Below, one piece after another: positions 1 to 64,000 of a stretch of DNA of 64,000 bases. The stretch lies in NCBI GenBank assembly GCA_013215505.1, contig JABSQZ010000015.1:1-64000 (forward strand). Reading direction: 5' to 3'. The translations under genes and the position numbers were made by a program. The notes below the pieces were generated by a model. It was not told the origin of the DNA. It was given only the letters and a program-made list of their open reading frames with translations, and did not search any database. The stretch comes from Oceanospirillaceae bacterium (GTDB taxonomy: Bacteria; Pseudomonadota; Gammaproteobacteria; Pseudomonadales; Balneatricaceae). How positions within the stretch are numbered: the first letter of the stretch is position 1; each line of letters begins with the position of its first letter.

Positions 1-1
1 T

Positions 2-78
2 CCAACTTCCAACTTCCAACTTCCAACATCCAACTTCCAACTTCCAACTTCCAACTTCCAACTTCCAACTTCCAACTC
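2..78. repeat. Heptanucleotide tandem repeat (CCAACTT)n, site A
   Basis: About eleven head-to-tail copies of CCAACTT, with one CCAACAT variant and a last CCAACTC. The array runs to the left edge of the window, so its full length is unknown. The same heptamer family (CRACTTM or its complement) recurs at 19345, 20692 and 41254. It ends about 20 bases before the next start codon. Confidence 0.95.
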
Positions 79-98
79 ACCCCCCCCTTCATCTTCAC

Positions 99-392
99 AT
101 GCAACAAATTCGGTTTTCTCGTCCATCCTCCCGAGTTATAATCCCCCAAGAGCACTTAACTTTGGCACTAATAGGAGCAAGCCCAGTGGATATCACCCGT
201 AAACAGCAAACCCCCGGTTTAGTCTGCACTTGTAATGACTTATACGCAGAGGAAATCGCCGAGATCACCGCCATGGGTGAAACCGAATACAAAGAAATCT
301 TTGCGCTACTGGACACTCAACCCCGCTGTGGGGAATGTGTTAGCCATGTCAATCAATTTGTGTCGGCTAGTGATGGAAAAACTACTTTATAA
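99..392 (+). CDS. BFD-type [2Fe-2S]-binding protein
   Basis: A 97-residue protein with the cysteine pattern of bacterioferritin-associated-ferredoxin (BFD) domains: C43-x-C45, then 31 residues, then C77-x-x-C80. Such domains bind a [2Fe-2S] cluster and occur alone or at the C-terminus of assimilatory nitrate reductases and related flavoproteins. The first 40 residues lack a recognisable domain, there is no clear Shine-Dalgarno site, and the gene starts just after the heptamer array. It may therefore be a small stand-alone redox protein or the surviving tail of a larger oxidoreductase (NasA-like) whose front was lost at the repeat. The cysteine motif is seen directly; the partner protein is unknown. 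Confidence 0.6.
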   Translation: MQQIRFSRPSSRVIIPQEHLTLALIGASPVDITRKQQTPGLVCTCNDLYAEEIAEITAMGETEYKEIFALLDTQPRCGECVSHVNQFVSASDGKTTL

Positions 393-473
393 ATTATTTT
401 TGGTTGCTGTAAATTCTCAGGTATCATCATATTGTTAAGGTAGAACTTATACCAAATAAGCTAAGGAATCCCC

Positions 474-848
474 ATGTATTCAGGAAGATGCCACTGCGGC
501 GCTATTACCTTTGAAACCACTGAATCACCCAAATGGTTGACCGAGTGTAATTGTTCTATATGCCATCGCCTCGGCTCTTTGTGGGCGCACGTACAGATAG
601 ATACTGTTACTTTTAATGACCAGCAAAAGCCAGATGCTGCATTGACCAGCATCCGTTATGTACAAGGTGACAAGTCTCTTGCGGTACACAGCTGTAAAAT
701 CTGTGGCTGCACTACTCACTGGGAAAACCTGCACCCGGATACATCCTCTGTAATGGCGCTTAATTTTCGTATGTGTGAAAGAACAGCTATCAAAGAAATA
801 CGCATCAGAAAGTTTGATGGCGCCGATACATGGTCTTATATAGATTAA
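474..848 (+). CDS. GFA/CENP-V family zinc-binding protein
   Basis: A 124-residue single-domain member of the GFA (glutathione-dependent formaldehyde-activating) fold. The family's zinc cysteines are all visible: C6-x-C8 near the N-terminus, C25, C27 and C30 in the ECNCSIC segment, and C74/C77/C79 in SCKICGC. Family members bind one structural and one labile zinc; some react with S-hydroxymethyl-glutathione, but most are uncharacterised, so no substrate is assigned. A good AAGGA ribosome site lies at 463-467, seven bases before the ATG. The gene stands alone and is followed after about 80 bases by an AraC-type regulator on the same strand; a functional link is possible but not shown. Confidence 0.8.
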   Translation: MYSGRCHCGAITFETTESPKWLTECNCSICHRLGSLWAHVQIDTVTFNDQQKPDAALTSIRYVQGDKSLAVHSCKICGCTTHWENLHPDTSSVMALNFRMCERTAIKEIRIRKFDGADTWSYID

Positions 849-931
849 GTCCCAAGATTGCAGTACCAAGATAATTGCTGATATGCCCCCTTCAGGGTCG
901 GATTAGCTTTAGTAGAGAATTTATACAGTTA

Positions 932-1909
932 ATGGAAGTTAACAGCAACGCGCAGCCAGCAAAAATTCACAGTGCCCAGTACCTCAAAAGAATTAATAAA
1001 GTGCTGGATTACTTAGAGGAGAACTACGCCAGCTCGCTTAATTTGCAGCGGCTAGCCGAGGTGGCTGATTTCTCCAGTTTCCACTTTCATCGAATCTTCA
1101 AGGGTATCACCGGTGAGTCCCTCAACAAGTATATCCAACGTATCAGGCTTGAAAAAGCCGCGCACAGTCTCAAGTATGATCTTACAGAGTCCATTACTAA
1201 CATCGCCATAGATTGCGGCTTTAGTAGCAGTGCTGCATTCGCCAAAACCTTTAAACAACACTTTAGTATGAGCGCTAGTCAATGGCGAAGGGGTGGCCAC
1301 AGTCTTGATAGCAAGAATCGACAAGCGCTCAGCAATCACGGCCAAGATTGTACGATCTCTGCTATGTATATTGATCAAATCAACCAACAATATACATGGA
1401 ATATTTCAATGCTGAACATCAATCATGCGACTATCACGGTCAGGCAACTTGAACCCTGCACAGTGGCTTATATTCGCCATATTGGGCCCTTTATTGGCGA
1501 GAGTAAAACCTGGCGCAGGCTATTTGATAAGTTAACCCGCTGGGTGGCCAGCAGAGGCCTATTGAAATGTCCGGGCTCTGACTTTTACACTGTTTTTCGA
1601 GATCAATTGGAGATAACCGATTTCGTAAAATTTAAAGCGGATGTCTGTGTCTCCGTCGATGCAGGCACACAAAGCGAGGGAGAAATAGGCGTCACTACTT
1701 TAGCCGGTGGCAAGTATGCAGTTGCCTTATTCGAGATTGATGCGGATCAATATGAACAGGCCTGGGGGGTGATCTATTCGCAGTGGTTACCCAACAGTGG
1801 CTACCAGCCGGATCAACGCTGCTGTTATGAAAAGTATTTAAATGACTTCAGAACACATCCGCAGCAAAAACATATTATCGAGATTTGTATTCCTATTAAG
1901 CCGTTGTAA
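932..1909 (+). CDS. AraC-family regulator with GyrI-like effector domain
   Basis: A cytoplasmic transcription regulator of 325 residues from the ATG at 932; a longer in-frame start at 875 adds 19 residues with no family resemblance. The order is reversed from classical AraC: the double helix-turn-helix comes first (roughly residues 18-115, with the conserved 'FSSFHFHRIFK' first recognition helix and 'IAIDCGFSSSAAFAKTFK' second helix), followed by a GyrI/Rob-like effector-binding domain (about residues 165-325) beginning with 'TVRQLEPCTVAYIRHIGPF'. This is the Rob/SoxS-MarA-like architecture that senses small hydrophobic or cationic compounds. Targets are unknown. A decayed fragment that resembles another GyrI-like domain lies near 47282. 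Confidence 0.85.
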   Translation: MEVNSNAQPAKIHSAQYLKRINKVLDYLEENYASSLNLQRLAEVADFSSFHFHRIFKGITGESLNKYIQRIRLEKAAHSLKYDLTESITNIAIDCGFSSSAAFAKTFKQHFSMSASQWRRGGHSLDSKNRQALSNHGQDCTISAMYIDQINQQYTWNISMLNINHATITVRQLEPCTVAYIRHIGPFIGESKTWRRLFDKLTRWVASRGLLKCPGSDFYTVFRDQLEITDFVKFKADVCVSVDAGTQSEGEIGVTTLAGGKYAVALFEIDADQYEQAWGVIYSQWLPNSGYQPDQRCCYEKYLNDFRTHPQQKHIIEICIPIKPL

Positions 1910-1963
1910 CTTAAAGTGCTATGTTGAAAATGCAGCTTAGTGGGCTAGTTCAGAATGCTTTCA

Positions 1964-1993
1964 TTGAGTCTATGTCTAATCTATCTGTATAAT
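1964..1993 (+). promoter_or_regulatory. Probable sigma70 promoter of pyrF
   Basis: TTGAGT at 1964-1969 and a perfect TATAAT at 1988-1993 are separated by 18 bases. They lie 45 bases upstream of the pyrF start codon. Read from sequence only. Confidence 0.55.
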
Positions 1994-2037
1994 ATTATTC
2001 AGTATTTTACATAACTAGGTCTGCAGAGGAGAGATTA

Positions 2038-2871
2038 GTGAGTTTTCAGGATAAGTTGCAACACAGTTGGCAGCAAAATAATTCGTTACTTTGTGTCGGT
2101 CTTGATCCCAATCCCTTACTGTTCCCGGAACATTTTCACAATATCGACAATGCGATATTTGAATTTAATAAAGCTATTATCGATGCCACTTGCGATCTGG
2201 TCTGTGCCTACAAACCACAGATCGCCTATTTTGCCGCACATGCCGCTGAAGATCAGCTAGCGCAGACCATTACCTATATTCAACAGTATCATCCGCAGAT
2301 TCCGATTATCCTCGATGCTAAGCGCGGTGATATAGGCAGCACTGCCGCAAAATATGCAGAGGAAGCATTTGTCAGGTATAACGTTGATGCAGTAACTATA
2401 AATCCCTATATGGGGTTTGATTCTGTCGAGCCTTTTATTGCTTACAAAGATAAGGGCAGTATCCTGCTGTGCCGTACTTCCAATAGCAGCGCAGCTGATA
2501 TTCAAGATTTAGCTATAGCGACTGAAAAAGGTGTAGAACCACTGTTTAAACGAGTAGCTAAACTTGCCTCGGGCAAGTGGAATACTCACAATAACTGTCT
2601 GTTAGTGCTAGGTGCTACAGAACCACAACAGATGGCTGAAATACGGGAGATAGTCGGTGATATGGTATTCCTGGTGCCGGGAATAGGTGCTCAAGGGGGC
2701 GATCTCGAGGCGATGCTCAAAGCTGGACTAAGAGGTGACGGTAAAGGATTAATCGTCAGTTCCTCCCGGAGTGTTCTGTATGCTAGTCAGGGAGCAGACT
2801 TTGCAGAGGCCGCCAGAGCAGCAGCGTTAAATCTGCGCGATCAAATTAACCGCTATCGCCAGCTTCGATAA
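2038..2871 (+). CDS. pyrF: Orotidine 5'-phosphate decarboxylase
   Basis: Last step of de novo UMP synthesis: decarboxylates OMP to UMP in the cytoplasm. The 277-residue length and the motif 'LDAKRGDIGSTAAKYAEEAF' place it in the longer type 2 subfamily, in which the Asp-Lys-Asp catalytic array sits in LDAKRGDI (about residues 95-102). 'VCAYKPQIAYF' and the C-terminal 'GLIVSSSRSVLYAS' phosphate-binding segment are also present. The start is a GTG at 2038, supported by a strong AGAGGAGAG ribosome site at 2025-2033. It is transcribed alone from a promoter at 1964-1993; the decayed GST gene follows on the same strand. Confidence 0.93.
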   Translation: MSFQDKLQHSWQQNNSLLCVGLDPNPLLFPEHFHNIDNAIFEFNKAIIDATCDLVCAYKPQIAYFAAHAAEDQLAQTITYIQQYHPQIPIILDAKRGDIGSTAAKYAEEAFVRYNVDAVTINPYMGFDSVEPFIAYKDKGSILLCRTSNSSAADIQDLAIATEKGVEPLFKRVAKLASGKWNTHNNCLLVLGATEPQQMAEIREIVGDMVFLVPGIGAQGGDLEAMLKAGLRGDGKGLIVSSSRSVLYASQGADFAEAARAAALNLRDQINRYRQLR

Positions 2872-2940
2872 CCACAAAACAACTGCGAAAGCCTAAGTGA
2901 GTCATTCGCAGCAGCTACTTTATTGCTCTAAGGGCTCTAA

Positions 2941-3430
2941 CAGCGCCGCCAGAGTTTAAGCACTGATTACCTACAGATAAACCCCTTGGGTTATGTTCCG
3001 GCTATAAATATCGATGGTCAGCTATTTTCTGAATCTGTGGCTATTATTGAATGTTTAGAAGAGCTTCAGCCAAATAAGAGATTGTTTCCAGAGTGTGCAT
3101 TTGCCCGTGCGCGAGTCAGAGAAGTATGTGAATACGTTAACAGCACTATTCACCCGGCACAAAATCGAACTATTCTAAACTACTTGCGTTCACAGCTGGA
3201 TAATTTGACTAAAAAGCAGCTCAGAGCCGATTGGATTAGCCTAAATCTTGGTAAGTTACAACAGCGGTTGTGGGTACAAAGTTAGTTTGCTGTTGGTGAT
3301 CAATTTACCCTGGCGGATATTTTTTGCATTGATTTATAAGAAAGCGCTCAGTCATGGCGCCGCTGAAATAGTACCCTTTGAACAGCACCTGCAGTTCCTG
3401 CAACAGCAGCAGTTATTTGAATCGCAATAG
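2941..3430 (+). pseudogene. Decayed zeta-class glutathione S-transferase (maleylacetoacetate isomerase-like)
   Basis: The central frame reads 'DYLQINPLGYVPAINIDGQ' and 'FSESVAIIECLEELQPNKRL', a clear MaiA/GST-zeta N-domain (cf. 'LNPxGxVPAL' and 'SxAIIEYLEE'). It runs from 2965 to an in-frame TAG at 3283-3285. Directly after that stop the same frame continues 'FAVGDQFTLADIFCIDL', the conserved GST C-domain signature, to another stop. The true C-terminus then appears in a shifted frame as 'IYKKALSHGAAEIVPFEQHL' up to 3430. At the 5' end, 'SNSAARV' in a third frame resembles the 'SSAAYRVR' catalytic segment. At least one nonsense codon and two frameshifts make it a recent pseudogene. Confidence 0.85.
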
Positions 3431-3443
3431 ACGATGGGGCTTT

Positions 3444-3965
3444 ATGAGCAATAGAGAAATACATGTAGTGGCCTACAGTGAAACATGGCCGGTGATGTTT
3501 GCAAAGGAGCGTTCGGCTCTACAGTGCGCATTGGATAAAGTGTTAATTCGGCTCGATCACATTGGCAGTACCTCTGTGCCACAATTAATGGCCAAACCAA
3601 TCATTGATATGCTGATGGAGGTTGCTAGCTTGGCAGCTCTGGATCAGTTGCAGGCAAAGTTTGAGGCACTGGGATACACCGCGATGGGTGAATTTGGCAT
3701 TACCGGTAGACGCTTCTACACTAAAGGTGGAGATCAGCGCTCTCATCATATACACGCTTTTGTCAGTGGTGATGATAATTTATCCAGGCACCGGGCCTTC
3801 CGCGATTATCTGCAAGCACACCCAGTGATAAGGCAGCAATATGGTCAATTGAAAGAACAGCAAGCGTTAACTTGCAGGCATGATAATGATCTATACCAGC
3901 AGGGAAAAAATAGCTTTATTCAAGAGCATCAAGCTAGGGCCTTACTCTGGGCGTTTGCCAACTAG
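3444..3965 (+). CDS. GrpB / UPF0157 family nucleotidyltransferase-fold protein
   Basis: A 173-residue protein with the GrpB-family layout: N-terminal 'VVAYSETWPVMFAKERSAL', then 'LDHIGSTSVPQLMAKPIIDMLMEV', which is the GS-x9-IDxxV pattern of the nucleotidyltransferase fold, and a later 'RSHHIHAFVSGDDN' with the HxH seen in GrpB and the dephospho-CoA-kinase C-terminal extension. Its in vivo substrate is unknown. The ATG at 3444 is preceded by GATGGGG. It begins 13 bases after the GST pseudogene and is followed after 17 bases by a GNAT gene, so the two are probably co-transcribed. Confidence 0.82.
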   Translation: MSNREIHVVAYSETWPVMFAKERSALQCALDKVLIRLDHIGSTSVPQLMAKPIIDMLMEVASLAALDQLQAKFEALGYTAMGEFGITGRRFYTKGGDQRSHHIHAFVSGDDNLSRHRAFRDYLQAHPVIRQQYGQLKEQQALTCRHDNDLYQQGKNSFIQEHQARALLWAFAN

Positions 3966-3982
3966 TTGATTAAAGGGAATTC

Positions 3983-4444
3983 ATGGAAATACGTACTGCT
4001 ATATATACAGATGCTGAGGAAATCAGCCAGTTAATAGAGCCGCTGGTGACTAAGTACATCTTACCTAGCTGCTCTGTGCAAGGCGCTGAGATCTTATTGA
4101 AATCTATGCGCAGGCAAAGTATTGAAAGCTACTTTAAATCCGGTTACCAGTATTGGCTGGGTGAGGTTGATAACCGGCTCATGGCGGTGATCGGTATTAA
4201 AGAGAATAGCCATCTCTACCACTTATTTGTCGCTGACGCCTTTCAGGGGAAAGGCTATGCAAGGCAGCTGTGGCATTTCGCCAAAGGGGAGTGCCTGGCC
4301 AAAGGGAATCTGGGAGTATTTACCGTCAATTCAGCGCTAAATGCTGCTCCAGTCTATCGTAAATGGGGCTTTAAGGCCCTGAGTGAAGTACGTGAGAGAT
4401 CCGGGATCAAAGACATTCCGATGCGTTTACAGCTAGAGCTTTAA
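3983..4444 (+). CDS. GNAT family N-acetyltransferase
   Basis: A 153-residue single-domain acetyltransferase. The acetyl-CoA-binding motif A is visible as 'LYHLFVADAFQGKGYARQLW' (Q/RxxGxG/A at QGKGYA), followed by 'NSALNAAPVYRKWGF', the motif B segment that positions the C-terminal strand. Substrate unknown. The ribosome site AAGGGAATTC precedes the ATG. It lies 17 bases after the GrpB gene, and the two probably form a small operon; it converges on the EamA gene. Confidence 0.85.
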   Translation: MEIRTAIYTDAEEISQLIEPLVTKYILPSCSVQGAEILLKSMRRQSIESYFKSGYQYWLGEVDNRLMAVIGIKENSHLYHLFVADAFQGKGYARQLWHFAKGECLAKGNLGVFTVNSALNAAPVYRKWGFKALSEVRERSGIKDIPMRLQLEL

Positions 4445-4469
4445 CCAGCTCCAGCTGCCTACTGCATAG

Positions 4470-5345
4470 TTATTTTTTTGATCGGGCAATAATAAACAGC
4501 CCGGCACATAGTACCGCGATTGCGATTATCATCTGTGCAGTGATCTGCTCGCCTAATAACAGCGCCGAGAGGCTGATGGCGACTATTGGTACCAGTAGAG
4601 AATAGGGTACTACTTGAGCTACCGGGTGGCGGCGACATAGCCAGGCCCAGCAGCCGTGGCTGATGATACTGGAGACGATGGTTGAGTAGAGTACTGCCAG
4701 ATAACCTTGTGAGGAGACATTGACGAGGGTAACAAAAGGGGAACCCTCCAGGTAATAGGCTATTGAGGCGACCATGGGGGTGCCAAAAATTGCAGTCCAG
4801 CCGATGATATCTATGGGGCGGATTTGGCTGGGCATAGAGCGCAGTAAAACCGAGTATAGACCCATAAACATAGCCGACAGCGCCGCCACTATTAAGGCCA
4901 GGCTGGCGCCGAGTAAATTGGGCTCGTAAAACAAAATCAACATAGCGCTAAAGGCCATTAGCAAGCCAATAACTCTGCGTCTTCCCGGTCTCTCTTTCAA
5001 TATCAGCCAGGCGAAAAGAAGTGCAAAAGCGGGATTTAATTGAATGAATAAAGAAACGGACGAGACATTAGTGGTCAATTCTGAGGCTAGGAATAACAAC
5101 CCAAAATGACCGGGTACCAACGCCAGTGAAATCAGCAGATAATATTTGAGCTGTGGTATAGGGTTGCGTAAAAAAACCGCTAACAACACTGCGACTAATG
5201 ACAAACGCATGCTCAGTGCCGTCCAGCTGGGAATCTCCAAAACGGCATATCTTATCGCTAAAAAGTTGCCACCCCAGCCCAGTAAGGCAATCGCCAGGGC
5301 AAATATATCTAAGGCTTTCCAGGGGTGATTGTTAAGATTGGACAC
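4470..5345 (-). CDS. EamA/DMT-family transporter
   Basis: A 291-residue inner-membrane protein with two repeats of the EamA fold (about five transmembrane helices each). The N-terminal repeat holds 'LGWGGNFLAIRYAVLEIPSW', with the family's early Trp-Gly-x-Asn/Ser pattern, and the second has 'LVPIVAISLSALLLGEQI', the typical late P-x8-LGE signature. Most such proteins export metabolites or amino acids; substrate not predictable. It ends in KK. It is convergent with the GNAT gene and is separated by about 275 bases from the end of the ABC importer operon. Confidence 0.85.
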   Translation of the reverse strand: MSNLNNHPWKALDIFALAIALLGWGGNFLAIRYAVLEIPSWTALSMRLSLVAVLLAVFLRNPIPQLKYYLLISLALVPGHFGLLFLASELTTNVSSVSLFIQLNPAFALLFAWLILKERPGRRRVIGLLMAFSAMLILFYEPNLLGASLALIVAALSAMFMGLYSVLLRSMPSQIRPIDIIGWTAIFGTPMVASIAYYLEGSPFVTLVNVSSQGYLAVLYSTIVSSIISHGCWAWLCRRHPVAQVVPYSLLVPIVAISLSALLLGEQITAQMIIAIAVLCAGLFIIARSKK

Positions 5346-5581
5346 TGATGATTGAACCTCAAACTAGCGCTAAAGAGTAAATCAGTTCTGAAGTTGTGAT
5401 CACCGCAGAGTTTGTCGGTGAGAACATTTCAGAATCAGCCAGACAATTAGCGCGTCCGGTTGACTGAGAAAGGCGCGGATACTATCACAGTAGACCAGAG
5501 TTGTGCGGTTATCGAGATTAAACAGAGATTACTTATCTACGCCTGCTTGTTTAGAAGCATGGGCTCCATCTGAGACTGACT

Positions 5582-5610
5582 ATCTGCACTTTGGGCTGCA
5601 AAGTGCAGAT
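5582..5610. terminator. Hairpin at the end of the amino acid ABC operon
   Basis: Perfect 11-base inverted repeat ATCTGCACTTT / AAAGTGCAGAT with a 7-base loop, 12 bases beyond the stop codon of the minus-strand ABC ATPase gene. There is a short T-run only on the plus side, so intrinsic termination is plausible rather than certain. Confidence 0.5.
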
Positions 5611-5621
5611 TTTGCGATCCT

Positions 5622-6344
5622 TTACAGTACTTTACTGAGAAACTGCTGGGTGCGCTGACGCTGAGGGTTGTTGACTAACTCTTTGGCAGGGGCCAGCTCT
5701 TCGATCACTCCCTGATGAAAAAAAGCAATTCGGTCAGAGACATCACGGGCAAAGTTGATCTCGTGAGTGACGACTATCATGGTCATCCCATCTTCACGTA
5801 GTAGTCTTAAAGTATCTAATACCTCCCCGACCAGCTCTGGATCTAACGCGGATGTGACTTCATCGAATAACATATAGCCGGGCTCCATTGCCAAAGCTCT
5901 GGCGATTGCCAAACGCTGCTGTTGTCCTCCGGACATCCGGGTTGGGTAAGTATCTAATTTGTCACCCAGATCGACGTGCTGCAGCTGTTTTTCTGCGATA
6001 CTACGCGCTTCGTCTGCGGATTTCCCCAAGACAATTTTCGGCGCCAAAGCGACGTTGTCCAGTACTGTCAAATGCGGGAAGGAATTCCACTGCTGAAAAA
6101 CCATACCGATATTTTGCCGCAATTTGTTGATGTCAGTGCTTTTAGCATGTACGTCGAGCCCGTCGACACTGATGCTGCCGCCCTGAATCTGTTCCAACGC
6201 GTTGATGCAGTAGAGCATCGTAGATTTACCAGAGCCACTGGCGCCTATGACGCTGAGAACTTCGCCTTTGGCAACGCTTAAATCGATACCTTTAAGGACT
6301 TGCAGGTCGCCAAAAGATTTATTAACACTGTTTAATTCAATCAT
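5622..6344 (-). CDS. Polar amino acid ABC transporter, ATP-binding protein
   Basis: A 240-residue ATPase of the HisP/GlnQ group that powers uptake through the two permeases encoded just upstream. Walker A GASGSGKS is at 34-41, the Q-loop at Q84 in 'MVFQQWNSFPHLTVLDNV', the signature MSGGQQQ at 137-143, Walker B 'YMLFDEVTSALD' with D161/E162, and the switch His at H194. It overlaps the permease gene by eight bases and is the last gene of a four-gene operon. The position beside hydroxyproline catabolic genes, and facing the epimerase across a shared promoter region, suggests that hydroxyproline is the imported substrate. Confidence 0.92.
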   Translation of the reverse strand: MIELNSVNKSFGDLQVLKGIDLSVAKGEVLSVIGASGSGKSTMLYCINALEQIQGGSISVDGLDVHAKSTDINKLRQNIGMVFQQWNSFPHLTVLDNVALAPKIVLGKSADEARSIAEKQLQHVDLGDKLDTYPTRMSGGQQQRLAIARALAMEPGYMLFDEVTSALDPELVGEVLDTLRLLREDGMTMIVVTHEINFARDVSDRIAFFHQGVIEELAPAKELVNNPQRQRTQQFLSKVL

Positions 6345-7008
6345 ACTGCCACCTTTGTTCTAGTTTAGCCGACAACTTGCCGATGGGGTAGGACAAGGCA
6401 AAATAGAAAGCCCCGACTATTGCCAAGATAATGAACGGCTCTTGAGTTCTTGTAATAAGTATTTGTGAAGCACGCAGTAATTCTAAGTAGCCTAAGACCG
6501 ACACCAGTGCCGAATCTTTAAGCACTCCCAGTGCGACCCCGGTCCAGGCTGGTAACATTGCCCTGGCGCCGATTGGCCAGACTACATAGCGCATATCTTG
6601 TAGGTAGCTCATCCCCAGTGAACGCGAGGCTCTGCGCATTGAATCAGGCACCGCTTCGATGCCGCCGCGGGCGACTTGAGCGACCAGTGCACTGGTATAA
6701 AAAATTAAGACGATACAACCGGCGGCAAATGGCTCTAACGGCAACCCCAAAATAGGGAAGAAGTTGAAAAATAGCAGTAACTGGATGATTAAAGGCACAC
6801 TGCGAAAAATGTCCAGCACCGAGCCCAGTATATAGCGAGCTAGCACAGAGACATGCAGTGCCCAGCCAAACAGGCAGCCGAGTACTGAGCCGATGGAAAT
6901 CGAGATAACGGAAATTAATAAGGTATTACCCGCCGCCTCAGCGAGAAATCCTAAGTCGTTAAATCTAAAGCCGGTGAAAAACTGGATCGTATTTGCAGAT
7001 TCAGACAT
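6337..7008 (-). CDS. Polar amino acid ABC transporter, permease
   Basis: A 223-residue HisM/GlnP-type permease with about five transmembrane segments. The EAA loop that contacts the ATPase is visible as 'EAVPDSMRRASRSLGMSYLQ'. N-terminal helices follow 'FLAEAAGNTLLISVISISIG', the usual start of this family. It lies between a second permease (10 bases away) and the ATPase (8-base overlap). The two different permeases probably form a heterodimer, as in HisQM. Substrate inferred from context as hydroxyproline or a related imino acid. Confidence 0.9.
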   Translation of the reverse strand: MSESANTIQFFTGFRFNDLGFLAEAAGNTLLISVISISIGSVLGCLFGWALHVSVLARYILGSVLDIFRSVPLIIQLLLFFNFFPILGLPLEPFAAGCIVLIFYTSALVAQVARGGIEAVPDSMRRASRSLGMSYLQDMRYVVWPIGARAMLPAWTGVALGVLKDSALVSVLGYLELLRASQILITRTQEPFIILAIVGAFYFALSYPIGKLSAKLEQRWQYD

Positions 7009-7018
7009 AACATCCTCC

Positions 7019-7678
7019 TTAGTAGGTAAATAGTCGACGACTGAGTAAATGGGCGGCGAGTAAAATCAATTTGACTAGCAGGTAATAAAAAACCGCGGCG
7101 GCCAGAAAGAACTCAAACAGTCTGAAAGTATTAGAGGCTAAAAACTGTGTTTCACCGGAGAGCTCGCGAAATCCGACTAACATGCCCAGTGAACTCATTA
7201 ATACCGCCCAGACCATCTGGTTGGTCATAGGGTAGTAGACCAGGCGAAATACCTGCGGGATAATGATGCGTGTATAAGTTTGTGTGGCGCTCATTCCCAG
7301 ACTACGGGCCGCTTTATACTGTGGTGCAGGTATCGCCTGAAAGCCACCGCGAAAGTTTTCTGCCAGGTAACCGGCGTTATTAAATGCCAGACCACAGAGC
7401 ACAATCGTAAAGGGGGTCAAGTGCCAGCCAAAAGCCCCGAGACCAAAGCCGAAGAAAAATAATTGCAGCAGTGCCGGAGTATTGCGCGCCAATTCTATCC
7501 ACACAGTGGCAAATAGAGACAGCGGCCGACTGCCGTGCAGGCGCATCAAGGCCAGTACCAGGCCAAAAATAATACCCAGCAGCATAGACAAAACCGCCGC
7601 TTCAAGGGTAACTAAGGCTGCGCTAAACAAATCCGGCAGAGCCTTGATGACCGGGCGCCAGTGAAAGGTGTAATCCAT
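7019..7678 (-). CDS. Polar amino acid ABC transporter, permease
   Basis: HisQ-type permease of about 220 residues starting with 'MDYTFHWRPVIKALPDLFSAALVTL'-like sequence. A longer in-frame start at 7798 would add 40 residues without family character and reach almost to the binding-protein stop, so the ATG at 7678 is preferred. The EAA loop is 'QAIPAPQYKAARSLGMSATQ', and 'IELARNTPALLQLFFFGFGLG' is the family's conserved helix 3 segment. It forms the second half of the membrane channel with the neighbouring permease and lies downstream of the binding-protein gene. Confidence 0.88.
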   Translation of the reverse strand: MDYTFHWRPVIKALPDLFSAALVTLEAAVLSMLLGIIFGLVLALMRLHGSRPLSLFATVWIELARNTPALLQLFFFGFGLGAFGWHLTPFTIVLCGLAFNNAGYLAENFRGGFQAIPAPQYKAARSLGMSATQTYTRIIIPQVFRLVYYPMTNQMVWAVLMSSLGMLVGFRELSGETQFLASNTFRLFEFFLAAAVFYYLLVKLILLAAHLLSRRLFTY

Positions 7679-7810
7679 ATGAGTGCCTGATGACAATAGT
7701 GAAGCTAGCGAAATAAACAGCTTAAGTTGTATGTCGCTATTAAGAGATGCGTCCAACATAGGCCGGGCCCTAGCGAGCGATATGCTCGGGCCCGGCACAG
7801 CAGAGCGCGG

Positions 7811-8629
7811 TTAATACATCACGTTGGGAATACGCAGTGCTGGCGCTTCACCGCCGACATATTTGCCCCATAGCTCTTGATAGCGACCAGAGCGAACTTG
7901 ATGGGTGACAAACAAGTTGAGGTAGTTTAACCAGGCGATATCTTTACGCGGCCCCGCTACCGAAGTGTAATCTGTGGTCCAGGGCATGCGAGGCCCCGCG
8001 GCTAGACTAGAAAATTGTCCGACAACCGGCTTAATCGTAGTGTTAGTGGTTAAGCCTGCATCCGCCTTACCTTGAGCGACCGCCAAAAATACCTCATTTT
8101 CACTTTGGTAACCTTGGTACAAGCTCTCAGTACCCCATTTTTTGGCGTACTTTAGAAACTCTTTTTCTGGGACTGTACCCACCGCCCCGGCAATGCGCTT
8201 GCCCTTCATGTCTGCAAAGGTCTTAATACCGCTGTCTTTGCCGATGATGGCCTGAGCGTAATAGATGGCATAGGGGATTGAAAAACCGACAGTTTTTGCG
8301 CGCTGCAAACTGTCAGAAGTACCGCCAAAGATCACATCAGTACGATTGTTGACGATAGCAGGTAGGCGCTCGGCCCAGGTCAGAGGAATTATTTTTGCGT
8401 CAACATCTAAGGCTGTTGCCAGATCTCTACAGTAATCTACGTCAAAACCAGCAGGGTTATTATTGGCATCGCGATAACCGATAGGCGGGAAGTCCAGAAC
8501 TACTCCACAGCGTAACTCACCTTCTGAAATCACATCATCTAGCTTGTCTGCCAGGGCATTAGTTGAGAGGGACACGGCCATCACCGCAGTGGCGGCTAGC
8601 GCCGATAGTTTGTTGCTTAATAGTTTCAT
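7811..8629 (-). CDS. Periplasmic amino acid-binding protein (SBP family 3)
   Basis: A 272-residue periplasmic binding protein with a clear signal peptide (about residues 1-27, cut after TNALA). The mature part opens 'DKLDDVISEGELRCGVVLDF', followed by 'GYRDANNNPAGFDVDYCRDLA', the diagnostic family 3 'GFDVDL' segment, and 'DVIFGGTSDSLQRAKTVGFS' for ligand contacts. It is the first gene of the minus-strand importer operon, and its promoter region faces the epimerase gene at 8866. The predicted ligand, hydroxyproline, rests on gene context and the shared operator-like sites, not on residues I can match. Confidence 0.9.
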   Translation of the reverse strand: MKLLSNKLSALAATAVMAVSLSTNALADKLDDVISEGELRCGVVLDFPPIGYRDANNNPAGFDVDYCRDLATALDVDAKIIPLTWAERLPAIVNNRTDVIFGGTSDSLQRAKTVGFSIPYAIYYAQAIIGKDSGIKTFADMKGKRIAGAVGTVPEKEFLKYAKKWGTESLYQGYQSENEVFLAVAQGKADAGLTTNTTIKPVVGQFSSLAAGPRMPWTTDYTSVAGPRKDIAWLNYLNLFVTHQVRSGRYQELWGKYVGGEAPALRIPNVMY

Positions 8630-8733
8630 ACAAACTCACCTTTTAAATTTATTATTGTGTTTAGGACTATACAAACAAGCCCAGTGAGGCTCTTTGCAGG
8701 TTCCTTCAGAACGTAAAGACCAATTTACTCTAG

Positions 8734-8831
8734 CATTGAATACATAATGTCGACAAGGATTATTTTTATAGCATACAATAATTAAAAGTTAATGATTTTA
8801 ATTATTGACGACACTTTGTATGCAATATAAT
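8734..8831. promoter_or_regulatory. Divergent hydroxyproline promoter region with three GntR-type sites
   Basis: Three related short sites lie between the importer and epimerase genes: CATTGAATACATAATG (8734-8749), ATAGCATACAAT (8768-8779) and CTTTGTATGCAATAT (8814-8828). Read on one or other strand they share TGTATNCAAT. The last lies between a -35-like TTGACG (8805-8810) and a TATAAT (8826-8831), where binding would block transcription. The same motif recurs at 12243-12254 beside the GntR gene. Confidence 0.55.
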
Positions 8832-8865
8832 GTCTGTTAATAAATTGCTATTGGAGGTCGCTGCG

Positions 8866-9900
8866 ATGCGTTGGAAAAAAACTTTGAATATGGTCGAAGC
8901 CCATGCCGAAGGGGAGATAGGCAGGGTAGTAACGGGTGGTGTACTCGATATTCCCGGCAGTACCATGTTGCAAAAAATGACTTACATTAATGAAGTCGAT
9001 GACAGTCTTCGGCGTTTTTGTGTCTTTGAACCTCGCGGTTACGCACAGATGAGTACCAACATTTTATTGCCGCCAACGCGACCAGACGCGGATGCCGGTT
9101 TTATTATTTTGCAGGGCGACCAGGCGCATGCGATGTCCGGTTCCAACTGTATTTGTGTCACTACTGTATTACTGGAAACCGGTATTCTGGAGATGCGTGA
9201 ACCGCAGAGCGTCGTGCGCTTTGATATGCCCGCCGGTTTAATCACCGCCACCGCGCAGTGTAAGGATGGCAAGTGTGAGCGGGTCGAACTGGATATGAAT
9301 CCCAGTTTCGTACACTGCTTAGACTTAGTGGTAGAGACTGAGCAATACGGCAGTATCACTGTAGATATTGCCTTTGGCGGGGTCTTTTATGCGCTGATTG
9401 ACTGTGCGCAATTGGGGATCAGTATAGAGCGTAAAAACGCCAAAAGAATCGTTGAAATCGGCTGCGAAGTACAGCGTCAGTTGAATAAAAAACAGCATAT
9501 TGTGCACCCGGAAAACGACCAGCTAAAGGGCATTGCCTATAGCATGCTGATAGATAAAGGAGCTGATAACGAGTTACGCGGTGCTACAGTGATGCCTCCG
9601 GGCCGTATCGACCGCTCTCCCTGCGGTACAGGCAACAGCGCGCGCATGGCAGTAATGCATGCCCGCGGTGAAATTTCTGTCGGTGATCAATACAGTGCCT
9701 ACTCAATCATCGGCAGCCGTTTTGATATGACTGTTGCAGGTCTTACCAGCATCGCCGGAAAACCGGCGGTGCTGCCTAAGGTATCAGGGCGCGGCTGGAT
9801 TTATGGAATGCATCAGATCGGAGTCGACCCGAGCGATCCTTATCAGCAAGGTTATAGCGTTGCTGATTGCTGGGGTGATGCTGACGACTTGGTGAGATAA
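8866..9900 (+). CDS. Proline racemase-family enzyme, predicted hydroxyproline 2-epimerase
   Basis: A 344-residue cytoplasmic enzyme of the proline racemase superfamily, predicted to convert trans-4-hydroxy-L-proline to cis-4-hydroxy-D-proline. The two acid/base positions are S91 in 'HAMSGSNCICV' (Cys in classical racemases) and C253 in 'DRSPCGTGNSARMA'. This Ser/Cys pairing is a recognised minority type, known from memory to include epimerases and some trans-3-hydroxyproline dehydratases, so the reaction is not certain. The ATG at 8866 has GGAGG eight bases upstream; the ATG at 8830 overlaps the predicted -10 box and is rejected. It is followed after 4 bases by the dehydrogenase gene. Confidence 0.8.
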   Translation: MRWKKTLNMVEAHAEGEIGRVVTGGVLDIPGSTMLQKMTYINEVDDSLRRFCVFEPRGYAQMSTNILLPPTRPDADAGFIILQGDQAHAMSGSNCICVTTVLLETGILEMREPQSVVRFDMPAGLITATAQCKDGKCERVELDMNPSFVHCLDLVVETEQYGSITVDIAFGGVFYALIDCAQLGISIERKNAKRIVEIGCEVQRQLNKKQHIVHPENDQLKGIAYSMLIDKGADNELRGATVMPPGRIDRSPCGTGNSARMAVMHARGEISVGDQYSAYSIIGSRFDMTVAGLTSIAGKPAVLPKVSGRGWIYGMHQIGVDPSDPYQQGYSVADCWGDADDLVR

Positions 9901-9904
9901 AGTG

Positions 9905-11140
9905 ATGAAAAGCACTAATAAACCTTTACGTGGGCGTAAAATTGCCGTGGTTGGGGCCGGGATTGTTGGCGCCTGCTGCGCCGCGCAACTGACTTACGAA
10001 GGTGCCCAAGTGACCATTATTGATCGGGCCATGCCCGGCATGTCTGGACCTTCAAGAGGTAATGCAGCGCATATAGCGTCCTCAGAGATAATTCCTATGT
10101 CGTCACCGGGTATTGCCCTGGAGGCTCTGGCGATGTTGCTTAATCCGCGGGCGCCGCTAAAAGTACCGCTGGCTCAATGGGCGAGCTTAGTGCCTTGGCT
10201 AACGCGCTTTTTATTCAACTCCAGGGGGGTTATCTATCGGGAGCATATTAAAAAGCTGGCGCAGCTAAACAATCAGGTATCTGCAGATGTAGAACGACTG
10301 TACGCGCTGACTGGGCTCAGTGAGCAACTGCAGCGCGACGGTGCGCTGTATTTGTATGAGAGTCAACGCAGCTTGCAAAAGGCCGCCAGTGGTTTTGCAA
10401 TTCGCCAGGACTACGGCTTTAGCTCCGAGGCTATCGGCACAGAGCAGTTGTATCAGCTGGAGCCAGAATTGGCGAAAATTTTTGCTGGGGGTTATCGGAT
10501 ACCCCAGTGGATGACCGTCAGTGATCCAAAAAAAGTAGTGACAGGGATGATCGAATACAGCTGCACTAATGGGGCGGAGTTTATCTGTGAAGAAATTCAA
10601 CAAATTGATCCACAGCCAGCGGACGGCAGGGCTGGAGTACAGTTGTTGTATAAAAACGGTCAGAGCAGAAGCTTTGATCAGGCGGTGTTGGCGGCGGGAG
10701 TCTGGTCTAAACCCTTATTAAGACAGCTGGGCACGCCGAAGTTGCTAGAGGCCGAGCGCGGCTATAACACTACTTATACACAGCCCGGTATACGGATCGC
10801 CAGAGCGATATTATTTGGCGATCGGGGCATAGTCGCCACCCCATTAGATCATGGAATCAGGATTGGCGGCTGGGCCGAATTGGGCGGTATAAATCGACCG
10901 CCAAACCCTAAGTATTTTCAGGCGATAGAGGCAATGGCCACAGAGATCTTTCCGCAGTTGCAGACGCAGCAGAGATACCGCTGGATGGGACATCGCCCCA
11001 GTACCCCCAGCTCACTACCCATCATAGAAACCAGCAGTGTTAACCCGAATGTCGTCTATGCCACCGGGCACGGCCATTTGGGGTTAACTCAGGGGCCGAC
11101 AACTGCAAAATTAGTGCAAGAGTTACTTTTACAAGTTTGA
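9905..11140 (+). CDS. FAD-dependent D-amino acid dehydrogenase, predicted D-hydroxyproline dehydrogenase
   Basis: A 411-residue flavoprotein of the DadA/DAO family. The Rossmann FAD motif 'VVGAGIVGACCAAQL' begins near residue 14, and the C-terminal 'YATGHGHLGLTQGPTTAKLV' is the family's closing FAD-binding segment. In this setting it should oxidise cis-4-hydroxy-D-proline to pyrroline-4-hydroxy-2-carboxylate, passing electrons to the respiratory chain. It begins four bases after the epimerase stop, so the two are coupled. An in-frame GTG at 9902 is also possible. A copy of the last coding bases lies downstream at 11217-11288. Confidence 0.82.
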   Translation: MKSTNKPLRGRKIAVVGAGIVGACCAAQLTYEGAQVTIIDRAMPGMSGPSRGNAAHIASSEIIPMSSPGIALEALAMLLNPRAPLKVPLAQWASLVPWLTRFLFNSRGVIYREHIKKLAQLNNQVSADVERLYALTGLSEQLQRDGALYLYESQRSLQKAASGFAIRQDYGFSSEAIGTEQLYQLEPELAKIFAGGYRIPQWMTVSDPKKVVTGMIEYSCTNGAEFICEEIQQIDPQPADGRAGVQLLYKNGQSRSFDQAVLAAGVWSKPLLRQLGTPKLLEAERGYNTTYTQPGIRIARAILFGDRGIVATPLDHGIRIGGWAELGGINRPPNPKYFQAIEAMATEIFPQLQTQQRYRWMGHRPSTPSSLPIIETSSVNPNVVYATGHGHLGLTQGPTTAKLVQELLLQV

Positions 11141-11216
11141 GAAAATAGTGTTGTGGCTATTTTTGGATAACGGCACCTCAGCGCCTGATCGTCTTAGTTA
11201 TTAATGCCATAGCTTT

Positions 11217-11288
11217 GATCCTTTAGATTTATCTCAGGGAGGTATCGGGCAGGGGAAATTAGTGCAAGAGTCGCTGTTGAACATTTGA
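11217..11288 (+). pseudogene. Relic of a second D-amino acid dehydrogenase 3' end
   Basis: In one frame this stretch reads 'DPLDLSQGGIGQGKLVQESL' and then LNI-stop, closely matching the C-terminus of the adjacent gene ('HLGLTQGPTTAKLVQELLLQV'). At DNA level the final 33 bases, beginning AAATTAGTGCAAGAGT, agree at about 26 positions. There is no open frame upstream, so this is a leftover of a tandem duplication or of a deleted paralogue. Confidence 0.7.
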
Positions 11289-11321
11289 GGGGGGTGTTTG
11301 TAAAAAGTAGCAGTAATAGAA

Positions 11322-11343
11322 GCCGGGACCATGCCGTCCCGGC
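11322..11343. terminator. Hairpin terminator between convergent genes
   Basis: GCCGGGAC / GTCCCGGC, a perfect 8-base GC-rich stem with a 6-base loop, sits between the dehydrogenase stop and the stop of the minus-strand GntR gene. No long T-run follows. Confidence 0.5.
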
Positions 11344-11358
11344 AATATCTGTTGCCAG

Positions 11359-12063
11359 TTAACTGACCTTAATACCCGAGGTATAGCTAGTCGCCATATA
11401 TTCGAGGAAGCGAGTCTTGACTTCTATACTGTGCTCATGCGCTAAGCGCTCTGCTAAGTCTGCATCCTGAGAGCGAATGGCCGCTATGATGTGGTCGTGT
11501 TCCACCACTAACTCAGGAGGTAGGGTATCGTTGTAGGAGCGAAAATACAGCCGTAAGATGCGCCTCCCCTCATCCAACAAACTGGAGTAGCTCTTACTTA
11601 AGTAACCGTTGCGTGAGGCGCTGGCAATGGCCATGTGGAATGCCTGATTGCGCTCTATCATTGCCACGACATCGCCATCTTTGACTGCCTGGGCGAACTG
11701 TTGCTGGCACAAATCAATACTGGCTAAGTCTTCATCGGTGCGCAGTATTGCCGCCAGCCGATGGGTGGCGCGCTGCAGTAAATCTAAAGCGTCAATATAT
11801 TGTGGGAATTCCTCAATGTTCAGCGGCGAGATAATAGTGCTCTTGTTGGGCAGAGTACTGACTAGCCCCTGGGCTGCTAAACGAACTAGCGCTTCGCGTA
11901 CCGGTGATCTTGAGACACCAAAGCGCTCGGCCAGACCTACTTCATCCACCGGTTGTCCGGGGCTTAGCTGCATAGATAAGATTTCTTCGCGCAAGATATT
12001 AAAAATACGATTCGCGCCGTCACCGCGAGTACGTTTGGGAGTTACGACATTACTTTTGCTCAA
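11359..12063 (-). CDS. GntR-family (FCD) transcription regulator of the hydroxyproline genes
   Basis: A 234-residue FadR/VanR-type regulator. The winged helix is at about residues 15-85, with 'VGLAERFGVSRSPVREALVRL' as helix-turn-helix and 'AAQGLVSTLPNKSTIISPL' as the wing. The C-terminal FCD domain (about 90-225) contains the 'ERNQAFHMAIASASRNGYL' and 'EHDHIIAAI' helices that hold metal/ligand histidines. It stands between the two halves of the hydroxyproline locus and is divergent from the deaminase gene. The TGTATNCAAT-like sites in both promoter regions are the likely operators; it probably represses until hydroxyproline or an intermediate binds. Confidence 0.85.
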   Translation of the reverse strand: MSKSNVVTPKRTRGDGANRIFNILREEILSMQLSPGQPVDEVGLAERFGVSRSPVREALVRLAAQGLVSTLPNKSTIISPLNIEEFPQYIDALDLLQRATHRLAAILRTDEDLASIDLCQQQFAQAVKDGDVVAMIERNQAFHMAIASASRNGYLSKSYSSLLDEGRRILRLYFRSYNDTLPPELVVEHDHIIAAIRSQDADLAERLAHEHSIEVKTRFLEYMATSYTSGIKVS

Positions 12064-12232
12064 AGTGGGGACCTTTAATAACCAGGATTAGCGCTAATGC
12101 TCGAACTCATTAACGAAAAGATTGCCCTAAGATAGCTGAGCATCAGCTAAAAGTCACATACAAGCGGGATAAGGGGGCAATTTAAGCGCTATTTGTGCAC
12201 TTTTACTAAGTGGCTTAATAAGAATTTTAATT

Positions 12233-12263
12233 CAGTATACAAACTGTATTCAATCCAGTATAG
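12233..12263. promoter_or_regulatory. Predicted GntR operator cluster upstream of the deaminase gene
   Basis: CAGTATACAAACTG, ACTGTATTCAAT (12243-12254) and CCAGTATAG overlap as a tight cluster, and another ATTGAATAT lies near 12300. The ACTGTATTCAAT core is the reverse complement style of the sites at 8734 and 8814, supporting control of both operons by one regulator. Confidence 0.5.
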
Positions 12264-12354
12264 TTTTTCTCAATTACACTGCATAATATTGCAATCACTA
12301 TTGAATATCGGCAGCTCTGTGATAAATAAGCTGGGCCGAAAATGAGGATAAAGT

Positions 12355-13257
12355 ATGAAATTTCAAGGTATTTACACGCCAATAATCACTGCCTTCAGTG
12401 CCGACGGTAACATTGATTACAACGCCTGGAAAGTTGTTATAGATAACCAGATCGACAATGGTGTACACGGCTTGATAGTCGGTGGTTCTACCGGCGAGTT
12501 TTATACAATGTCTAAGGAAGAGCGCCTGGCGCAGTTTGCCTTTGCCAATGACTATATTGGCGGGCGAGCGCCCTGGATAGCCGGGGTCAATGACATGCTG
12601 GCAACAGAAGCGTACGCTTATGCCGCAGCGGCTAAAGCAGCAGGTGCCGATGCAATGCTGGTGGCGGCGCCTCCGTATTCGCTACCCGATGAGTCGGAAT
12701 TGGCTGCACATGTCATTCGTATCGACGAAGCCGCGGACTTGCCTATTATCCTTTACAACTATCCGGGCCGCACTGGGGTGGAAATGGGTACCAGTTTTAT
12801 GGACGCTGTAGCCGACAGGAAAAACATTGTCGCTATCAAAGAGTCCAGTGGTGATGTAAACCGCATTCACCAACTGACCCTGGATTACCCGCAAGTACAG
12901 CTTAGTGCCGGTGCCGAAGACCAAGTATTAGAGTTTTTTTCCTGGGGTGCCCAGAGCTGGGTCTGCGCTTGCGCCAATATCTTCCCTAAAGCTTGTGTGG
13001 CTTTCTACCAGGCTTGTGTCGTCGATAAGGACTTCGTTAAAGGTCAGCAATTTATGGCGATACTAATGCCGGTGATGGAGTTATTAGAGCAGAGCGGTAA
13101 ATTTGTCCAATGCGTTAAACTCGGTGCCAAGCTACAGGGAATCGACGGTGGACCGGTGCGCTTGCCGATGATGGCGATGAGCGATGAAATGTCGGCGCAA
13201 GTGCAAAGCGTGATCGAAACAGCCGCTGTGAAGTTAGATAAATTGATGTCTGCCTGA
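12355..13257 (+). CDS. DapA-family lyase, predicted pyrroline-4-hydroxy-2-carboxylate deaminase
   Basis: A 300-residue TIM-barrel enzyme of the dihydrodipicolinate synthase/N-acetylneuraminate lyase family. Visible are the substrate-carboxylate motif 'GGSTGEF' (about 43-49), Y134 in 'LYNYPGRTG', and the Schiff-base lysine K162 in 'VAIKESSGD'. Within a hydroxyproline cluster the expected reaction is deamination and dehydration of pyrroline-4-hydroxy-2-carboxylate to 2-oxoglutarate semialdehyde. The start has GAGG seven bases upstream. It is ten bases ahead of the aldehyde dehydrogenase gene and divergent from gntR. Confidence 0.82.
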   Translation: MKFQGIYTPIITAFSADGNIDYNAWKVVIDNQIDNGVHGLIVGGSTGEFYTMSKEERLAQFAFANDYIGGRAPWIAGVNDMLATEAYAYAAAAKAAGADAMLVAAPPYSLPDESELAAHVIRIDEAADLPIILYNYPGRTGVEMGTSFMDAVADRKNIVAIKESSGDVNRIHQLTLDYPQVQLSAGAEDQVLEFFSWGAQSWVCACANIFPKACVAFYQACVVDKDFVKGQQFMAILMPVMELLEQSGKFVQCVKLGAKLQGIDGGPVRLPMMAMSDEMSAQVQSVIETAAVKLDKLMSA

Positions 13258-13267
13258 GGAGATAGCC

Positions 13268-14770
13268 ATGACTGAATTATTGAGCACTGAAGAATATAAA
13301 AGCATTGCGGCCGGACTAAAGTTGCCGACCCGTGCCTTTATCAACGGTGAATTTGTCGACGCTATCGATGGCGCCACGATGCAGAGCATTAACCCGGCAA
13401 CCGGCGAAGTACTTGCCGATATCGCCGCCTGTAAAACTGCGGATGTGGACTTGGCAGTCGCCAATGGCAAGGCGGTATTTGAGCGCGGAGACTGGTCACA
13501 GTTGCATCCGAGCGAGCGTAAAACTGCTATCGCTAAATTGGCGAGTCTGATTGAAGAGAACGCGCTGGAGCTGGCAGTCATGGAGACACTGGAAGCGGGT
13601 AAGCCGATTCACGAGTGTGTGAAGACTGACTTACCTGAGACCGTGCATTGCATCCAATGGCACGCGGAGGCAACCGATAAACTATACGATCAGCTCTCTC
13701 CTTCAGGCAATGGCGCGCTCGGCATGATAGTGCGAGAGCCGCTGGGTGTTGTAGCTTGTGTCTTGCCCTGGAATTTCCCGCTGATGATGGTGGCCTGGAA
13801 GTTGGCTCCGGCACTGGCCGCAGGTAACTCGGTGATCGTTAAGCCCGCTGAATCTACCAGCATGACCACACTGCGTATCGCCGAGCTGGCGATTGAAGCG
13901 GGTATTCCCGCCGGTGTCTTCAACGTGCTGCCAGGATTTGGACCCGATGTAGGTGAGCCTTTGGGTATGCACGAAGATGTTCAAGTTGTGTCATTCACCG
14001 GCTCAACAGCCACCGGCAGACGTTTCCTCGAGTATTCAGCGCGCAGTAACTTAAAACGGATCGTGCTTGAATGCGGAGGTAAGAGCCCAAGTGTAGTGCT
14101 AGGTGATGCTGAGAACCTGGATTCTGTGGCAGAAAACATTGTCACTGCCGCGCTGTGGAATATGGGTCAGAACTGTACCGCCAACTCGCGAATTATTATT
14201 CACAAAGATTTGAAGGCTGAGTTGACTGAGAAGATCCTGGAGAAAATGCAGGATTGGCAGACCGGTGATCCGATGAATCCCGAGCATATGCTAGGCGCTA
14301 TTATCAACCGGGTGCAATATGACAAAATCATCAGTTTTATCGAGATAGGTAAAAGGCAGGGGGCTAAAGTTCTTGCTGGTGGTGAGGCAATCACTATGGG
14401 TGACGGACTGTTTATCGCCCCTACACTGTTTGACGATGTGACCCCGGATATGACTATCGCGGTTGAAGAAATTTTCGGTCCGGTATTCTGTTTGATAGAG
14501 GCAGAGTCTGACGAACAGGCCCTGCGGATGGCCAATGACAATTGTTATGGGCTACATGCATCACTGTATACTGGCAATCTAAAGAAAGCGCACAAGTACG
14601 CACGCAGATTACAGGCGGGGACTGTGTCGGTTAACTGCTTCAGTGAAGGGGATATCAGTACCCCTTTCGGCGGCTTTAAGCTTTCCGGCTTTGGCGGGCG
14701 CGATAACTCACTGCAAGCTCACGATCAATATACTGAGGTTAAAACCATCTGGCTTGATCTGGAAGACTAA
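13268..14770 (+). CDS. Aldehyde dehydrogenase, predicted 2-oxoglutarate semialdehyde dehydrogenase
   Basis: A 500-residue NAD(P)-dependent aldehyde dehydrogenase. The catalytic cysteine is C303 in 'NMGQNCTANSR' and the general base E268 in 'VLECGGKSP'; the cofactor-binding 'FTGSTATG' is at about 243-250 and 'PWNFPLMM' near 167. The sequence is of the PuuC-like type that acts on several semialdehydes. Directly behind the deaminase gene it should oxidise 2-oxoglutarate semialdehyde to 2-oxoglutarate, completing the route from hydroxyproline to the TCA cycle. GAGGAG is the ribosome site at the gene junction. Confidence 0.85.
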   Translation: MTELLSTEEYKSIAAGLKLPTRAFINGEFVDAIDGATMQSINPATGEVLADIAACKTADVDLAVANGKAVFERGDWSQLHPSERKTAIAKLASLIEENALELAVMETLEAGKPIHECVKTDLPETVHCIQWHAEATDKLYDQLSPSGNGALGMIVREPLGVVACVLPWNFPLMMVAWKLAPALAAGNSVIVKPAESTSMTTLRIAELAIEAGIPAGVFNVLPGFGPDVGEPLGMHEDVQVVSFTGSTATGRRFLEYSARSNLKRIVLECGGKSPSVVLGDAENLDSVAENIVTAALWNMGQNCTANSRIIIHKDLKAELTEKILEKMQDWQTGDPMNPEHMLGAIINRVQYDKIISFIEIGKRQGAKVLAGGEAITMGDGLFIAPTLFDDVTPDMTIAVEEIFGPVFCLIEAESDEQALRMANDNCYGLHASLYTGNLKKAHKYARRLQAGTVSVNCFSEGDISTPFGGFKLSGFGGRDNSLQAHDQYTEVKTIWLDLED

Positions 14771-14782
14771 CAGCTATTATTT

Positions 14783-14803
14783 AGCCCGACTTAGTGTCGG
14801 GCT
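14783..14803. terminator. Hairpin terminator between convergent genes
   Basis: AGCCCGAC / GTCGGGCT, an 8-base perfect stem with a 5-base loop, directly after the aldehyde dehydrogenase stop and before the stop of the minus-strand MocR gene. A T/A-rich flank (TTATTT) lies on the left, so it could serve the minus strand as well. Confidence 0.6.
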
Positions 14804-14841
14804 GAACTACAGCTGGGCTTCTGTCTGGCATGGGCTGGGTC

Positions 14842-16281
14842 TTAAGTTAAGATCTCCTGCAAACCCCGCACTCCCAGTTCAAGGTGCTTTTCTGGGGCTC
14901 CACTAAAGCCTAGTAAAAAGCCTTGCTCCCCACACTCAACGTAGTGACTCGACAGTGCTATGGCACTAACCCCCCGGCTGGCCAACTGTCGCTCCAGCAC
15001 ACGATCATCCACTGCATAATCAGCTGCTTTGATTTTTGCCAACAGATGCATACCGCCGCTGGGTAATTGTGTTTCTAGTCTATGGGCTAACCTTTCATGC
15101 AATAGCTGCTGCAAAAAGTCTCTGCGCTGCTGGTAACATCGGCGCATGCGTCGTAAATGTCCGGCAAAGCGTCGATCACTGATGAAATCCGCCAGTGCCG
15201 GCTGAATCGGCACCGAAGCTAAATTTCCCAGCTGGCGCTGCGTAGTTACGAAGGTCTCTATCAGTGACTCTGGCACAATCAGATAGCCGATCCGCAATGT
15301 TTTAAAAAACAGCTTCGAAAAGCTCCCCGCCAAAATCAGTGATTGCTGATCGCTCTGATAGAGCCTCGCGGATAGATTAAACAGTGGCGTCAAAGGCAGT
15401 TTGCTGTAGTGAAATTCTGAATCAAAATCATCTTCAACTATCCAGCATTGGTGTTGTTTCGCGTACTCCAGCCATGCCAGTCTTCTCTGGATAGACATAG
15501 TTACACCTAAAGGGTACTGACGTGCGGCAGTTATCCAGGCTAATCTGACTTTTGCTTTCGGTAACAGCATGCCCTGACTATCAACCGGGCAGTATTGTAG
15601 TTCGGCTCCAAGTGCTGACAGGCCATGTCGCAAAGGAGGGTAGCAAGGGTCCTCCAGTGCCACTTTTTCTCCCGCGAGCGAAGCTGCGCTGGCAATTAAT
15701 GCCACGGCATCGCGGCTTCCAGCAGTGATAATTACTTGCTGCGGATGGCAATCTACATCCCTGACCGCTTTGATATAGCGGGCCACGCTCTCGCGCAGTG
15801 GCATATAGCCTCCCAGAGGAAAGTCCCTGAGTAAGGCGGGATCAGGGTTGCGCCAGACTCTTTTAAGGCTGCCGGCCCACTGGGCAAACGGAAACTGATT
15901 AACATCCGGGCCCGCATCAAAAACCGCCACATTATCTTTGCTGCTGGTTCTGAGATTTATATTGTCGCGCAACACCGCAGGTGTATTAGCAACAGCTGAT
16001 TTTCCTGCAGAGCTATTGCGTGTGCTGACAAAAACGCCGACAGCCGGTTTGCTGATTAACATCCCCTCGGCAATTAACTGATTGTAAGCGTTTAATGTTG
16101 AAGTGCGGGAAATGCCCAGCAGTTGGGCGAGTTTACGGCTCGACGGCAACTGTTCACCGGGAGTGAGTCGCTGATCTAGTAGCAGCTGGCGGATCTGCTG
16201 AGTTAACTGCTGATAGATTGGTTGGCTGTCAGCGGCATCAATACTAATATTTAGTGTCGCCAAATCGTCGATAAAACTCAA
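14842..16281 (-). CDS. MocR/PdxR-type GntR-aminotransferase regulator
   Basis: A 479-residue fusion of an N-terminal GntR winged helix (about 20-88: 'PIYQQLTQQIRQLLLDQRL', 'QLPSSRKLAQLLGISRTS') and a fold-type I aminotransferase domain (about 115-479). The PLP-binding lysine is K323 in 'AGSFSKLFF', with D284/D285 in 'VEDDFDSEF' and Y256 in 'QYPLGV'. Family members sense PLP or PLP-amine adducts and are usually divergent from their target; here the target would be two acetyltransferase genes. The start is a TTG codon, and the first AACTGGTA operator-like repeat abuts it, suggesting self-control. Confidence 0.88.
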   Translation of the reverse strand: MSFIDDLATLNISIDAADSQPIYQQLTQQIRQLLLDQRLTPGEQLPSSRKLAQLLGISRTSTLNAYNQLIAEGMLISKPAVGVFVSTRNSSAGKSAVANTPAVLRDNINLRTSSKDNVAVFDAGPDVNQFPFAQWAGSLKRVWRNPDPALLRDFPLGGYMPLRESVARYIKAVRDVDCHPQQVIITAGSRDAVALIASAASLAGEKVALEDPCYPPLRHGLSALGAELQYCPVDSQGMLLPKAKVRLAWITAARQYPLGVTMSIQRRLAWLEYAKQHQCWIVEDDFDSEFHYSKLPLTPLFNLSARLYQSDQQSLILAGSFSKLFFKTLRIGYLIVPESLIETFVTTQRQLGNLASVPIQPALADFISDRRFAGHLRRMRRCYQQRRDFLQQLLHERLAHRLETQLPSGGMHLLAKIKAADYAVDDRVLERQLASRGVSAIALSSHYVECGEQGFLLGFSGAPEKHLELGVRGLQEILT

Positions 16282-16330
16282 ACTGGTACCTAATAACTAT
16301 CGGAAACTGGATGTTTATTGAATACCAGTT
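16281..16330. promoter_or_regulatory. Predicted MocR operator repeats
   Basis: AACTGGTA (16281-16288) and AACTGGAT (16305-16312) are direct repeats 24 bases apart, followed by the inverted copy TACCAGTT (16323-16330). Two direct plus one inverted half-site is typical of MocR-family operators. They lie in the divergent region between the regulator and the acetyltransferases. Confidence 0.55.
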
Positions 16331-16414
16331 GTTGGCTAGTATAGCAAAACATATCTGCTATGCAGACCTCAAATACTTAGATAACATTCCCGGATCACTA
16401 TGCAGGATAACCCA

Positions 16415-17125
16415 ATGGAAAACTCACCGACTAATGCTTTAGGACAACCTATAGGTTCTGAACTGGCTAATTGGCAAGGTTGTGACCGCCCAGCGCGAAC
16501 AGTAATGCAGGGCCAGTACTGCGAGCTGCAGCCGCTGGACCCGAAAGCGCACGCAGCTGAACTGTTTGCCGCTTTTGCCGAGGACAGCGAAGGGTGTAAC
16601 TGGACCTATTTACTCTCTGAGCCCTTTGCAAAGCTCGAAGATTTCCAGCAGTGGTTAGTGAATAGTTGCAGCAGCCAGGATCCACTCTTTTACGTGGTCA
16701 TTGATAAAACTAACTCCAGGGCGGTAGGTATGGCGGCGCTGATGCGCATAGTGCCAGAAACGGGGGTGATTGAAGTGGGAAATATCCACTTCTCGCCAGC
16801 TCTGCAAAAAACACCTATGGCAACAGAAGCGATGTTTCTATTGATGCAGCGGGTTTTTGACCAGCTGGGCTATAGGCGTTACGAGTGGAAATGTGACAAC
16901 TGTAATGGCCCTTCAAAAAAGGCCGCTGTAAGACTAGGGTTTAGTTTTGAGGGGGTGTTTCGACAGGCCTTAGTCTATAAACAACGCAACAGAGACACCG
17001 CCTGGTTTTCGATACTGGACACTGAGTGGCCCCGCCAGAAAGCTGCCTTTGTGCGCTGGCTCAGCCCTGATAACTTCAATGCCCAGGGGTTGCAGAAGCA
17101 CAACCTACAACACTTTCTGGATTAA
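16415..17125 (+). CDS. RimJ/RimL-type GNAT acetyltransferase
   Basis: A 236-residue acetyltransferase of the RimJ/RimL branch. Characteristic segments are 'VMQGQYCELQPLDPKAHAAEL' near the N-terminus, 'AVGMAALMRIVPETGVIEVG' and 'EWKCDNCNGPSKKAAVRLGF', the last being the common 'xNxxSxxxAxxLGF' motif. Many such proteins acetylate small molecules rather than ribosomal proteins. The ATG at 16415 has AGGA about eight bases upstream; an upstream ATG at 16400 has none. It is divergent from the MocR regulator and is followed after 31 bases by a second GNAT gene. Confidence 0.8.
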   Translation: MENSPTNALGQPIGSELANWQGCDRPARTVMQGQYCELQPLDPKAHAAELFAAFAEDSEGCNWTYLLSEPFAKLEDFQQWLVNSCSSQDPLFYVVIDKTNSRAVGMAALMRIVPETGVIEVGNIHFSPALQKTPMATEAMFLLMQRVFDQLGYRRYEWKCDNCNGPSKKAAVRLGFSFEGVFRQALVYKQRNRDTAWFSILDTEWPRQKAAFVRWLSPDNFNAQGLQKHNLQHFLD

Positions 17126-17156
17126 CAGCAACTACCTTACCAAAGGATACTAACAA

Positions 17157-17609
17157 GTGACTTACACCATTAGCGCGCCGCAGCTAGAAGACAAAGAGCA
17201 GTGGCAGCAGCTTTATTACGGCTATGCCGAGTTTTACCAGGTGCCGATGAACCAGCAGATACTGGATCAGGTCTGGAGTTGGATTGTTGCTGCCGATCAA
17301 CCATTTTACGCCCTGATTGCCAAAGATGACCAAAGCCAGGCAGTTGGGCTGATGCATTATCGCGGCATGCCGTCGCCGCTGCGCGGAGCGACTGTGGGTT
17401 TTCTCGATGACTTGTATGTCGATCCGAGCACCCGAGGCAGTGGCGTAGTGGACTTGTTGTTTGAGCGTTTACAACAGGAAGCGAAAGCGCACAGTTGGCC
17501 CTTTGTTCGCTGGATTACTGCGGAAAACAACTACCGTGGCAGGGCGGTTTACGATCGGCTGGCAGAGAAAACCCAGTGGCAGACTTATCAGTTATCTGCC
17601 GCCAAATAG
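17157..17609 (+). CDS. GNAT family N-acetyltransferase
   Basis: A 150-residue acetyltransferase with motif A in 'FLDDLYVDPSTRGSGVVDLL' (RGSGV) and motif B near 'ITAENNYRGRAVYDRLAEKT'. The start is GTG at 17157 with AAAGGA upstream. It forms a two-gene unit with the preceding RimL-type enzyme, both presumably under the divergent MocR regulator; this pairing suggests that the acceptor is an amine or amino acid whose level is sensed through PLP chemistry, but that is inference. It is convergent with the aldo/keto reductase gene. Confidence 0.82.
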   Translation: MTYTISAPQLEDKEQWQQLYYGYAEFYQVPMNQQILDQVWSWIVAADQPFYALIAKDDQSQAVGLMHYRGMPSPLRGATVGFLDDLYVDPSTRGSGVVDLLFERLQQEAKAHSWPFVRWITAENNYRGRAVYDRLAEKTQWQTYQLSAAK

Positions 17610-17692
17610 TTTGCCTCAAAGTGAACTATTTAGAGTATAAAAACCAATGGCCCTGACACCCAGGCTGGGTCAGCCTGCGTAGCGGTTGGCTG

Positions 17693-18700
17693 CTAAACTT
17701 TCGAAATCCGCCCCTGCAGTGGGTAGGCCGGGTCGTTGTAGCCGGGAGTTGAAGAGTGCCCGGTGACCACCAACTGCTCGATTAACGCTTCATCAGCGGC
17801 GCTGAATTGGTAATCGAGTGCGCCTAAGTATTCATCCCATTGCGCCATAGTGCGTGGACCGGCGATTGCACCGCTGATTAGCTGGTTGTTGAGCACCCAT
17901 GACAAGGCAAACTGACCGGCGCTAATGCCCTGTGCTTGTGCGTGGGCTTTTATCTGCTGGGCGATCTGCAATGACTCCTCGCGCCATTCAGTCTGCATTA
18001 TGCGTTTGTCTTGCTGGCCGGCCCTAGTGTCAATCGATGGCTGCTGGTTGGGCAGATACTTTCCGGTTAACACACCTCTGGCCAGTGGGCTGTAGGAAAA
18101 AACTCCCAGACCATAGTGCTGGCAGACCGGTAAGTGCTCGGTCTCTGGCATGCGATTTAGTGCATTGTAGTAAGGCTGGCTAACCACTGGATAGGGGACA
18201 TTTAAACTGTCACACAGGCGGATAACCTCTGCGACCCGCCAGGCGCGAAAGTTACTGAGGCCGAAGTAGCGTATTTTCCCCTGGCGAATTAAGTCTCCGA
18301 TGGCCGCTATGGTCTCGTGTAGTGGAGTATCCAGGTCTTCAAGGTGCAGATAGTAGACATCGATATAATCAGTATCTAAGCGGGTCAGACTGGCATCTGC
18401 CGCCTGCATTATCCACTTACGACTCAGACCTCGGTTATGGGGCCCCTCTGCCATGGCGTTACCCACTTTGGTGGCCAGTACCCAATCGTGGCGGGTCGCT
18501 TTTATCAACTGGCCGGTAATCTGCTCTGAGACTCCCGCATTGTAGACATCCGCAGTATCGATAAAGTTAATCCCGGCGTCTGCGGCACGATCGACAATAT
18601 TTTTACTTACACTGTTATCGGTGCGACCACCAAACATCATAGTGCCTAAACACAAAGGGGATACTTTTAGACCTGATTTTCCTAAGTTATTGTATTGCAT
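17693..18700 (-). CDS. Aldo/keto reductase
   Basis: A 335-residue NADP-dependent TIM-barrel oxidoreductase of the YdjG/Tas-like AKR group. The catalytic tetrad is visible: Asp in 'NFIDTADVYNAG', Tyr five residues on, Lys in 'WVLATKVGN' and His in 'DVYYLHLED'. The NADP-binding C-terminal segment 'ISGAIAGPRTMAQWDEYLGAL' is present. The physiological carbonyl substrate is unknown. An eight-base tandem repeat lies 19 bases upstream of the start codon, inside the probable leader. It is convergent with the GNAT gene. Confidence 0.88.
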   Translation of the reverse strand: MQYNNLGKSGLKVSPLCLGTMMFGGRTDNSVSKNIVDRAADAGINFIDTADVYNAGVSEQITGQLIKATRHDWVLATKVGNAMAEGPHNRGLSRKWIMQAADASLTRLDTDYIDVYYLHLEDLDTPLHETIAAIGDLIRQGKIRYFGLSNFRAWRVAEVIRLCDSLNVPYPVVSQPYYNALNRMPETEHLPVCQHYGLGVFSYSPLARGVLTGKYLPNQQPSIDTRAGQQDKRIMQTEWREESLQIAQQIKAHAQAQGISAGQFALSWVLNNQLISGAIAGPRTMAQWDEYLGALDYQFSAADEALIEQLVVTGHSSTPGYNDPAYPLQGRISKV

Positions 18701-18718
18701 TTATAACCGTACCTTTTG

Positions 18719-18750
18719 GACAGAGTGACAGAGTGACAGAGTGACAGAGT
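18719..18750. repeat. Octanucleotide tandem repeat (GACAGAGT)4
   Basis: Four perfect copies of GACAGAGT just upstream of the aldo/keto reductase start (minus strand). Slippage here would change promoter or leader spacing. Confidence 0.9.
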
Positions 18751-18903
18751 GATTTTACAGCTAGATATTAGCAAACTAAGAAAAATTAGCTATAGCGATA
18801 AACAGTGTATTTTAAGCTGTAAAACGCCGCTAAAAGTTTTGCTTAATACCGCGACAGGGAGTTATGCTAGCGCCTGATAATCTACCCAGAGTATATATTC
18901 ACT

Positions 18904-19341
18904 ATGAGCATCAATGTTAGTTGCCCACACTGCAATGTCACCAACCGTCTTCCCGAATCACGGCTAACTGATAATCCCAGCTGTGGAAAGTGCAAGTTGG
19001 CCATTTTTAATGGCAAGCCAATTGCCTTAACCAGTGCCAATTTCGCCAAACAAGTAACCAGCAATGAGCTTCCAGTACTGGTTGATTGCTGGGCCAGTTG
19101 GTGTGGTCCCTGTGTACAGTTTGCCCCTATCTTTGATGCGGCCGCGGCGCAGTTCGAACCTAACATCCGCCTGTTAAAGCTGGATACAGAAGCAGAGCAA
19201 AGTATTGCTGCGAAATGGAGCATCAGGTCTATCCCCACCTTAATATTATTAAAAGCCGGCAAAGAAGTCGCCCGCACTAGTGGTGTGATGCCGATCGGGC
19301 AGCTCAAGCTCTGGTTGCAGCAGCATAAGGTAGAGTTATAG
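18904..19341 (+). CDS. trxC: Thioredoxin 2
   Basis: A 145-residue cytoplasmic thioredoxin with the TrxC-specific N-terminal zinc ribbon (C7-x-x-C10 and C27-x-x-C30) followed by a thioredoxin domain with active site W66-C67-G68-P69-C70 and the cis-proline in 'IRSIPTL'. TrxC reduces protein disulfides, keeps activity during oxidative stress and is redox-tunable through its zinc. It stands alone; a heptamer repeat array begins four bases after its TAG stop, and rhlE follows on the same strand. Confidence 0.93.
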   Translation: MSINVSCPHCNVTNRLPESRLTDNPSCGKCKLAIFNGKPIALTSANFAKQVTSNELPVLVDCWASWCGPCVQFAPIFDAAAAQFEPNIRLLKLDTEAEQSIAAKWSIRSIPTLILLKAGKEVARTSGVMPIGQLKLWLQQHKVEL

Positions 19342-19344
19342 TCG

Positions 19345-19370
19345 TAAGTCGTAAGTTGTAAGTTGTAAGT
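19345..19370. repeat. Heptanucleotide tandem repeat (TAAGTYG)n, site B
   Basis: Copies TAAGTCG, TAAGTTG, TAAGTTG and a partial TAAGT begin four bases after the trxC stop codon. Because seven is not a multiple of three, TAA falls in all three frames. Confidence 0.9.
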
Positions 19371-19500
19371 AATGAGTAGCTGGGCGTTAGCCCAGTTACT
19401 CAAGCTCTGCTATACTTCCCCCTCTGTTTTTCTATAGCTTCTTTCCTGTAATTAGCACACCTAAAGCAATCCGTTAATATTCAAATACCTGAGGTTCTAC

Positions 19501-20694
19501 ATGGCATTTTCCAAGCTTGGATTAAGCGATCCTATATTAAAAGCTGTCTCCGAGCTGGGCTATACAGCGCCCACGGCCATCCAGCAGCAGGCGATTCCGA
19601 TCATTTTGTCGGGGAAGAACTTAATCGCCGCTGCGCAGACAGGTACCGGCAAGACCGCCAGTTTTGTACTGCCGATGATAGAGAAGCTAAATGCTGCGCA
19701 TTATGGCCACAAGCTACGCGCCAAACGGATACGTGCACTTATTATTACTCCCACAAGAGAGTTAGCGGTGCAAGTTGAGTCGAGTGTTAGCCAGTACGGT
19801 CAGTATCTGAACCTTACCTCTATGGCGATGTATGGCGGGGTAGATGAACAACCGCAAAAGCAGCGACTGCTGGAGGGGGTTGATATCCTGGTGGCGACCC
19901 CGGGCAGATTGTTGGATATGGCCCATCAACGGGCGTTGCATTTTGATGAACTAGAAGTACTGGTATTAGATGAAGCCGACAGAATGCTCGACATGGGCTT
20001 TATTGGCGACATCAATAAAATAATTGAGCGTTTGCCAGCTGAGCGTCAGAATTTATTGTTCTCCGCCACCATTTCTCAGGATGTGCGCTATTTAGCCAAA
20101 AGCGCGATCAGCGATGCAGTAGAAATATCGGTATCGTCTAACAGCGCTGCTACGCCGGAGATTGAACAGTGGTTGATCACCGTCGATAAAGATAAAAAAT
20201 CCGCCCTGCTGAGTCATTTAATTCAACAGCAACAGTGGCAGCAAGCGCTTATTTTCATCGAGACTAAACACGGCGCAGCTAAGCTGGTCAGCCAGCTGGA
20301 GAAGCGCGGTATTAAAGCCCAGGCGATTCACAGTGGCAGAAGTCAGGCGGTGCGCGAAAAGCTACTGGCCGACTTTAAGAGCGGCGAACTGCAATTGCTG
20401 GTGGCCACCGGCATCGCCGCCCGGGGACTGGATATTGATGAGCTGCCAAGGGTGGTCAACTATGATTTGCCCTACCCCAGTGATGAGTACATTCATCGCA
20501 TCGGCCGCACCGGTCGGGCGGGCTCCAGTGGAGAAGCTATCTCTCTGGTGTCAAAAGATGATTTTAAAAACCTCTGTGCAATAGAAAGCCGCCTCGGGCA
20601 TATTATCGAGCGCCGTGAGATCGACGGTTTCCCGGTCAAGAAAGTGGTGCCTGTTTCTATTCTGAATTTTGTGCCTAAGAGTAAGAGGAAATAA
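19501..20694 (+). CDS. rhlE: DEAD-box ATP-dependent RNA helicase
   Basis: A 397-residue two-domain RNA helicase of the RhlE group. The Q motif is at the N-terminus ('FSKLGLSDPIL', 'TAIQQQAIP'), Walker A AQTGTGKT at 45-52, then 'PTRELAVQV', 'VATPGRLLDM', DEAD in 'LVLDEADRMLDMGF', 'LLFSATIS', 'ATGIAARGLDI' and the arginine fingers in 'HRIGRTGRAG'. It lacks the long basic C-terminal tail of many RhlE proteins, ending 'VPKSKRK'. Such enzymes remodel rRNA precursors or degradosome substrates, often for cold growth. Its TAA stop is the first TAA of a heptamer repeat array. Confidence 0.9.
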   Translation: MAFSKLGLSDPILKAVSELGYTAPTAIQQQAIPIILSGKNLIAAAQTGTGKTASFVLPMIEKLNAAHYGHKLRAKRIRALIITPTRELAVQVESSVSQYGQYLNLTSMAMYGGVDEQPQKQRLLEGVDILVATPGRLLDMAHQRALHFDELEVLVLDEADRMLDMGFIGDINKIIERLPAERQNLLFSATISQDVRYLAKSAISDAVEISVSSNSAATPEIEQWLITVDKDKKSALLSHLIQQQQWQQALIFIETKHGAAKLVSQLEKRGIKAQAIHSGRSQAVREKLLADFKSGELQLLVATGIAARGLDIDELPRVVNYDLPYPSDEYIHRIGRTGRAGSSGEAISLVSKDDFKNLCAIESRLGHIIERREIDGFPVKKVVPVSILNFVPKSKRK

Positions 20695-20740
20695 GTTGTA
20701 AGTTGTAAGTTGTAAGTCGTAAGTCGTAAGTCGTAAGTCG
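20692..20740. repeat. Heptanucleotide tandem repeat (TAAGTYG)7, site C
   Basis: Seven perfect units: three TAAGTTG and then four TAAGTCG. The stop codon of rhlE is the TAA of the first unit, so the array is fused to the gene end. Confidence 0.95.
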
Positions 20741-20762
20741 TGAGCGGTTAAGCTGTATTAGC

Positions 20763-20838
20763 TCAGGCTTGAACAGACAGGGCCAGATTTTCAACTCGAT
20801 CTTTACTTACATTCAAACTACTGGATTCGCTCTACACT
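20763..20838. repeat. Dispersed intergenic repeat, copy 1
   Basis: Contains CTTGAACAGACAGGGCCAGA, then TTACATTCAAACTACTGGAT. Copies 2 and 3 at 22590 and 24224 align over about 75 bases. A further shared tail (GGCCAAAAGCAG-like) follows. No coding potential seen. Confidence 0.75.
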
Positions 20839-21276
20839 AGAGTGTTTTACTTGGGGAGCATGAGGCCGTTCGCGGCCAAAAGCAGTCATTTAAACGAGCT
20901 ATTGGTCGTATCTTTTTATTCACTAGCCTTTAATGGCTAAAACTCTTTAGAATTTTTTACTGCCCTATGGGCGTATCTAAACAAGCAGTTACACAAAGTA
21001 ATTTTCAGCCCAGAACAGCCGCAGGGCGGGGCAGAGAAGTGGGGCAAGTGCTGCGTAGGATACGGCGGTAAGCTCGCTTTTTGAGTCTAGCGCCGCACAC
21101 CAAGGTATGAATATGTTGGACTTGATCACGCACTGAAAGCAGTGCAATACAACCTGAAGAAACGCGTTCAGCCTCGGGTGTTACCAATCGGTTCATGCCT
21201 GGGAAAATAATAACTGTTAGTCAAATCTAATACGATTGAATTCCCGAATGTAGCTGATTTTTTACTCACCCTTCTA
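20839..21276. other. Intergenic stretch without a recognisable gene
   Basis: Between the first dispersed repeat and the thiopurine methyltransferase gene. Short open frames exist on the minus strand (21005-21196) but lack ribosome sites and family features. A 'GGCCGTTCGCGGCC' near 20875 is a small perfect-like dyad. Confidence 0.6.
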
Positions 21277-21915
21277 TCATGGCTTTTCTAACAACCAAAC
21301 ACTCTCTGTTGAAGGCACTTTCCCTTTAAATCCGCCAACAACAACTTTGGTTTCGACTAACTTCAATTGATGAGTTGCCGCAAAATGGCGTTCAAGTTCC
21401 CCTTTAGATATTGAGAACGGTGGACCGGAGTATAAACGTTGATCGTAAACGTAATTGATCAACATTTGCGGTGCTGCGTCTGTAATGTTAACGATGTGTG
21501 AGCTGTATTGATTACGTATGTTTTCAGGCAAAGCAACCAGCGCGGCTCGATCATAGACTAAATCAACAAGCCCAAGAAGTTCAGCAGATAGAGCAAAAAT
21601 ATCGCCGACAAAAATGTCGATACCCTTTGCGCTGAATAATATTAACTCACCGACTCTGGCGATACTTGGCACTACACCCAGTTCATCAAATAAGGCGATA
21701 ACTGCAAGTTCGCTCAATTCTATGCCGACTACTCGATAACCGCAGTCCAGCAACCATGCAATATCTCGAGTTTTTCCACATAATGGAATAAATACGCGGC
21801 TTCCATTTGCTAAGTTCATTTTTTCTAGATGCGCTACAAGTAAGGGGTTAGCCTTACTTTGATGAAAGGAAATTTCACCCTTATTCCACTTTTGATGCCA
21901 AAAACTTGCTTGCAT
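21277..21915 (-). CDS. tpm: Thiopurine S-methyltransferase
   Basis: A 212-residue SAM-dependent methyltransferase of the TPMT family. It begins 'MQASFWHQKWNKGEISFHQS', as in bacterial Tpm proteins, and carries the SAM-binding 'VFIPLCGKTRDIAWLLDCGY' and 'VVGIELSELAV' motifs and 'DLVYDRAALVALP'. Bacterial Tpm methylates selenite and tellurite species and thiopurine-like compounds, giving volatile products. The length is close to the family norm. It is divergent from a MerR-family gene; an operator-like dyad lies between them, making a sensor/detoxification pair plausible. Confidence 0.9.
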   Translation of the reverse strand: MQASFWHQKWNKGEISFHQSKANPLLVAHLEKMNLANGSRVFIPLCGKTRDIAWLLDCGYRVVGIELSELAVIALFDELGVVPSIARVGELILFSAKGIDIFVGDIFALSAELLGLVDLVYDRAALVALPENIRNQYSSHIVNITDAAPQMLINYVYDQRLYSGPPFSISKGELERHFAATHQLKLVETKVVVGGFKGKVPSTESVWLLEKP

Positions 21916-22005
21916 AACTGTCCCTTCAGGTATTTACCAATAAGTTCTCTACCCGGGCCTAACAACGTACGCCTTGCGTCAGGTAGTGCTGATAGATAAC
22001 ATACA

Positions 22006-22035
22006 ACTTCAAGTCGACTTTAAGTCAAGTATAAT
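22006..22035. promoter_or_regulatory. MerR-type dyad and promoter
   Basis: ACTTCAAGTCGACTTTAAGT (22006-22025) is a near-palindrome built from ACTTNAAGT repeats, reminiscent of SoxR/MerR sites, followed by TATAAT at 22030-22035 with GGAAAC ahead of the merR ATG. It lies in the tpm-merR divergent region. Confidence 0.55.
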
Positions 22036-22051
22036 TACTTAAGGAAACATC

Positions 22052-22465
22052 ATGGACATTGGTGAGGTCTCAAAACTTTCAGGTTTACCCACATCTACCT
22101 TACGTTATTACGAAAAAAAGGGGCTGATCCAGTCCAATGGAAGAAATGGCTTACGGAGGCTTTTCGCAGCTAGCGTCTTGGAGAATCTCGCGCTAATCTC
22201 TTTAGGGCGCACCGCCGGGTTTTCACTTGATGAAATTGGCGAAATGTTCAATCAGGAGGGGCCAAAAATAAATAGAACTCTTCTCTTAGCGAAAGCAGAT
22301 GAACTAACTAAAAAGATAAAAGAACTTACTGCAGTGCGAAATGGCTTGCAGCATGCTGCTGCCTGCCCTGTGCCAAACCAATTAGAGTGCCCTAAATTTT
22401 TGCGAATACTTCGAATCGCGAGTAAAAATCGCACTAGGAAATCCAATATTTTGAAAAATAATTAG
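22052..22465 (+). CDS. MerR-family transcription regulator
   Basis: A 137-residue regulator with an N-terminal winged helix ('MDIGEVSKLSGLPTSTLRYY' and 'EKKGLIQSNGRNGLRRLF'), a dimerisation coiled coil (about 78-105), and a C-terminal 'ACPVPNQLECPKFLRIL' segment with two cysteines followed by proline. Several MerR-family proteins without a strict metal site have this Cys-Pro pattern; whether it binds a ligand is unknown. It is divergent from the thiopurine methyltransferase gene and probably regulates it together with itself. Confidence 0.85.
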   Translation: MDIGEVSKLSGLPTSTLRYYEKKGLIQSNGRNGLRRLFAASVLENLALISLGRTAGFSLDEIGEMFNQEGPKINRTLLLAKADELTKKIKELTAVRNGLQHAAACPVPNQLECPKFLRILRIASKNRTRKSNILKNN

Positions 22466-22876
22466 CCACTTTCTATGCAGCATATAAAAGCATTGGCTGC
22501 TAGATTTGCTATATCAGCTCATTCATTTATTTTACCTCACCCTAAAGGAATGGGTTTGTGAATACCTGCTATCGAAGCCTTAATGGGTATTATCTCAGAC
22601 TTGAACAAGCAGGGTCAGCTTTCCAACCCTAGATATTCTTGCATTCAAACTATTGGATTGGGTCTACACAAGAGCGGTCTATTTGCTAAGCTTATATTTA
22701 CCCTGTGACCTCCCCTTGTCATTCATCATCGATTAACGTTTAATAACTCGTTGAAGTGTCGACTGTTCTAAGGCCTAACCAGGACACTAATTTCGTTTTC
22801 AGTCGGGTTATTGGAGATATGTAAATGTTTGGTTTTATAGTTATCGCACTATGCAGCACAGGAATGAGCACATAAT
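22466..22876. other. Intergenic stretch holding dispersed repeat copy 2
   Basis: About 410 bases between merR and the YdjM-like gene. Apart from the repeat at 22590-22670 nothing gene-like is visible. Confidence 0.6.
22590..22670. repeat. Dispersed intergenic repeat, copy 2
   Basis: Reads CTTGAACAAGCAGGGTCAG, then TTGCATTCAAACTATTGGAT and GGGTCTACACAAG; matches copy 1 (20763) and copy 3 (24224) with scattered substitutions. Confidence 0.75.
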
Positions 22877-23875
22877 TTGGATATCCTAACCCAGGCTTTG
22901 CTCGGGGGTGTCGTCGCACAGGCGGCATCGCGTAAAAGCGAGATTAAAGTTGCCACTGGCGTTGGTTGCGGTGCCGCCTTACTTGCTGATTTGGACACCC
23001 TGATCCGCGCTAGCAGTGATCCATTACTCAACATTGAATTCCATCGCTACTTTACCCACTCACTGCTCTTTATTCCGCTTGGTGGTTTACTGGCGGCGTT
23101 GCTTGTTTGGCCTTTTTTGCGACAGCGACTGAGCTTCAAACGGCTGCTCTTCTATACCTTGCTCGGCTACGCTACTCACGGGCTACTGGATGCAGCCACT
23201 AGCTATGGCACCCACTTACTATGGCCATTTAGCGATTTACGCACCGCCTGGGGAATAATAGCCATCATCGACCCAATATTCTCGCTGATTTTGCTGCTAG
23301 CCATGGTTGTTGGCTTGCGCCGTGGCACTGCTCCCAGTTCTCGACTAGGCCTAGTGTTGGCGGCTAGCTATTTGTTGTTGGGTGTCTGGCAGAACGGCAG
23401 TGCCAGTCAAGTCACACTGCGACTGGCCGAGCAACGAGGTCACCAGGTTGAGCGTATGCTGGTGAAGCCAACCTTGGCAAACTTGCTGCTGTGGCGCTCC
23501 ATATATGAGAGTAATGGAATATTTTATGTCGATGCTATTCGTCTTGGGATATTTGCAGATGATCGCATTTATAGCGGGGGACAAGCCAAACGTTTTGTCC
23601 TGAATCGCGATAAACCGAGGCTGGAGCAAACATCTGTACTACGTCATGATATAGAGCGCTTTCTGTATTTTTCCGATGATTATGTGATCGCCGATCCAGA
23701 TAGAGAGAATGTACTCATTGATATTCGATACTCGATGTTAGCGAATGGATTAAAGCCGATTTGGGGTATAGACATGAGCGTAGCTTCATCAACCCAACAC
23801 GCGCAGTTTGTAAATTACCGTGATCGAAGCGGTTTTTCGATTGAGCGGTTTGTTGCGATGGTACTGGGGCGCTAG
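22877..23875 (+). CDS. YdjM-like membrane-bound metal-dependent hydrolase (DUF457 family)
   Basis: A 332-residue inner-membrane protein. The first 170 residues hold four or five hydrophobic segments and the family's polar motifs: 'MDILTQALLGGVVAQAA', 'DLDTLIRA', 'EFHRYFTHSLLFIPLGG' (His residues for metal) and 'THGLLDAATSYGTHLL'. The C-terminal 150 residues are soluble. YdjM-like proteins are predicted phospholipid-type hydrolases; the E. coli member is SOS-regulated, and I see no LexA box here. The start is a TTG at 22877 with AGGAA about 13 bases upstream, so the exact N-terminus is moderately certain. It stands alone between repeat-containing spacers. Confidence 0.8.
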   Translation: MDILTQALLGGVVAQAASRKSEIKVATGVGCGAALLADLDTLIRASSDPLLNIEFHRYFTHSLLFIPLGGLLAALLVWPFLRQRLSFKRLLFYTLLGYATHGLLDAATSYGTHLLWPFSDLRTAWGIIAIIDPIFSLILLLAMVVGLRRGTAPSSRLGLVLAASYLLLGVWQNGSASQVTLRLAEQRGHQVERMLVKPTLANLLLWRSIYESNGIFYVDAIRLGIFADDRIYSGGQAKRFVLNRDKPRLEQTSVLRHDIERFLYFSDDYVIADPDRENVLIDIRYSMLANGLKPIWGIDMSVASSTQHAQFVNYRDRSGFSIERFVAMVLGR

Positions 23876-24162
23876 TATGAGCCGAGGGTAAGTCTAAAAA
23901 GGAGACCGCATGCGCGATTTACCGTAAGCCGAAAAAATTATAGTCCATAGGTACAGCCGTGATAGTCATAGGCAACCTTTAATACACATTTGGCGAAGCG
24001 AAGGGATCTCTAGGCGCGAAGTGAATCGATGCCGAGTAACCTATGGAGCCGATACCGAGGTGGTCCATCTGAGTGACCGTTTATTAAGTCAAATACCTGT
24101 CTCGCTCCAAGCCGATGCGCTTATGTGGATCTAATTAGTTGATTTAATATTGGGTAAATAAA
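23876..24162. other. Intergenic stretch, no gene seen
   Basis: The ~290 bases after the YdjM-like gene contain no recognisable gene on either strand; a terminator closes the stretch. Confidence 0.6.
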
Positions 24163-24190
24163 ATAAAGCCGCATGAGATTGCGGCTTTAT
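24163..24190. terminator. Bidirectional intrinsic terminator
   Basis: ATAAAGCCGC / GCGGCTTTAT: perfect 10-base stem, 8-base loop, A-rich left and T-rich right flank. A textbook terminator, about 290 bases after the YdjM-like gene. Confidence 0.85.
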
Positions 24191-24223
24191 TGTTTGTGAT
24201 AACTAATATGTATGAGCTTTGAC

Positions 24224-24290
24224 TTCAACAAGCAGGGTCAGATTTCCGATCCGACCTATTCTTACATTCAAATATCTGGATTCGGCCAGT
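24224..24290. repeat. Dispersed intergenic repeat, copy 3
   Basis: Reads TTCAACAAGCAGGGTCAGA, then TTACATTCAAATATCTGGAT; aligned with the copies at 20763 and 22590. Confidence 0.75.
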
Positions 24291-24344
24291 TCCTGCGGTT
24301 AGCCAGTGATTAGCGACTGCCAAAAGCGGCCTCCTAGCTGTTAT

Positions 24345-24662
24345 TTACTCTCCAATAAGCTCCATGAACTCTGGAGAAAAGAGCCCTACTAGAAATATGG
24401 GGAGATAAATTAGGAAGTGACAGAATCTAGCGCCACTATCAACCCCTCGTGTAAGACGAATGTTGCTGTAAGGTTGATGAAAATCCTTTTTCAAAATAAT
24501 GGGGTTTAAATTTATTGCACCCCAGACATAAGCAAGCAAACTAAGTGTGAGTTCTGTCAAAGTGAGATCTATACCAAATATTGATCTAGTAATTAAATAA
24601 GCAAAACCGACAACAATCCAATATTTCACTTGAATTTTAATAACCATATTCTTGACTAACAT
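24345..24662 (-). CDS. Small hypothetical membrane protein
   Basis: A 105-residue protein that I do not recognise. It has about three hydrophobic segments: 'YWIVVGFAYLITRSIFGI', 'TLSLLAYVWGAINLNPIIL' and 'FLIYLPIFLVGLF', the last near the C-terminus, with a polar loop 'KKDFHQPYSNIRLTRGVDSG' between. Codon use is A/T-rich relative to the flanking core genes, suggesting transfer. It stands alone on the minus strand. An alternative start at the second Met (six residues in) is possible. Confidence 0.5.
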   Translation of the reverse strand: MLVKNMVIKIQVKYWIVVGFAYLITRSIFGIDLTLTELTLSLLAYVWGAINLNPIILKKDFHQPYSNIRLTRGVDSGARFCHFLIYLPIFLVGLFSPEFMELIGE

Positions 24663-24876
24663 GTATCCTTTACACCTTCTTTACGAATACCCAGGCTGAT
24701 AAACTAGCATAGAATCAGTGAGCTGCAAATGACGGTATCGGCCAAAAGAGGCCTGTATTTGATCTTAGAGCCTTTATCAATTCAACGCGTTGGCTTAATT
24801 TTAGTGAATATCGCTTTCACGTAAATGAGACGTCGCACTCTTAAGCTGTCATGTACCTAGTCAAGTTGAGGCGTAT

Positions 24877-25134
24877 TTGGAAAATTATAAGTTTGGAATT
24901 ATTGGTTTTATTCTTTTTTGCATATTCGGCTATTTAGAATATCGAAAATCCAACAAGCCATGTAAAAAGTGTGGTGGAAAGCGGAAGGTCATAAAGGTTA
25001 AAGATCCCTTAGGAAAAAATTTATCGAAAACTATAACTATTGGTATTGATTTAGGTTCATTTAATCCAAAAATATTGATTAAATATAAATGTGAAACCTG
25101 TGGCAGTATTACCAATGAAAAACGTAGACAATAG
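24877..25134 (+). CDS. Small membrane-anchored zinc-ribbon-like protein
   Basis: An 85-residue protein starting at a TTG codon. Residues about 6-20 form one transmembrane helix ('FGIIGFILFCIFGYLEY'). The cytoplasmic part carries two CxxC knuckles, 'CKKCGG' (about C33/C36) and 'CETCGS' (about C74/C77), the spacing of a zinc ribbon. I do not know the family. It is A/T-rich like its neighbours and stands alone. The start codon is uncertain; the paired CxxC motifs make a real gene likely. Confidence 0.5.
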   Translation: MENYKFGIIGFILFCIFGYLEYRKSNKPCKKCGGKRKVIKVKDPLGKNLSKTITIGIDLGSFNPKILIKYKCETCGSITNEKRRQ

Positions 25135-25551
25135 TGCAGTGTAAAAGGTACATAACAAGCAAATTAACAGAACTAAAAACAGTGGTAATCCCCTAGTTTT
25201 CTAGACACCTATTTGGTTCTCAAAGCACCTTTCGCCAGAGCCTTTGAAATGTCTGCAATGTGTCAGGTTTTGCCGTTACCCAGCTTGACTTGCAAGCGCT
25301 GAATCTTCGGTTAACTATGGCGACTGTAGGCCAATTGCAGACATTCTTGGTTAAAATACATCAGTAGGAATTACCATTTTAAAAATAGAGTTTTTCTTAT
25401 TCCAGCGGCTTTAACAACAAACTATTGTGGTACTTCTCAATTTATAGAGACTATCTGTTAGATATTTCTTGGTAGAAGTCTATCAGTTGATCAGTTTTGT
25501 ATTGTTATTCATCCACTGCTTTATGACTCCCATTGCCCTTGGAGGTAAGAA
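25135..25551. other. Intergenic stretch with a 12-base inverted repeat
   Basis: About 415 bases without a gene. AATGTCTGCAAT (25248-25259) and ATTGCAGACATT (25334-25345) form a perfect inverted repeat around a 74-base centre. Confidence 0.6.
25248..25345. repeat. Inverted repeat with GTCTGCAATGTGTCA motif, left of SBP gene
   Basis: Perfect 12-base arms enclosing 74 bases. The left arm continues as GTCTGCAATGTGTCA, a 15-mer that recurs identically at 26345-26359 on the other side of the solute-binding protein gene. Confidence 0.8.
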
Positions 25552-26262
25552 ATGAAATTTAGGTATGTATTTACAGCTAGCCTGTATTTCTTTTTCTGTG
25601 GTTATAGCTACGCAGCAAGTTTGGTATTTGCAAAATCAGGTCCGCTCGATTATTCCGCTGATATTTCAGAAACTATACTTAAAGAAGCTTATGGCCGCTT
25701 AAATATTGATATATCAACTAAGGTATTGCAATCGCATCTATCACTTTGGACTGCGAACTCTGGAGCATTGGATGGAGATATTCATAGAATAATTGGAATA
25801 GAGAATAAGTACCCAAATCTAATTCGAGTACCTGTTCCAATAAATGCGATCGAAGGGATGGTGTTTTCCAAAAAAGTAGGGCTTAAAATCAATTCCTGGG
25901 ATGACTTAAAGTCCTTTTCTGTAGGATTAAGAATTGGAGCGAAGTTCGCTGAGGCTGGCACTCAAAACATGGTTGTATCGGCTGTAATGACTAATGATCA
26001 AGTTTTCAAAATGCTTGATGAAGGGAGGACAGATGTAGTTGTTAGTACTCGAATCGAGGGTTTACTTACTTCCAGAAAACTCGGCCTTGCTAATATTTAC
26101 CCAATAGAGCCTGCAATTGTTAATCTTAAGCTTTATCACTATGTTCATAAGAAAAACAAAGCGCTTATCCCTGAGTTAACACGTATTCTGAAAATAATGG
26201 AAAAAGAAGGACGTATACTTGAGATTAAAAAGACTGCCATTGTAGAGTTACTTCGACAATAG
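25552..26262 (+). CDS. Lone periplasmic solute-binding protein (SBP family 3-like)
   Basis: A 236-residue secreted protein with a signal peptide of about 21 residues ending 'CGYSYAA'. The mature part resembles transporter-type substrate-binding domains: 'LVFAKSGPLDYSADISETIL', 'GALDGDIHRI', 'GMVFSKKVGLKINSWDDLKS' and 'VGLRIGAKFAEAG'. No permease or ATPase gene adjoins it. Lone proteins like this are common in marine gammaproteobacteria and may serve as sensory partners; its role is unknown. A GGAGG ribosome site precedes the ATG. It is flanked by two copies of a 15-base repeat. Confidence 0.7.
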   Translation: MKFRYVFTASLYFFFCGYSYAASLVFAKSGPLDYSADISETILKEAYGRLNIDISTKVLQSHLSLWTANSGALDGDIHRIIGIENKYPNLIRVPVPINAIEGMVFSKKVGLKINSWDDLKSFSVGLRIGAKFAEAGTQNMVVSAVMTNDQVFKMLDEGRTDVVVSTRIEGLLTSRKLGLANIYPIEPAIVNLKLYHYVHKKNKALIPELTRILKIMEKEGRILEIKKTAIVELLRQ

Positions 26263-26344
26263 CAAAGGTAGGCACGGTGTGTTTTATTGAGAATAGAGAG
26301 TTTAATCCACGCATCTCATAGTGATGATTCCTCGTATTAAAAAA

Positions 26345-26368
26345 GTCTGCAATGTGTCATTTGCAGAC
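26345..26368. repeat. Hairpin with GTCTGCAATGTGTCA motif, right of SBP gene
   Basis: GTCTGCAA / TTGCAGAC arms with an 8-base loop; the first 15 bases repeat those at 25251-25265. It may be a repeat element or terminator for the SBP gene. Confidence 0.75.
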
Positions 26369-26533
26369 ATCCGTAGGTAAATGGTGTGGCGGTTTTCACT
26401 GACAACCCTGACCTATTATACAGTCGGATCTGAGCTAATATTTCAAAGTTTCAGATAAAGTACAAGCTACTACAGTTAAGCTACCTTTTTAGATTTTCTG
26501 GCCAGGAACTGTCGACCTGGCTAGGTGAAACTG

Positions 26534-28429
26534 CTACAGCAGTTCCCAGTGTACAGCGGCAGCCGCCAGGCTAACCCCATTATATTGCACGGTCTGAGGA
26601 TTATAGTTAAACACAAACCTGTGGGTTTTGGTTTCCCTCACTCGTACGCCTTCAGTTAGTTCCTGCACTGCTATTCCCTCTGCTACGCAAAGTTTTTTCA
26701 GCATAGCTATTAACGCTTCTCTATCCGCCCATGCGGTTAAATACTGGCGCTTGTCAGTGCCGATCAATACCGGCCTGTCACAGGCCGTGCGCTCGATCAC
26801 CGGGTCATCACCGGTGGTAGTTTCAATCCAGTTAAAGACTTTTCCACTGTCTTTGAGCGGCAACTCAACGCTGGGGCGCAACGACTCTACATAACTGACT
26901 TTATTGTTAATCCCCGGCATAGGCGGCTGCAAATTCAGCGCGAAGTTGGCGGTTTTAGAGCCACTTCTTGGTCCGGCCAGCACTGAGCCTGAAAAGCACT
27001 CAATTGCCGCTGTTAACTGCGTATTGAAGCTCATTAAACCGGGAATCACTACTAACTTGTAATTTTCCAGAGAGGTACTGTCAGGCGGGATAATGTCGAT
27101 AGATAAACCTAGGCTGCGCAGTGCTCTATAGTAGTCAAACACCAGCTTAAAGTAGTTAAAGCTGGCCCCCTGTGGTTGAATCTGCCAGGCCCAATCTGAC
27201 TCATAGTCAAACACTAGTGCCACTTGAGCACTGGCAGTGCTGACCTCAGGCATAGTTTCTATTTCAGCGGCGACCGCACTGGCTTCGGCTAGCCCCGGTG
27301 CCGGGTTGTTGTCTGCGGTATAGAGACCGGTGTGCATTTGCTCCTGAGCGAAGGGCACTTGGCGCCAGCGAAAGTAGCAGACCGCCTCTGCGCCATGGGC
27401 GAAGGCCTCCCAGCTCCACAGCCGCACCATGCCCGGCAGTGGAGCGGGGTTGTAGGGCGCCCAGTTCACCGGGCCCGGCTGCTGCTCCATAATCCACCAC
27501 CGGCCGCGACCGACACTGCGGTACAGGTCGTGGTGAAAGGCCTGAAAGTCCGGGTCGCCCTGCTGTGAGAAGTGTAATTTCCAGTCATCTCCCTCTTCAG
27601 ATCTATCTTCCAGGAAACCCAGCGGATAGCTGTCCCAGCTGGCGATATCTAAATCGGCACCGACCTTGTAGTGATCGAAATCTGTGATTCGGCCCATGTA
27701 GTTGTGAATTAACGGGGCACTGCTATGCTTGCGTAGCACCTCAGCTTGAATGCGGTTAAAAGTCACTACCTGGTCGGAGCTGAAGCGCTTAAAATCGAGT
27801 AAATGGCTGGGGTTTGGATCAGTCACACATTGATTCGGCAGTTGTATCTGCGCAAAACTGTTGTACTCCATTGACCAAAAGATGTTACCCCAGGCATTGT
27901 TAAGTGCCTCGATACTGTCGTATTTGTTTTTCAGCCATCGCTTAAACTCGGCCAGTGCGGCTTCACTGTAAGATAAAGTTGTGTCGTGACAGCTGTATTC
28001 ATTGTCGATTTGCCAGGCCTGAATGTGCGGGTTGTCGCCGTAGCGCTTGGCCAGCAGAGCGCAGATCCGCTGACACTCCAACCGATAGGGCTGGTGGCTG
28101 AAACAGTAGTTGCGGCGCGAGCCGAATTTTTTCGGCGCACCACTGGCATCTACGGCCAGCATTTGTGGCCACTTGTCTAACATCCAGCGCGGTGGGGTGG
28201 CGGTGGGAGTACCCATAATGACTTTTAAGCCGGCATTACCCAAGGTCTCAACCGCTTTGTCCAGCCACTGCCAATCCAACTGGTAGGGGCTGGGCTCGAT
28301 GCGACTCCAGGCAAACTCGCCTATACGCACCCAGCTTAACCCCGCTTCGACCATGCGTTTGGCATCTTCTGCCCATATATCCTGAGGCCAGTGCTCCGGG
28401 TAGTAACAAGTACCTAAAGTGCGTTTCAT
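26534..28429 (-). CDS. GH42 beta-galactosidase
   Basis: A 631-residue cytoplasmic glycosidase (no signal peptide) hydrolysing terminal beta-galactosides. The acid/base is E144 in 'QIDNEY' and the nucleophile E315 in 'WIMEQQPGP', with 'GEFAWSRIEP' at the start of the barrel and 'YHGAE'-like trimerisation parts replaced by 'FAHGAEAVCYFRWRQ'. The ATG at 28429 follows AAGGAAAA; the in-frame start 12 codons upstream overlaps the lactonase gene and is less likely. It is the last gene of the galactoside operon, 10 bases after the lactonase stop. Confidence 0.92.
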   Translation of the reverse strand: MKRTLGTCYYPEHWPQDIWAEDAKRMVEAGLSWVRIGEFAWSRIEPSPYQLDWQWLDKAVETLGNAGLKVIMGTPTATPPRWMLDKWPQMLAVDASGAPKKFGSRRNYCFSHQPYRLECQRICALLAKRYGDNPHIQAWQIDNEYSCHDTTLSYSEAALAEFKRWLKNKYDSIEALNNAWGNIFWSMEYNSFAQIQLPNQCVTDPNPSHLLDFKRFSSDQVVTFNRIQAEVLRKHSSAPLIHNYMGRITDFDHYKVGADLDIASWDSYPLGFLEDRSEEGDDWKLHFSQQGDPDFQAFHHDLYRSVGRGRWWIMEQQPGPVNWAPYNPAPLPGMVRLWSWEAFAHGAEAVCYFRWRQVPFAQEQMHTGLYTADNNPAPGLAEASAVAAEIETMPEVSTASAQVALVFDYESDWAWQIQPQGASFNYFKLVFDYYRALRSLGLSIDIIPPDSTSLENYKLVVIPGLMSFNTQLTAAIECFSGSVLAGPRSGSKTANFALNLQPPMPGINNKVSYVESLRPSVELPLKDSGKVFNWIETTTGDDPVIERTACDRPVLIGTDKRQYLTAWADREALIAMLKKLCVAEGIAVQELTEGVRVRETKTHRFVFNYNPQTVQYNGVSLAAAAVHWELL

Positions 28430-28439
28430 TTTTTTTCCT

Positions 28440-29297
28440 TTAATCGATGATAACGGGGTGTTCACGCTGGCCGCTAACAGTCAGGTCGGTATAGAAGGTT
28501 TGCCCGGCGGGTTGTTGGTGCAATTGACAATCACTCAGCCCCTGTCTGGCAGTGGTGATAAAGAGCCGATTTAATTGCTGGCCGCCAAATGCCGGGCAGG
28601 TGGTGTGTGCCGTGGGCACCGCAATGCTCTGTAGCAATTCGCCCCGACTCGAATACTGGGCGATACGCGCCGCGCCCCACTGGGCTATCCATAAATTTCC
28701 CTGTGCATCGCAGACCGCCCCATCGGGGTTGAGGTCATGCGTTTGCAGGTCTATCAGCATTTGTCGTTCCCCGCTGGGCCAGCCGTGCTGAGGATCCAAC
28801 GGCTGTCGCCAGATAATTTGCTCAGCGGTATCTGTGTAATAGCTACAACTGCTGTCCGGGGCAAAACAAATGGCATTAGAAATACTGACAGCGGTTTTAA
28901 TTTGTCGCAACTCACCGCGGTAATAGCGGTAGATAGCACCAGCTGCAGGCTCTGCCTTTTTGCCCATAGTGCCGATCCAGAAACCACCCCAGGGGTCGGC
29001 GCGACCGTCGTTGGAACGAGTGATAGGGTTGTCGGCTTCCAGCGGACAGATTATCGACTGTTGTCCGTCGAGCAAGTTGAACTTGAATAACGCGCTTTCA
29101 CTGGCGATCAGCAAGTGATCCCGGTCTATCCAACCGGCGGCCGAAACCATCTCGGGAAATTGCCACGACTTGAGCTCGCCGCTGCCTTTAGCGTATAGCG
29201 TCTTAGCCAATATATCGAACCAGTAAAGCTGCTGGCGCAATGGATGCCAGAGAGGCCCTTCGCCCAGTTGGCAGGGGCTCTGATCAAAAACTTGCAT
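28440..29297 (-). CDS. SMP-30/gluconolactonase-family lactonase (predicted galactonolactonase)
   Basis: A 285-residue six-bladed beta-propeller of the SMP-30/regucalcin family. Metal ligands are visible: Glu in 'LGEGPLWHP', Asn in 'SNAICFAPDS' and Asp in 'LNPDGAVCDAQGNLWI'; 'RSNDGRADPWGGFWIGTMG' holds the substrate loop. In the operon it should open D-galactono-1,4-lactone made by the SDR dehydrogenase to D-galactonate. It overlaps the aldolase stop as TAATG, indicating translational coupling, and is followed by the GH42 gene. Confidence 0.85.
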   Translation of the reverse strand: MQVFDQSPCQLGEGPLWHPLRQQLYWFDILAKTLYAKGSGELKSWQFPEMVSAAGWIDRDHLLIASESALFKFNLLDGQQSIICPLEADNPITRSNDGRADPWGGFWIGTMGKKAEPAAGAIYRYYRGELRQIKTAVSISNAICFAPDSSCSYYTDTAEQIIWRQPLDPQHGWPSGERQMLIDLQTHDLNPDGAVCDAQGNLWIAQWGAARIAQYSSRGELLQSIAVPTAHTTCPAFGGQQLNRLFITTARQGLSDCQLHQQPAGQTFYTDLTVSGQREHPVIID

Positions 29298-29908
29298 TAC
29301 AAACCTTTAGCGCGATTGTAGGCCGCTACCATCTGCAGGGCAATCTCTTGCACTTGAGCGGCGCTGTAACCAGGTTTATACAGTGCAGATCCTATACCAA
29401 AACCTTGCACACCCGCTTTGATCCACTGGCCGAAGTTATCGGCACTGGCACCGCCTACCGCATAGAGGGGTATGCTTTTAGGTAACACTACCGACATCGC
29501 AGCGACTCCGGCAGGTCCTATGATAGAGGCGGGGAATATTTTCAAACCGTCGGCGCCGGCATCGATGGCACTGAAGCATTCGCTGGGAGTGAGAACACCC
29601 GGGTAAGAAAGTAAATTTAGCGCTTTAGTGCGCGCGATGACATCAATATTGCAATTGGGCGAAACGATCATGCTGGCACCGGTCTGTGCCACCGCTTCGA
29701 CATCTGCAACAGACAATACCGTGCCGGCACCAAAAGTGGCGCGCCCGGCGAAGCTCTCGACCATTAAGCTGATACTGTCCAGTGCGTCTGGTGAGTTCAG
29801 TGGTACTTCTATCTTAGTGATGCCGGCCGCGATTAACACTTCGGCGATGGCTATGGCATCTATAGGCTCTATACCACGCAATATGGCGATTAACTGACGC
29901 TGTTGCAT
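29297..29908 (-). CDS. dgoA: 2-dehydro-3-deoxy-6-phosphogalactonate aldolase
   Basis: A 203-residue class I aldolase of the KDPG/KDPGal family, splitting 2-keto-3-deoxy-6-phosphogalactonate into pyruvate and glyceraldehyde 3-phosphate. The catalytic Glu is in 'KIEVPLNSP', the Schiff-base Lys in 'GLKIFPAS', and 'GAGTVL', 'SPNCN' and 'YPGVLTPSE' match the DgoA type rather than Eda. The ATG at 29908 has GGAG six bases upstream; another ATG at 29920 overlaps the kinase. It lies directly after the kinase stop and overlaps the lactonase start. Confidence 0.9.
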   Translation of the reverse strand: MQQRQLIAILRGIEPIDAIAIAEVLIAAGITKIEVPLNSPDALDSISLMVESFAGRATFGAGTVLSVADVEAVAQTGASMIVSPNCNIDVIARTKALNLLSYPGVLTPSECFSAIDAGADGLKIFPASIIGPAGVAAMSVVLPKSIPLYAVGGASADNFGQWIKAGVQGFGIGSALYKPGYSAAQVQEIALQMVAAYNRAKGL

Positions 29909-29909
29909 C

Positions 29910-30809
29910 TCAGGCTCCATTTAATTGTCGGTAGGCTAAGCTCAGCCCTTTTAAGGTCATAGTTTCACTGTTAGCTTGTGTGCTAGTGACAGAGAGCATT
30001 TGTAACGCCTGACTATAGTGTCTACTGAGTTGGCTCTCACCGATAATAGTCACTTGCTGGCCGGCCCAAAAATCTTTGCTGCTAGCTAACTCCAGACCGA
30101 TTAACAGACCTGATAGCCGTGCATTGGCACCTGCAGCGGATAAGTCGCCAATCAGCGTCTCTGCGCGCAGTGCAAATAGTTGCGCGGTAATACTCTGCGG
30201 GCGTGCCATACTGTCATCGATGGCCACCTTGAAAGCCTGCTCATCCCAGGCGCTAGTGTCCAGAGAGTGGCGCAACACTGATTGTTTCGCCAGCAGGGAG
30301 TAGAGCTCGCCAGTGAGGAAAGTTTGAAATTCGGTAATCTTACCTTCGACCACCCGCACCCATTTACAGTGAGTGCCGGGCAGGCAAACCACCCCGGAGA
30401 AATCCGCGGCATCGGTCAGTAACCCCGCCACTTGAGTCTCTTCACCGCGCATCACATCGGCGGGAGCCAACTGTTTAATTCCCGGACAGATATGCACATT
30501 AATGCGCGGATCGCTAACCGGTGCTTTAGTCAGTACGGTTCCAGGGGAGCAAGGGACGCTGTCGTAGCTCGCTTCTACCCAGCCCTGTCTGGAGCCCAAC
30601 ATGCCGCAGGCCAGTACTTGGGTACAGCTATCGGCGTTGAGCCAATAATCAATCTGCTCTAGTAATACCCCTTCAAACTGATCAGAATTCAAGCTGTTCA
30701 TACCTTGATCACAGCTGCGTTGATCGAGTACTTCACCGCTACTGTTCATTAGCCAGGCGCGTAAATGACTTGTGCCCCAATCCAGGGCTATCCAGTTATC
30801 TGTGTTCAT
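29910..30809 (-). CDS. dgoK: 2-dehydro-3-deoxygalactonokinase
   Basis: A 299-residue sugar kinase that phosphorylates 2-keto-3-deoxygalactonate at O6. Features are 'ALDWGTSHLRAWLM' (phosphate-1 motif), 'GMLGSRQGWVEASY', 'CLPGTHCKWVRVVEGKI' and the C-terminal 'TIIGESQLSRHYSQAL'. The start chosen is the ATG at 30809, which overlaps the SDR stop as ATGA; a longer frame to 30932 reads through the SDR gene without family similarity. It sits between the dehydrogenase and aldolase genes, as expected for the pathway. Confidence 0.88.
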   Translation of the reverse strand: MNTDNWIALDWGTSHLRAWLMNSSGEVLDQRSCDQGMNSLNSDQFEGVLLEQIDYWLNADSCTQVLACGMLGSRQGWVEASYDSVPCSPGTVLTKAPVSDPRINVHICPGIKQLAPADVMRGEETQVAGLLTDAADFSGVVCLPGTHCKWVRVVEGKITEFQTFLTGELYSLLAKQSVLRHSLDTSAWDEQAFKVAIDDSMARPQSITAQLFALRAETLIGDLSAAGANARLSGLLIGLELASSKDFWAGQQVTIIGESQLSRHYSQALQMLSVTSTQANSETMTLKGLSLAYRQLNGA

Positions 30810-31576
30810 CCGGTCACCACCACTCCGCCGTCGACGGCGATGGCCTGGCCGCTGATCATGCGGCTGGCTTGTGAAGCTAAAAATAAGGTGGCATCGACTA
30901 TATCTCTGGGCGCTAAATGCTCCTTCAGGCACTGCCTATCTAAATGCGCCGCTAAATCTTCTGGACTCGCCCACATATCCAGTTGCTTTTGGGTGAGTAC
31001 CCAACCCGGCAGCAGCGAGTTAACTCTGATGTTATCGCCACCGAGCTCGCGGGCCAGGGCGCGGGTCAATCCGGTGATGGCCGCCTTGGAGGCGACGTAA
31101 CCCGGATAGCCGGCATTACCCATTAAATAGGATATAGACGAAAAGTTTATAATTGAGCCGTAGCCGAGTTTGCGCATGCCGGGGCTGACTGCCTGAGCGG
31201 TAAAAAAATGTGGCCGTAAGTTTACCGCCATCCCCGCATCCCACTGCTGCGGGGTGTAATCACTCAGTGAGTGGCGGGCATCGTTGGCGGCGTTGTTGAC
31301 CAGTGTAGTGATTGCTCCGTGGGCTTGCTCGGCCTGTTGTATGGCGTTTTGCAAAGCTTCGATATCAGTGATGTCGCACTGGATAAATAGCGGTGTTACT
31401 CCGTGTTTTAACTGCATGTCTGCGACAAATTCGCCGGCATCCGAACGCTGCACAAAAGCGACTTTAGCACCTTGTTCGATAAAACCTTCAGTCAGGGCGG
31501 CGCCGATTCCAGAACCGCCGCCGGTAATAAAGACACTGCTATTTTTTAAATCGTGGAAGGTAACAAATTTTGACAT
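30806..31576 (-). CDS. SDR oxidoreductase, predicted D-galactose 1-dehydrogenase
   Basis: A 256-residue short-chain dehydrogenase. The cofactor motif 'TGGGSGIGAAL' is near residue 18, 'NNAAND' near 92, the catalytic Ser in 'NFSSISYLM' and Tyr-x3-Lys in 'YPGYVASKAAI'. In the order of the operon it should oxidise D-galactose to galactono-lactone, feeding the lactonase. The same fold also serves L-arabinose or fucose dehydrogenases, so sugar specificity is inferred from its neighbours. Its stop overlaps the kinase start, and it lies 85 bases after the dehydratase gene. Confidence 0.8.
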   Translation of the reverse strand: MSKFVTFHDLKNSSVFITGGGSGIGAALTEGFIEQGAKVAFVQRSDAGEFVADMQLKHGVTPLFIQCDITDIEALQNAIQQAEQAHGAITTLVNNAANDARHSLSDYTPQQWDAGMAVNLRPHFFTAQAVSPGMRKLGYGSIINFSSISYLMGNAGYPGYVASKAAITGLTRALARELGGDNIRVNSLLPGWVLTQKQLDMWASPEDLAAHLDRQCLKEHLAPRDIVDATLFLASQASRMISGQAIAVDGGVVVTG

Positions 31577-31661
31577 TAGCCTAATCTCCTTGTGTCCCGG
31601 GCGAAGCCTGGACCAATCAGCTGCTGAATCGGGCTATCTGGGTATGTAATTAGTGCCTGCA

Positions 31662-33377
31662 TTAGTGACTCTCCCTGGTAACGAGGCGGGTATCTTTGCC
31701 CACTAAAAAGTCTAAGTCGGCACCGGTATCGGCCTGCATCACATGATCTATATAGAGTTTTGCGTAGCCACGGGTATAGTGAGGTGGCTCGGGCTGCCAG
31801 TGCTTGCGTCGTTCTTCGAGTTCAGCGTCGCTGACCTCTAATTCTAAAATGCCATCCTTTGCCGAAAGGCGAATTATATCGCCAGTTTTTACCAGGGCTA
31901 AAGTACCACCGGCATTGGCTTCAGGGGCGACGTGTAGTACCACAGTGCCAAAGGCGGTGCCCGACATGCGCGCATCCGAGACCCGCACCATATCGGTGAT
32001 ACCCTTTTCTACTAAGCAGCGCGGTATCGGCATATTGCCAACCTCCGGCATGCCCGGATAACCTTTGGGACCACAGCCTTTAAGCACTAAGATAGTATTT
32101 TCATCCACCGGCAGGTCGGGCAGGTCGATCTTGGCTTTCATATCTTCGATGTTTTCAAATACATAAGCGCTGCCGCGGTGCTCTAACAAATGTTCAGAGG
32201 CCGCCGAAGGTTTAATAATGGCACCTAGAGGTGCTAAGTTGCCGCGCAATACTCGCAACCCAGCAGCGGGCTTTAGGGGTGCATCAAAGCGGTGTATCAC
32301 ATCAAAATTGAAACACTCAGCCCCCTCGCTATAGCTGCTGATGTCTTTGTTTAAAACCGTGTTGGCGGGGTATAGCTTATCCTTTAGCTCTTTTAGTACC
32401 ACTGGCATGCCGCCGGCGTAACAGAAATCTTCCATCAGATATTTACCCGATGGCATGCAGTTGACCAGTAGTGGAATCTCGCCACCAATTTCAAAGTCTT
32501 TCAAGCTAAGTTCTATTTCGGCGCGCCCGGCTATCGCCAGTAAGTGCACCACTGCATTACTGGAGCCACCCACTGCCGCGTTGGCCACAATGGCATTTTT
32601 CAGACTCTCTTTGCTCAGAACCTTAGACATGACCAGATCTTCTTCGACCATCTCAACGATGCGTTTGCCGGTTAGGTGGGCAAGGGCTGCACGGCGCGCA
32701 TCCACTGCCGGTAGCGCTGCGTTAGTCGGCAGGCACAGACCCATCGCCTCTACCAGAGAGGCCATAGTCGAGGCGGTACCCATGGTCATACAGACACCCG
32801 CAGAGCGGCTCATGCCGGACTCGGCTGCCATGAAATCTTGCAGGCTCATGTCACCGGCGCGCACGCTCTCGGAGAATTTCCAGACGTCGGTCCCAGAACC
32901 GATATCTTTACCCCGCCACTTGCCGTTAAGCATAGGGCCGGATGACACAACGATCGTCGGCAGGTCGACGCTGGCAGCGCCCATTAACTGGCCGGGGGTG
33001 GTTTTATCACAACCTCCAAGCAGCACTACGCCATCGATGCCGTAGGCGCGGATACTCTCCTCAACATCCATGGCCAGCAAATTGCGAAACAACATGGCGG
33101 TAGGTTTCATCTGCGTCTCGCCAAGCGACATCACCGGGAATTCCACCGGAAAGCCACCGGCCTCCCAGACTCCGCGCTTGACCATTTCCGCTAAATCACG
33201 CAGTCCAGAGTTGCAGGGAGTCAGCTCTGACCAAGTGTTGCAGATGCCAATGATCGGGCGGCCATCGAAAACGTGGTCGGGAAAGCCTTGATTTTTCATC
33301 CAGCTGCGGTGAATAAAGCCGTCTTTGTCCTGCTTGCCATACCAGGCTTGGGAGCGGCGAGTTTTTTTATCTGTCAT
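31662..33377 (-). CDS. IlvD/Edd-family sugar acid dehydratase (predicted galactonate dehydratase)
   Basis: A 571-residue iron-sulfur dehydratase of the L-arabinonate/D-xylonate dehydratase branch of IlvD/Edd. The cluster cysteines lie in 'CNTWSELTPCNSG', 'GGCDKTTPGQ' and 'AGVCMTMGTAST', and 'DARMSGTAFGTVVLHVAPEA' is the conserved C-terminal block. In classic De Ley-Doudoroff loci this step is done by DgoD, an enolase-superfamily enzyme absent from the window; this non-homologous enzyme is the only candidate for galactonate to 2-keto-3-deoxygalactonate. Its start overlaps the alpha-galactosidase stop as ATGA. Confidence 0.88.
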   Translation of the reverse strand: MTDKKTRRSQAWYGKQDKDGFIHRSWMKNQGFPDHVFDGRPIIGICNTWSELTPCNSGLRDLAEMVKRGVWEAGGFPVEFPVMSLGETQMKPTAMLFRNLLAMDVEESIRAYGIDGVVLLGGCDKTTPGQLMGAASVDLPTIVVSSGPMLNGKWRGKDIGSGTDVWKFSESVRAGDMSLQDFMAAESGMSRSAGVCMTMGTASTMASLVEAMGLCLPTNAALPAVDARRAALAHLTGKRIVEMVEEDLVMSKVLSKESLKNAIVANAAVGGSSNAVVHLLAIAGRAEIELSLKDFEIGGEIPLLVNCMPSGKYLMEDFCYAGGMPVVLKELKDKLYPANTVLNKDISSYSEGAECFNFDVIHRFDAPLKPAAGLRVLRGNLAPLGAIIKPSAASEHLLEHRGSAYVFENIEDMKAKIDLPDLPVDENTILVLKGCGPKGYPGMPEVGNMPIPRCLVEKGITDMVRVSDARMSGTAFGTVVLHVAPEANAGGTLALVKTGDIIRLSAKDGILELEVSDAELEERRKHWQPEPPHYTRGYAKLYIDHVMQADTGADLDFLVGKDTRLVTRESH

Positions 33378-35455
33378 AATTTTTTACCTTCGATAACCCA
33401 TAAGGTGGCCGCAAAAGCTACCGGTAGTTGTATACCGCGCTCCATTAACACCCGACCGCTAAGGGTAACTGGCGCAGTTTTCAGCGCAGGATTGCCGCGG
33501 CTGGTGGGCGCTGTTTGTTGCGGGTTGTGTAGTTTAATTTGATAGCGAGTTGTTGGCTGTAGACCAGTTAGTCGCAGCGGCCTTGGCAGCACTTGTTGAC
33601 TAACGCTCATCTGGGCGACAAAAGCCACGAACTGACTCTCGTCTGCCGCCAGTTGTAACTCGCCCAGTACCGCGTTGTCATCACAATCTAAGCGCAGTAT
33701 ATGGCCGCAGTGTAGCCAGTCTCGGTTACTCTTGTACCAGCGGCTGACGTCTTGAATCAGTGCAATATCAGAGTCGCTCAGCTCTCTGGGATCCATTTCA
33801 AAACCCAAGTGTCTGCTGGCTGCTACCCAGGCGCGAAAAGCGATTGGCAGCTCACGTCCAGAAGTGTGACAGCGGGCGGGTCCGATATGGCTGCCGGTGA
33901 TTTCACTGGGGAAAAACAACGCGGCGTTGTGCTGCATCCAAAAGCGCTCCAGAGCATCGTTAGAATCTGACAGCCAGATGCGCTGGGTGTGTTTCAATAT
34001 GCCAAAATCGATGCGTCCGCCACCGGATGAACAGCTCTCTATTTCAACCTCTGGATGTGTCTCCCGCAGGTCGCTTAACAGTTGATAGAGCCCCCGGGTT
34101 TGAGCGGCGTCGACTTGGGGTAATACGCGGTTGTGATCCCACTTGATGTACTCGATCGGATACTCGTCTAACAAGCTGGAAATGCGCTCGAATAAATACT
34201 CCCGCACTGGTGCTTGAGAGAGATCTAAAACTAATTGCTGGCGTCCTAGCACTTGTTGCTGCGGGCCCAGTACCCACTGTGGATGGCGGCGGTACAAATC
34301 GCTGTCAGGGCTGACCATCTCAGGTTCAAACCAGAGACCAAAACCCATATCGAGGCTGTGTACATGTTCGATCAATGGCCCTAAGCCCTGTGGATATTTT
34401 TTTGGGTCTACCCACCAGTCGCCCAAGCTGCTGCAATCGTCGTTGCGGTTTTTGAACCAGCCGTCATCTAAGACAAAGCGCTCAGCGCCTAAGTTGGCGG
34501 CTCGGCTGGCAATGTCTGTCAGGGTCGCCAGGTCATGTTGAAAATACACGGCTTCCCAGCAGTTATAGTGCACCGGCCTAGCTTTGTTACTATCGGGAAA
34601 AGAGACGATATTGTGGCGTAAATGGCCTTGGAATGCTCGGGCTAAACCATTCAGTCCGGCATTGGAATAAGTGGCGTACAGAGGAGCCGTTTCGAAAATC
34701 TGGCTAGTCGTTCTATCTGTCTGAGAGGCGTGGCCAAATTGAATTTGGCGTCTGCCGTCAGGGAGCTCTTCAGCCAGCATCTTGTGTCCGCCAGACCAGC
34801 CGTAATGCAAACCATAAGCTGAACCAGCGCTGTTATTAGTGCCGGTGCAGGGCATCAGCAGCGCCGGAAAATGCTCGTGGGAACTGCGGCCTAAATGGCA
34901 CTCGCGCAAGCGCGTTCCAGGGCGCCAGGGGACGCTCTGCATTTGCAGCTCACCACACCAGCGACCGGAAAACTCTAAAGTGTGTTCACTGTTTTGCGGT
35001 GCAGGTAATACCGGAGCTGCCAGCCAGTCGATATATATAGGCTGTTCACTTCGCAAAGTAGCGCTAAAAGTGAACATATTGGTCTGCACATCGATCAGAG
35101 TTTGCAGCTGGTAATTAATGCCCAGCGCACTGTCACTGTAATTGAGGCACAGGCAATGGTCACTTCGTTGTTCACTGACAAAAGCTAAGTTTAGCCACAG
35201 CTGGGCACCCATAGCGTCGCGCAGTTGCAGCCCGGTCTGACCGGGAAAAGAGTGGCTGTATTGCGGCGCCACTGATAAATCGGAGACCCGATCTAAGGTG
35301 GCGCAATTGTTGTCATACTTAGCCGAGTTGGCAACTTGCTGAAGGTCTTCGTCCTCACTAAGTATCCCACCCCAGTAAACCACTGTCGGCAGCTGCTGCT
35401 GTTCACTGCACAGCACTATAGTTTGTTCAAGAGTGTCCAGACGCCAGGTTTGCAT
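33374..35455 (-). CDS. GH36 alpha-galactosidase
   Basis: A 693-residue cytoplasmic alpha-galactosidase with an N-terminal beta-sandwich (about 1-280), a TIM barrel (about 290-620) and a C-terminal beta domain. The nucleophile is D440 in 'IKWDHNR', the acid/base Asp lies in 'WLSDSNDALER' (497-500), and 'LDDGWF' and 'ESCSSGGGRIDFG' contribute to the substrate pocket. It lacks a signal peptide, so it acts on imported melibiose/raffinose-type sugars. It overlaps the dehydratase start and follows the permease genes after about 80 bases. Confidence 0.93.
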   Translation of the reverse strand: MQTWRLDTLEQTIVLCSEQQQLPTVVYWGGILSEDEDLQQVANSAKYDNNCATLDRVSDLSVAPQYSHSFPGQTGLQLRDAMGAQLWLNLAFVSEQRSDHCLCLNYSDSALGINYQLQTLIDVQTNMFTFSATLRSEQPIYIDWLAAPVLPAPQNSEHTLEFSGRWCGELQMQSVPWRPGTRLRECHLGRSSHEHFPALLMPCTGTNNSAGSAYGLHYGWSGGHKMLAEELPDGRRQIQFGHASQTDRTTSQIFETAPLYATYSNAGLNGLARAFQGHLRHNIVSFPDSNKARPVHYNCWEAVYFQHDLATLTDIASRAANLGAERFVLDDGWFKNRNDDCSSLGDWWVDPKKYPQGLGPLIEHVHSLDMGFGLWFEPEMVSPDSDLYRRHPQWVLGPQQQVLGRQQLVLDLSQAPVREYLFERISSLLDEYPIEYIKWDHNRVLPQVDAAQTRGLYQLLSDLRETHPEVEIESCSSGGGRIDFGILKHTQRIWLSDSNDALERFWMQHNAALFFPSEITGSHIGPARCHTSGRELPIAFRAWVAASRHLGFEMDPRELSDSDIALIQDVSRWYKSNRDWLHCGHILRLDCDDNAVLGELQLAADESQFVAFVAQMSVSQQVLPRPLRLTGLQPTTRYQIKLHNPQQTAPTSRGNPALKTAPVTLSGRVLMERGIQLPVAFAATLWVIEGKKL

Positions 35456-35537
35456 TACTTCACCGCTCCTGGTGTCATGCAGACTATGATGTATTCCTGC
35501 AAGACCAAGAATATAGCGACAGTTGGGCGCTGCTGCA

Positions 35538-36386
35538 TTATTTAACCGCTCCTAAAGTCAGGCCGGCGATGAAGTGTTTTTGCATGGCGAAGAACATCAG
35601 TACCGGAGGCATAGCAGCGACAATCGAACCGGCTGAAACTAAGTGCCATTTGGCGACCCACTGGCCGTTCAGCGAATACAGACCCGCAGTGACTGGCTGA
35701 GTATCGGCGCCCTGAGTCAACACAGTGGCCCAGAAATAGTCGTTCCAGATAAAGGTAAAGATCAGCACTGAGAGCGCAGCGATTGCCGGTTTCATCAGCG
35801 GTAGTACTACGTACCAGAAAATCTTAATTTCCGAGACGCCTTCGACTCTGGCAACTTCGATCAGCTCACGGGGCAAATTTTTGATAAAGTTGCGCATAAA
35901 CAATGTGCAGAAACCCGTTTGGAAGGCGATATGAAACAGCGCCAGGCCGGTAGTGGTGTTATACATACCCATTGACAAGGTCAAATCGCGTACCGGGACC
36001 ATCAGTATCTGAAAGGGAATAAAGTTGCCGGCAACAAACATAAAAAACACTAACATGTTGCTTTTAAATTTATAGATGCCCAGGGCGAAACCGGTCATAC
36101 AAGACAAAATCAAAGTGCCAATAACCGTGGGAATAGTGACTTTAAAACTGTTTAATATGTATTTACCAATCGGCGAGTCAGTGAAAACGGCGGTATAATT
36201 TTCCACCATATTAAACGAGGTCGGCCAGCCCCAGTAGTTGCCGGCGGTGATATCACCTGCGGAGCGGATCGAAGTAATGGCTACCGCGATCAATGGCAAT
36301 AGCCAAAGGATAAGAGCGATCGGCAGGGCAATTTTGTAGATCAGTTGCACACTGGGGGCGGTTTTCGCAATAGGTGTGGGAAACAT
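35538..36386 (-). CDS. Carbohydrate ABC transporter permease (MalG type)
   Basis: A 282-residue inner-membrane permease with six transmembrane segments. The EAA loop 'LIEVARVEGVSEIKIFWYVV' and the C-terminal 'AGLTLGAVK', a MalG-family ending, are present. The ATG at 36386 is preferred because AGAGAGGA lies seven bases ahead of it; an upstream ATG at 36404 is inside that ribosome site. It pairs with the MalF-type permease encoded upstream, and with the binding protein and ATPase forms the galactoside importer. Confidence 0.9.
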   Translation of the reverse strand: MFPTPIAKTAPSVQLIYKIALPIALILWLLPLIAVAITSIRSAGDITAGNYWGWPTSFNMVENYTAVFTDSPIGKYILNSFKVTIPTVIGTLILSCMTGFALGIYKFKSNMLVFFMFVAGNFIPFQILMVPVRDLTLSMGMYNTTTGLALFHIAFQTGFCTLFMRNFIKNLPRELIEVARVEGVSEIKIFWYVVLPLMKPAIAALSVLIFTFIWNDYFWATVLTQGADTQPVTAGLYSLNGQWVAKWHLVSAGSIVAAMPPVLMFFAMQKHFIAGLTLGAVK

Positions 36387-36469
36387 CTCAGAGTCCTCTC
36401 TCATATGGATACATTTTATAAATTATCCTTGCACAGGAGTTGGTTATTCCCAAAGCTGTCGGCTGCATT

Positions 36470-37357
36470 TCAGTGTCCTTTCTCGTCACGATACATTTTA
36501 TAGAGGAAGCCGGCGATATAGACCATCATGATTAAAAACAGCACTACAGCGATAGCCGCGCCATAGCCCATCCGGAATCCGTATTCAGAGAAGGCCTGCT
36601 CGTACATGTAATAGGCCAGTACCCGGCTTGAACCCCAGGGGCCGCCGCTGGTCATAATAGAAATCAAATCGAAGCTGCGCAGAGCGCCTATCACTGTGAC
36701 TACTACGGCGATAAAAGTGGCGGGTCTAAGCTGCGGTAAAATGATGTACCAGAGCATCCGCCAGCCTTTGGCGTTATCCAACCTGCCAGCCTCAATTTGC
36801 TCTGGGTCGACTGAATTTAAACCGGTCAAATATAAAATCATGCAGTAAGCTGTTTGCGGCCATAATCCGGCGACAATAATGCCATAAGTGACAAAACGCT
36901 CATCGGCGAGTACCGCGATAGAGTCAAAACCGATAGCGTTTAACAAGACGTTCATCAGACCGTTGGTGGGGTCATAAAACCAGGAAAATACCAGTCCTAC
37001 TACCACTTGTGAGATAACAAAGGGGAAGAAGAACAAGGATTTATAAATGCGGATGCCGCGCACGGTTTGATTGAGGAATAATGCTACAAACAATCCGGCG
37101 GGGACCGCCAGCATATAGAGCACTAACCAGATAATATTGTTTTGCAGGGCAGTGTAAAAGGCCTCGTCATCCATCAGCTCGACATAGTTGTCCAGACCGA
37201 CATATTCTTTTTCACCTAAGCCGTCCCAGGCGTAAAAGGAAATATCTAAAGATTGAAAAACCGGCAAAATGACATACAGGGCAAACATAAAAATGCCCGG
37301 CGCCAGAAATAACCAGGGAGCCAGTTTTAACTGATTGGCCTTCCAAAAAGCACGCAT
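36470..37357 (-). CDS. Carbohydrate ABC transporter permease (MalF type)
   Basis: A 295-residue permease with about six transmembrane segments, beginning 'MRAFWKANQLKLAPWLFLAP'. The EAA loop is 'QIEAGRLDNAKGWRMLWYII'. The ATG at 37357 has TGAGG upstream; the longer frame to 37372 begins with TTG inside the ribosome site. It lies after a hairpin that separates the highly needed binding protein from the membrane components, and its partner permease follows. Confidence 0.9.
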   Translation of the reverse strand: MRAFWKANQLKLAPWLFLAPGIFMFALYVILPVFQSLDISFYAWDGLGEKEYVGLDNYVELMDDEAFYTALQNNIIWLVLYMLAVPAGLFVALFLNQTVRGIRIYKSLFFFPFVISQVVVGLVFSWFYDPTNGLMNVLLNAIGFDSIAVLADERFVTYGIIVAGLWPQTAYCMILYLTGLNSVDPEQIEAGRLDNAKGWRMLWYIILPQLRPATFIAVVVTVIGALRSFDLISIMTSGGPWGSSRVLAYYMYEQAFSEYGFRMGYGAAIAVVLFLIMMVYIAGFLYKMYRDEKGH

Positions 37358-37383
37358 AGTGTGAAACCTCAAAATAAAAAAAT

Positions 37384-37458
37384 ACCGCCACTGTAAGGTA
37401 ACGGGTAAAGGGATCCTGGGTTTAATAGCAGGACTTGTCTACCTGTTGCAGTGGCGGT
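37384..37458 (-). promoter_or_regulatory. Intercistronic hairpin between binding protein and permease genes
   Basis: ACCGCCACTG (37384-37393) pairs perfectly with CAGTGGCGGT (37449-37458), extended by an AAGGT/ACCT pairing inside. Such stems after a binding-protein gene usually reduce read-through and protect the upstream mRNA, giving excess binding protein. Confidence 0.65.
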
Positions 37459-37471
37459 GCAGTCGCATTAA

Positions 37472-38716
37472 TTACTTATAAACGCGGTTACGTACTTTTT
37501 CCAGACGCTTGAGGATAGTTGCTAGACGCTCTGGCTTAACCATAAATTCCTGGAAGCCTTCCATGCCAGCTTTGGCCATTTCAGCCGGGGCATCGCGATC
37601 GAAGAACTGGGCAACTTGTGAAGTCTTAGAGAGCATTTTGAAGCCCGCCTGTAAGAACTCATCATCGCCAGCAATTGAAGCGGAGTTGATAGGCAGCTGA
37701 CCTAAAGTCTCATTCATTTTTGTCTGTACATCGGCGCGGGCAAGATAAGCTAAGAATTTCTTAGCATCAACTTTGTTTTTAGCGTTAGCGGGGATGTGCA
37801 GTGTATCGGTAGGCGCATCTTCTGCCATCTCGATACCCGGAGTGATTTCAGGGAACTGGAAGAAACCTAGCTGATCTTTAGTCAGACCGGCTTCACGCAG
37901 TGGTGCCACTGCAAAGTTGCCCATGATGTACATGGCCGCTTTGCCTTGTACCATAGGGGCCAATGCTTCCTGCCAGCTGTAAGCGGCGTGGTTTTCCAGG
38001 AAGAAACCGGCATCTACCAGCTCTTTCCAGTTGTTCATAGTCTTAACGACACGCTCATCCGTCCAGGCAATTTCACCTTTAGTCAGTGCCATGTGGAAAT
38101 CAAAACCGTTGGTACGCATGTTCAGGTAATCAAATACACCCGCTGCAGTCCAAAGGTATTTAGTGCCTATAGTGATAGGGGTAATGCCTGCTGCAGTAAG
38201 CTTAGCTCCGGCTGCTTTGAACTCTGCCCAATTAGTCGGAACTGCTATGTCATTGGCGGCGAATAGATCTTTGCGGTAGTAAACGCCCCACTGGTAATAA
38301 GTGTATGGCACGCCCCATTTTTTACCGTCAATGGTCATAGAAGCGGCGGCAGAAGCCAGCGACTTGTTTAGACCGTTTTCTTCCCAGACATCGTCAACAC
38401 TTTCAAATAATCCTGCATTTACGTATGGCAGCATGCGGTTGCCAGCATACCAAGTGGCCAAATCAGGAGCCTCGGCAGTCAGGAAGTTGCGAATAGAAGT
38501 CTTGTAACCCTCGTGATCGAACAAGTTCAAAGTCACTTGCACGTCTGGATTTTCAGCTTCAAAACCTGCAATCACATCTTCGAAGGCTTTTTTAGGTGCC
38601 GGGTCAGATGTATCGGTATTGATCACCAGTGTTCCGGCAAACGCGGATGAGCTAAACAAAGTGGCTAATGCCAACGTTGCCAGACTCTGTTTAAGTAAGC
38701 TTTTTTTATTTTTCAT
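37472..38716 (-). CDS. Carbohydrate ABC transporter substrate-binding protein
   Basis: A 414-residue periplasmic binding protein of the family 1 (MalE-like) type, with a signal peptide of about 27 residues ending 'SSSAFA'. The mature part starts 'GTLVINTDTSDPAPKKAFED', and contains 'DLATWYAGNRMLPYVNAGLF', 'YYRKDLFAANDIAVPTNWAE' and 'GKAAMYIMGNFAVAPL', the standard lobes of the family. It is the first gene of the galactoside operon, divergent from the IclR gene across an operator-like palindrome. The expected ligands are alpha- and beta-galactosides, judged from the two hydrolases in the operon. Confidence 0.92.
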   Translation of the reverse strand: MKNKKSLLKQSLATLALATLFSSSAFAGTLVINTDTSDPAPKKAFEDVIAGFEAENPDVQVTLNLFDHEGYKTSIRNFLTAEAPDLATWYAGNRMLPYVNAGLFESVDDVWEENGLNKSLASAAASMTIDGKKWGVPYTYYQWGVYYRKDLFAANDIAVPTNWAEFKAAGAKLTAAGITPITIGTKYLWTAAGVFDYLNMRTNGFDFHMALTKGEIAWTDERVVKTMNNWKELVDAGFFLENHAAYSWQEALAPMVQGKAAMYIMGNFAVAPLREAGLTKDQLGFFQFPEITPGIEMAEDAPTDTLHIPANAKNKVDAKKFLAYLARADVQTKMNETLGQLPINSASIAGDDEFLQAGFKMLSKTSQVAQFFDRDAPAEMAKAGMEGFQEFMVKPERLATILKRLEKVRNRVYK

Positions 38717-38812
38717 CAGATGTACTCTCTATAGTTATTGCTATTTAGACTTTTCTCAGCTGGGCCTCATTAATACCTGAGAATTGTCCGGCTAATATTT
38801 TTTGTTGTTCCA

Positions 38813-38865
38813 AATAGTGAAACTAGGTTTCAACTATTGACAATATGCGCCTTTTACCTGATACT
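38813..38865. promoter_or_regulatory. IclR-type palindrome overlapping the iclR promoter
   Basis: AATAGTGAAAC-TAG-GTTTCAACTATT (38813-38838) is a near-perfect palindrome with a GAAAC/GTTTC core, as in IclR-family operators. It overlaps TTGACA (38837-38842), which is followed 17 bases later by GATACT (38860-38865), giving the plus-strand promoter. The minus-strand galactoside promoter should lie just beside it. Confidence 0.65.
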
Positions 38866-38905
38866 TGTCAACAGTTATGATGTAAAATTTACCCAGAGAA
38901 TAGAC

Positions 38906-39694
38906 ATGGCAACGGCAAAGAATACCGACGGCACTGTTGGTAAAGCATTAAGTTTGTTAGATAAAGTGGCTTCAGTTGGCAGGCCGGTACGCTTTAGTGA
39001 ATTACTGGCAGAAAGTGAGCACCCCAAGGCGACTTTGTACCGTCTGTTACAGACACTGACCAATCAAGGCATGCTCGGTTATGACAGTGAGAGGCAAATG
39101 TACAGTTTGGGAGTGCGCTTAGTTAGATTGGCGCATGCCGCCTGGCAGCAATCGTCGCTGGCTCCTATCGCCAGACCACTGCTGGATCAGCTGTCGTTAA
39201 AAGCCGGCGAGACAGTGCATTTAGGGCAGCTGGATCACGGACAAGTGCTGTATGTAGATAAGCGCAATCCAGCATCACCGCTGGCCATGTTCTCTGACGC
39301 TGGCAAAATAGGCCCGGGTTACTGCACCGGGATAGGTAAAGCGATGTTGGCTTTTTTAGATCAAGAGCAGCGTCAACGCTTAGTGCAACAGCAGTCCTAT
39401 CATCGCTATACCCCCAGTACTTTAACCAGTGCTGAGGCGCTGTGCACTGAGTTGGCGGAGATTCGCCAACAGGGAATCGCCTTTGACCGCGAGGAGCACG
39501 AAGCCAATATTATTTGTATCGCTGCCCCTATCCTTTCTGGAACTAATAGAGTCCTGGGTGGCTTGTCTATTACCACTTCTACGTCGCGCTACTCGTTGCA
39601 GCAGCTGGAAGAATTTAAACAAGATCTTCTCGAAACCGCTCATAAAATAGGTCAGCTTGCCGAATCCTGGCACTTTCCTGAAACTAACAGTTAA
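38906..39694 (+). CDS. IclR-family regulator of the galactoside operon
   Basis: A 262-residue IclR regulator starting at the ATG at 38906; a longer in-frame start at 38837 would overlap the promoter. The N-terminal winged helix holds 'TVGKALSLLDKVASVGRPVRFSELL' with 'HPKATLYRLLQTL' as recognition helix, and the C-terminal effector domain contains 'VLYVDKRNPASPLAM', 'GYCTGIGKAMLAFL' and 'GIAFDREEHEANIICIAAPI'. It is divergent from the binding-protein gene and probably represses the operon through the palindrome at 38813-38838; the inducer is likely a pathway intermediate. Confidence 0.88.
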   Translation: MATAKNTDGTVGKALSLLDKVASVGRPVRFSELLAESEHPKATLYRLLQTLTNQGMLGYDSERQMYSLGVRLVRLAHAAWQQSSLAPIARPLLDQLSLKAGETVHLGQLDHGQVLYVDKRNPASPLAMFSDAGKIGPGYCTGIGKAMLAFLDQEQRQRLVQQQSYHRYTPSTLTSAEALCTELAEIRQQGIAFDREEHEANIICIAAPILSGTNRVLGGLSITTSTSRYSLQQLEEFKQDLLETAHKIGQLAESWHFPETNS

Positions 39695-39711
39695 TAATAT
39701 CCGGAGTTGCA

Positions 39712-40773
39712 ATGTCAGGCGTATCCTTAAAAAAAATAATCAAGAAATACGATAATTTACAAGTTATTCACGGCATTGATTTAGAGATCGCTGCGGGAGA
39801 GTTCTGTGTATTTGTAGGGCCGTCCGGTTGCGGCAAGTCGACCTTGCTGCGGATGATTGCCGGTCTGGAAGAGACTACCGGCGGACAAATGAGTATCGGT
39901 GGTCGCGATGTGACTACTGCTGATCCCGCCGAGCGCGGTATCTCTATGGTGTTTCAGACTTATGCTCTGTATCCGCATATGACCGTAGAACAGAACATGG
40001 GCTTCGGCCTGAAAATGAACAAGGTCGACAAACAGGTGATCAAAGAAAAAGTCGCCGCAGCCTCTAAGATACTCAAACTTGATGATTATTTGGGACGTAA
40101 ACCTAAAGCATTGTCTGGCGGTCAGCGTCAGCGGGTGGCCATTGGCAGAGCGATAGTGCGTGGCCCTGAGGTGTTTTTGTTTGATGAGCCACTGTCTAAT
40201 TTAGATGCTGAACTTCGGGTGGAAATGCGCGTGGAAATTGCCCGTCTACACAATGAAATCGGCGCCACTATGGTTTACGTGACTCACGATCAAGTCGAAG
40301 CTATGACTTTAGCCGACAAAATTGTGGTATTGCGCGATGGCAGAATTGAGCAAGTAGGGGCTCCGTTGGAGCTCTATGATAACCCGGACAATAAATTTGT
40401 CGCTGGATTTATTGGCTCCCCGGCGATGAACTTTTTGCAGGGTGTAGTAGAAGGTAATGGAGTCAGAGTGGCGGCGCTGGACAATAAGCTACTGGAAACG
40501 TCTGTGCAACTACCGGCAGAAGGTGCTGCTGTGACCGTCGCTCTTCGTCCACAGACGATTAGTTTGCAGGGTGAGCAGGGAACATATACGGTGGATATCG
40601 CCGAGGAATTAGGTGGTGTTTCCTACCTCTACTTAACTAGCACGACTGGGGAGCGCCTGGTGGTAGAATCGCGGGGCAAGTCGCTAGTCACTCACGGTAG
40701 CAAAGTCGCGATCAATTTCGAAGCAGATCAAGTGCTGTACTTTGCCGCAGACACTGAGGTTCGATTACGTTAG
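39712..40773 (+). CDS. Carbohydrate ABC transporter ATPase (MalK/UgpC type)
   Basis: A 353-residue ATPase with Walker A 'GPSGCGKST' near residue 38, signature 'LSGGQRQRVAIGRAI', Walker B 'VFLFDEPLSNLD', the switch His in 'YVTHDQVEAMTLAD', and a C-terminal TOBE regulatory domain (about 240-353). It lies 17 bases after iclR in the same transcription unit and provides the energy for the galactoside permeases encoded on the other strand. Two hairpins end the transcript. Confidence 0.92.
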   Translation: MSGVSLKKIIKKYDNLQVIHGIDLEIAAGEFCVFVGPSGCGKSTLLRMIAGLEETTGGQMSIGGRDVTTADPAERGISMVFQTYALYPHMTVEQNMGFGLKMNKVDKQVIKEKVAAASKILKLDDYLGRKPKALSGGQRQRVAIGRAIVRGPEVFLFDEPLSNLDAELRVEMRVEIARLHNEIGATMVYVTHDQVEAMTLADKIVVLRDGRIEQVGAPLELYDNPDNKFVAGFIGSPAMNFLQGVVEGNGVRVAALDNKLLETSVQLPAEGAAVTVALRPQTISLQGEQGTYTVDIAEELGGVSYLYLTSTTGERLVVESRGKSLVTHGSKVAINFEADQVLYFAADTEVRLR

Positions 40774-40784
40774 AGATGGTTCCT

Positions 40785-40837
40785 GTCAGTTCGCTGTGAA
40801 CTGACCTATGAGGTCTTGGCAAACATGCCAAGACCTC
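40785..40837 (+). terminator. Double hairpin terminator after the ABC ATPase
   Basis: First stem GTCAGTTC / GAACTGAC (40785-40805), second GAGGTCTTGGC / GCCAAGACCTC (40810-40837), an 11-base perfect stem with a 6-base loop. The T-run after it is weak. Confidence 0.7.
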
Positions 40838-41253
40838 TAAAATCTGCTCCCCGCTATTCTCGTCTGTAAAACACTAAACCATTTTTAACTGATTTCTCTT
40901 TTAAAGTTTGCCTTTAACGGTGGGTTTTCTGGAAAATTTTAATAACTGATATTTTGTTAGTTTATAAGGAAAAGTTTCGTTTTCAACGAGTTACTTTTTT
41001 GCTCGTGCAAAAGAGTAACCAAAAAAGCACGCTCAAGATTGCCGAAAAATCCCACCGCTTTGGACTAAATGACTGGCCGCTCATCAGGGGCATCCATGCC
41101 CCATTCGCTCTTCGCATCATCCTGATGCTCCGCTTCAGTAATTTACTCCAAAACTCCGGCGGCACTCTAAGGGAGAGTGGTGCTTCGTCGCTAACTCAAT
41201 AGCTTCAATTCATTAATTTTTCATTGAATGATTTTTTAAGGCAGAGCTCAATA
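40838..41253. other. Intergenic stretch with a copy of the inverted-repeat element
   Basis: The stretch between the ATPase terminator and the heptamer array contains a half copy of the large repeat also found at 51680. Short open frames within it (for example 40954-41202) are repeat artefacts, not genes. Confidence 0.7.
40975..41167. repeat. Partial copy of the large inverted-repeat element
   Basis: The first 57 bases, starting TTTCGTTTTCAACGAGTTAC, are identical to 51680-51736 and contain a hairpin of GTTACTTTTTTGC with GCAAAAGAGTAAC. After that the match to 51737-51868 continues imperfectly (GCCGAAA, CGCTCTTCGCATCATCCTGA). Confidence 0.9.
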
Positions 41254-41314
41254 CTTCCGACTTCCGACTTCCGACTTCCGACTTCCGACTTCCGACTTCC
41301 GACTTCCGACTTCC
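41254..41314. repeat. Heptanucleotide tandem repeat (CTTCCGA)8, site D
   Basis: Eight perfect units of CTTCCGA plus a partial one. Read on the minus strand it starts eight bases after the TGA of the response regulator gene, again at a gene 3' end. Confidence 0.95.
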
Positions 41315-41321
41315 TATTCGA

Positions 41322-41960
41322 TCAACAAGCCTTAGCGGCGATAACCGCCTTGGCTCTGCTGCTGACTCCAAAAGTCTTCAAAATAGCAGTGACATGGGCC
41401 TTAACGGTACCTTCGGTACAGAAAATTTGTCGGGCAATTTCTTTGTTGGAAAGCCCTTTTTCAATCAGCTCCAGCACTTGTACTTGTCTTCTGGTGAGGC
41501 CGGTAGCTGTGTCCCGGCCCAGCGGTAAGTTTGTGGCAGCAGCAGAGTTGGCCTGTTGGCTGTCTTGTAGCAGTATTGAAGGCAGGTATATTTCACCTGC
41601 TAGGATCAGCCGGATAGCCTGTAAAATTACCATTTTACTACTGGTTTTTGGGATATAGCCATCAGCGCCAGCGATCAGAGCGGCGTGCACTGACTCTTGA
41701 TCATCGAGTGCAGAAAATATAGCTACCGGGGTGTCTGGAGCTGTCTCTTTGATTTGTAACAGTCCAGAGAATTGCTCTGTGTCAGGTAGGCCTAAGTCTA
41801 ACAGTACGATATCGATGTCCGGGTTGGCAGGTAGCTGTTGCAGCACAGCCCCAATACAGTTGGCACCTAGAATAGATATCTGCGGATCCAGTTCTTGAAG
41901 GGCGCTCTTAAAGCCCTCTCTGACTAAGTCGTGATTATCTGCGACAAGAATGGTTAACAT
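41322..41960 (-). CDS. NarL/LuxR-type response regulator
   Basis: A 212-residue regulator with a receiver domain (about 1-118: acidic pair 'VADNHD', phospho-acceptor Asp in 'IVLLDLGLPD', Lys in 'YIPKTSS') and a LuxR helix-turn-helix (about 145-210, 'LTRRQVQVLELIEKGLSNKE', 'IARQIFCTEGTVKAHV'). No histidine kinase gene adjoins it, so it is an orphan whose partner is elsewhere. Similar orphans regulate acetate/PQQ-alcohol metabolism or quorum traits; no target is evident. The 3' end abuts the heptamer array. Confidence 0.88.
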   Translation of the reverse strand: MLTILVADNHDLVREGFKSALQELDPQISILGANCIGAVLQQLPANPDIDIVLLDLGLPDTEQFSGLLQIKETAPDTPVAIFSALDDQESVHAALIAGADGYIPKTSSKMVILQAIRLILAGEIYLPSILLQDSQQANSAAATNLPLGRDTATGLTRRQVQVLELIEKGLSNKEIARQIFCTEGTVKAHVTAILKTFGVSSRAKAVIAAKAC

Positions 41961-42157
41961 GCGCCTCTTCTCTAACTAATTGTTTTTAAGACGGCAGCAT
42001 GCCATTGATTACCTTATATGAACAGGGGCTGAGTGAGAAACAAAAAATTTATAGTGTTCACAGGCGCTAGGATTATCCTTAGCTGATGAAAAATCAATAG
42101 ATATAAGTAATCTGCCCTGGCATCTGTGGTTGAGTGAGATTATTCGCTGTAAAGGTT

Positions 42158-43084
42158 TTACGGATTGAAAAAGCTATCGACCTTTTGCATATAAAAATCC
42201 AGAAAAGCTTTTATCTTCGGCTGTGGGTGGTCGGTCTTTTTATAGAACAAATACAGCGGGAAATCTTGGATACTGAGTGGTTCGAGAATTTGTATTAAAT
42301 TGCCGCTCCTTACTGCTGCCTGACAAGCTGGGAGTACCGTAGGCAGTTGGGCGATGCCGAATCCCTGGCTGGTGATGGCTATTTGCGAGGCGTAGTTACT
42401 GGCGATCATTGACTCTTTTACGGTGATGAATTCAGTGCTGCCATCACTTAATAGCTGATCGCCGCCGCGAATAATGACAAAATTTGAGGGGCTGTTTTGG
42501 GTGCTAGTGACAAAATAGTGTCGTTGCAGATCTGCTATTGAGTGCGGGGTGCCGTACTTTTTTAGATAGTCACTGGATGCATAGAAGTCTGCGCTAAAGC
42601 GCGCCATTTGTCTTCTGACTAAACCCGGCTGCAACCTGCCAATGTACTCTCCGGAACCAAACACTAAATCGAATTGATCTTGATTGGGGTCAACGGCTTT
42701 CGCGTAGCCATGCAGTTTGATAATGATCTTGGGATACAGCTGGTTGAACTCGCGCAGATAATTGACGATGAAGTCGGCCAACTCATTCAGCACTATTATT
42801 TCAATCACTCCCTGCGGCTGACCGCTGGAGTTATCCAACCAGTTGAGCAAATTATCCCCACTGGCGACTAAGGTTTTCGCTTGAGCTAAAAATACCGTCC
42901 CAAATTCCGTCAACTTTAGATTTCTGGTGGAGCGGCTAAACAGCGCCTGGCCAAGTTTCTGCTCCAGTTGTTTGATCTGTTTACTGATGGCCATCGGGGT
43001 GACTTGCAAGCGCCGTGAGGCTGCTCTGATACCGCCGGTTTCAGCGACGCAGACAAATGAAGTACACAGATCCAGCCAATTCAT
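42158..43084 (-). CDS. LysR-family transcription regulator
   Basis: A 308-residue LysR-type regulator: winged helix 'MNWLDLCTSFVCVAETGGIR', 'ASRRLQVTPMAISKQIKQLE' and 'QKLGQALFSRSTRNLKLTEFG' (residues 1-65), then a ligand-binding domain. It is divergent from the MFS gene at 43219, whose expression it probably controls; the spacer contains a TATCGTATATAAGATACG palindrome, a fair candidate operator. Ligand unknown. Confidence 0.87.
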   Translation of the reverse strand: MNWLDLCTSFVCVAETGGIRAASRRLQVTPMAISKQIKQLEQKLGQALFSRSTRNLKLTEFGTVFLAQAKTLVASGDNLLNWLDNSSGQPQGVIEIIVLNELADFIVNYLREFNQLYPKIIIKLHGYAKAVDPNQDQFDLVFGSGEYIGRLQPGLVRRQMARFSADFYASSDYLKKYGTPHSIADLQRHYFVTSTQNSPSNFVIIRGGDQLLSDGSTEFITVKESMIASNYASQIAITSQGFGIAQLPTVLPACQAAVRSGNLIQILEPLSIQDFPLYLFYKKTDHPQPKIKAFLDFYMQKVDSFFNP

Positions 43085-43218
43085 ACCAGTGCCCGTCCAT
43101 TATCGTATATAAGATACGTATACCAAAAGTTTACATAAAGTGCGAGTGTATAGCCTAGTATATTACATGCCTCGCATCTACTCTTAGCGCATATTTAGTC
43201 AATCGCGGAGTAGATAAC

Positions 43219-44442
43219 ATGAGTTTAGATATCAGATATAGGCTGCACCAGGGGCTGCACTGGGGAATATTAGGCTTAGTGTTACCGGTACAGACAGTGC
43301 TGTTATTGGGCTTAGGTTTCGAATTGGCCGAGTTGGGGTTCTTTTTTGCCGCTTACGGCGCCGGTAATGTCCTGGCGGAATTACCCACGGGTGGCCTTGC
43401 CGATCGTTATGGTCGGGTAAAAGTTTACCGTTGGTCGCTATTGATAACTATTATTGCCTGGAGTGGCTTAATTTTCTTTAGCTCACTGCCGGGGTTGCTG
43501 ATTTGCGCACTGTTGTCCGGGGTCTCTCGGGCAATGAGTTCAGGTACTGTAGAATCATGGTATGCCGAGCAGCTGAAAAAGGCCGGGCGCGATGATTTAC
43601 ACGCTGCTTTAGGCAGGGCCGGAATGTGGGTTACCACAGGGCTGATCGTCGGAGTCTGCGTCGGCAGTGTGCTACCTATTCTTAACACTGAACTGGGTCT
43701 GTTAGACAATGTTTATGTTGGCAACGTTATATTAATAGTACTGGCCTACAGCACTTTGTATCTGCTGACACCTTTGTTTTATAAAGAGCGGGAGCAGTTA
43801 TCGCAAGTAACAAATGCAGGCAGTCATACCTGGGCGGCGCTAAAATATTGCTGGGGCTCTACTACACTGTTGGTATTACTGATCGGATCACTGAGCTTTG
43901 GTTTTGTGATAATGCCAGTAGAGGCCTACTGGCAGCCCTTTTTTCAGAGCTATTTTATTGATATTAGTATGATAAGTCTTTGGTTCGGGGTTTTTTTGAT
44001 CGCCACTTTTGCCGTCACCGCTGCGGGCAATGGCCTGTCGAGTAAGGTACTGGGCTGGTTTAGTGGCAATACCGGGCTGATGCTGCTGGTCGTCACCCTA
44101 CTGGCGACTATCGCACTATTATCTGCGTGTTTTTCAACATCGCTGGTGGTTTTTGCTCTGGGCTTTTTATTGTTCTACTTTTTCATTGGACTGCGCAGCC
44201 CATTAATTAATACTTTACTGCACCTGGAAGTCGATGACAGCATTCGTGCCAGTGCCTTGTCTATATTGAATTTAGCAGTGCAGCTTGGCGGTTTGCTCTC
44301 TTCATTAGTGATTACCTGGCTGATTGGCATGCTGGGTATAAGTGTGGGCTGGAGTGTTGCACTGCTGGTTAGCTTAGTGTTAAGTGTCAGTTTTCTGTTA
44401 CTGGAGAAAGCCGCTGTAGCAGCAGTGCCAGCTGCTGGGTAA
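43219..44442 (+). CDS. MFS transporter
   Basis: A 407-residue inner-membrane transporter with about twelve hydrophobic segments. The loop 2-3 motif appears as 'GNVLAELPTGGLADRYGRVKVYRW' (GxLaDrxGrkxv). Cytoplasmic termini; substrate unknown, but the family branch with 'ELPTGGLADRYGR' includes drug/metabolite exporters. GGAG lies ahead of the ATG. It is divergent from the LysR gene and followed by a hairpin at 44474-44492. Confidence 0.88.
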   Translation: MSLDIRYRLHQGLHWGILGLVLPVQTVLLLGLGFELAELGFFFAAYGAGNVLAELPTGGLADRYGRVKVYRWSLLITIIAWSGLIFFSSLPGLLICALLSGVSRAMSSGTVESWYAEQLKKAGRDDLHAALGRAGMWVTTGLIVGVCVGSVLPILNTELGLLDNVYVGNVILIVLAYSTLYLLTPLFYKEREQLSQVTNAGSHTWAALKYCWGSTTLLVLLIGSLSFGFVIMPVEAYWQPFFQSYFIDISMISLWFGVFLIATFAVTAAGNGLSSKVLGWFSGNTGLMLLVVTLLATIALLSACFSTSLVVFALGFLLFYFFIGLRSPLINTLLHLEVDDSIRASALSILNLAVQLGGLLSSLVITWLIGMLGISVGWSVALLVSLVLSVSFLLLEKAAVAAVPAAG

Positions 44443-44473
44443 TAAGTTAAAGTTGCTCTGTGGTAGTAAAGTT

Positions 44474-44492
44474 ACTGACAGTAGTTGTCAGT
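44474..44492 (+). terminator. Hairpin after MFS gene
   Basis: ACTGACA / TGTCAGT with a 5-base loop, 32 bases after the MFS stop; no T-run. Confidence 0.4.
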
Positions 44493-44539
44493 AGTAGTGA
44501 CATATTATTAGCAGCTTCCTTTACTTAATGAGAGCAGTT

Positions 44540-44932
44540 ATGCAATTAGCCACTATCAAACAACTTATGTTCACCGTTTTTTTCTCTATCTTCAGCACTG
44601 TTGCTGCAGCCGATCTGGCGGTAGTGGAATGGGCGCCATTCGTTAAAAACTCGCCAGTCACTGACCGGCAGTTAATGGCGGCCGCAGACAAAGTAAACAT
44701 TGAATTTTTAAGCCAGCAGCCGGGTTTTATCAAACGACAATTGGTGAAAAAAAATGACACTGACTACGCCGATATTGTGTATTGGGCCACCGCTGCGGAT
44801 GCCGGCAACGCCGCGGCAAAAGTACAAAATTGCTCTGTCTGCGGTGAGTATTTTAAGTTGATGGATATGCAGGCCAGTGCAACTTCCGGGGCTGGCTTTG
44901 CCCACTATCAAGTGCTGGTAAACTGGAACTGA
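44540..44932 (+). CDS. Secreted protein with dimeric alpha-beta barrel (ABM-like) domain
   Basis: A 130-residue protein with an N-terminal signal peptide (about 22 residues, cut near 'VAAA-DL'). The rest, 'LAVVEWAPFVKNSPVTDRQL' through 'QQPGFIKRQLVKKNDTDYAD' and 'VYWATAADAGNAAAKVQNCS', has the order of antibiotic-biosynthesis-monooxygenase-like ferredoxin folds ('PGFixR', 'vyWxsxxdAxxA'). Function unknown. The second ATG, at 44540, is chosen for its GAGAG site and because the signal peptide then begins 'MQLATIKQLMFTVFF'. Convergent with a LysR gene across a hairpin. Confidence 0.65.
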   Translation: MQLATIKQLMFTVFFSIFSTVAAADLAVVEWAPFVKNSPVTDRQLMAAADKVNIEFLSQQPGFIKRQLVKKNDTDYADIVYWATAADAGNAAAKVQNCSVCGEYFKLMDMQASATSGAGFAHYQVLVNWN

Positions 44933-44970
44933 TCTAAGTTATATGGCAATTGTCGATGCCTGTTATCGTT

Positions 44971-44997
44971 TATGCCCACGGGATTGGCCTGGGCATA
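44971..44997. terminator. Hairpin terminator between convergent genes
   Basis: TATGCCCA / TGGGCATA, 8-base perfect stem with an 11-base loop, between the ABM-like gene and the LysR gene stop; T-rich flank (TCGTTT) on the left side. Confidence 0.55.
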
Positions 44998-45004
44998 GAT
45001 GCGC

Positions 45005-45946
45005 TTAAGCGACAGGCGTAGGCGTCGTTAAGTCAACATCTCCGCTGATCTCCGCTGTTAGCCAGTGCATAAAAGCAGCGATGTGCTTTTCCTCTTCCCG
45101 GCCCTTTAAACAGAGCGCATAATACGAGAAATCCAGTTTGATTTTGTGTTCAAAAGGCATTACCAGGCGGCCATTGTCTATATCGTTTTGTGCTAGGACT
45201 TGTCTGCCCAGTAATATCCCCGCCCCGGCAATCGCGCCAGCAATGGCGTGATCCGCCAAATTAAAGTGTAACCCCTTGCTCTTTTGGGAAAAGTTTTTGA
45301 CCCCCATAGATTTAAACCAATCGTTCCAGGAGGGGATTTTAAAGTTATGAGACATGTGAGTGTCGTCATAGATCAGGGTTTCGCAGCGCAAATCTGACGC
45401 TGACACAGGTTGGATTTTAGCTAAAAAATCAGGACTGCAAAGTGGCAGCATATAGTCATCAAACAGCTTAGTAACACAGCAGTCAGGATAGTTGCCGCTG
45501 CCAAAGCGGATCGCCACATCGACATCGTCTACTTTGAGGTTACTTAAAGCCAATGAAGCGGAAATTCTGGCGTCTACATGCGGATGCAGAGCCATAAATC
45601 TATACAGCCTGGGGGCCAGCCATTTGGCGACAAACGCCGGACCCGCCGAAATCACTAATACGTTTCCAGAGCGCTTTTGTTGCAGCAATTGCATGCTCTG
45701 TAATAACTGTTCAAAGGCCTGGCTAATACCCGGGTAGATCAGTCGTCCCTGATCAGTAAGTTCGATAGCACGGTTTAATCGGTTAAATAATTTTACCCCG
45801 GTGAACTCTTCCAATTGCTTGATCTGATAGCTGAGTGCGGCGGGAGTGACGTACAGCTCGGCGGCCGCTTTGGTAAAACTCATGTGTCTTACTACAGCAT
45901 CAAAGGCCCGCAGGGAATTAAGTGGTGGTAGCCGGGAAGTATTCAT
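45005..45946 (-). CDS. LysR-family regulator (GcvA-like)
   Basis: A 313-residue LysR-type regulator: 'RLPPLNSLRAFDAVVRHMSF', 'TKAAAELYVTPAALSYQIKQ' and 'LEEFTGVKLFNRLNRAIELT' match the GcvA group that controls amino-acid or beta-lactamase-type targets. The ATG at 45946 has AAGGA seven bases upstream; the in-frame GTG at 45952 is too close to it. No divergent gene lies close enough to be an obvious target. Confidence 0.86.
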   Translation of the reverse strand: MNTSRLPPLNSLRAFDAVVRHMSFTKAAAELYVTPAALSYQIKQLEEFTGVKLFNRLNRAIELTDQGRLIYPGISQAFEQLLQSMQLLQQKRSGNVLVISAGPAFVAKWLAPRLYRFMALHPHVDARISASLALSNLKVDDVDVAIRFGSGNYPDCCVTKLFDDYMLPLCSPDFLAKIQPVSASDLRCETLIYDDTHMSHNFKIPSWNDWFKSMGVKNFSQKSKGLHFNLADHAIAGAIAGAGILLGRQVLAQNDIDNGRLVMPFEHKIKLDFSYYALCLKGREEEKHIAAFMHWLTAEISGDVDLTTPTPVA

Positions 45947-46248
45947 AGGCACATCCTTAATTGTTAATTCACATCAAATTATTTTAACTGAAGCAAGTGT
46001 AGTGGCTTTGCCAGCACTAGTGCAAGTTGGCAATATTTAGTGAACAACAAATACTGCAGTTAAGGTTTATCTAACTCTCAGATAGAGGATTCAGGCTGTT
46101 TCTGCGGTGTAAAAATATTATTTTCAGTAGTGTGATGTTTACAGAGGAAAATAGCATAAAAATCTATTCAATCTGATCCTTTGCCACTCCTAGCTTTTAG
46201 TCAAAATTAAGAGCAATATTATAAAAATCAATTACTAAGGTGGCGAGT

Positions 46249-46743
46249 ATGAAAGTTGAAATCCGCGCTATCCAACATCAAGATGCAGCAGGTTTTTGCG
46301 CCGTTCTCGATGCGGTGGCTAAAGAGCGAAAATTTCTATTAACGTTAGCTGCCCCGCCTGTGGATAGGATCCAGAAGTTTGTCGACAACAACATTGCTAA
46401 AAAATATCCGCAATTTGTCGCACTATACGATAGCCAAGTGATCGGCTGGGCAGATTTTATTCCCAGTGAAAATCCTGGCCTAAAACATTCTGCGCAATTG
46501 GGAATGGGGGTGATTAAACAGCATCGCGGCACCGGGGTTGGCAAATTACTACTGGGTAAAGTGACTCAGGCTGCTATAGATTACGGCTTTAGCCGTTTGG
46601 AGCTGGAAGTATTTGCCAATAATAGCGCTGCGATCGGGCTGTATAAAAAATTTGGATTTACCCATGAGGGCACTAAACGCAATGCCAGACATATAGACGG
46701 TGTCTACATAGATAGTTTGGTGATGGCAAAAATAATAAGTTAA
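46249..46743 (+). CDS. GNAT family N-acetyltransferase
   Basis: A 164-residue acetyltransferase of the PhnO/YhhY-like type: 'VEIRAIQHQDAAGFCAVLDA', motif A 'LGMGVIKQHRGTGVGKLLLG' (RGTGVG), and 'LELEVFANNSAAIGLYKKFG' with 'FTHEGTKRNARHIDGVYIDS', a typical L-amino-acid/peptide acetyltransferase ending. The ATG at 46249 has AAGGTGG upstream; GTG at 46240 overlaps it. It is 15 bases ahead of a VOC-family gene and forms an operon with it. Confidence 0.85.
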   Translation: MKVEIRAIQHQDAAGFCAVLDAVAKERKFLLTLAAPPVDRIQKFVDNNIAKKYPQFVALYDSQVIGWADFIPSENPGLKHSAQLGMGVIKQHRGTGVGKLLLGKVTQAAIDYGFSRLELEVFANNSAAIGLYKKFGFTHEGTKRNARHIDGVYIDSLVMAKIIS

Positions 46744-46758
46744 AAGAGGGATAGAGTA

Positions 46759-47130
46759 ATGCAACTAGGAGCATTTTCGGTCAGCCTGAAAGTCAAAGAT
46801 ATTGGAATATCCAAAGCATTTTATCAACAGCTCGGTTTTGTCGTTTATGCGGGTGAGGAGCAACAAAATTGGTTAATCATGAAAAATGCTGATCATTGTA
46901 TCGGGCTGTTTCAGGGGATGCTCGAGGAAAACTTACTCACCTTTAACCCGGGTTGGGATAAAGACTGTAATCCGTTACCAGAGTTTAGTGATATACGGGA
47001 GTTACATGCTCAGTTTACCAAGGCCGGATTGGAGATATCTAATCAGTCGCTATCGTCGCAATCTGGCCCCGGAAGTTTTTCGATCACAGATCCGGATGGT
47101 AACTTGATATTGTTAGACCAGCACCTCTGA
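46759..47130 (+). CDS. VOC/glyoxalase-fold protein
   Basis: A 123-residue protein with two beta-alpha-beta3 modules of the vicinal oxygen chelate fold: 'LGAFSVSLKVKDIGISKAFY' opens the first, 'QQLGFVVYAGEEQQNWLIMK' follows, and 'GSFSITDPDGNLILLDQHL' closes with the family's 'DPDGN' turn. Only some metal-ligand positions are visible, so catalysis is uncertain; immunity or isomerase roles are known in the family. It belongs to a two-gene unit with the GNAT enzyme. A broken relative lies at 47496. Confidence 0.8.
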   Translation: MQLGAFSVSLKVKDIGISKAFYQQLGFVVYAGEEQQNWLIMKNADHCIGLFQGMLEENLLTFNPGWDKDCNPLPEFSDIRELHAQFTKAGLEISNQSLSSQSGPGSFSITDPDGNLILLDQHL

Positions 47131-47281
47131 GCAAGGGAGCGTAGCAACTGAGAGAAATAGAATTTAAAAATAATTGTTTACCAGGCATTCGCATTATTTA
47201 ATGAATTGGGCTAACAGCTAAAAACTGCCTAATAACAAACAGTTGTCTGTGATGCGTGGCGAGTTGACGCTGATGTAAGAA

Positions 47282-47445
47282 GAGGAGTTTCCGGTTGAAT
47301 GTGGCTTAGCTGCAGCGACTAAAACTCAGGCGTTGATGGTAAAAAAATTAACGCCGGTACGCTGTCTGAAAAAAAGGCATTGCCCTTATCGAACCTATCT
47401 TTGCCTAGGGACAAGTCGATATACACAAACATCTAAAAGTTAAAA
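47282..47445 (+). pseudogene. Possible relic of a GyrI-like effector domain
   Basis: One frame reads 'EEFPVECGLAAATKTQALMV' and then 'KKLTPVRCLKKRHCPYRTYL', which follows the order of AraC-type GyrI-like domains ('vEvGfpv...lPagrva...GpY'). There is no upstream helix-turn-helix or start codon. Weak but suggestive; it may be random. Confidence 0.3.
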
Positions 47446-47495
47446 AGCGTTTTATTTGCTTTTGATTTTATCCGGATTACTACACAGAGACAGTT

Positions 47496-47856
47496 ATGCA
47501 GCAGTTAGAATCTGTTGAAATTAAAACTTTTATCCCGGCCAAAGATTTTCAGTTAAGCAAAGGTTTTTATACTGATATAGGCTTCACTAAATGTTGCCGA
47601 CGGCAATGGCATCGCCTATTTCAAACAGGGCAAAAGTAGTTTTTTGTTGCAGGATTTTTATCAATACGAGCAGGCGGTAAATTTAATGATGCACTTACTG
47701 GTCAAGGATGCACAGGCCTGGCATCTGTAACTAGCAGGCATCGCTGAAAAATATAAAGTAAGAATCACTACAGTGACAGAACAACCTTGGGGCATGCTGG
47801 ATTTTGTCATCACAGATCCCTCGGGAGTATTGTGGCGCATCGGGCAAAATTTATAG
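47496..47856 (+). pseudogene. Broken VOC/glyoxalase-family gene
   Basis: Starts 'MQQLESVEIKTFIPAKDFQL' and 'SKGFYTDIGFTKCC', then a one-base frameshift near 47590: the shifted frame continues 'ADGNGIAYFKQGKSSFLLQD' and 'FYQYEQAVNLMMHLLVKDAQ', meets an in-frame TAA near 47730, and finishes 'PWGMLDFVITDPSGVLWRIG' at 47856. This is a complete VOC protein apart from one frameshift and one nonsense codon, so decay is recent. Confidence 0.85.
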
Positions 47857-48013
47857 CTACGAGTTGCAGCTAAGTTTGCAGCAAATGGCTGCCGTTTTAT
47901 GGTCGGTTTCCCGCCTCGCCAATAGTTCTGGGCTGCTCTCTTTCGAGCTATAAGCTGCGCTGATATCCCCGCAAGAAAATGGCTATTATCTTTAGTGAAA
48001 ATCTGTCTTTATT

Positions 48014-51000
48014 ATGTCAGCATTAGGGGATTTCAAGCAGCGCCATTGCACAGCTCATTTTTATCAGCAGTGCCCGCCATTAACAACAATAACCCATTTG
48101 GATAGAGATGTAGTCATGACAGCATATTGGACAAAAGTGTTAAAAGAGATCTGGGATATTGACGCCAGTTTAACTCAGCTAGATGGGGAGTACGATCTCA
48201 ACTTTTTGCTCTCTGGCGAGAGTCAAGGCGTGTTAAAAGTGATGCGTGCCGATTGCGATAGCAGCTTTATCGATATGCAGTGCCGGGCTTTTCAGCACTT
48301 GTCGGATAACGCTGCTGCAGTGCCTGTCCCCAGTGTTTTAGCGACCAGTGCTGGTGAGTTATACACTACTGTATCAGGGCCCGAAGGCGAGCCGCGGATT
48401 GTCTGGTTGCTAGAGAAAATGCCGGGTCGGACCTACGGTCAATTTCTGCCGCAGAGCTTGGATTTAATTCATCACTTAGGTCAGTCAGTCGGGGTCATGG
48501 ATAAGGCATTGCAGGGCTTCAAACACCCGTCACTGCAACGTCAATTTAAGTGGGATTTAACCACTGCTCAATGGATTGGGGATGAAATTGCAATTTTCTC
48601 TGAAGCCAATAAGCGTCAGCTGATTACAGATATCCTCAGCCAATACCAGCAGATACAGTCAGCATTGCAGCAGCTCCCACAGGGAGCGATTCACAACGAC
48701 GTCAATGATTACAATATCTTAGTTTCCGGGTCACTGACCGAGGCCGCGCGTGTAACTGGGTTGATTGATCTCGGCGATATGTGTGCCGGGCCGAGAATCT
48801 GTAACCTGGCGATCACTGCCGCCTACGTGGTATTGGGCCAGGATCAGCCGGAACAGGCGCTGGAGTCCCTGGTAATGGGCTATCACAGCGAATATCCGCT
48901 GACATCTACAGAGTTGGAAATGCTCTGGCCACTGCTGAGAATGCGCTTGGCTGTCAGTGTGGTCATTTCAACATTAGTGTCCAGGGAAAAGCCGGATGAT
49001 CCCTATGTGCTGATCAGCCAGGGACCTGCCTGGCAATTCCTGCTCGATAACAAGGTCAATTTTGAATTACTAGGCGGCAGATTGCGGGTGGCCTGCAATC
49101 TGGCGGTCACAGACACAGCGACAGAAATAGCTGCCTGGTTAGACAGTGAGCGCGGTAATTTTGCGCCTATATTAGGCTGTGATTTGGCCACTGCAGCTAT
49201 GCGTGAACTGTCAGTTGAGGCGAGTACAGTACCTAAAAACCCCTTTGCTATGAGCGCTGAAGAAGCTTTAGTACTCGGTGGAGCATACGACCCAGCCGAG
49301 GGCGTTTGGCTGGGTTACTACAATGAGCCCAGGTTGGTCTACACCGATGCGGCATTCAGTAAGGGTCCTTACAAAGCCAGCAGCAGACGCACCGTACACA
49401 TTGGCGTGGATGCTTTCGCCGAGGCGGGCAGGAGCGTGCAGACACCGCTAGCTGCCACAGTGGTTTGCACCGAAAATCGTCGCGCCAACCTGGATTACGG
49501 CGGTATGGTTATCCTCAGCCACCAAACCACAGCTGGCGATGTTTTTTACACTTTGTACGGACATTTAGATCCAGAGTCGATCAGCAGTTTGAGCAGCGGC
49601 CAAGCCCTGCAGAGCGGTGAAACTTTTGCCGCTCTGGGTGGCATGCACGCCAACGGTGGCTGGAATCCACACTTGCATTTTCAACTTGCCCTGAGCACTA
49701 AAGGCATAGGTGCAGACTGGCCGGGTGTGGCCGACCCCGATGAGCTGGCTCTGTGGAACGCGCTCTGCCCCAACCCGGCGGCGCTGATGAATCTTCCAGA
49801 TGCGAAAACGGGATATAAGCCAGTGGCCAAAGCAGCTGTACTGGCTCAGCGTCGGGCGCATTTTGCTGAGAACGTAAAGCTGACTTATGCCGACCCGGTC
49901 ATGTTTCTGCGCGGCTGGCGGCATCACTTATTTGATGAGTGGGGTCGCCCTTACTTAGACAGTTACAATAACGTGCCTCACGTGGGGCACGCACATCCAC
50001 GGATTCAGGCGGTAGCGGCCGATCAGCTGTTGCGGATGAACTCAAATACCCGCTATCTACACCCGGCCCAGACTGCATTTGCCGATAAAGTATTATCCAA
50101 ATTGCCCAAATCACTGTCAGTGTGTTTCTTTGTCAATTCCGGTACTGAGGCCAACGAGCTGGCGTTGCGTTTAGCCAGGGCACATACCGGTGGTAAAGAC
50201 ATGGTGACTCCCGACCACGGCTATCACGGTAATACTACCGGCGCTATCGATATCTCCGCCTATAAATTTAATGCCAAAGGCGGTGTAGGTCAGGCGGATT
50301 GGGTGCAGCTGGTGGATGTTGCCGATGAATATCGGGGCCGCTTTAAAGCCGACGACCCACAGCGCGCTGAAAAATACGCCGCCTTAGTGGACGATGCACT
50401 GGCGGCAATCGACGCCCGGGGTGGTAAATTGGCCGGCTTTATCGCCGAGACTTTCCCCAGTGTCGGCGGCCAGATTATTCCCCCGCAGGGCTATCTGGCG
50501 AGTGTTTATAAGCGTATCAGAGCCGCTGGCGGGGTCTGCATAGCAGATGAAGTACAGACCGCGCTGGGTAGATTGGGCGAGTACTATTTTGCCTTTGAGC
50601 AACAGCAGGCACTGCCGGATATCGTGGTGATGGGCAAGCCGATAGGCAACGGCCAACCTATAGGCGTATTAGTGACAACCCCGGAAATAGCCGCCAGCTT
50701 TGCCCACGGGCCTGAGTATTTCTCTACCTTCGGTGGCTCTAACTTGTCATGTCGGGTAGGTACAGAAGTATTGCAGATAGTCGATGATGAAGGGTTGCAG
50801 GAAAATGCCCGGGCTATGGGTAACTTGCTGCTTAACGGCTTGCGCCAGTTGCAGAAAAAATATTCAGTGATAGGTGATGTACGTGGCTACGGCTTATTTA
50901 TTGGTGTGGATCTGGTCACTGACAGAGAGACCCGCGAGCCCGCCACGGCAGTGGCAGATTATGTGAAGAATCGCATGCGCGAACACCGTATCTTGATGGG

Positions 51001-51130
51001 CACAGAGGGACCGGCGGATAACATACTGAAAATACGCCCGCCGCTGACCATTGAAGAGCAAGATGTGCAGATGATTCTGACCCTGCTTGAGCAAGTGTTA
51101 GCAGAGGCCGAAAGCTTACTGGCGGATTGA
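48014..51130 (+). CDS. Three-domain protein: APH-type kinase, M23/LytM peptidase, class III aminotransferase
   Basis: A 1038-residue fusion. Residues ~35-360: aminoglycoside-phosphotransferase-like kinase with catalytic H227-N-D229...N234 and metal-binding D252 in 'IDLGD'. Residues ~410-600: LytM/M23 domain with all zinc ligands (H462, D466, H553, H555 in 'PHLHFQ') and the catalytic-type H517 in 'YGHL'. Residues ~610-1038: PLP aminotransferase class III fold with D845 in 'CIADEVQTALGR' and Schiff-base K875 in 'VMGKPIGNG'. Kinase and aminotransferase resemble hydroxylysine kinase and AGXT2L-type phospho-lyases, which phosphorylate and then eliminate phosphate and ammonia. The peptidase role is unknown; no signal peptide is seen. 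An alternative start is 48116. Confidence 0.85.
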   Translation: MSALGDFKQRHCTAHFYQQCPPLTTITHLDRDVVMTAYWTKVLKEIWDIDASLTQLDGEYDLNFLLSGESQGVLKVMRADCDSSFIDMQCRAFQHLSDNAAAVPVPSVLATSAGELYTTVSGPEGEPRIVWLLEKMPGRTYGQFLPQSLDLIHHLGQSVGVMDKALQGFKHPSLQRQFKWDLTTAQWIGDEIAIFSEANKRQLITDILSQYQQIQSALQQLPQGAIHNDVNDYNILVSGSLTEAARVTGLIDLGDMCAGPRICNLAITAAYVVLGQDQPEQALESLVMGYHSEYPLTSTELEMLWPLLRMRLAVSVVISTLVSREKPDDPYVLISQGPAWQFLLDNKVNFELLGGRLRVACNLAVTDTATEIAAWLDSERGNFAPILGCDLATAAMRELSVEASTVPKNPFAMSAEEALVLGGAYDPAEGVWLGYYNEPRLVYTDAAFSKGPYKASSRRTVHIGVDAFAEAGRSVQTPLAATVVCTENRRANLDYGGMVILSHQTTAGDVFYTLYGHLDPESISSLSSGQALQSGETFAALGGMHANGGWNPHLHFQLALSTKGIGADWPGVADPDELALWNALCPNPAALMNLPDAKTGYKPVAKAAVLAQRRAHFAENVKLTYADPVMFLRGWRHHLFDEWGRPYLDSYNNVPHVGHAHPRIQAVAADQLLRMNSNTRYLHPAQTAFADKVLSKLPKSLSVCFFVNSGTEANELALRLARAHTGGKDMVTPDHGYHGNTTGAIDISAYKFNAKGGVGQADWVQLVDVADEYRGRFKADDPQRAEKYAALVDDALAAIDARGGKLAGFIAETFPSVGGQIIPPQGYLASVYKRIRAAGGVCIADEVQTALGRLGEYYFAFEQQQALPDIVVMGKPIGNGQPIGVLVTTPEIAASFAHGPEYFSTFGGSNLSCRVGTEVLQIVDDEGLQENARAMGNLLLNGLRQLQKKYSVIGDVRGYGLFIGVDLVTDRETREPATAVADYVKNRMREHRILMGTEGPADNILKIRPPLTIEEQDVQMILTLLEQVLAEAESLLAD

Positions 51131-51259
51131 GCAGCTAAGGGCTAGAGTTTAGTTATAGATCAAGTCGGACTGCTGGTGCGTAGCAGTTCGACGCTATTCT
51201 CTCTGATAGACTCTCGGCGCTGCAAATATCGATTCATGACTAAACAGGTTTAAAGGAAG

Positions 51260-51574
51260 ATGCGCGACCCGTTAAAAACAGTTTTAATTATTAACTATTC
51301 TTTATTGGCTTTTAGCTTGTGCGCTATTAGTGCGCTGTTTTTTGCTTTCGCTAATTTTGTTAGTCTTAATGACATTCATAACGGTGGTGAATTTCTCAAT
51401 GCCATCAGTATTTTTGTGCTACTGGTGTGCGCTGTTTCTTTTTGCAATGCGGTGTTTACTGTCATTTTTATCAAAATGAAAAAGTTAAGGTGCAGTGGGG
51501 TGGCCATGTATTCTCCATTGGCTATCTATGCCCTGATAGGCGTTTTTGCAATAATTACCAACATACTAATGTAA
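51260..51574 (+). CDS. Small hypothetical membrane protein
   Basis: A 104-residue protein with three predicted transmembrane helices ('TVLIINYSLLAFSLCAISAL', 'FLNAISIFVLLVCAVSFCNA', 'SPLAIYALIGVFAIITNILM'), so only short loops remain outside the membrane. No family recognised. AAAGGAAG precedes the ATG, and hydrophobic content is far above chance, supporting a real gene. It follows the three-domain gene after 130 bases on the same strand. Confidence 0.6.
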   Translation: MRDPLKTVLIINYSLLAFSLCAISALFFAFANFVSLNDIHNGGEFLNAISIFVLLVCAVSFCNAVFTVIFIKMKKLRCSGVAMYSPLAIYALIGVFAIITNILM

Positions 51575-51679
51575 AAAATTAGCATGATTGATAACTGATT
51601 TTTCTTTTAAGGTTTGTCTTAGAGGCGGGTTTTATTCGCTTTTTGAATAGCTGATGTTTAGATGGCTTACTAAGAGATA

Positions 51680-52248
51680 TTTCGTTTTCAACGAGTTACT
51701 TTTTTGCTCGTGCAAAAGAGTAACCAAAAAAGCACGCCCTATATTGCCGAAAGACTCCTCCGCTCTGCGCTAAATGATTGGCCGTTCATCAGCGCCATCC
51801 CTGGCGCATTCACTCTCCGCATCATCCTGATGCTCCGCTTCAATTATTTAACTCAGAGCTACGGCGGCACTATCAAGGGAATTAGTCAGCTTGCTCGTTG
51901 GCTTATGTATTAGTGTGCTTTCCGCACTTGTAAAGTAACTCCCAAAGCTGCGCTTTAACTACGGAGAAAAGAATAGGGTAAGCGTAAACGCACTTGAAAA
52001 GTAACTCCTAAAGCTGTGCTTTAAAGACGAAGGAAAGAATAGAGTAAGCGTAAACGCACTTGAAAAGTAACTCCTAAAGCTGCGCTTTAACTACGGAGTT
52101 ACTTTTCCCCTTGGGTTGCCGCCGGAGCTATTTGTTAAATTGGCGAAGCGGAGCGACAGGACGTCGCGGAGAGTGAGTGGGACAGGGATGTCCCTATGAA
52201 CGGCCGTCTATTTTGCAAATAGCGGAGGAGTCTTTCGGCAATATAGGG
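51680..52248. repeat. Large inverted-repeat element
   Basis: Left arm 51737-51868 and right arm 52118-52248 are inverted copies: the outer 28 bases (51737-51764 and 52221-52248) match perfectly, the rest with substitutions. The left flank 51680-51736 carries a hairpin identical to that at 40975. Between the arms lie 66-base tandem repeats. The element could form a large cruciform or transcript hairpin. Confidence 0.88.
51924..52104. repeat. 66-base tandem repeat, 2.7 copies
   Basis: Units start at 51924, 51990 and 52056, each beginning GCACTTG and containing AAGTAACTCC and GCTTTAA. The last copy stops at ACGGAG. Copies differ by a few bases. Confidence 0.85.
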
Positions 52249-52385
52249 TGGAGTTTTCTTTGGTTCCGTTTCTTTTGTCCCATTTAAAAGAAATGAACTC
52301 GCCGCAGGCGAAACTGCACCTAAATGATTTGATTTTAAAATTTAAAAAAGAAATCAGTAAAATTTTTACAATGTTAACTGACGAC

Positions 52386-53216
52386 TCACGTCCCTTTAAT
52401 ATTAGTAATCGCCGCCAGCAAGCTCGGAGCCACCGGAGTATTTTTACTGTAGGCTAACCCCACCACCCGTTCCAATTGCAAGTCGCTGATCTCACAAAAA
52501 CTTAAATCTGCACGTCCATCCAGCGAGTGTAGTGGCACGATAGAGACCCCCAGTCCGGCCGCCACTAGATCTAGTGCATACTCTTCAGTTTTTACCGTGG
52601 CTTTAACTTTCAGGTTGAGGCCGCGTTTGGCAATGGCGAATTGCCAGGAGTCTATGATGTCGCAGGGAGACCGACTGATGAAAGAACAGTTGTTTAGTTG
52701 CTCTAAACTGACGCTGGATTCTTTGGTTAAAGGGTGTTGCAGGGGAACCGCTAATACGTATCTGTCGACCCATAATTTGTGAAAGATCTCATCTTTTTGC
52801 AAGACTGTCTGCGAGATGATCCTGGCATCGGCCTCTGCGTTGGCATCAACTAAGGTCAGATCCAGATTAGGTAGAGTCTGCATTAATTTTTGGATTAGCT
52901 TGGAAACGCGCTTGCCGGAGAGAAAAGGCAATAGCGCCAGTTTAAAAGACAGCTGTTCAGGATTTTCCTGGAACTGTTGTTTAATTTGCTGCACATCTGC
53001 CAGTACCTGGCAGGCCTTAGGGTAGAGCGCGGTGCCTTCAGTGGTGGGGGTTATGCCCTTGGAGTGGCGTACAAACAGCGCGCATTCTAACTCTGACTCG
53101 AGCTGTTGCACAGCACCGGAGATAGACGGCTGGGCGACAAAGCAGCGCTTGGCGGCGGCACTAAAACTGTGCTCTTCATAGACGGCGACAAAATATCGTA
53201 AAGATCGAAAATCCAA
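52386..53216 (-). CDS. LysR-family regulator
   Basis: A 276-residue LysR-type regulator: 'MDFRSLRYFVAVYEEHSFSA', 'AAKRCFVAQPSISGAVQQLE' and 'LECALFVRHSKGITPTTEGT' resemble the NAC/Cbl-like group with 'RSLRYF' start. The start is a TTG at 53216 with GGAG nine bases upstream. It is divergent from the FAD oxidoreductase gene at 53467, its likely target, with 250 bases between. Confidence 0.85.
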   Translation of the reverse strand: MDFRSLRYFVAVYEEHSFSAAAKRCFVAQPSISGAVQQLESELECALFVRHSKGITPTTEGTALYPKACQVLADVQQIKQQFQENPEQLSFKLALLPFLSGKRVSKLIQKLMQTLPNLDLTLVDANAEADARIISQTVLQKDEIFHKLWVDRYVLAVPLQHPLTKESSVSLEQLNNCSFISRSPCDIIDSWQFAIAKRGLNLKVKATVKTEEYALDLVAAGLGVSIVPLHSLDGRADLSFCEISDLQLERVVGLAYSKNTPVAPSLLAAITNIKGT

Positions 53217-53466
53217 ACTGACTAAACTCCAGTTACCCTTGAAAATAGGCTATAGCTAAAATTGATATCCCCGGTAGAAAATAACTACTACCACTTGAGA
53301 GCCGCGCTTAGTATATTGCTATTAAGCTAAATTTTACACTACTGTATTGCTCTTTAAAGCTGAGGAACGCCGGACTTGTCTGCAGGTCCGCTACAGTAAA
53401 TAGCAGCCATTCTCCTGATACCATTATGGGGAATACCCATTATCTCCATTTTCCGAGTGAACACAG

Positions 53467-54753
53467 ATGAGCTATCCAGATACCTATTACGCGAGTACGG
53501 CAATTAGCACTGCGCCGCGCAGCGCCCTGAGCGAGGATGTCAGCGTCGATGTCTGTGTGGTCGGTGGGGGTATCGCCGGGTTGAGCTGTGCACTGGAGTT
53601 ACTCGAACAGGGCAAGAGTGTCGCTATAGTAGAGCGGGAGGCAGTGGCCTGGGGAGCTTCAGGTAGAAACGGTGGGCTGGTGTCAGCAGGTTGGGCGCAG
53701 GGCAATGATGCATTGGAGAAAAAGCTGGGTTTGTCGCACGCACAAAAATTATTTGCTTTATCAGTGCAGGGGGTTGAGCAAATTAGCAATAACATCCAGC
53801 GCTTTGCACTGCGCGATTGTCAGCTGCAAATGGGCCGGCTGAATGTTGCACGCTATCCGCAGCGGCAAAAATTTATCGCCAGACAGCGGGTAATGCAAGA
53901 CAAATATCAGTACCAGCAGGACTACCTGGATACTGATCAGGTACGACAGATCTGTCATACTCAGCGCTATTTTGACGGACTTTACGATGCCAGCTCTTTT
54001 CACTTCCACCCGCTGAATTACTGTTTGGGGCTGGCGAATGTGATCGAGCAAAAGGGCGGTTTGATCTATGAACAGAGCGCTGTTGTCAATATCAGCAGAG
54101 ACAAAAATAAGCAGCTAGTCAGCATTGCAGATAGCCCTGCTAAAGTCAGTTGTGAAAACGTAGTATTTTGCGGTGGTGGATACAGCGGCAAAGAGATACA
54201 GGCGCTGCAGCGCGCTTACCTGCCTATTGCCACTTATATGTTGTTAACAGAACCGCTCGGTGATCTAGCGGCGCAGCTGATTAGCCGTCCCTACAGCATC
54301 AGTGACGACCGCCGCGCCGCCGACTATTACCGCATCGTAGAAGGGGATCGGTTACTCTGGGGGTCGAGAATTACCACCGACAATCAAGACAATGTGGAAA
54401 AACTTTGCAGCTTGTTACGTGAGGACTTATGCTCGGTTTATCCGCAGTTGCAAGAGGTTAAAATAGACAAGGCCTGGTCGGGGCTGATGGCCTATGCAGG
54501 GCATAAAATGCCGATAGTACAGCAGCAGCAACCTGGGGTGTGGATCTGCTCATCCTTCGGCGGTCACGGCCTGAATACCGGCACCATCTGCGGTATCAAA
54601 GTGGCCCAGGGGATTTGCGCCATAAATCAGGACTATCAGTTATTATCCCCCTTTGGCTGCGACTGGAATGGTGGGGTATTAGGTCCTATGGTGGCTAATT
54701 TGACTTACAAGTACTTACGTTTAAAAGATAAAATTCAAGAGGCTGCTTTTTAA
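53467..54753 (+). CDS. FAD-dependent oxidoreductase (PuuB/DAO family)
   Basis: A 428-residue flavoprotein with the FAD motif 'VCVVGGGIAGLSCALELLEQ' at about residue 30, 'WGASGRNGGLVSAGWAQGND' (as in gamma-glutamylputrescine oxidase and related enzymes) and the C-terminal 'SSFGGHGLNTGTICGIKVAQ'. It should oxidise an amine or amino acid, perhaps a polyamine conjugate. No glutamylputrescine synthetase or aldehyde dehydrogenase adjoins it, so the substrate is open. It is divergent from a LysR gene and convergent with an EamA transporter. Confidence 0.82.
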   Translation: MSYPDTYYASTAISTAPRSALSEDVSVDVCVVGGGIAGLSCALELLEQGKSVAIVEREAVAWGASGRNGGLVSAGWAQGNDALEKKLGLSHAQKLFALSVQGVEQISNNIQRFALRDCQLQMGRLNVARYPQRQKFIARQRVMQDKYQYQQDYLDTDQVRQICHTQRYFDGLYDASSFHFHPLNYCLGLANVIEQKGGLIYEQSAVVNISRDKNKQLVSIADSPAKVSCENVVFCGGGYSGKEIQALQRAYLPIATYMLLTEPLGDLAAQLISRPYSISDDRRAADYYRIVEGDRLLWGSRITTDNQDNVEKLCSLLREDLCSVYPQLQEVKIDKAWSGLMAYAGHKMPIVQQQQPGVWICSSFGGHGLNTGTICGIKVAQGICAINQDYQLLSPFGCDWNGGVLGPMVANLTYKYLRLKDKIQEAAF

Positions 54754-54793
54754 GAGGCTATCTCGGTTACTAAAGTGACTGAATCTGGACAGT

Positions 54794-54824
54794 AGCTACA
54801 GACATTGTGCGCGTGCCTGTAGCT
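54794..54824. terminator. Hairpin terminator between convergent genes
   Basis: AGCTACAG / CTGTAGCT, 8-base perfect stem extended by further pairing across an imperfect loop. It lies between the oxidoreductase and EamA stops. Confidence 0.6.
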
Positions 54825-54836
54825 CAGATTAACTGA

Positions 54837-55739
54837 TTAAGTTTGTGCCACTAGGTTGCCGCGGGATAATAGCGGTTTTTTCCATTGGGTGAATAGATTG
54901 CCCAACACTACTAGCACTAAACCTATGCTTGAGTAGTGAGTCCACTGATAAGACTCGTAAAAACTGGAGACAATCAATGCCACTATCGGGGTGATCACCA
55001 GCAGATAGGAGGCGTTGTTGGCACCGATGCGATCGACCAGAACTAAGTAGCCAGTAAAACCGATCACTGATGCCGGTATCGCTAAATACACTAAGCTGGC
55101 GAAATATTTGAGCTCAGTATTGAAGTTAAACTCCAGTCCTTTGAACAAAATAATTATTAACAGTGCCAGGCAACCGTAGAGCATGGCGTAGCTGGTGGCA
55201 GTAAAAGGTTGCACGTTATTGCGGCTGTTGCGAATACTCAGCATGTTCCCTATCGAGAAAAACCACGTTCCCGCCAAGGCAAAACCCAAACCGGTCAGAG
55301 TTTGCGCGGACCAGGCTGTTTGTATTAACTCGGCACCAAACAGCAAGCTGATCCCCGATAAACCGACCACAACTCCCAGCCAGAAATTAGCGCTGGTGGG
55401 GGTTTGATAGAAGAGTTTACCGTGCAGGGCGTTAAATACAGGGACGCTGGCCATCACAACTGCTGCTAAACCACTGGGTATGTAGTGCGTCGCTGAGTAA
55501 AAAGCTAGGAAGTTACAGCAGAACAGGCATACCCCCTGTGCGGCGATAAATTTATGCTGAGCCAGAGTGACCTTTTGCAGCTTCTTACTAATAAGCCCTA
55601 TAGCGAACATGCAGAGCGCGGCAAGAGCAAAGCGATACAAAATAGACACTTCCATAGCCACTGAAGCATCTTGCCATTTTATGGCGATCCAGGAAAAGCC
55701 CCAGGCGAAAATCATTAATATATACAAAAAAACCGACAT
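54837..55739 (-). CDS. EamA/DMT-family transporter
   Basis: A 300-residue inner-membrane exporter with about ten helices and two EamA repeats: 'FAWGFSWIAIKWQDASVAME' (W-G-x-S/N helix 1 motif), 'FYSATHYIPSGLAAVVMASV' and 'LLVITPIVALIVSSFYESYQ', the typical late P-x-V segment. GATGAGGATG precedes the ATG. Probably exports an amino acid or metabolite; substrate unknown. Convergent with the oxidoreductase and divergent from an AraC gene. Confidence 0.85.
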   Translation of the reverse strand: MSVFLYILMIFAWGFSWIAIKWQDASVAMEVSILYRFALAALCMFAIGLISKKLQKVTLAQHKFIAAQGVCLFCCNFLAFYSATHYIPSGLAAVVMASVPVFNALHGKLFYQTPTSANFWLGVVVGLSGISLLFGAELIQTAWSAQTLTGLGFALAGTWFFSIGNMLSIRNSRNNVQPFTATSYAMLYGCLALLIIILFKGLEFNFNTELKYFASLVYLAIPASVIGFTGYLVLVDRIGANNASYLLVITPIVALIVSSFYESYQWTHYSSIGLVLVVLGNLFTQWKKPLLSRGNLVAQT

Positions 55740-55938
55740 CAGTGCATCCTCATCATTATCAGTAACCTCGCTAATCAGTACTTGATTTCGCGAGGAGGGT
55801 CATTATTGCTGATCAGAGCAGAAAGTTATCTCCTGAAATTGGCGAAATTAACACAATCTTGCGCATATATACGGGATAACTGTTGAGCACTTAAACAGAA
55901 GTGTTACTCTTGTTTTCCAGCGAACAGTAGGTAGGAAA

Positions 55939-56808
55939 ATGCGCAGTAAACCAGTCAGGCCATTAAATTTTGAGCAGTCGAACACAGATCGCCTGCGGTT
56001 TAAATCGCTGACTAAGTCCCTGAGTTGGGCCCACTACCAAAACGACAACGACAATCTGTATTACCAAAATAACAAACAACATACTTTGAGCATGTACCTC
56101 GATGGTGGTTTCGAGACATTCAGAATGGACCGGCCTAAGCAATTTGGCTTTCCCGGTAGTTTTTGTCTGATGCCAAAAGAAACTCAAAGTCATTGGCAAG
56201 TAGGTATGCAGCAACAGTTTATGCACTTGTACTTCGATGACGATTACCTGAAACAGTTGGCGTTAAAAACCTTTGATATAGACCCGCGGACTTTAGAATT
56301 ACCTGAACTTACCTTTTTTGAAAACCCGGGATTAGAAGCGATTTATCGGCATCAGATAGCGGCCAGCGACTGGTCGGTCGATGCTGATCAGTTGCTGTTG
56401 GAGCAAGTTACCAACACTGTGTTAGTGACTATGATCCACGCGTTGGCGCGAAAAAAGCTCAATGTAAAAGGTGGGCTTGCGCCTAAGGTACTGCTACAGG
56501 TCTGTGATTTCATGCAGAGCAATTTTTCCAGGCAGATATTTTTAGCAGAGCTGGCAGCTATCGGACAACTGAGTGAGTACCATTTCTGCAGGATGTTTAA
56601 ACAGAGCACCGCACAGACGCCGCAAGAGTTTTTATTAAATATCCGTATCGAACGGGTGAAAGAGCAATGCCGCAGTACAAAATTAAAATTGTCTGAAATA
56701 GCGCTGTGCTGTGGTTTTTCCAATCAGAGCCACATGGGCCGTAGCTTTAAGCGCATACTTGGCGTTACCCCCAGTCAGTACCGTAAGCAGCTACTCTGCA
56801 GCGGCTAA
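55939..56808 (+). CDS. AraC-family regulator
   Basis: A 289-residue regulator of classical order: an N-terminal sensing domain (about 1-180: 'LSMYLDGGFETFRMDRPKQF', 'FCLMPKETQSHWQVG') and a C-terminal double helix-turn-helix (about 185-287: 'FSRQIFLAELAAIGQLSEYH' and 'LSEIALCCGFSNQSHMGRSF', ending 'LGVTPSQYRKQ'). It lies between two EamA transporter genes, divergent from one and upstream of the other on the same strand, so either may be its target. TAGGTAGGA precedes the ATG. Confidence 0.87.
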   Translation: MRSKPVRPLNFEQSNTDRLRFKSLTKSLSWAHYQNDNDNLYYQNNKQHTLSMYLDGGFETFRMDRPKQFGFPGSFCLMPKETQSHWQVGMQQQFMHLYFDDDYLKQLALKTFDIDPRTLELPELTFFENPGLEAIYRHQIAASDWSVDADQLLLEQVTNTVLVTMIHALARKKLNVKGGLAPKVLLQVCDFMQSNFSRQIFLAELAAIGQLSEYHFCRMFKQSTAQTPQEFLLNIRIERVKEQCRSTKLKLSEIALCCGFSNQSHMGRSFKRILGVTPSQYRKQLLCSG

Positions 56809-56892
56809 AAAATTCCATTGCCCAGAAACCCTCGGGGCTATATTTAACGTTTAATTCACAGCGGCCTTTCATATTTCTATCAATCTGATACT

Positions 56893-57828
56893 ATGCGCCG
56901 CCTAATTTTGGTAAAAATGACTATGAGCTTAACGGCAAGACAATCGGGCACACTGGAAATGACTGCAGCTATGGTCCTCTCCGGTTTTATTGGCTTCCTG
57001 GTGGTTGAATCGGGGCAGTCGGTGTGGAATGTTATTTTCTTTCGCTGTCTGTTTGGTGCTATTAGCTTGGGGTTGTACTGCTGGTGGCGCGGCTTTTTGT
57101 CGCCCTGGCCACTGAAGGGCAAGGCGGTTTTAATCGCGATACTGTCGGCAACGGCATTAGTGCTCAATTGGGTACTGTTATTTAATGCCTTCAACTACGC
57201 TTCAATTTCGCTTTCAACCGTGGTTTATAATACTCAGCCGTTCTTTTTGTTGCTGGCGGGTAGTTTGTTTTTCGGCGAAAAAATAGCCTTTGGTAAATTA
57301 CCTTGGTTTATCTGCGCCTTTATCGGCCTGTTATTCATCATTGAGATCAGTGGCAGTGACTTTGCCGGTGATCAGCAGTTGCTAGGTTTTGCCATGGCTC
57401 TGGGAGCGGCGATCTTATATGCGGTAAATACGCTGCTAACCCGGCGTCTGGCTGAAATTCGCCCAGAGGTAATAGCACTGGTAAATACCTTCATCGGTTG
57501 TACCTTACTGCTACCTGCGGCAAATTTTGCCATGTTGCCGGTAAATGCGCTGAGCTGGAGTTATTTGCTGATACTAGGTGTCGTACATAGCTGCCTTATG
57601 TATATTTTGATGTATTCAGCCTATAAAAAACTGCCGATCAGTATGATTGCTATATTGGCATTTCTGTATCCGGCGGTTGCGATATTAGTTGATTTTGTCG
57701 TTTACGATCAAAGCCTAACTGGCTACCAGTGGTTCGGCATTAGCGTTATTTTACTGAGTGTCGCCGGTTTGAATTTAGGCTGGGGATTACACAGTATTAG
57801 TTTTAGCAAGAGACAAAAAAACTCTTAA
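56893..57828 (+). CDS. EamA/DMT-family transporter
   Basis: A 311-residue membrane protein with ten predicted helices: 'LSGFIGFLVVESGQSVWNVI', 'FRCLFGAISLGLYCWWRGFL' and 'NTQPFFLLLAGSLFFGEKIA' in the first repeat, and 'LAFLYPAVAILVDFVVYDQS' in the second. The start is uncertain: the ATG at 56893 lacks a good ribosome site, and another ATG at 56917 gives the protein 'MTMSLTARQSG'. It follows the AraC gene after 84 bases and ends at a terminator-like hairpin. Confidence 0.83.
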   Translation: MRRLILVKMTMSLTARQSGTLEMTAAMVLSGFIGFLVVESGQSVWNVIFFRCLFGAISLGLYCWWRGFLSPWPLKGKAVLIAILSATALVLNWVLLFNAFNYASISLSTVVYNTQPFFLLLAGSLFFGEKIAFGKLPWFICAFIGLLFIIEISGSDFAGDQQLLGFAMALGAAILYAVNTLLTRRLAEIRPEVIALVNTFIGCTLLLPAANFAMLPVNALSWSYLLILGVVHSCLMYILMYSAYKKLPISMIAILAFLYPAVAILVDFVVYDQSLTGYQWFGISVILLSVAGLNLGWGLHSISFSKRQKNS

Positions 57829-57846
57829 ATTGTTTTATATAAACAG

Positions 57847-57866
57847 CGTAGAGAGCCCTCTCTACG
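57847..57866 (+). terminator. Hairpin terminator after EamA gene
   Basis: CGTAGAGAG pairs with CTCTCTACG around a very short loop (20 bases in all, inner pairs probably open), 18 bases after the stop codon. Confidence 0.6.
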
Positions 57867-57913
57867 TAATTTCCAGGTTAATTATTCGAAAAAATCACGA
57901 ATTCTACTAAAAA

Positions 57914-57933
57914 GTTACAACTTGTTACAACTT
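57914..57933. promoter_or_regulatory. CpxR-box-like tandem repeat
   Basis: Two perfect tandem copies of GTTACAACTT give GTTAC-N5-GTTAC, close to the complement of the CpxR consensus GTAAA-N5-GTAAA (TTTAC-N5-TTTAC). It lies 112 bases upstream of the Spy/CpxP-like gene. Confidence 0.5.
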
Positions 57934-58044
57934 GATGCGTCAGTGCAAAGAGTCTAACGCTCGTATCATAGATACTTCTCCTACCCCATGAGAGATTCGT
58001 TAAAAGTGAAACGGATATTCTCAATAATCAAACGGAGAAATATC

Positions 58045-58500
58045 ATGAAACGATCTACTAAAATTATCAGTGCAGTTGTTCTCAGTATCGGCCTTATCGG
58101 CGGCACCACCGCCTATGCGACTTACAAGGCCAGCGATGCAGACGCCCGCGCCGCTTATGTAGTGACATATATCAGCAGTGAGCTAAATTTAGATGATAAA
58201 CAAAAGCAACTTTTGGGCGAACTGCGTGACAAAGTGATGGCGGTGAGATCGACATTGCACGCTCAGGGCAAACCCTTGCATCAAGATGTAGCAAAGCTGG
58301 TTGGCGCCGACAAATTTGATCAGCAGCAGGCACTGGATATGATCAATAGCAAAACCGAACTAGTGAAGTCCGAAGCACCTGAGATCATAGCGGCTTTTGG
58401 CAACTTTCTCGATGGCCTTAATTCTGAGCAAAAGGCTGAAATTTTAGAGTTTATTGAACACAAGAAAGAAGCTCGCGGCCACGGTTGGAAGCATAACTAA
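58045..58500 (+). CDS. Spy/CpxP-like periplasmic protein
   Basis: A 151-residue secreted protein with a signal peptide of about 23 residues ('IISAVVLSIGLIGGTTAYAT'). The mature part is all-helical and polar with two repeats of the Spy/CpxP kind: 'LNLDDKQKQLLGELRDKVMA' and 'LNSEQKAEILEFIEHKKEAR', the LTxxQ-like motifs of the family being degenerate (LDDKQ, NSEQK). It ends in a Gly/His tail 'GHGWKHN'. Such proteins act as periplasmic chaperones or as inhibitors of CpxA-type sensors, and this one precedes a CpxRA-like pair. The ATG at 58045 has CGGAG upstream. Confidence 0.78.
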   Translation: MKRSTKIISAVVLSIGLIGGTTAYATYKASDADARAAYVVTYISSELNLDDKQKQLLGELRDKVMAVRSTLHAQGKPLHQDVAKLVGADKFDQQQALDMINSKTELVKSEAPEIIAAFGNFLDGLNSEQKAEILEFIEHKKEARGHGWKHN

Positions 58501-58511
58501 ATATATATATT

Positions 58512-58542
58512 CGACCAGCTGACAGAACTCTGCAGCTGGTCG
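58512..58542 (+). promoter_or_regulatory. Intercistronic hairpin after the Spy-like gene
   Basis: CGACCAGCTG / CAGCTGGTCG, a perfect 10-base stem with an 11-base loop between the Spy-like gene and the next gene, without a T-run. It could be an attenuator that leaves the chaperone as the most abundant product. Confidence 0.6.
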
Positions 58543-58558
58543 GACAGGGAGTGACATT

Positions 58559-58813
58559 ATGAGTCAATTTATACAGGCGGGCAGCTGCAAAGAGGCCGAT
58601 GATGCCTATTGGAAATCAATCGAAATTTATCCGCTCGATACAGAGCAAAAGATTGATACTGAAACAGAAGCTAACTTGTGGAACAAGTTCTGGAAGTGGC
58701 GTGAGCAGCGCAACGGCAAAAAAGTCCTGGCAAGAGTCGCCAGTCTGCTGGCGAAACTAGCACAGAATGAAAAAAAGCAGGGACACAACGAAGAGCCCTC
58801 GATTATAAAATAA
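58559..58813 (+). CDS. Small hypothetical protein, stress operon member
   Basis: An 84-residue soluble protein that I do not recognise. It is acidic in the first half ('DTEQKIDTETEANLWNKFWK') and basic in the second ('REQRNGKKVLARVASLLAKL'), with no signal peptide or membrane helix and probably two helices. CAGGGAGTGAC precedes the ATG. Its place between the Spy-like gene and the response regulator, on the same strand, suggests a link with the envelope stress system, but no function can be named. Confidence 0.6.
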   Translation: MSQFIQAGSCKEADDAYWKSIEIYPLDTEQKIDTETEANLWNKFWKWREQRNGKKVLARVASLLAKLAQNEKKQGHNEEPSIIK

Positions 58814-58876
58814 GCCACTGTAACAAATAGCCAAAAGCACTATAATCGCAGCACCAGAAAAGTCTCAGGATTCGAT

Positions 58877-59557
58877 ATGTACAAGGTTTTATTGATTGAC
58901 GATGACAAAAAACTCGCCCCTTTACTCACTGAGTACTGCGAGCGCTACGGGATTGCCATCAGTGCTGCAGAACTGCCCTCTACAGGGCTGCAAATGCTCC
59001 GCAATGGAGATTATGACGGTGCTATTTTGGATGTCATGCTGCCGGAAATGGACGGCTTTGAGCTGTGCCGTACTATCCGTCAATTCAGTGAAATACCTAT
59101 CATAATGTTGACCGCTCGCGGAGAGGTCACCGACAGAGTAGTGGGACTGGAATTGGGTGCAGATGACTATCTGCCCAAACCTTTTGATCCGCGTGAACTA
59201 GTGGCGCGTCTCAACAGTATTATTAAACGCAAAACACCCAGCCCAGCGCTCACCCAGTTATTAGAATTTGATCAGCTGTGCATAGATACTAATCAGCGTC
59301 AGGTATCAGTCAACGATAAAAATCTGGAGCTGACGACAATGGAATACCAACTGTTACTGCTGTTGGCGAATAATCCAGGTAAAGATTTCAGTCGAGATGA
59401 TATTCTCAACCAGCTTAAAGGCATTGATACAGAACTATTTAGCCGCTCGGTAGATATTTTGGTCTCGCGGCTGCGCACTAAACTTAAACCGGCGAAGCCG
59501 ATCAAAACCGTGTACGGCTCAGGTTATGCCTTCGTGGCCGCGCCCAAGGGGCCCTAA
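58877..59557 (+). CDS. CpxR/OmpR-family response regulator
   Basis: A 226-residue response regulator. The receiver has the acidic pair D8/D9, phospho-acceptor D52 in 'AILDVMLPEMDGF', Thr in 'IIMLTARG' and Lys in 'YLPKPFDP'; the C-terminal winged helix (about 125-225) has 'LTTMEYQLLLLLANNPGKDF' and 'VDILVSRLRTKLKP'. The sequence order resembles CpxR/RstA. It is followed directly by its kinase gene, whose ATG lies one base after the TAA. Likely targets include the Spy-like gene through the tandem repeat at 57914. Confidence 0.9.
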   Translation: MYKVLLIDDDKKLAPLLTEYCERYGIAISAAELPSTGLQMLRNGDYDGAILDVMLPEMDGFELCRTIRQFSEIPIIMLTARGEVTDRVVGLELGADDYLPKPFDPRELVARLNSIIKRKTPSPALTQLLEFDQLCIDTNQRQVSVNDKNLELTTMEYQLLLLLANNPGKDFSRDDILNQLKGIDTELFSRSVDILVSRLRTKLKPAKPIKTVYGSGYAFVAAPKGP

Positions 59558-59558
59558 G

Positions 59559-60923
59559 ATGAAAAAGTTCCTATTATTATTGCAGCGCTCACTGCCGGCC
59601 AGGATGTTATTGTGTTTTAGTTTGGTCAGCACTTGCATCATCATTTTGATCTTCGGTATTTTATTCCATGGATTTTCCTTCCAGTGGAAAAACAATGTCC
59701 GTCCGCACTTTGAGCAGTACTTAGATTATATCAATACCGATATCGGCAACCCGCCCAATCTGGATCGCGCTCAGCAATTGGTAAAACAGTTACCTATCAA
59801 TATCTATATTAAAGGTCCGGATATAAATTACTCGTCGACCGGTATCGACTTTGATTTGACCGAGGTCGAATTTTCTTCCCACCACAACAAGTGGGACGAT
59901 AAACATCATCATAAACCCTACCAGCAAGTTAATAATCGACAAGTGACTTTTGCCGAGTATCAGGATCGTATGGTGATGCGCAATCAAGTAGGCGACTATC
60001 AGATATTTTACGAGCTATCCAACAACAGAGAAAACTCTCGCGATTATGTCTTCGTTTTGTCAATGCTGTTTATCTTGTTGATTATAGCTGGCAGTTTCCT
60101 GGTATTAAAGCGCATGTTACGGCCGGTACAAGACATCAAAAAAGGTGTGCAACTGATGGGACAGGGGCAACTTGACTACCGATTGCCGATTCGCAGCAAC
60201 AATGACCTGGGTGATCTGGCGAATAGCATTAACGCCATGGCGGCCGATATCGAGCAGATGTTAGATGCCAAACGGCAGCTGTTATTAGCTGTTAGCCACG
60301 AGTTGCGCTCACCGCTGACCCGGGCCAAAATTGCCACCCAGATGCTCGAGCAGTCCGTGAATAAAGAGCGCTTGCAGGAAGACCTGATGGAGATGGAAAC
60401 CCTGATCACTGAGATCTTAGAAACGGAGCGGATGAAAACTCCGCACGCTGCCCTAAGTCGCTCACCGGTGCAATTAGATGCTTTAATCCAAAGTGTCATC
60501 GATGAACTGCCCGACAATCATGTCAGCTTGAGTGCCCCCGAGCAGCTTCCGGTTCTGGATCTAGATGAAAATAGAATGCGCCTGTTAATGCGCAATTTGA
60601 TTGGCAACGCCATTCTCCACGGTGGCGATGTTAAGCCGGCTCCCAGTGTGCAGCTAACTTATAGCGGTGAGAAATTGCATATCAAAGTGCGCGACCATGG
60701 TCCGGGTATCTCTGAGGCTGATCTAATGCATGTTACCGAACCTTTTTATCGGGCCGACCCATCGCGAACCCGTAACACCGGAGGCTTTGGTATAGGCTTG
60801 TATCTGTGCAAGCTGATTGCTCAGGCACATGGCGGTGAGTTGCTGATTAGCAGTGAGCTGGGTAGTGGCACTTGTGTGGAAGTGCGATTGCCCGACAACA
60901 GCAAACTGAAATTGCTAAAATAA
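59559..60923 (+). CDS. CpxA-like sensor histidine kinase with His-rich periplasmic loop
   Basis: A 454-residue inner-membrane kinase: TM1 about 16-38, periplasmic domain about 39-162, TM2 about 163-183, HAMP about 184-240, phospho-acceptor H247 in 'VSHELRSPLTRAK', N box 'MRNLIGNAILHG', G boxes 'DHGPGIS' and 'GFGIGLYLC'. The periplasmic region has H108-H109 and H116-H118 within 'HHNKWDDKHHHKP', an unusual cluster suggesting metal or pH sensing. The ATG at 59559 is preferred over a longer frame inside the regulator gene. It is the partner of the adjacent response regulator. Confidence 0.9.
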   Translation: MKKFLLLLQRSLPARMLLCFSLVSTCIIILIFGILFHGFSFQWKNNVRPHFEQYLDYINTDIGNPPNLDRAQQLVKQLPINIYIKGPDINYSSTGIDFDLTEVEFSSHHNKWDDKHHHKPYQQVNNRQVTFAEYQDRMVMRNQVGDYQIFYELSNNRENSRDYVFVLSMLFILLIIAGSFLVLKRMLRPVQDIKKGVQLMGQGQLDYRLPIRSNNDLGDLANSINAMAADIEQMLDAKRQLLLAVSHELRSPLTRAKIATQMLEQSVNKERLQEDLMEMETLITEILETERMKTPHAALSRSPVQLDALIQSVIDELPDNHVSLSAPEQLPVLDLDENRMRLLMRNLIGNAILHGGDVKPAPSVQLTYSGEKLHIKVRDHGPGISEADLMHVTEPFYRADPSRTRNTGGFGIGLYLCKLIAQAHGGELLISSELGSGTCVEVRLPDNSKLKLLK

Positions 60924-61198
60924 TCAGGATACTTGTTCATATTCCAAAAATGCAGAGGCTTTGTCACTGAGGAGTAATGCATTTTGGTTAGAATTTTTGC
61001 AGCGACTATCTGCAAGGTAGGAGTTTGTGCACAGACGACGATTACAGCATTAAAGTTTTGCCAGGGCTGCTGCACTGAAAACTAATAAATCAGCAGGCTG
61101 CAATGACTTTAGTCACCGGGAAATACGCCTGGGGCGCGCCTTAAACTGAGCGGCCTAGCAGATGATCTGCAAAACTGGTTGATCCTGCTGCGCCAGAG
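60924..61198. other. Spacer with no recognisable gene
   Basis: About 275 bases after the kinase gene. One frame gives 'LVDPAAPEMTQTL' in phase with the next small reading frame but is interrupted by stops upstream, so a decayed gene is possible. Confidence 0.4.
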
Positions 61199-61357
61199 AT
61201 GACTCAGACGCTGACGTTAAATGTAAAAAGAGGCAGCGACAGCGACCCGTTTCGTGCCAACATAACTAAAATTACTGCTAAACCAATATTAGAATTTGCG
61301 TTTACTGGTGGAGTTAGGGAACATGTTGTGGGGAGTTTTAATAAGAGAAGAGTTTGA
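61199..61357 (+). CDS. Possible 52-residue gene coupled to the LD-carboxypeptidase gene
   Basis: A short frame 'MTQTLTLNVKRGSDSDPFRA' to 'TGGVREHVVGSFNKKRV', whose TGA overlaps the next ATG as TGATG, an arrangement typical of translational coupling. No family recognised and no strong ribosome site. It could also be the tail of a decayed gene, since the same frame is partly open upstream. Confidence 0.3.
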   Translation: MTQTLTLNVKRGSDSDPFRANITKITAKPILEFAFTGGVREHVVGSFNKRRV

Positions 61358-62253
61358 TGCTTAATAAAAATGATAAAGTTGCAATTATTGCTCCGGCCGC
61401 TCAATTTTGTCACGCCGATCGAATTTTGTTGCAACAGAGCGTTGATTTACTGGAAAGTTGGTCACTGAAAGTAGAAGTTCTGGTTGAGGAGAGCCATCAC
61501 TTTTATCTGGCGGGGACTGATCAGCAGCGCCAGCAGCATTTAAATGCCGTGTTAACTGATGGGCAAATCAAAGCTGTTTTTTGCACCAGAGGCGGCTATG
61601 GTAGTGCCAGACTTTTAGCGGGACTGCCGGATTCAACAACAGTAACCAGTAAAATGCTTATAGGCTGCTCTGATATCAGCGCATTACATCTGGCAATGGC
61701 GGCAAACTACCCGCAAGTTCAGTCTATTCACGGTCCTAATGTCGCGACTAAGCAGTTATTAAATGGCTCTGAAAGTGCCATGCATAATCAAAAATCACTT
61801 TATGACAGTTTATTTGTCTCTCAACAGGCATCTTATAATCTTGATTTTATTACCCCGGGACGTGCTCAAGGGAAGTTAATGGGTGGTTGCTTGTCGTTAA
61901 TTTCTAGCGCCATTGGCACGCCGTATTTTCCCGATTTATCGGAGTCGATCTTGTTACTGGAAGACGTTGGCGAAGCGCCTTACAAAATTGACAGGATGCT
62001 ACAACAGCTGATTAACACCGGTCTGATTGCTGATTTAAAGGGCATTGTATTTGCTGAAATGCATAATTGCACTGACCCCTACAATGATCTGAAGGCTATA
62101 ATTCACGACTTATTTTCCTGCTATAACTTACCTATAGCTTTCGGCCTTAAAACCGGACACGGATTAATTAATAATTCAATCCCACTAGGTTGCAGAGTAA
62201 TCCTGGACAGTGAGGAAGGTAGTTTTTCAATTCAACCACAGTTCGAGTATTAA
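61357..62253 (+). CDS. LD-carboxypeptidase / MccF-like serine peptidase (S66)
   Basis: A 298-residue cytoplasmic peptidase of family S66. The nucleophile Ser lies in 'LIGCSDISALHLA' (GxSD), the Glu in 'LLLEDVGEAPYKID' and the His in 'LKTGHGLINNSIPLG' (GHG), together the S66 triad; 'AVFCTRGGYGSARLL' is the oxyanion/loop block. LdcA trims the terminal D-Ala of murein tetrapeptides for recycling; MccF homologues cleave toxic aminoacyl nucleotides. Length fits LdcA. GAGAAGAG precedes the ATG at 61357. Confidence 0.9.
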   Translation: MLNKNDKVAIIAPAAQFCHADRILLQQSVDLLESWSLKVEVLVEESHHFYLAGTDQQRQQHLNAVLTDGQIKAVFCTRGGYGSARLLAGLPDSTTVTSKMLIGCSDISALHLAMAANYPQVQSIHGPNVATKQLLNGSESAMHNQKSLYDSLFVSQQASYNLDFITPGRAQGKLMGGCLSLISSAIGTPYFPDLSESILLLEDVGEAPYKIDRMLQQLINTGLIADLKGIVFAEMHNCTDPYNDLKAIIHDLFSCYNLPIAFGLKTGHGLINNSIPLGCRVILDSEEGSFSIQPQFEY

Positions 62254-62372
62254 AACTTCGGCTGCTCTTAAACACCCTAACATTGCCAGCAGTCCCCCTG
62301 AGGGAGGACATGCAAGCGCTTTTAGGCTCCGCGGAGTAGCCAGTGGATTTTCTGCTCTGGCCCTCAGAGCTT

Positions 62373-64000
62373 TTATGCCACTTTAAAATGCCCGACAAGT
62401 TGCTTAAGGCTTTCCGACAACTGGGCGATTTCCTCTGTTGCTGTCGCCAGTTGCTGCGCTCCGGCAGAGTTTTCAATCGCTGCCTGGTTAATCTTGTTGA
62501 TAGAGCTGCTGGTTTGCTCTGCCACTGCGCTCTGTTGCTCGGCTGCACTGGCTATCTGTACGTTCATTTCATTGATGGTGGTTACCGCCTCTGATATCTG
62601 CGACAGAGATTGCTCGGCTTGTGTTGATAGATCAACAGTTACAACTGTTGTTGCATGGCCATTTTGCATCGCCTGCACGGAGTTTTTTGCCTCGCTCTTC
62701 AAGCGGCCAGTCATCTGCTGAATTTCAGCAATCGACATTTGCGTGCGACTGGCGAGGGTGCGAACCTCATCGGCGACCACCGCAAAGCCCCGACCTTGCT
62801 CTCCGGCCCGGGCCGCCTCAATCGCGGCATTCAGAGCCAGCAAATTTGTTTGTTCAGCAATAGAGGTAATCACCTCGAGAATAGAATCGACATTTTCGGT
62901 TTCATGATCAAGCCGGGTGATCACAGCCTGGGTATCTTCTATTTCTGCTGCCAGGGTATGGATTGAACCGCTGACCTGATCGACAATAGAGCGTCCGCGG
63001 CTTGCTGCTGTATCAGCCTTACTTGCCGACTCAGCAGCAAGGGCAGCACTTTGTGCGACTTCCTGGACTGTCGCAGACATCTGCTCCATGGCAGCAGAGG
63101 TTTGACTGAGCTCAAGTTCTTGAGCTTGCAGATTGTCAGCTGTCTGTTTTGTCACCGCCGTCATTTCCACTGTTGCGCCAGTTAGTTGCTCCGTTGAGGT
63201 TGCTACTTGAGTGATTATGTCCCGTAAGTTCTGTGTTAGTTTGCGCATAGCAAGCAGCAGTTGACCAGTCTCGTCGTTGGATCTGACATTGACTTCAACA
63301 GTAAGATCTCCCTCTGCAAGTCTATTTGCCGTCGCTACGGCGTGGGCAAGGGGTTTAGTGATGGCACGAGTAATCAGGATGCCCAAAATAATACCTGTAA
63401 TACTTGAAAGCAGGCTTATCAAGATCATGCCTTGCAGTGCAGACTCTTCGTCATGCAGCACTGTTTCCAGTGCGTGGCCGGTCATTGTTTCAACGTTGAC
63501 CAGTACTTCTTCAAGATGGTGATTAATCTTTGTCTGCGCAACTTCAACGTCGTGCACTTCCGCAGCTGTTACTTTCTCGCCGCTTTCCAGTAAATCCATT
63601 AAATGTTCAACTTTGCTTTCATACTGCATATGCTCTTTTTCTATAGAGATAAGATATTTCTCCAGATTCAGCAGTTCAGTGAGTTGTTGGTCAGACAGCG
63701 GATGAGTCTTGGCGATTAACAGAATTGCCTCTCCTTCTTTTATTTCGCGATCGATCTCATCGGCTAAATGTATAACTTGCTGATGCAGCTCAGAAATAGA
63801 CTCGCTTGCATCAGAGACTCCGGCAATACGCATCGCTTTCTCGATTAATATCGCCTTCTCGAGTTGTTTAACAGTAATGTCCGATACTAATTGGATAAGT
63901 GGCATATCTTCTGACTGCACGGTTTTCATTTCGCTGCCAATACCACTGACTTTAATAAAGCCATAAACTGAGCTGATTATTAGCAGGCTAATCAGGATAA
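62373..64000 (-). CDS. Methyl-accepting chemotaxis protein (partial at window edge)
   Basis: The gene is cut by the right edge: the minus-strand frame stays open from 62373 to 64000, and the segment before Met at 63929 reads as the end of TM1 ('[20 protein letters not shown]'). So the real start lies outside. Visible are a helical periplasmic domain, TM2 '[20 protein letters not shown]', HAMP '[20 protein letters not shown]', and the signalling hairpin '[20 protein letters not shown]' with '[17 protein letters not shown]'. It ends 'LVGHFKVA' without a CheR-binding pentapeptide. Ligand unknown. Confidence 0.92.

What the first reader, a model, noticed from the sequence alone, without database searches (positions are those of the whole stretch)
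48014..51130. Kinase, LytM peptidase and class III aminotransferase fused in one intact protein
All three domains keep their catalytic residues (H227-N-D229 and D252; H462/D466/H517/H553/H555; D845/K875), so this is not a decayed fusion. The kinase and aminotransferase halves resemble the hydroxylysine kinase and phospho-lyase pair (the AGPHD1/AGXT2L types in animals), which would phosphorylate and then eliminate ammonia and phosphate. Why a zinc cell-wall-type peptidase, usually periplasmic, sits in the middle of an apparently cytoplasmic enzyme is unexplained. I recall that such fusions occur in other bacteria, but the middle domain has no known role to my knowledge.
Basis: partly seen in the sequence, partly recalled or inferred. 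Interest (0 to 1): 0.75.

Follow-up and report, generated by a model that had tools for sequence, protein, structure and literature searches.

The report
Fused hydroxylysine-breakdown enzyme with embedded peptidase
A single bacterial protein appears to carry both enzymes needed to break down hydroxylysine, an amino acid typical of collagen, with an intact zinc-peptidase domain of unproven purpose between them; the fusion is already a catalogued protein family, but gene neighbours in some relatives now point to collagen as the food source.

Summary
In detail: window 48014-51130 (+) is one frame of 1038 codons with an APH-type kinase, an M23 zinc-peptidase domain and a class III PLP enzyme. Translation probably starts at Met35 (48116). 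Over the window and 65 relatives the five M23 site residues are invariant, 66 of 66. It belongs to NCBIfam PRK06148 ('hypothetical protein'; 1445 bits, cut-off 1128): the architecture is known, the function unassigned. The PLP half is closest to human phosphoethanolamine phospho-lyase. Neighbours in a minority of relatives point to hydroxylysine: piperideine-6-carboxylate dehydrogenase, a saccharopine-dehydrogenase-type pair (two-domain and split relatives only), hydroxyproline genes, and beta-galactosidase with a second glycosidase. The nearest relatives (90%) are contigs of an Osedax (bone-worm) symbiont, and the window carries a hydroxyproline-type cluster 33 kb away. The M23 part belongs to a subfamily that also exists alone, apparently without export signal; it is absent from two-domain relatives, so it is accessory. 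I propose that it frees hydroxylysine from short peptides (weak). Verdict: ordinary as architecture, useful as a substrate assignment, still open for the middle domain.

The parts
48014..51130 (+). Whole open frame, 1038 codons plus stop (member of NCBIfam NF004799/PRK06148)
48116..48118 (+). Probable true start (ATG, Met35); protein then 1004 aa
   Evidence: room in relatives' frames; pLDDT < 50 for residues 1-30; sequence; inference
48116..49048 (+). APH-type kinase half, predicted hydroxylysine kinase; H227-N-D229 at 48692-48700, D252 at 48767-48769
49049..49825 (+). Middle region: linker (about residues 346-430, with helices) plus M23 zinc-peptidase domain
49394..49690 (+). Pfam Peptidase_M23 match; H462 49397-49399, D466 49409-49411, H517 49562-49564, H553 49670-49672, H555 49676-49678
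49829..51118 (+). Class III PLP fold, predicted phospho-lyase; D845 50546-50548, K875 50636-50638
52386..53216 (-). LysR regulator, neighbour; a related regulator lies downstream of the gene in L010 and L015 and about 6 kb away in L011
53467..54753 (+). FAD amino-acid oxidase-type protein (best NCBIfam model L-pipecolate oxidase AmaA, 181.7 bits, below its cut-off of 600); also near the gene in L010 and L015, and by eye as a fragment at the edge of L011
5622..14770 (.). Hydroxyproline-type catabolic cluster in the same window: ABC transporter, Pro_racemase-family protein 8830-9900, FAD dehydrogenase 9902-11140, regulator 11359-12063 (GntR type, by eye), DHDPS-family 12355-13257, aldehyde dehydrogenase 13268-14770
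   Evidence: role inferred

Best explanation
The protein is a cytosolic fusion enzyme for hydroxylysine catabolism. The kinase half phosphorylates the 5-hydroxyl of hydroxylysine; the PLP half eliminates phosphate and ammonia to give 2-aminoadipate semialdehyde, in equilibrium with piperideine-6-carboxylate, which a dehydrogenase elsewhere in the genome (C6:100780-102204) oxidises. The central M23 domain is an accessory zinc hydrolase, most likely a peptidase that frees hydroxylysine from short imported peptides. Shown here: domains, intact and conserved catalytic sites, family membership, predicted fold, gene context in relatives, a P6C dehydrogenase over its cut-off in the genome. Inferred: location, substrate, reaction order and the role of M23. 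The confidence given is for the kinase-lyase on hydroxylysine; for the peptide role of M23 I would give about 0.35.
For: Lyase: best PDB sequence match is human ethanolamine-phosphate phospho-lyase 6tor (406.6 bits), then phospholyase A1RDF1 5g4i (292.8), against 183.4 for the next; Foldseek ranks 1-4 are these two, 6tor at 43% identity and TMt 0.97. Product: an L-piperidine-6-carboxylate dehydrogenase over its equivalog cut-off of 730 lies 88 bp upstream on the same strand in L017 (806.6 bits), and others lie within about 7 kb in L063 (809), L021 (815.3) and L038 (578.5, cut by the locus end): 4 of 65 three-domain loci, 4 lineages. With 834,636 neighbourhood bases and an assumed one such gene per 4.5 Mb, about 0.2 are expected. 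The own genome has one over the cut-off, 809.2 bits. A saccharopine-dehydrogenase-type pair lies next to 6 of 17 two-domain, split or fragmentary loci, 5 lineages. Collagen link: racemase- and D-amino-acid-dehydrogenase-type genes near L058, L060, L064 and L084 (4 of 65, 3 lineages), in L058 a 4-hydroxyproline epimerase over its cut-off (572.9 against 376). GH2 beta-galactosidase plus MGH1-like glycosidase at L060/L084, L083 and L069 (3 lineages), with galactokinase in L060/L084 (Pfam/NCBIfam run on L060 and L069, the others by BLAST), as expected for glucosyl-galactosyl-hydroxylysine (linkage described in PMC8626586, passages). Nearest relatives: Osedax symbiont Rs2 contigs L009/L010, 90%. 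M23: site residues 66 of 66 and 19 of 19; mean identity to the window 58.6%, above the kinase's 49.1%.
Against: No enzyme assay in any tool. 61 of 65 three-domain loci showed no P6C dehydrogenase and 61 of 65 no hydroxyproline genes in the fetched flanks (several flanks are short), and none of the 65 has the saccharopine-dehydrogenase-type pair, which was seen only at two-domain and split loci. The window gene's immediate neighbours (LysR, FAD oxidase, DMT transporter) do not name the substrate. The Ruegeria TM1040 copy has a BCCT transporter and an annotated membrane dipeptidase nearby, and the S. meliloti and Shinella copies an Lrp/AsnC regulator and an amino-acid ABC binding protein, so other amino compounds are possible. 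6tor itself acts on phosphoethanolamine and no PHYKPL structure was among the listed PDB hits. For the peptide role of M23: oligopeptide-ABC genes near only 3 of 50 three-domain lineages, by my rough estimate no more than chance.
Confidence: 0.72

Rival explanations
1. The kinase-lyase pair acts on a different vicinal amino alcohol (ethanolamine, 1-aminopropan-2-ol or similar), giving acetaldehyde or propanal; hydroxylysine is at most a side substrate.
For: Closest solved lyase is the human phosphoethanolamine enzyme. Neighbourhoods differ widely between lineages and most show no hydroxylysine-type gene.
Against: P6C dehydrogenase, the saccharopine-dehydrogenase-type pair, hydroxyproline genes and galactosidases cluster with the gene in different phyla; none of these is needed for ethanolamine.
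Confidence: 0.15
2. The M23 domain is a structural or regulatory zinc domain (spacer or oligomer former) without hydrolase activity.
For: It is absent from 12 two-domain relatives that keep kinase and lyase, and none of 12 searched genomes with two-domain or split forms has a separate copy at E 1e-6. In PRK06149 (P0001, 1609.3 bits, cut-off 973) the zinc motif is lost while the protein persists.
Against: All five site residues are invariant in 66 of 66 and 19 of 19, including H517 and H553, which are catalytic rather than zinc ligands in M23 peptidases (recalled). Stand-alone copies keep them too.
Confidence: 0.3
3. The M23 domain hydrolyses something other than a hydroxylysine peptide, for example an amide or cell-wall-derived fragment, and was joined for co-regulation only.
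For: Stand-alone copies sit beside genes with no visible hydroxylysine link (in L119/L120 and L154 an MFS-type transporter, named by eye, 35% alike) and share the extra residues E438, R440, Y443, R459, W550 and Q557 with the fused ones (53 of 53; 18 of 19, L150 differing), which suggests one substrate class not tied to hydroxylysine.
Against: The fused form recurs in several phyla with M23 always between kinase and lyase, which suggests a pathway link.
Confidence: 0.3
4. Sequencing or assembly artefact joining separate genes.
For: None found.
Against: Three-domain frames in 62 of 77 loci (two of them cut by contig ends) and in 3 further loci.
Confidence: 0.01

Closest known systems
NCBIfam NF004799 (PRK06148, 'hypothetical protein')
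   Same: Same length, order and domains; 1445 bits against a cut-off of 1128
   Different: Nothing structural; the family carries no function, the context evidence here suggests one
NCBIfam NF004800 (PRK06149, 'aminotransferase')
   Same: Kinase, middle region and lyase in the same order; the window scores 709 bits (cut-off 973, not met)
   Different: In the one member read (P0001, S. meliloti, 1609.3 bits) the M23 zinc motif is lost
Vertebrate hydroxylysine kinase (HYKK/AGPHD1) with PHYKPL and ETNPPL phospho-lyases (Veiga-da-Cunha et al. 2012)
   Same: Predicted same two reactions; lyase half 43% identical to ETNPPL 6tor. From recall, that paper's abstract says bacterial bi- and tri-functional fusions gave the clue; the paper is not held
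   Different: Separate proteins in animals, no M23 domain (recalled)
LytM/lysostaphin-type M23 peptidases
   Same: Fold and zinc motifs (Foldseek: LysTt72, LytM, lysostaphin among the top ranks)
   Different: Lies between two enzymes that use cytosolic substrates, no visible export signal; extra conserved Y-x-E-x-R-x-x-Y, R459 and N-G-x-W motifs

Membership tests
NCBIfam NF004799 / PRK06148 | Score over the curated whole-protein cut-off (1128 bits) | tested here: met
   1445 bits, residues 33-1033
PLP phospho-lyase (ETNPPL/PHYKPL type) | Closer to phospho-lyases than to class III transaminases | tested here: met
   6tor 406.6 and 5g4i 292.8 bits, next 183.4; Foldseek ranks 1-4
PLP phospho-lyase (ETNPPL/PHYKPL type) | PLP lysine and cofactor aspartate present | tested here: met
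   K875 64 of 66, D845 65 of 66, misses are contig end or X
PLP phospho-lyase (ETNPPL/PHYKPL type) | Releases ammonia and phosphate from 5-phosphohydroxylysine | not testable with these tools
   needs enzyme assay
Hydroxylysine kinase (HYKK/AGPHD1) | APH fold with intact catalytic and metal-binding residues | tested here: met
   Pfam APH 70.3 bits; H227/D229/D252 66 of 66, partly selected by a search pattern
Hydroxylysine kinase (HYKK/AGPHD1) | Closer to HYKK than to other APH kinases | not tested
   No HYKK sequence was at hand; no PDB match for the kinase half at E 0.01; the best other NCBIfam match of this half beside the two fusion models is homoserine kinase, below cut-off
M23 peptidase | H-x3-D and H-x-H zinc/catalytic motifs and M23 fold | tested here: met
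   Pfam 44.7 bits against 28.7; Foldseek on the predicted model
M23 peptidase | Peptide-bond hydrolysis | not testable with these tools
   needs assay
LytM-type cell-wall hydrolase | Export to periplasm or outside (signal peptide) | tested here: not met
   By inspection only: the N-terminus leads into the kinase fold; stand-alone L119 and L121 begin without an obvious signal; no signal-peptide program was run

The most novel reading that the evidence does not exclude
An M23 subfamily without export signal has been recruited as a dedicated intracellular hydrolase for collagen breakdown: one polypeptide cuts hydroxylysine out of short (perhaps deglycosylated) collagen peptides, phosphorylates it and eliminates phosphate and ammonia. 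In some Bacteroidota and Planctomycetes the kinase-lyase lies in glucosyl-galactosyl-hydroxylysine utilisation loci (glycosidases, in one lineage also galactokinase and hydroxyproline genes) for which my nine paper searches listed no description.
Probability: 0.28. Interest if true: 0.72.

Novelty: new member of a known kind. Interest (0 to 1): 0.45.

Why it matters
If right, a family annotated only as 'hypothetical protein' or 'aminotransferase' in marine and soil bacteria gets a substrate and a pathway, and bacteria gain a route for the collagen amino acid hydroxylysine, including symbionts of bone-eating worms (L009, L010 and L013 are Osedax-symbiont records). It also makes a concrete test of what an M23 peptidase domain can do inside the cytosol.

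Tried and rejected
Oligopeptide transporters as support for a peptide role of M23: only 3 of 50 three-domain lineages (0 of 10 two-domain ones) have them nearby, by my rough estimate no more than chance; rejected as evidence. A lost M23 being replaced by a separate copy: 0 of 12 searched genomes (L076 not held, L070 not given). An oligopeptide-type ABC cluster (by eye) near the kinase-less M23-lyase protein of L156 is a single case. The galactose cluster in the window (26534-40773) could fit galactosyl-hydroxylysine, but it holds an alpha-galactosidase and looks like an ordinary galactoside pathway, so I did not use it. A single origin of the three-domain form: on a quick lyase tree of 58 rows (a chosen subset) the label needs 5 changes, starred branches force only 2, and several rows are long-branched, so gains and losses are not settled. 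Gene calls by length were replaced by codon-scored ones. Papers: 9 searches listed no paper on a bacterial hydroxylysine kinase-peptidase-lyase; the library holds open-licence papers only. Of papers I saw listings, and passages of PMC8154272, PMC8626586, PMC12138971 and PMC5200902; none was read whole.

Rows dropped: in the residue count the loci L072, L078, L081, L083 and L085 were left out because the frame is split, partial or cut; L065 and L051 are cut by contig ends and counted with gaps. The structure prediction used 47 of the 66 three-domain proteins, the M23 alignment 49 of the 66 plus 4 stand-alone ones.
Full report
Observation. The frame 48014-51130 (+) encodes 1038 residues without an internal stop. 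Pfam places APH at 56-294, Peptidase_M23 at 461-559 and Aminotran_3 at 639-1029, all above cut-off. The start is probably Met35 (48116): in 52 of 65 relatives (one only because its contig is cut) the frame leaves fewer than 34 residues ahead of that position, and residues 1-30 have pLDDT below 50.

Family. NCBIfam NF004799 (PRK06148, 'hypothetical protein') matches over residues 33-1033 with 1445 bits (cut-off 1128); the sister model NF004800 (PRK06149) does not reach its cut-off. So the fusion is known to annotators. From recall, Veiga-da-Cunha et al. 2012 used bacterial bi- and tri-functional fusions to find human hydroxylysine kinase; the paper is not held. A 2025 review that discusses gene fusion lists it among its references (passages).

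Relatives. One genome scan with six exact peptide patterns gave 77 loci: 62 have the three-domain frame (L051 and L065 cut by contig ends), 10 a two-domain kinase-lyase without M23 (Shewanella, Endozoicomonas, Pseudoalteromonas, Chitinophagaceae, another Bacteroidetes bin and two Planctomycetes), and 5 are split or partial. Among 274 genomes of the class, 4 exceed the family cut-off, the window's own included. Over window + 65 three-domain proteins (62, 3) the M23 residues H462, D466, H517, H553 and H555 are 66 of 66; no search pattern contains them, whereas one pattern is the kinase motif HNDVNDYN. Nineteen further loci found by an M23 query keep them as well. Mean identity to the window is 49.1% for the kinase, 58.6% for M23 and 69.6% for the lyase: the middle domain is under real constraint. 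The nearest relatives are Osedax symbiont Rs2 contigs at 90%.

Lyase half. PDB sequence matches: 6tor human phosphoethanolamine phospho-lyase 406.6 bits, 5g4i phospholyase A1RDF1 292.8, dialkylglycine decarboxylase 183.4. An AlphaFold2 model of the whole protein from 47 sequences has mean pLDDT 89.6 and pTM 0.88; Foldseek puts 6tor first at 43% identity and TMt 0.97.

Context. In L017 a P6C dehydrogenase (806.6 bits, cut-off 730) lies 88 bp upstream on the same strand; others lie within about 7 kb in L063 (809), L021 (815.3) and L038 (578.5, cut by the locus end): 4 of 65 three-domain loci, 4 lineages. Next to 6 of 17 two-domain, split or fragmentary loci, and to none of the 65 three-domain ones, is a pair of proteins with AlaDh_PNT_N and Sacchrp_dh_C domains, as in saccharopine dehydrogenases (Pfam on the L073 pair, the rest by BLAST; that the first is a saccharopine dehydrogenase is inference). 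L058, L060, L064 and L084 (3 lineages) carry proline-racemase-family and D-amino-acid-dehydrogenase genes; in L058 the racemase scores as 4-hydroxyproline epimerase above its cut-off (572.9 against 376). L060 and L084 (one lineage) also have two GH2 beta-galactosidase-type proteins, an MGH1-like glycosidase, a galactokinase and a piperideine-2-carboxylate-reductase-type protein around the gene; L069 has an MGH1-like/GH2 fusion directly upstream of a two-domain gene, and L083 both kinds of gene upstream of a kinase cut by the contig end. Collagen hydroxylysine carries Glc-Gal (PMC8626586, passages). All this fits hydroxylysine. Against: most loci show none of these neighbours, and the Ruegeria TM1040, S. 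meliloti and Shinella plasmid copies sit by a BCCT transporter or an amino-acid ABC binding protein.

Own genome. One P6C dehydrogenase over the cut-off (C6, 809.2 bits). The window has a hydroxyproline-type cluster at 5622-14770; its racemase-family protein is below every specific cut-off (best 367.9 against 550 for trans-3-hydroxyproline dehydratase, 262.1 against 376 for the epimerase), so the exact reaction is open.

M23 domain. A model of residues 346-604 has pLDDT 92.8 and matches LysTt72, LytM and lysostaphin. Stand-alone homologues occur (L118-L121, 33-40% identity over the aligned parts; in a sample of 398 phylum genomes 19 have the domain at E 1e-8, 8 loci of them as frames of 216-320 codons). 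Extra residues E438, R440, Y443, R459, W550 and Q557 are invariant in 53 sequences and in 18 of 19 others. One protein has M23 and lyase but no kinase (L156). In PRK06149 of S. meliloti (1609.3 bits, cut-off 973) the zinc motif is lost. Genomes with two-domain or split forms had no separate copy (0 of 12). So the domain is widespread, active-looking and dispensable for the kinase-lyase. A peptidase on hydroxylysine peptides is my best guess, with little direct support.

Judgement. The architecture is a known kind; the substrate assignment from context and the apparently signal-less M23 subfamily are the useful additions.

Noticed in passing
5622-14770: Hydroxyproline-type catabolic cluster with ABC transporter; the racemase-family protein has, by eye, a Ser in place of the first catalytic Cys, and reaches no specific cut-off.
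   Followed up: partly
26534-40773: Galactoside cluster: GH42 beta-galactosidase, GH36 alpha-galactosidase, 2-dehydro-3-deoxy-6-phosphogalactonate aldolase over its cut-off, dehydratase, sugar ABC transporter, IclR regulator.
   Followed up: partly
53467-54753: FAD oxidase of the pipecolate-oxidase kind (below cut-off) downstream of the gene, also in L010 and L015; could feed the same P6C pool.
   Followed up: no
L060:2655-15252 and L069:3154-7950: Candidate glucosyl-galactosyl-hydroxylysine loci; in L069 the two glycosidase domains are one 1599-aa frame.
   Followed up: partly
L156:6220-8295: M23-lyase protein of 692 aa without the kinase, with an oligopeptide-type ABC cluster (by eye) about 2 kb away.
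   Followed up: no
L119, L120, L154: Stand-alone M23 copies next to related MFS-type transporters (by eye; about 35% identity between L119 and L154).
   Followed up: no
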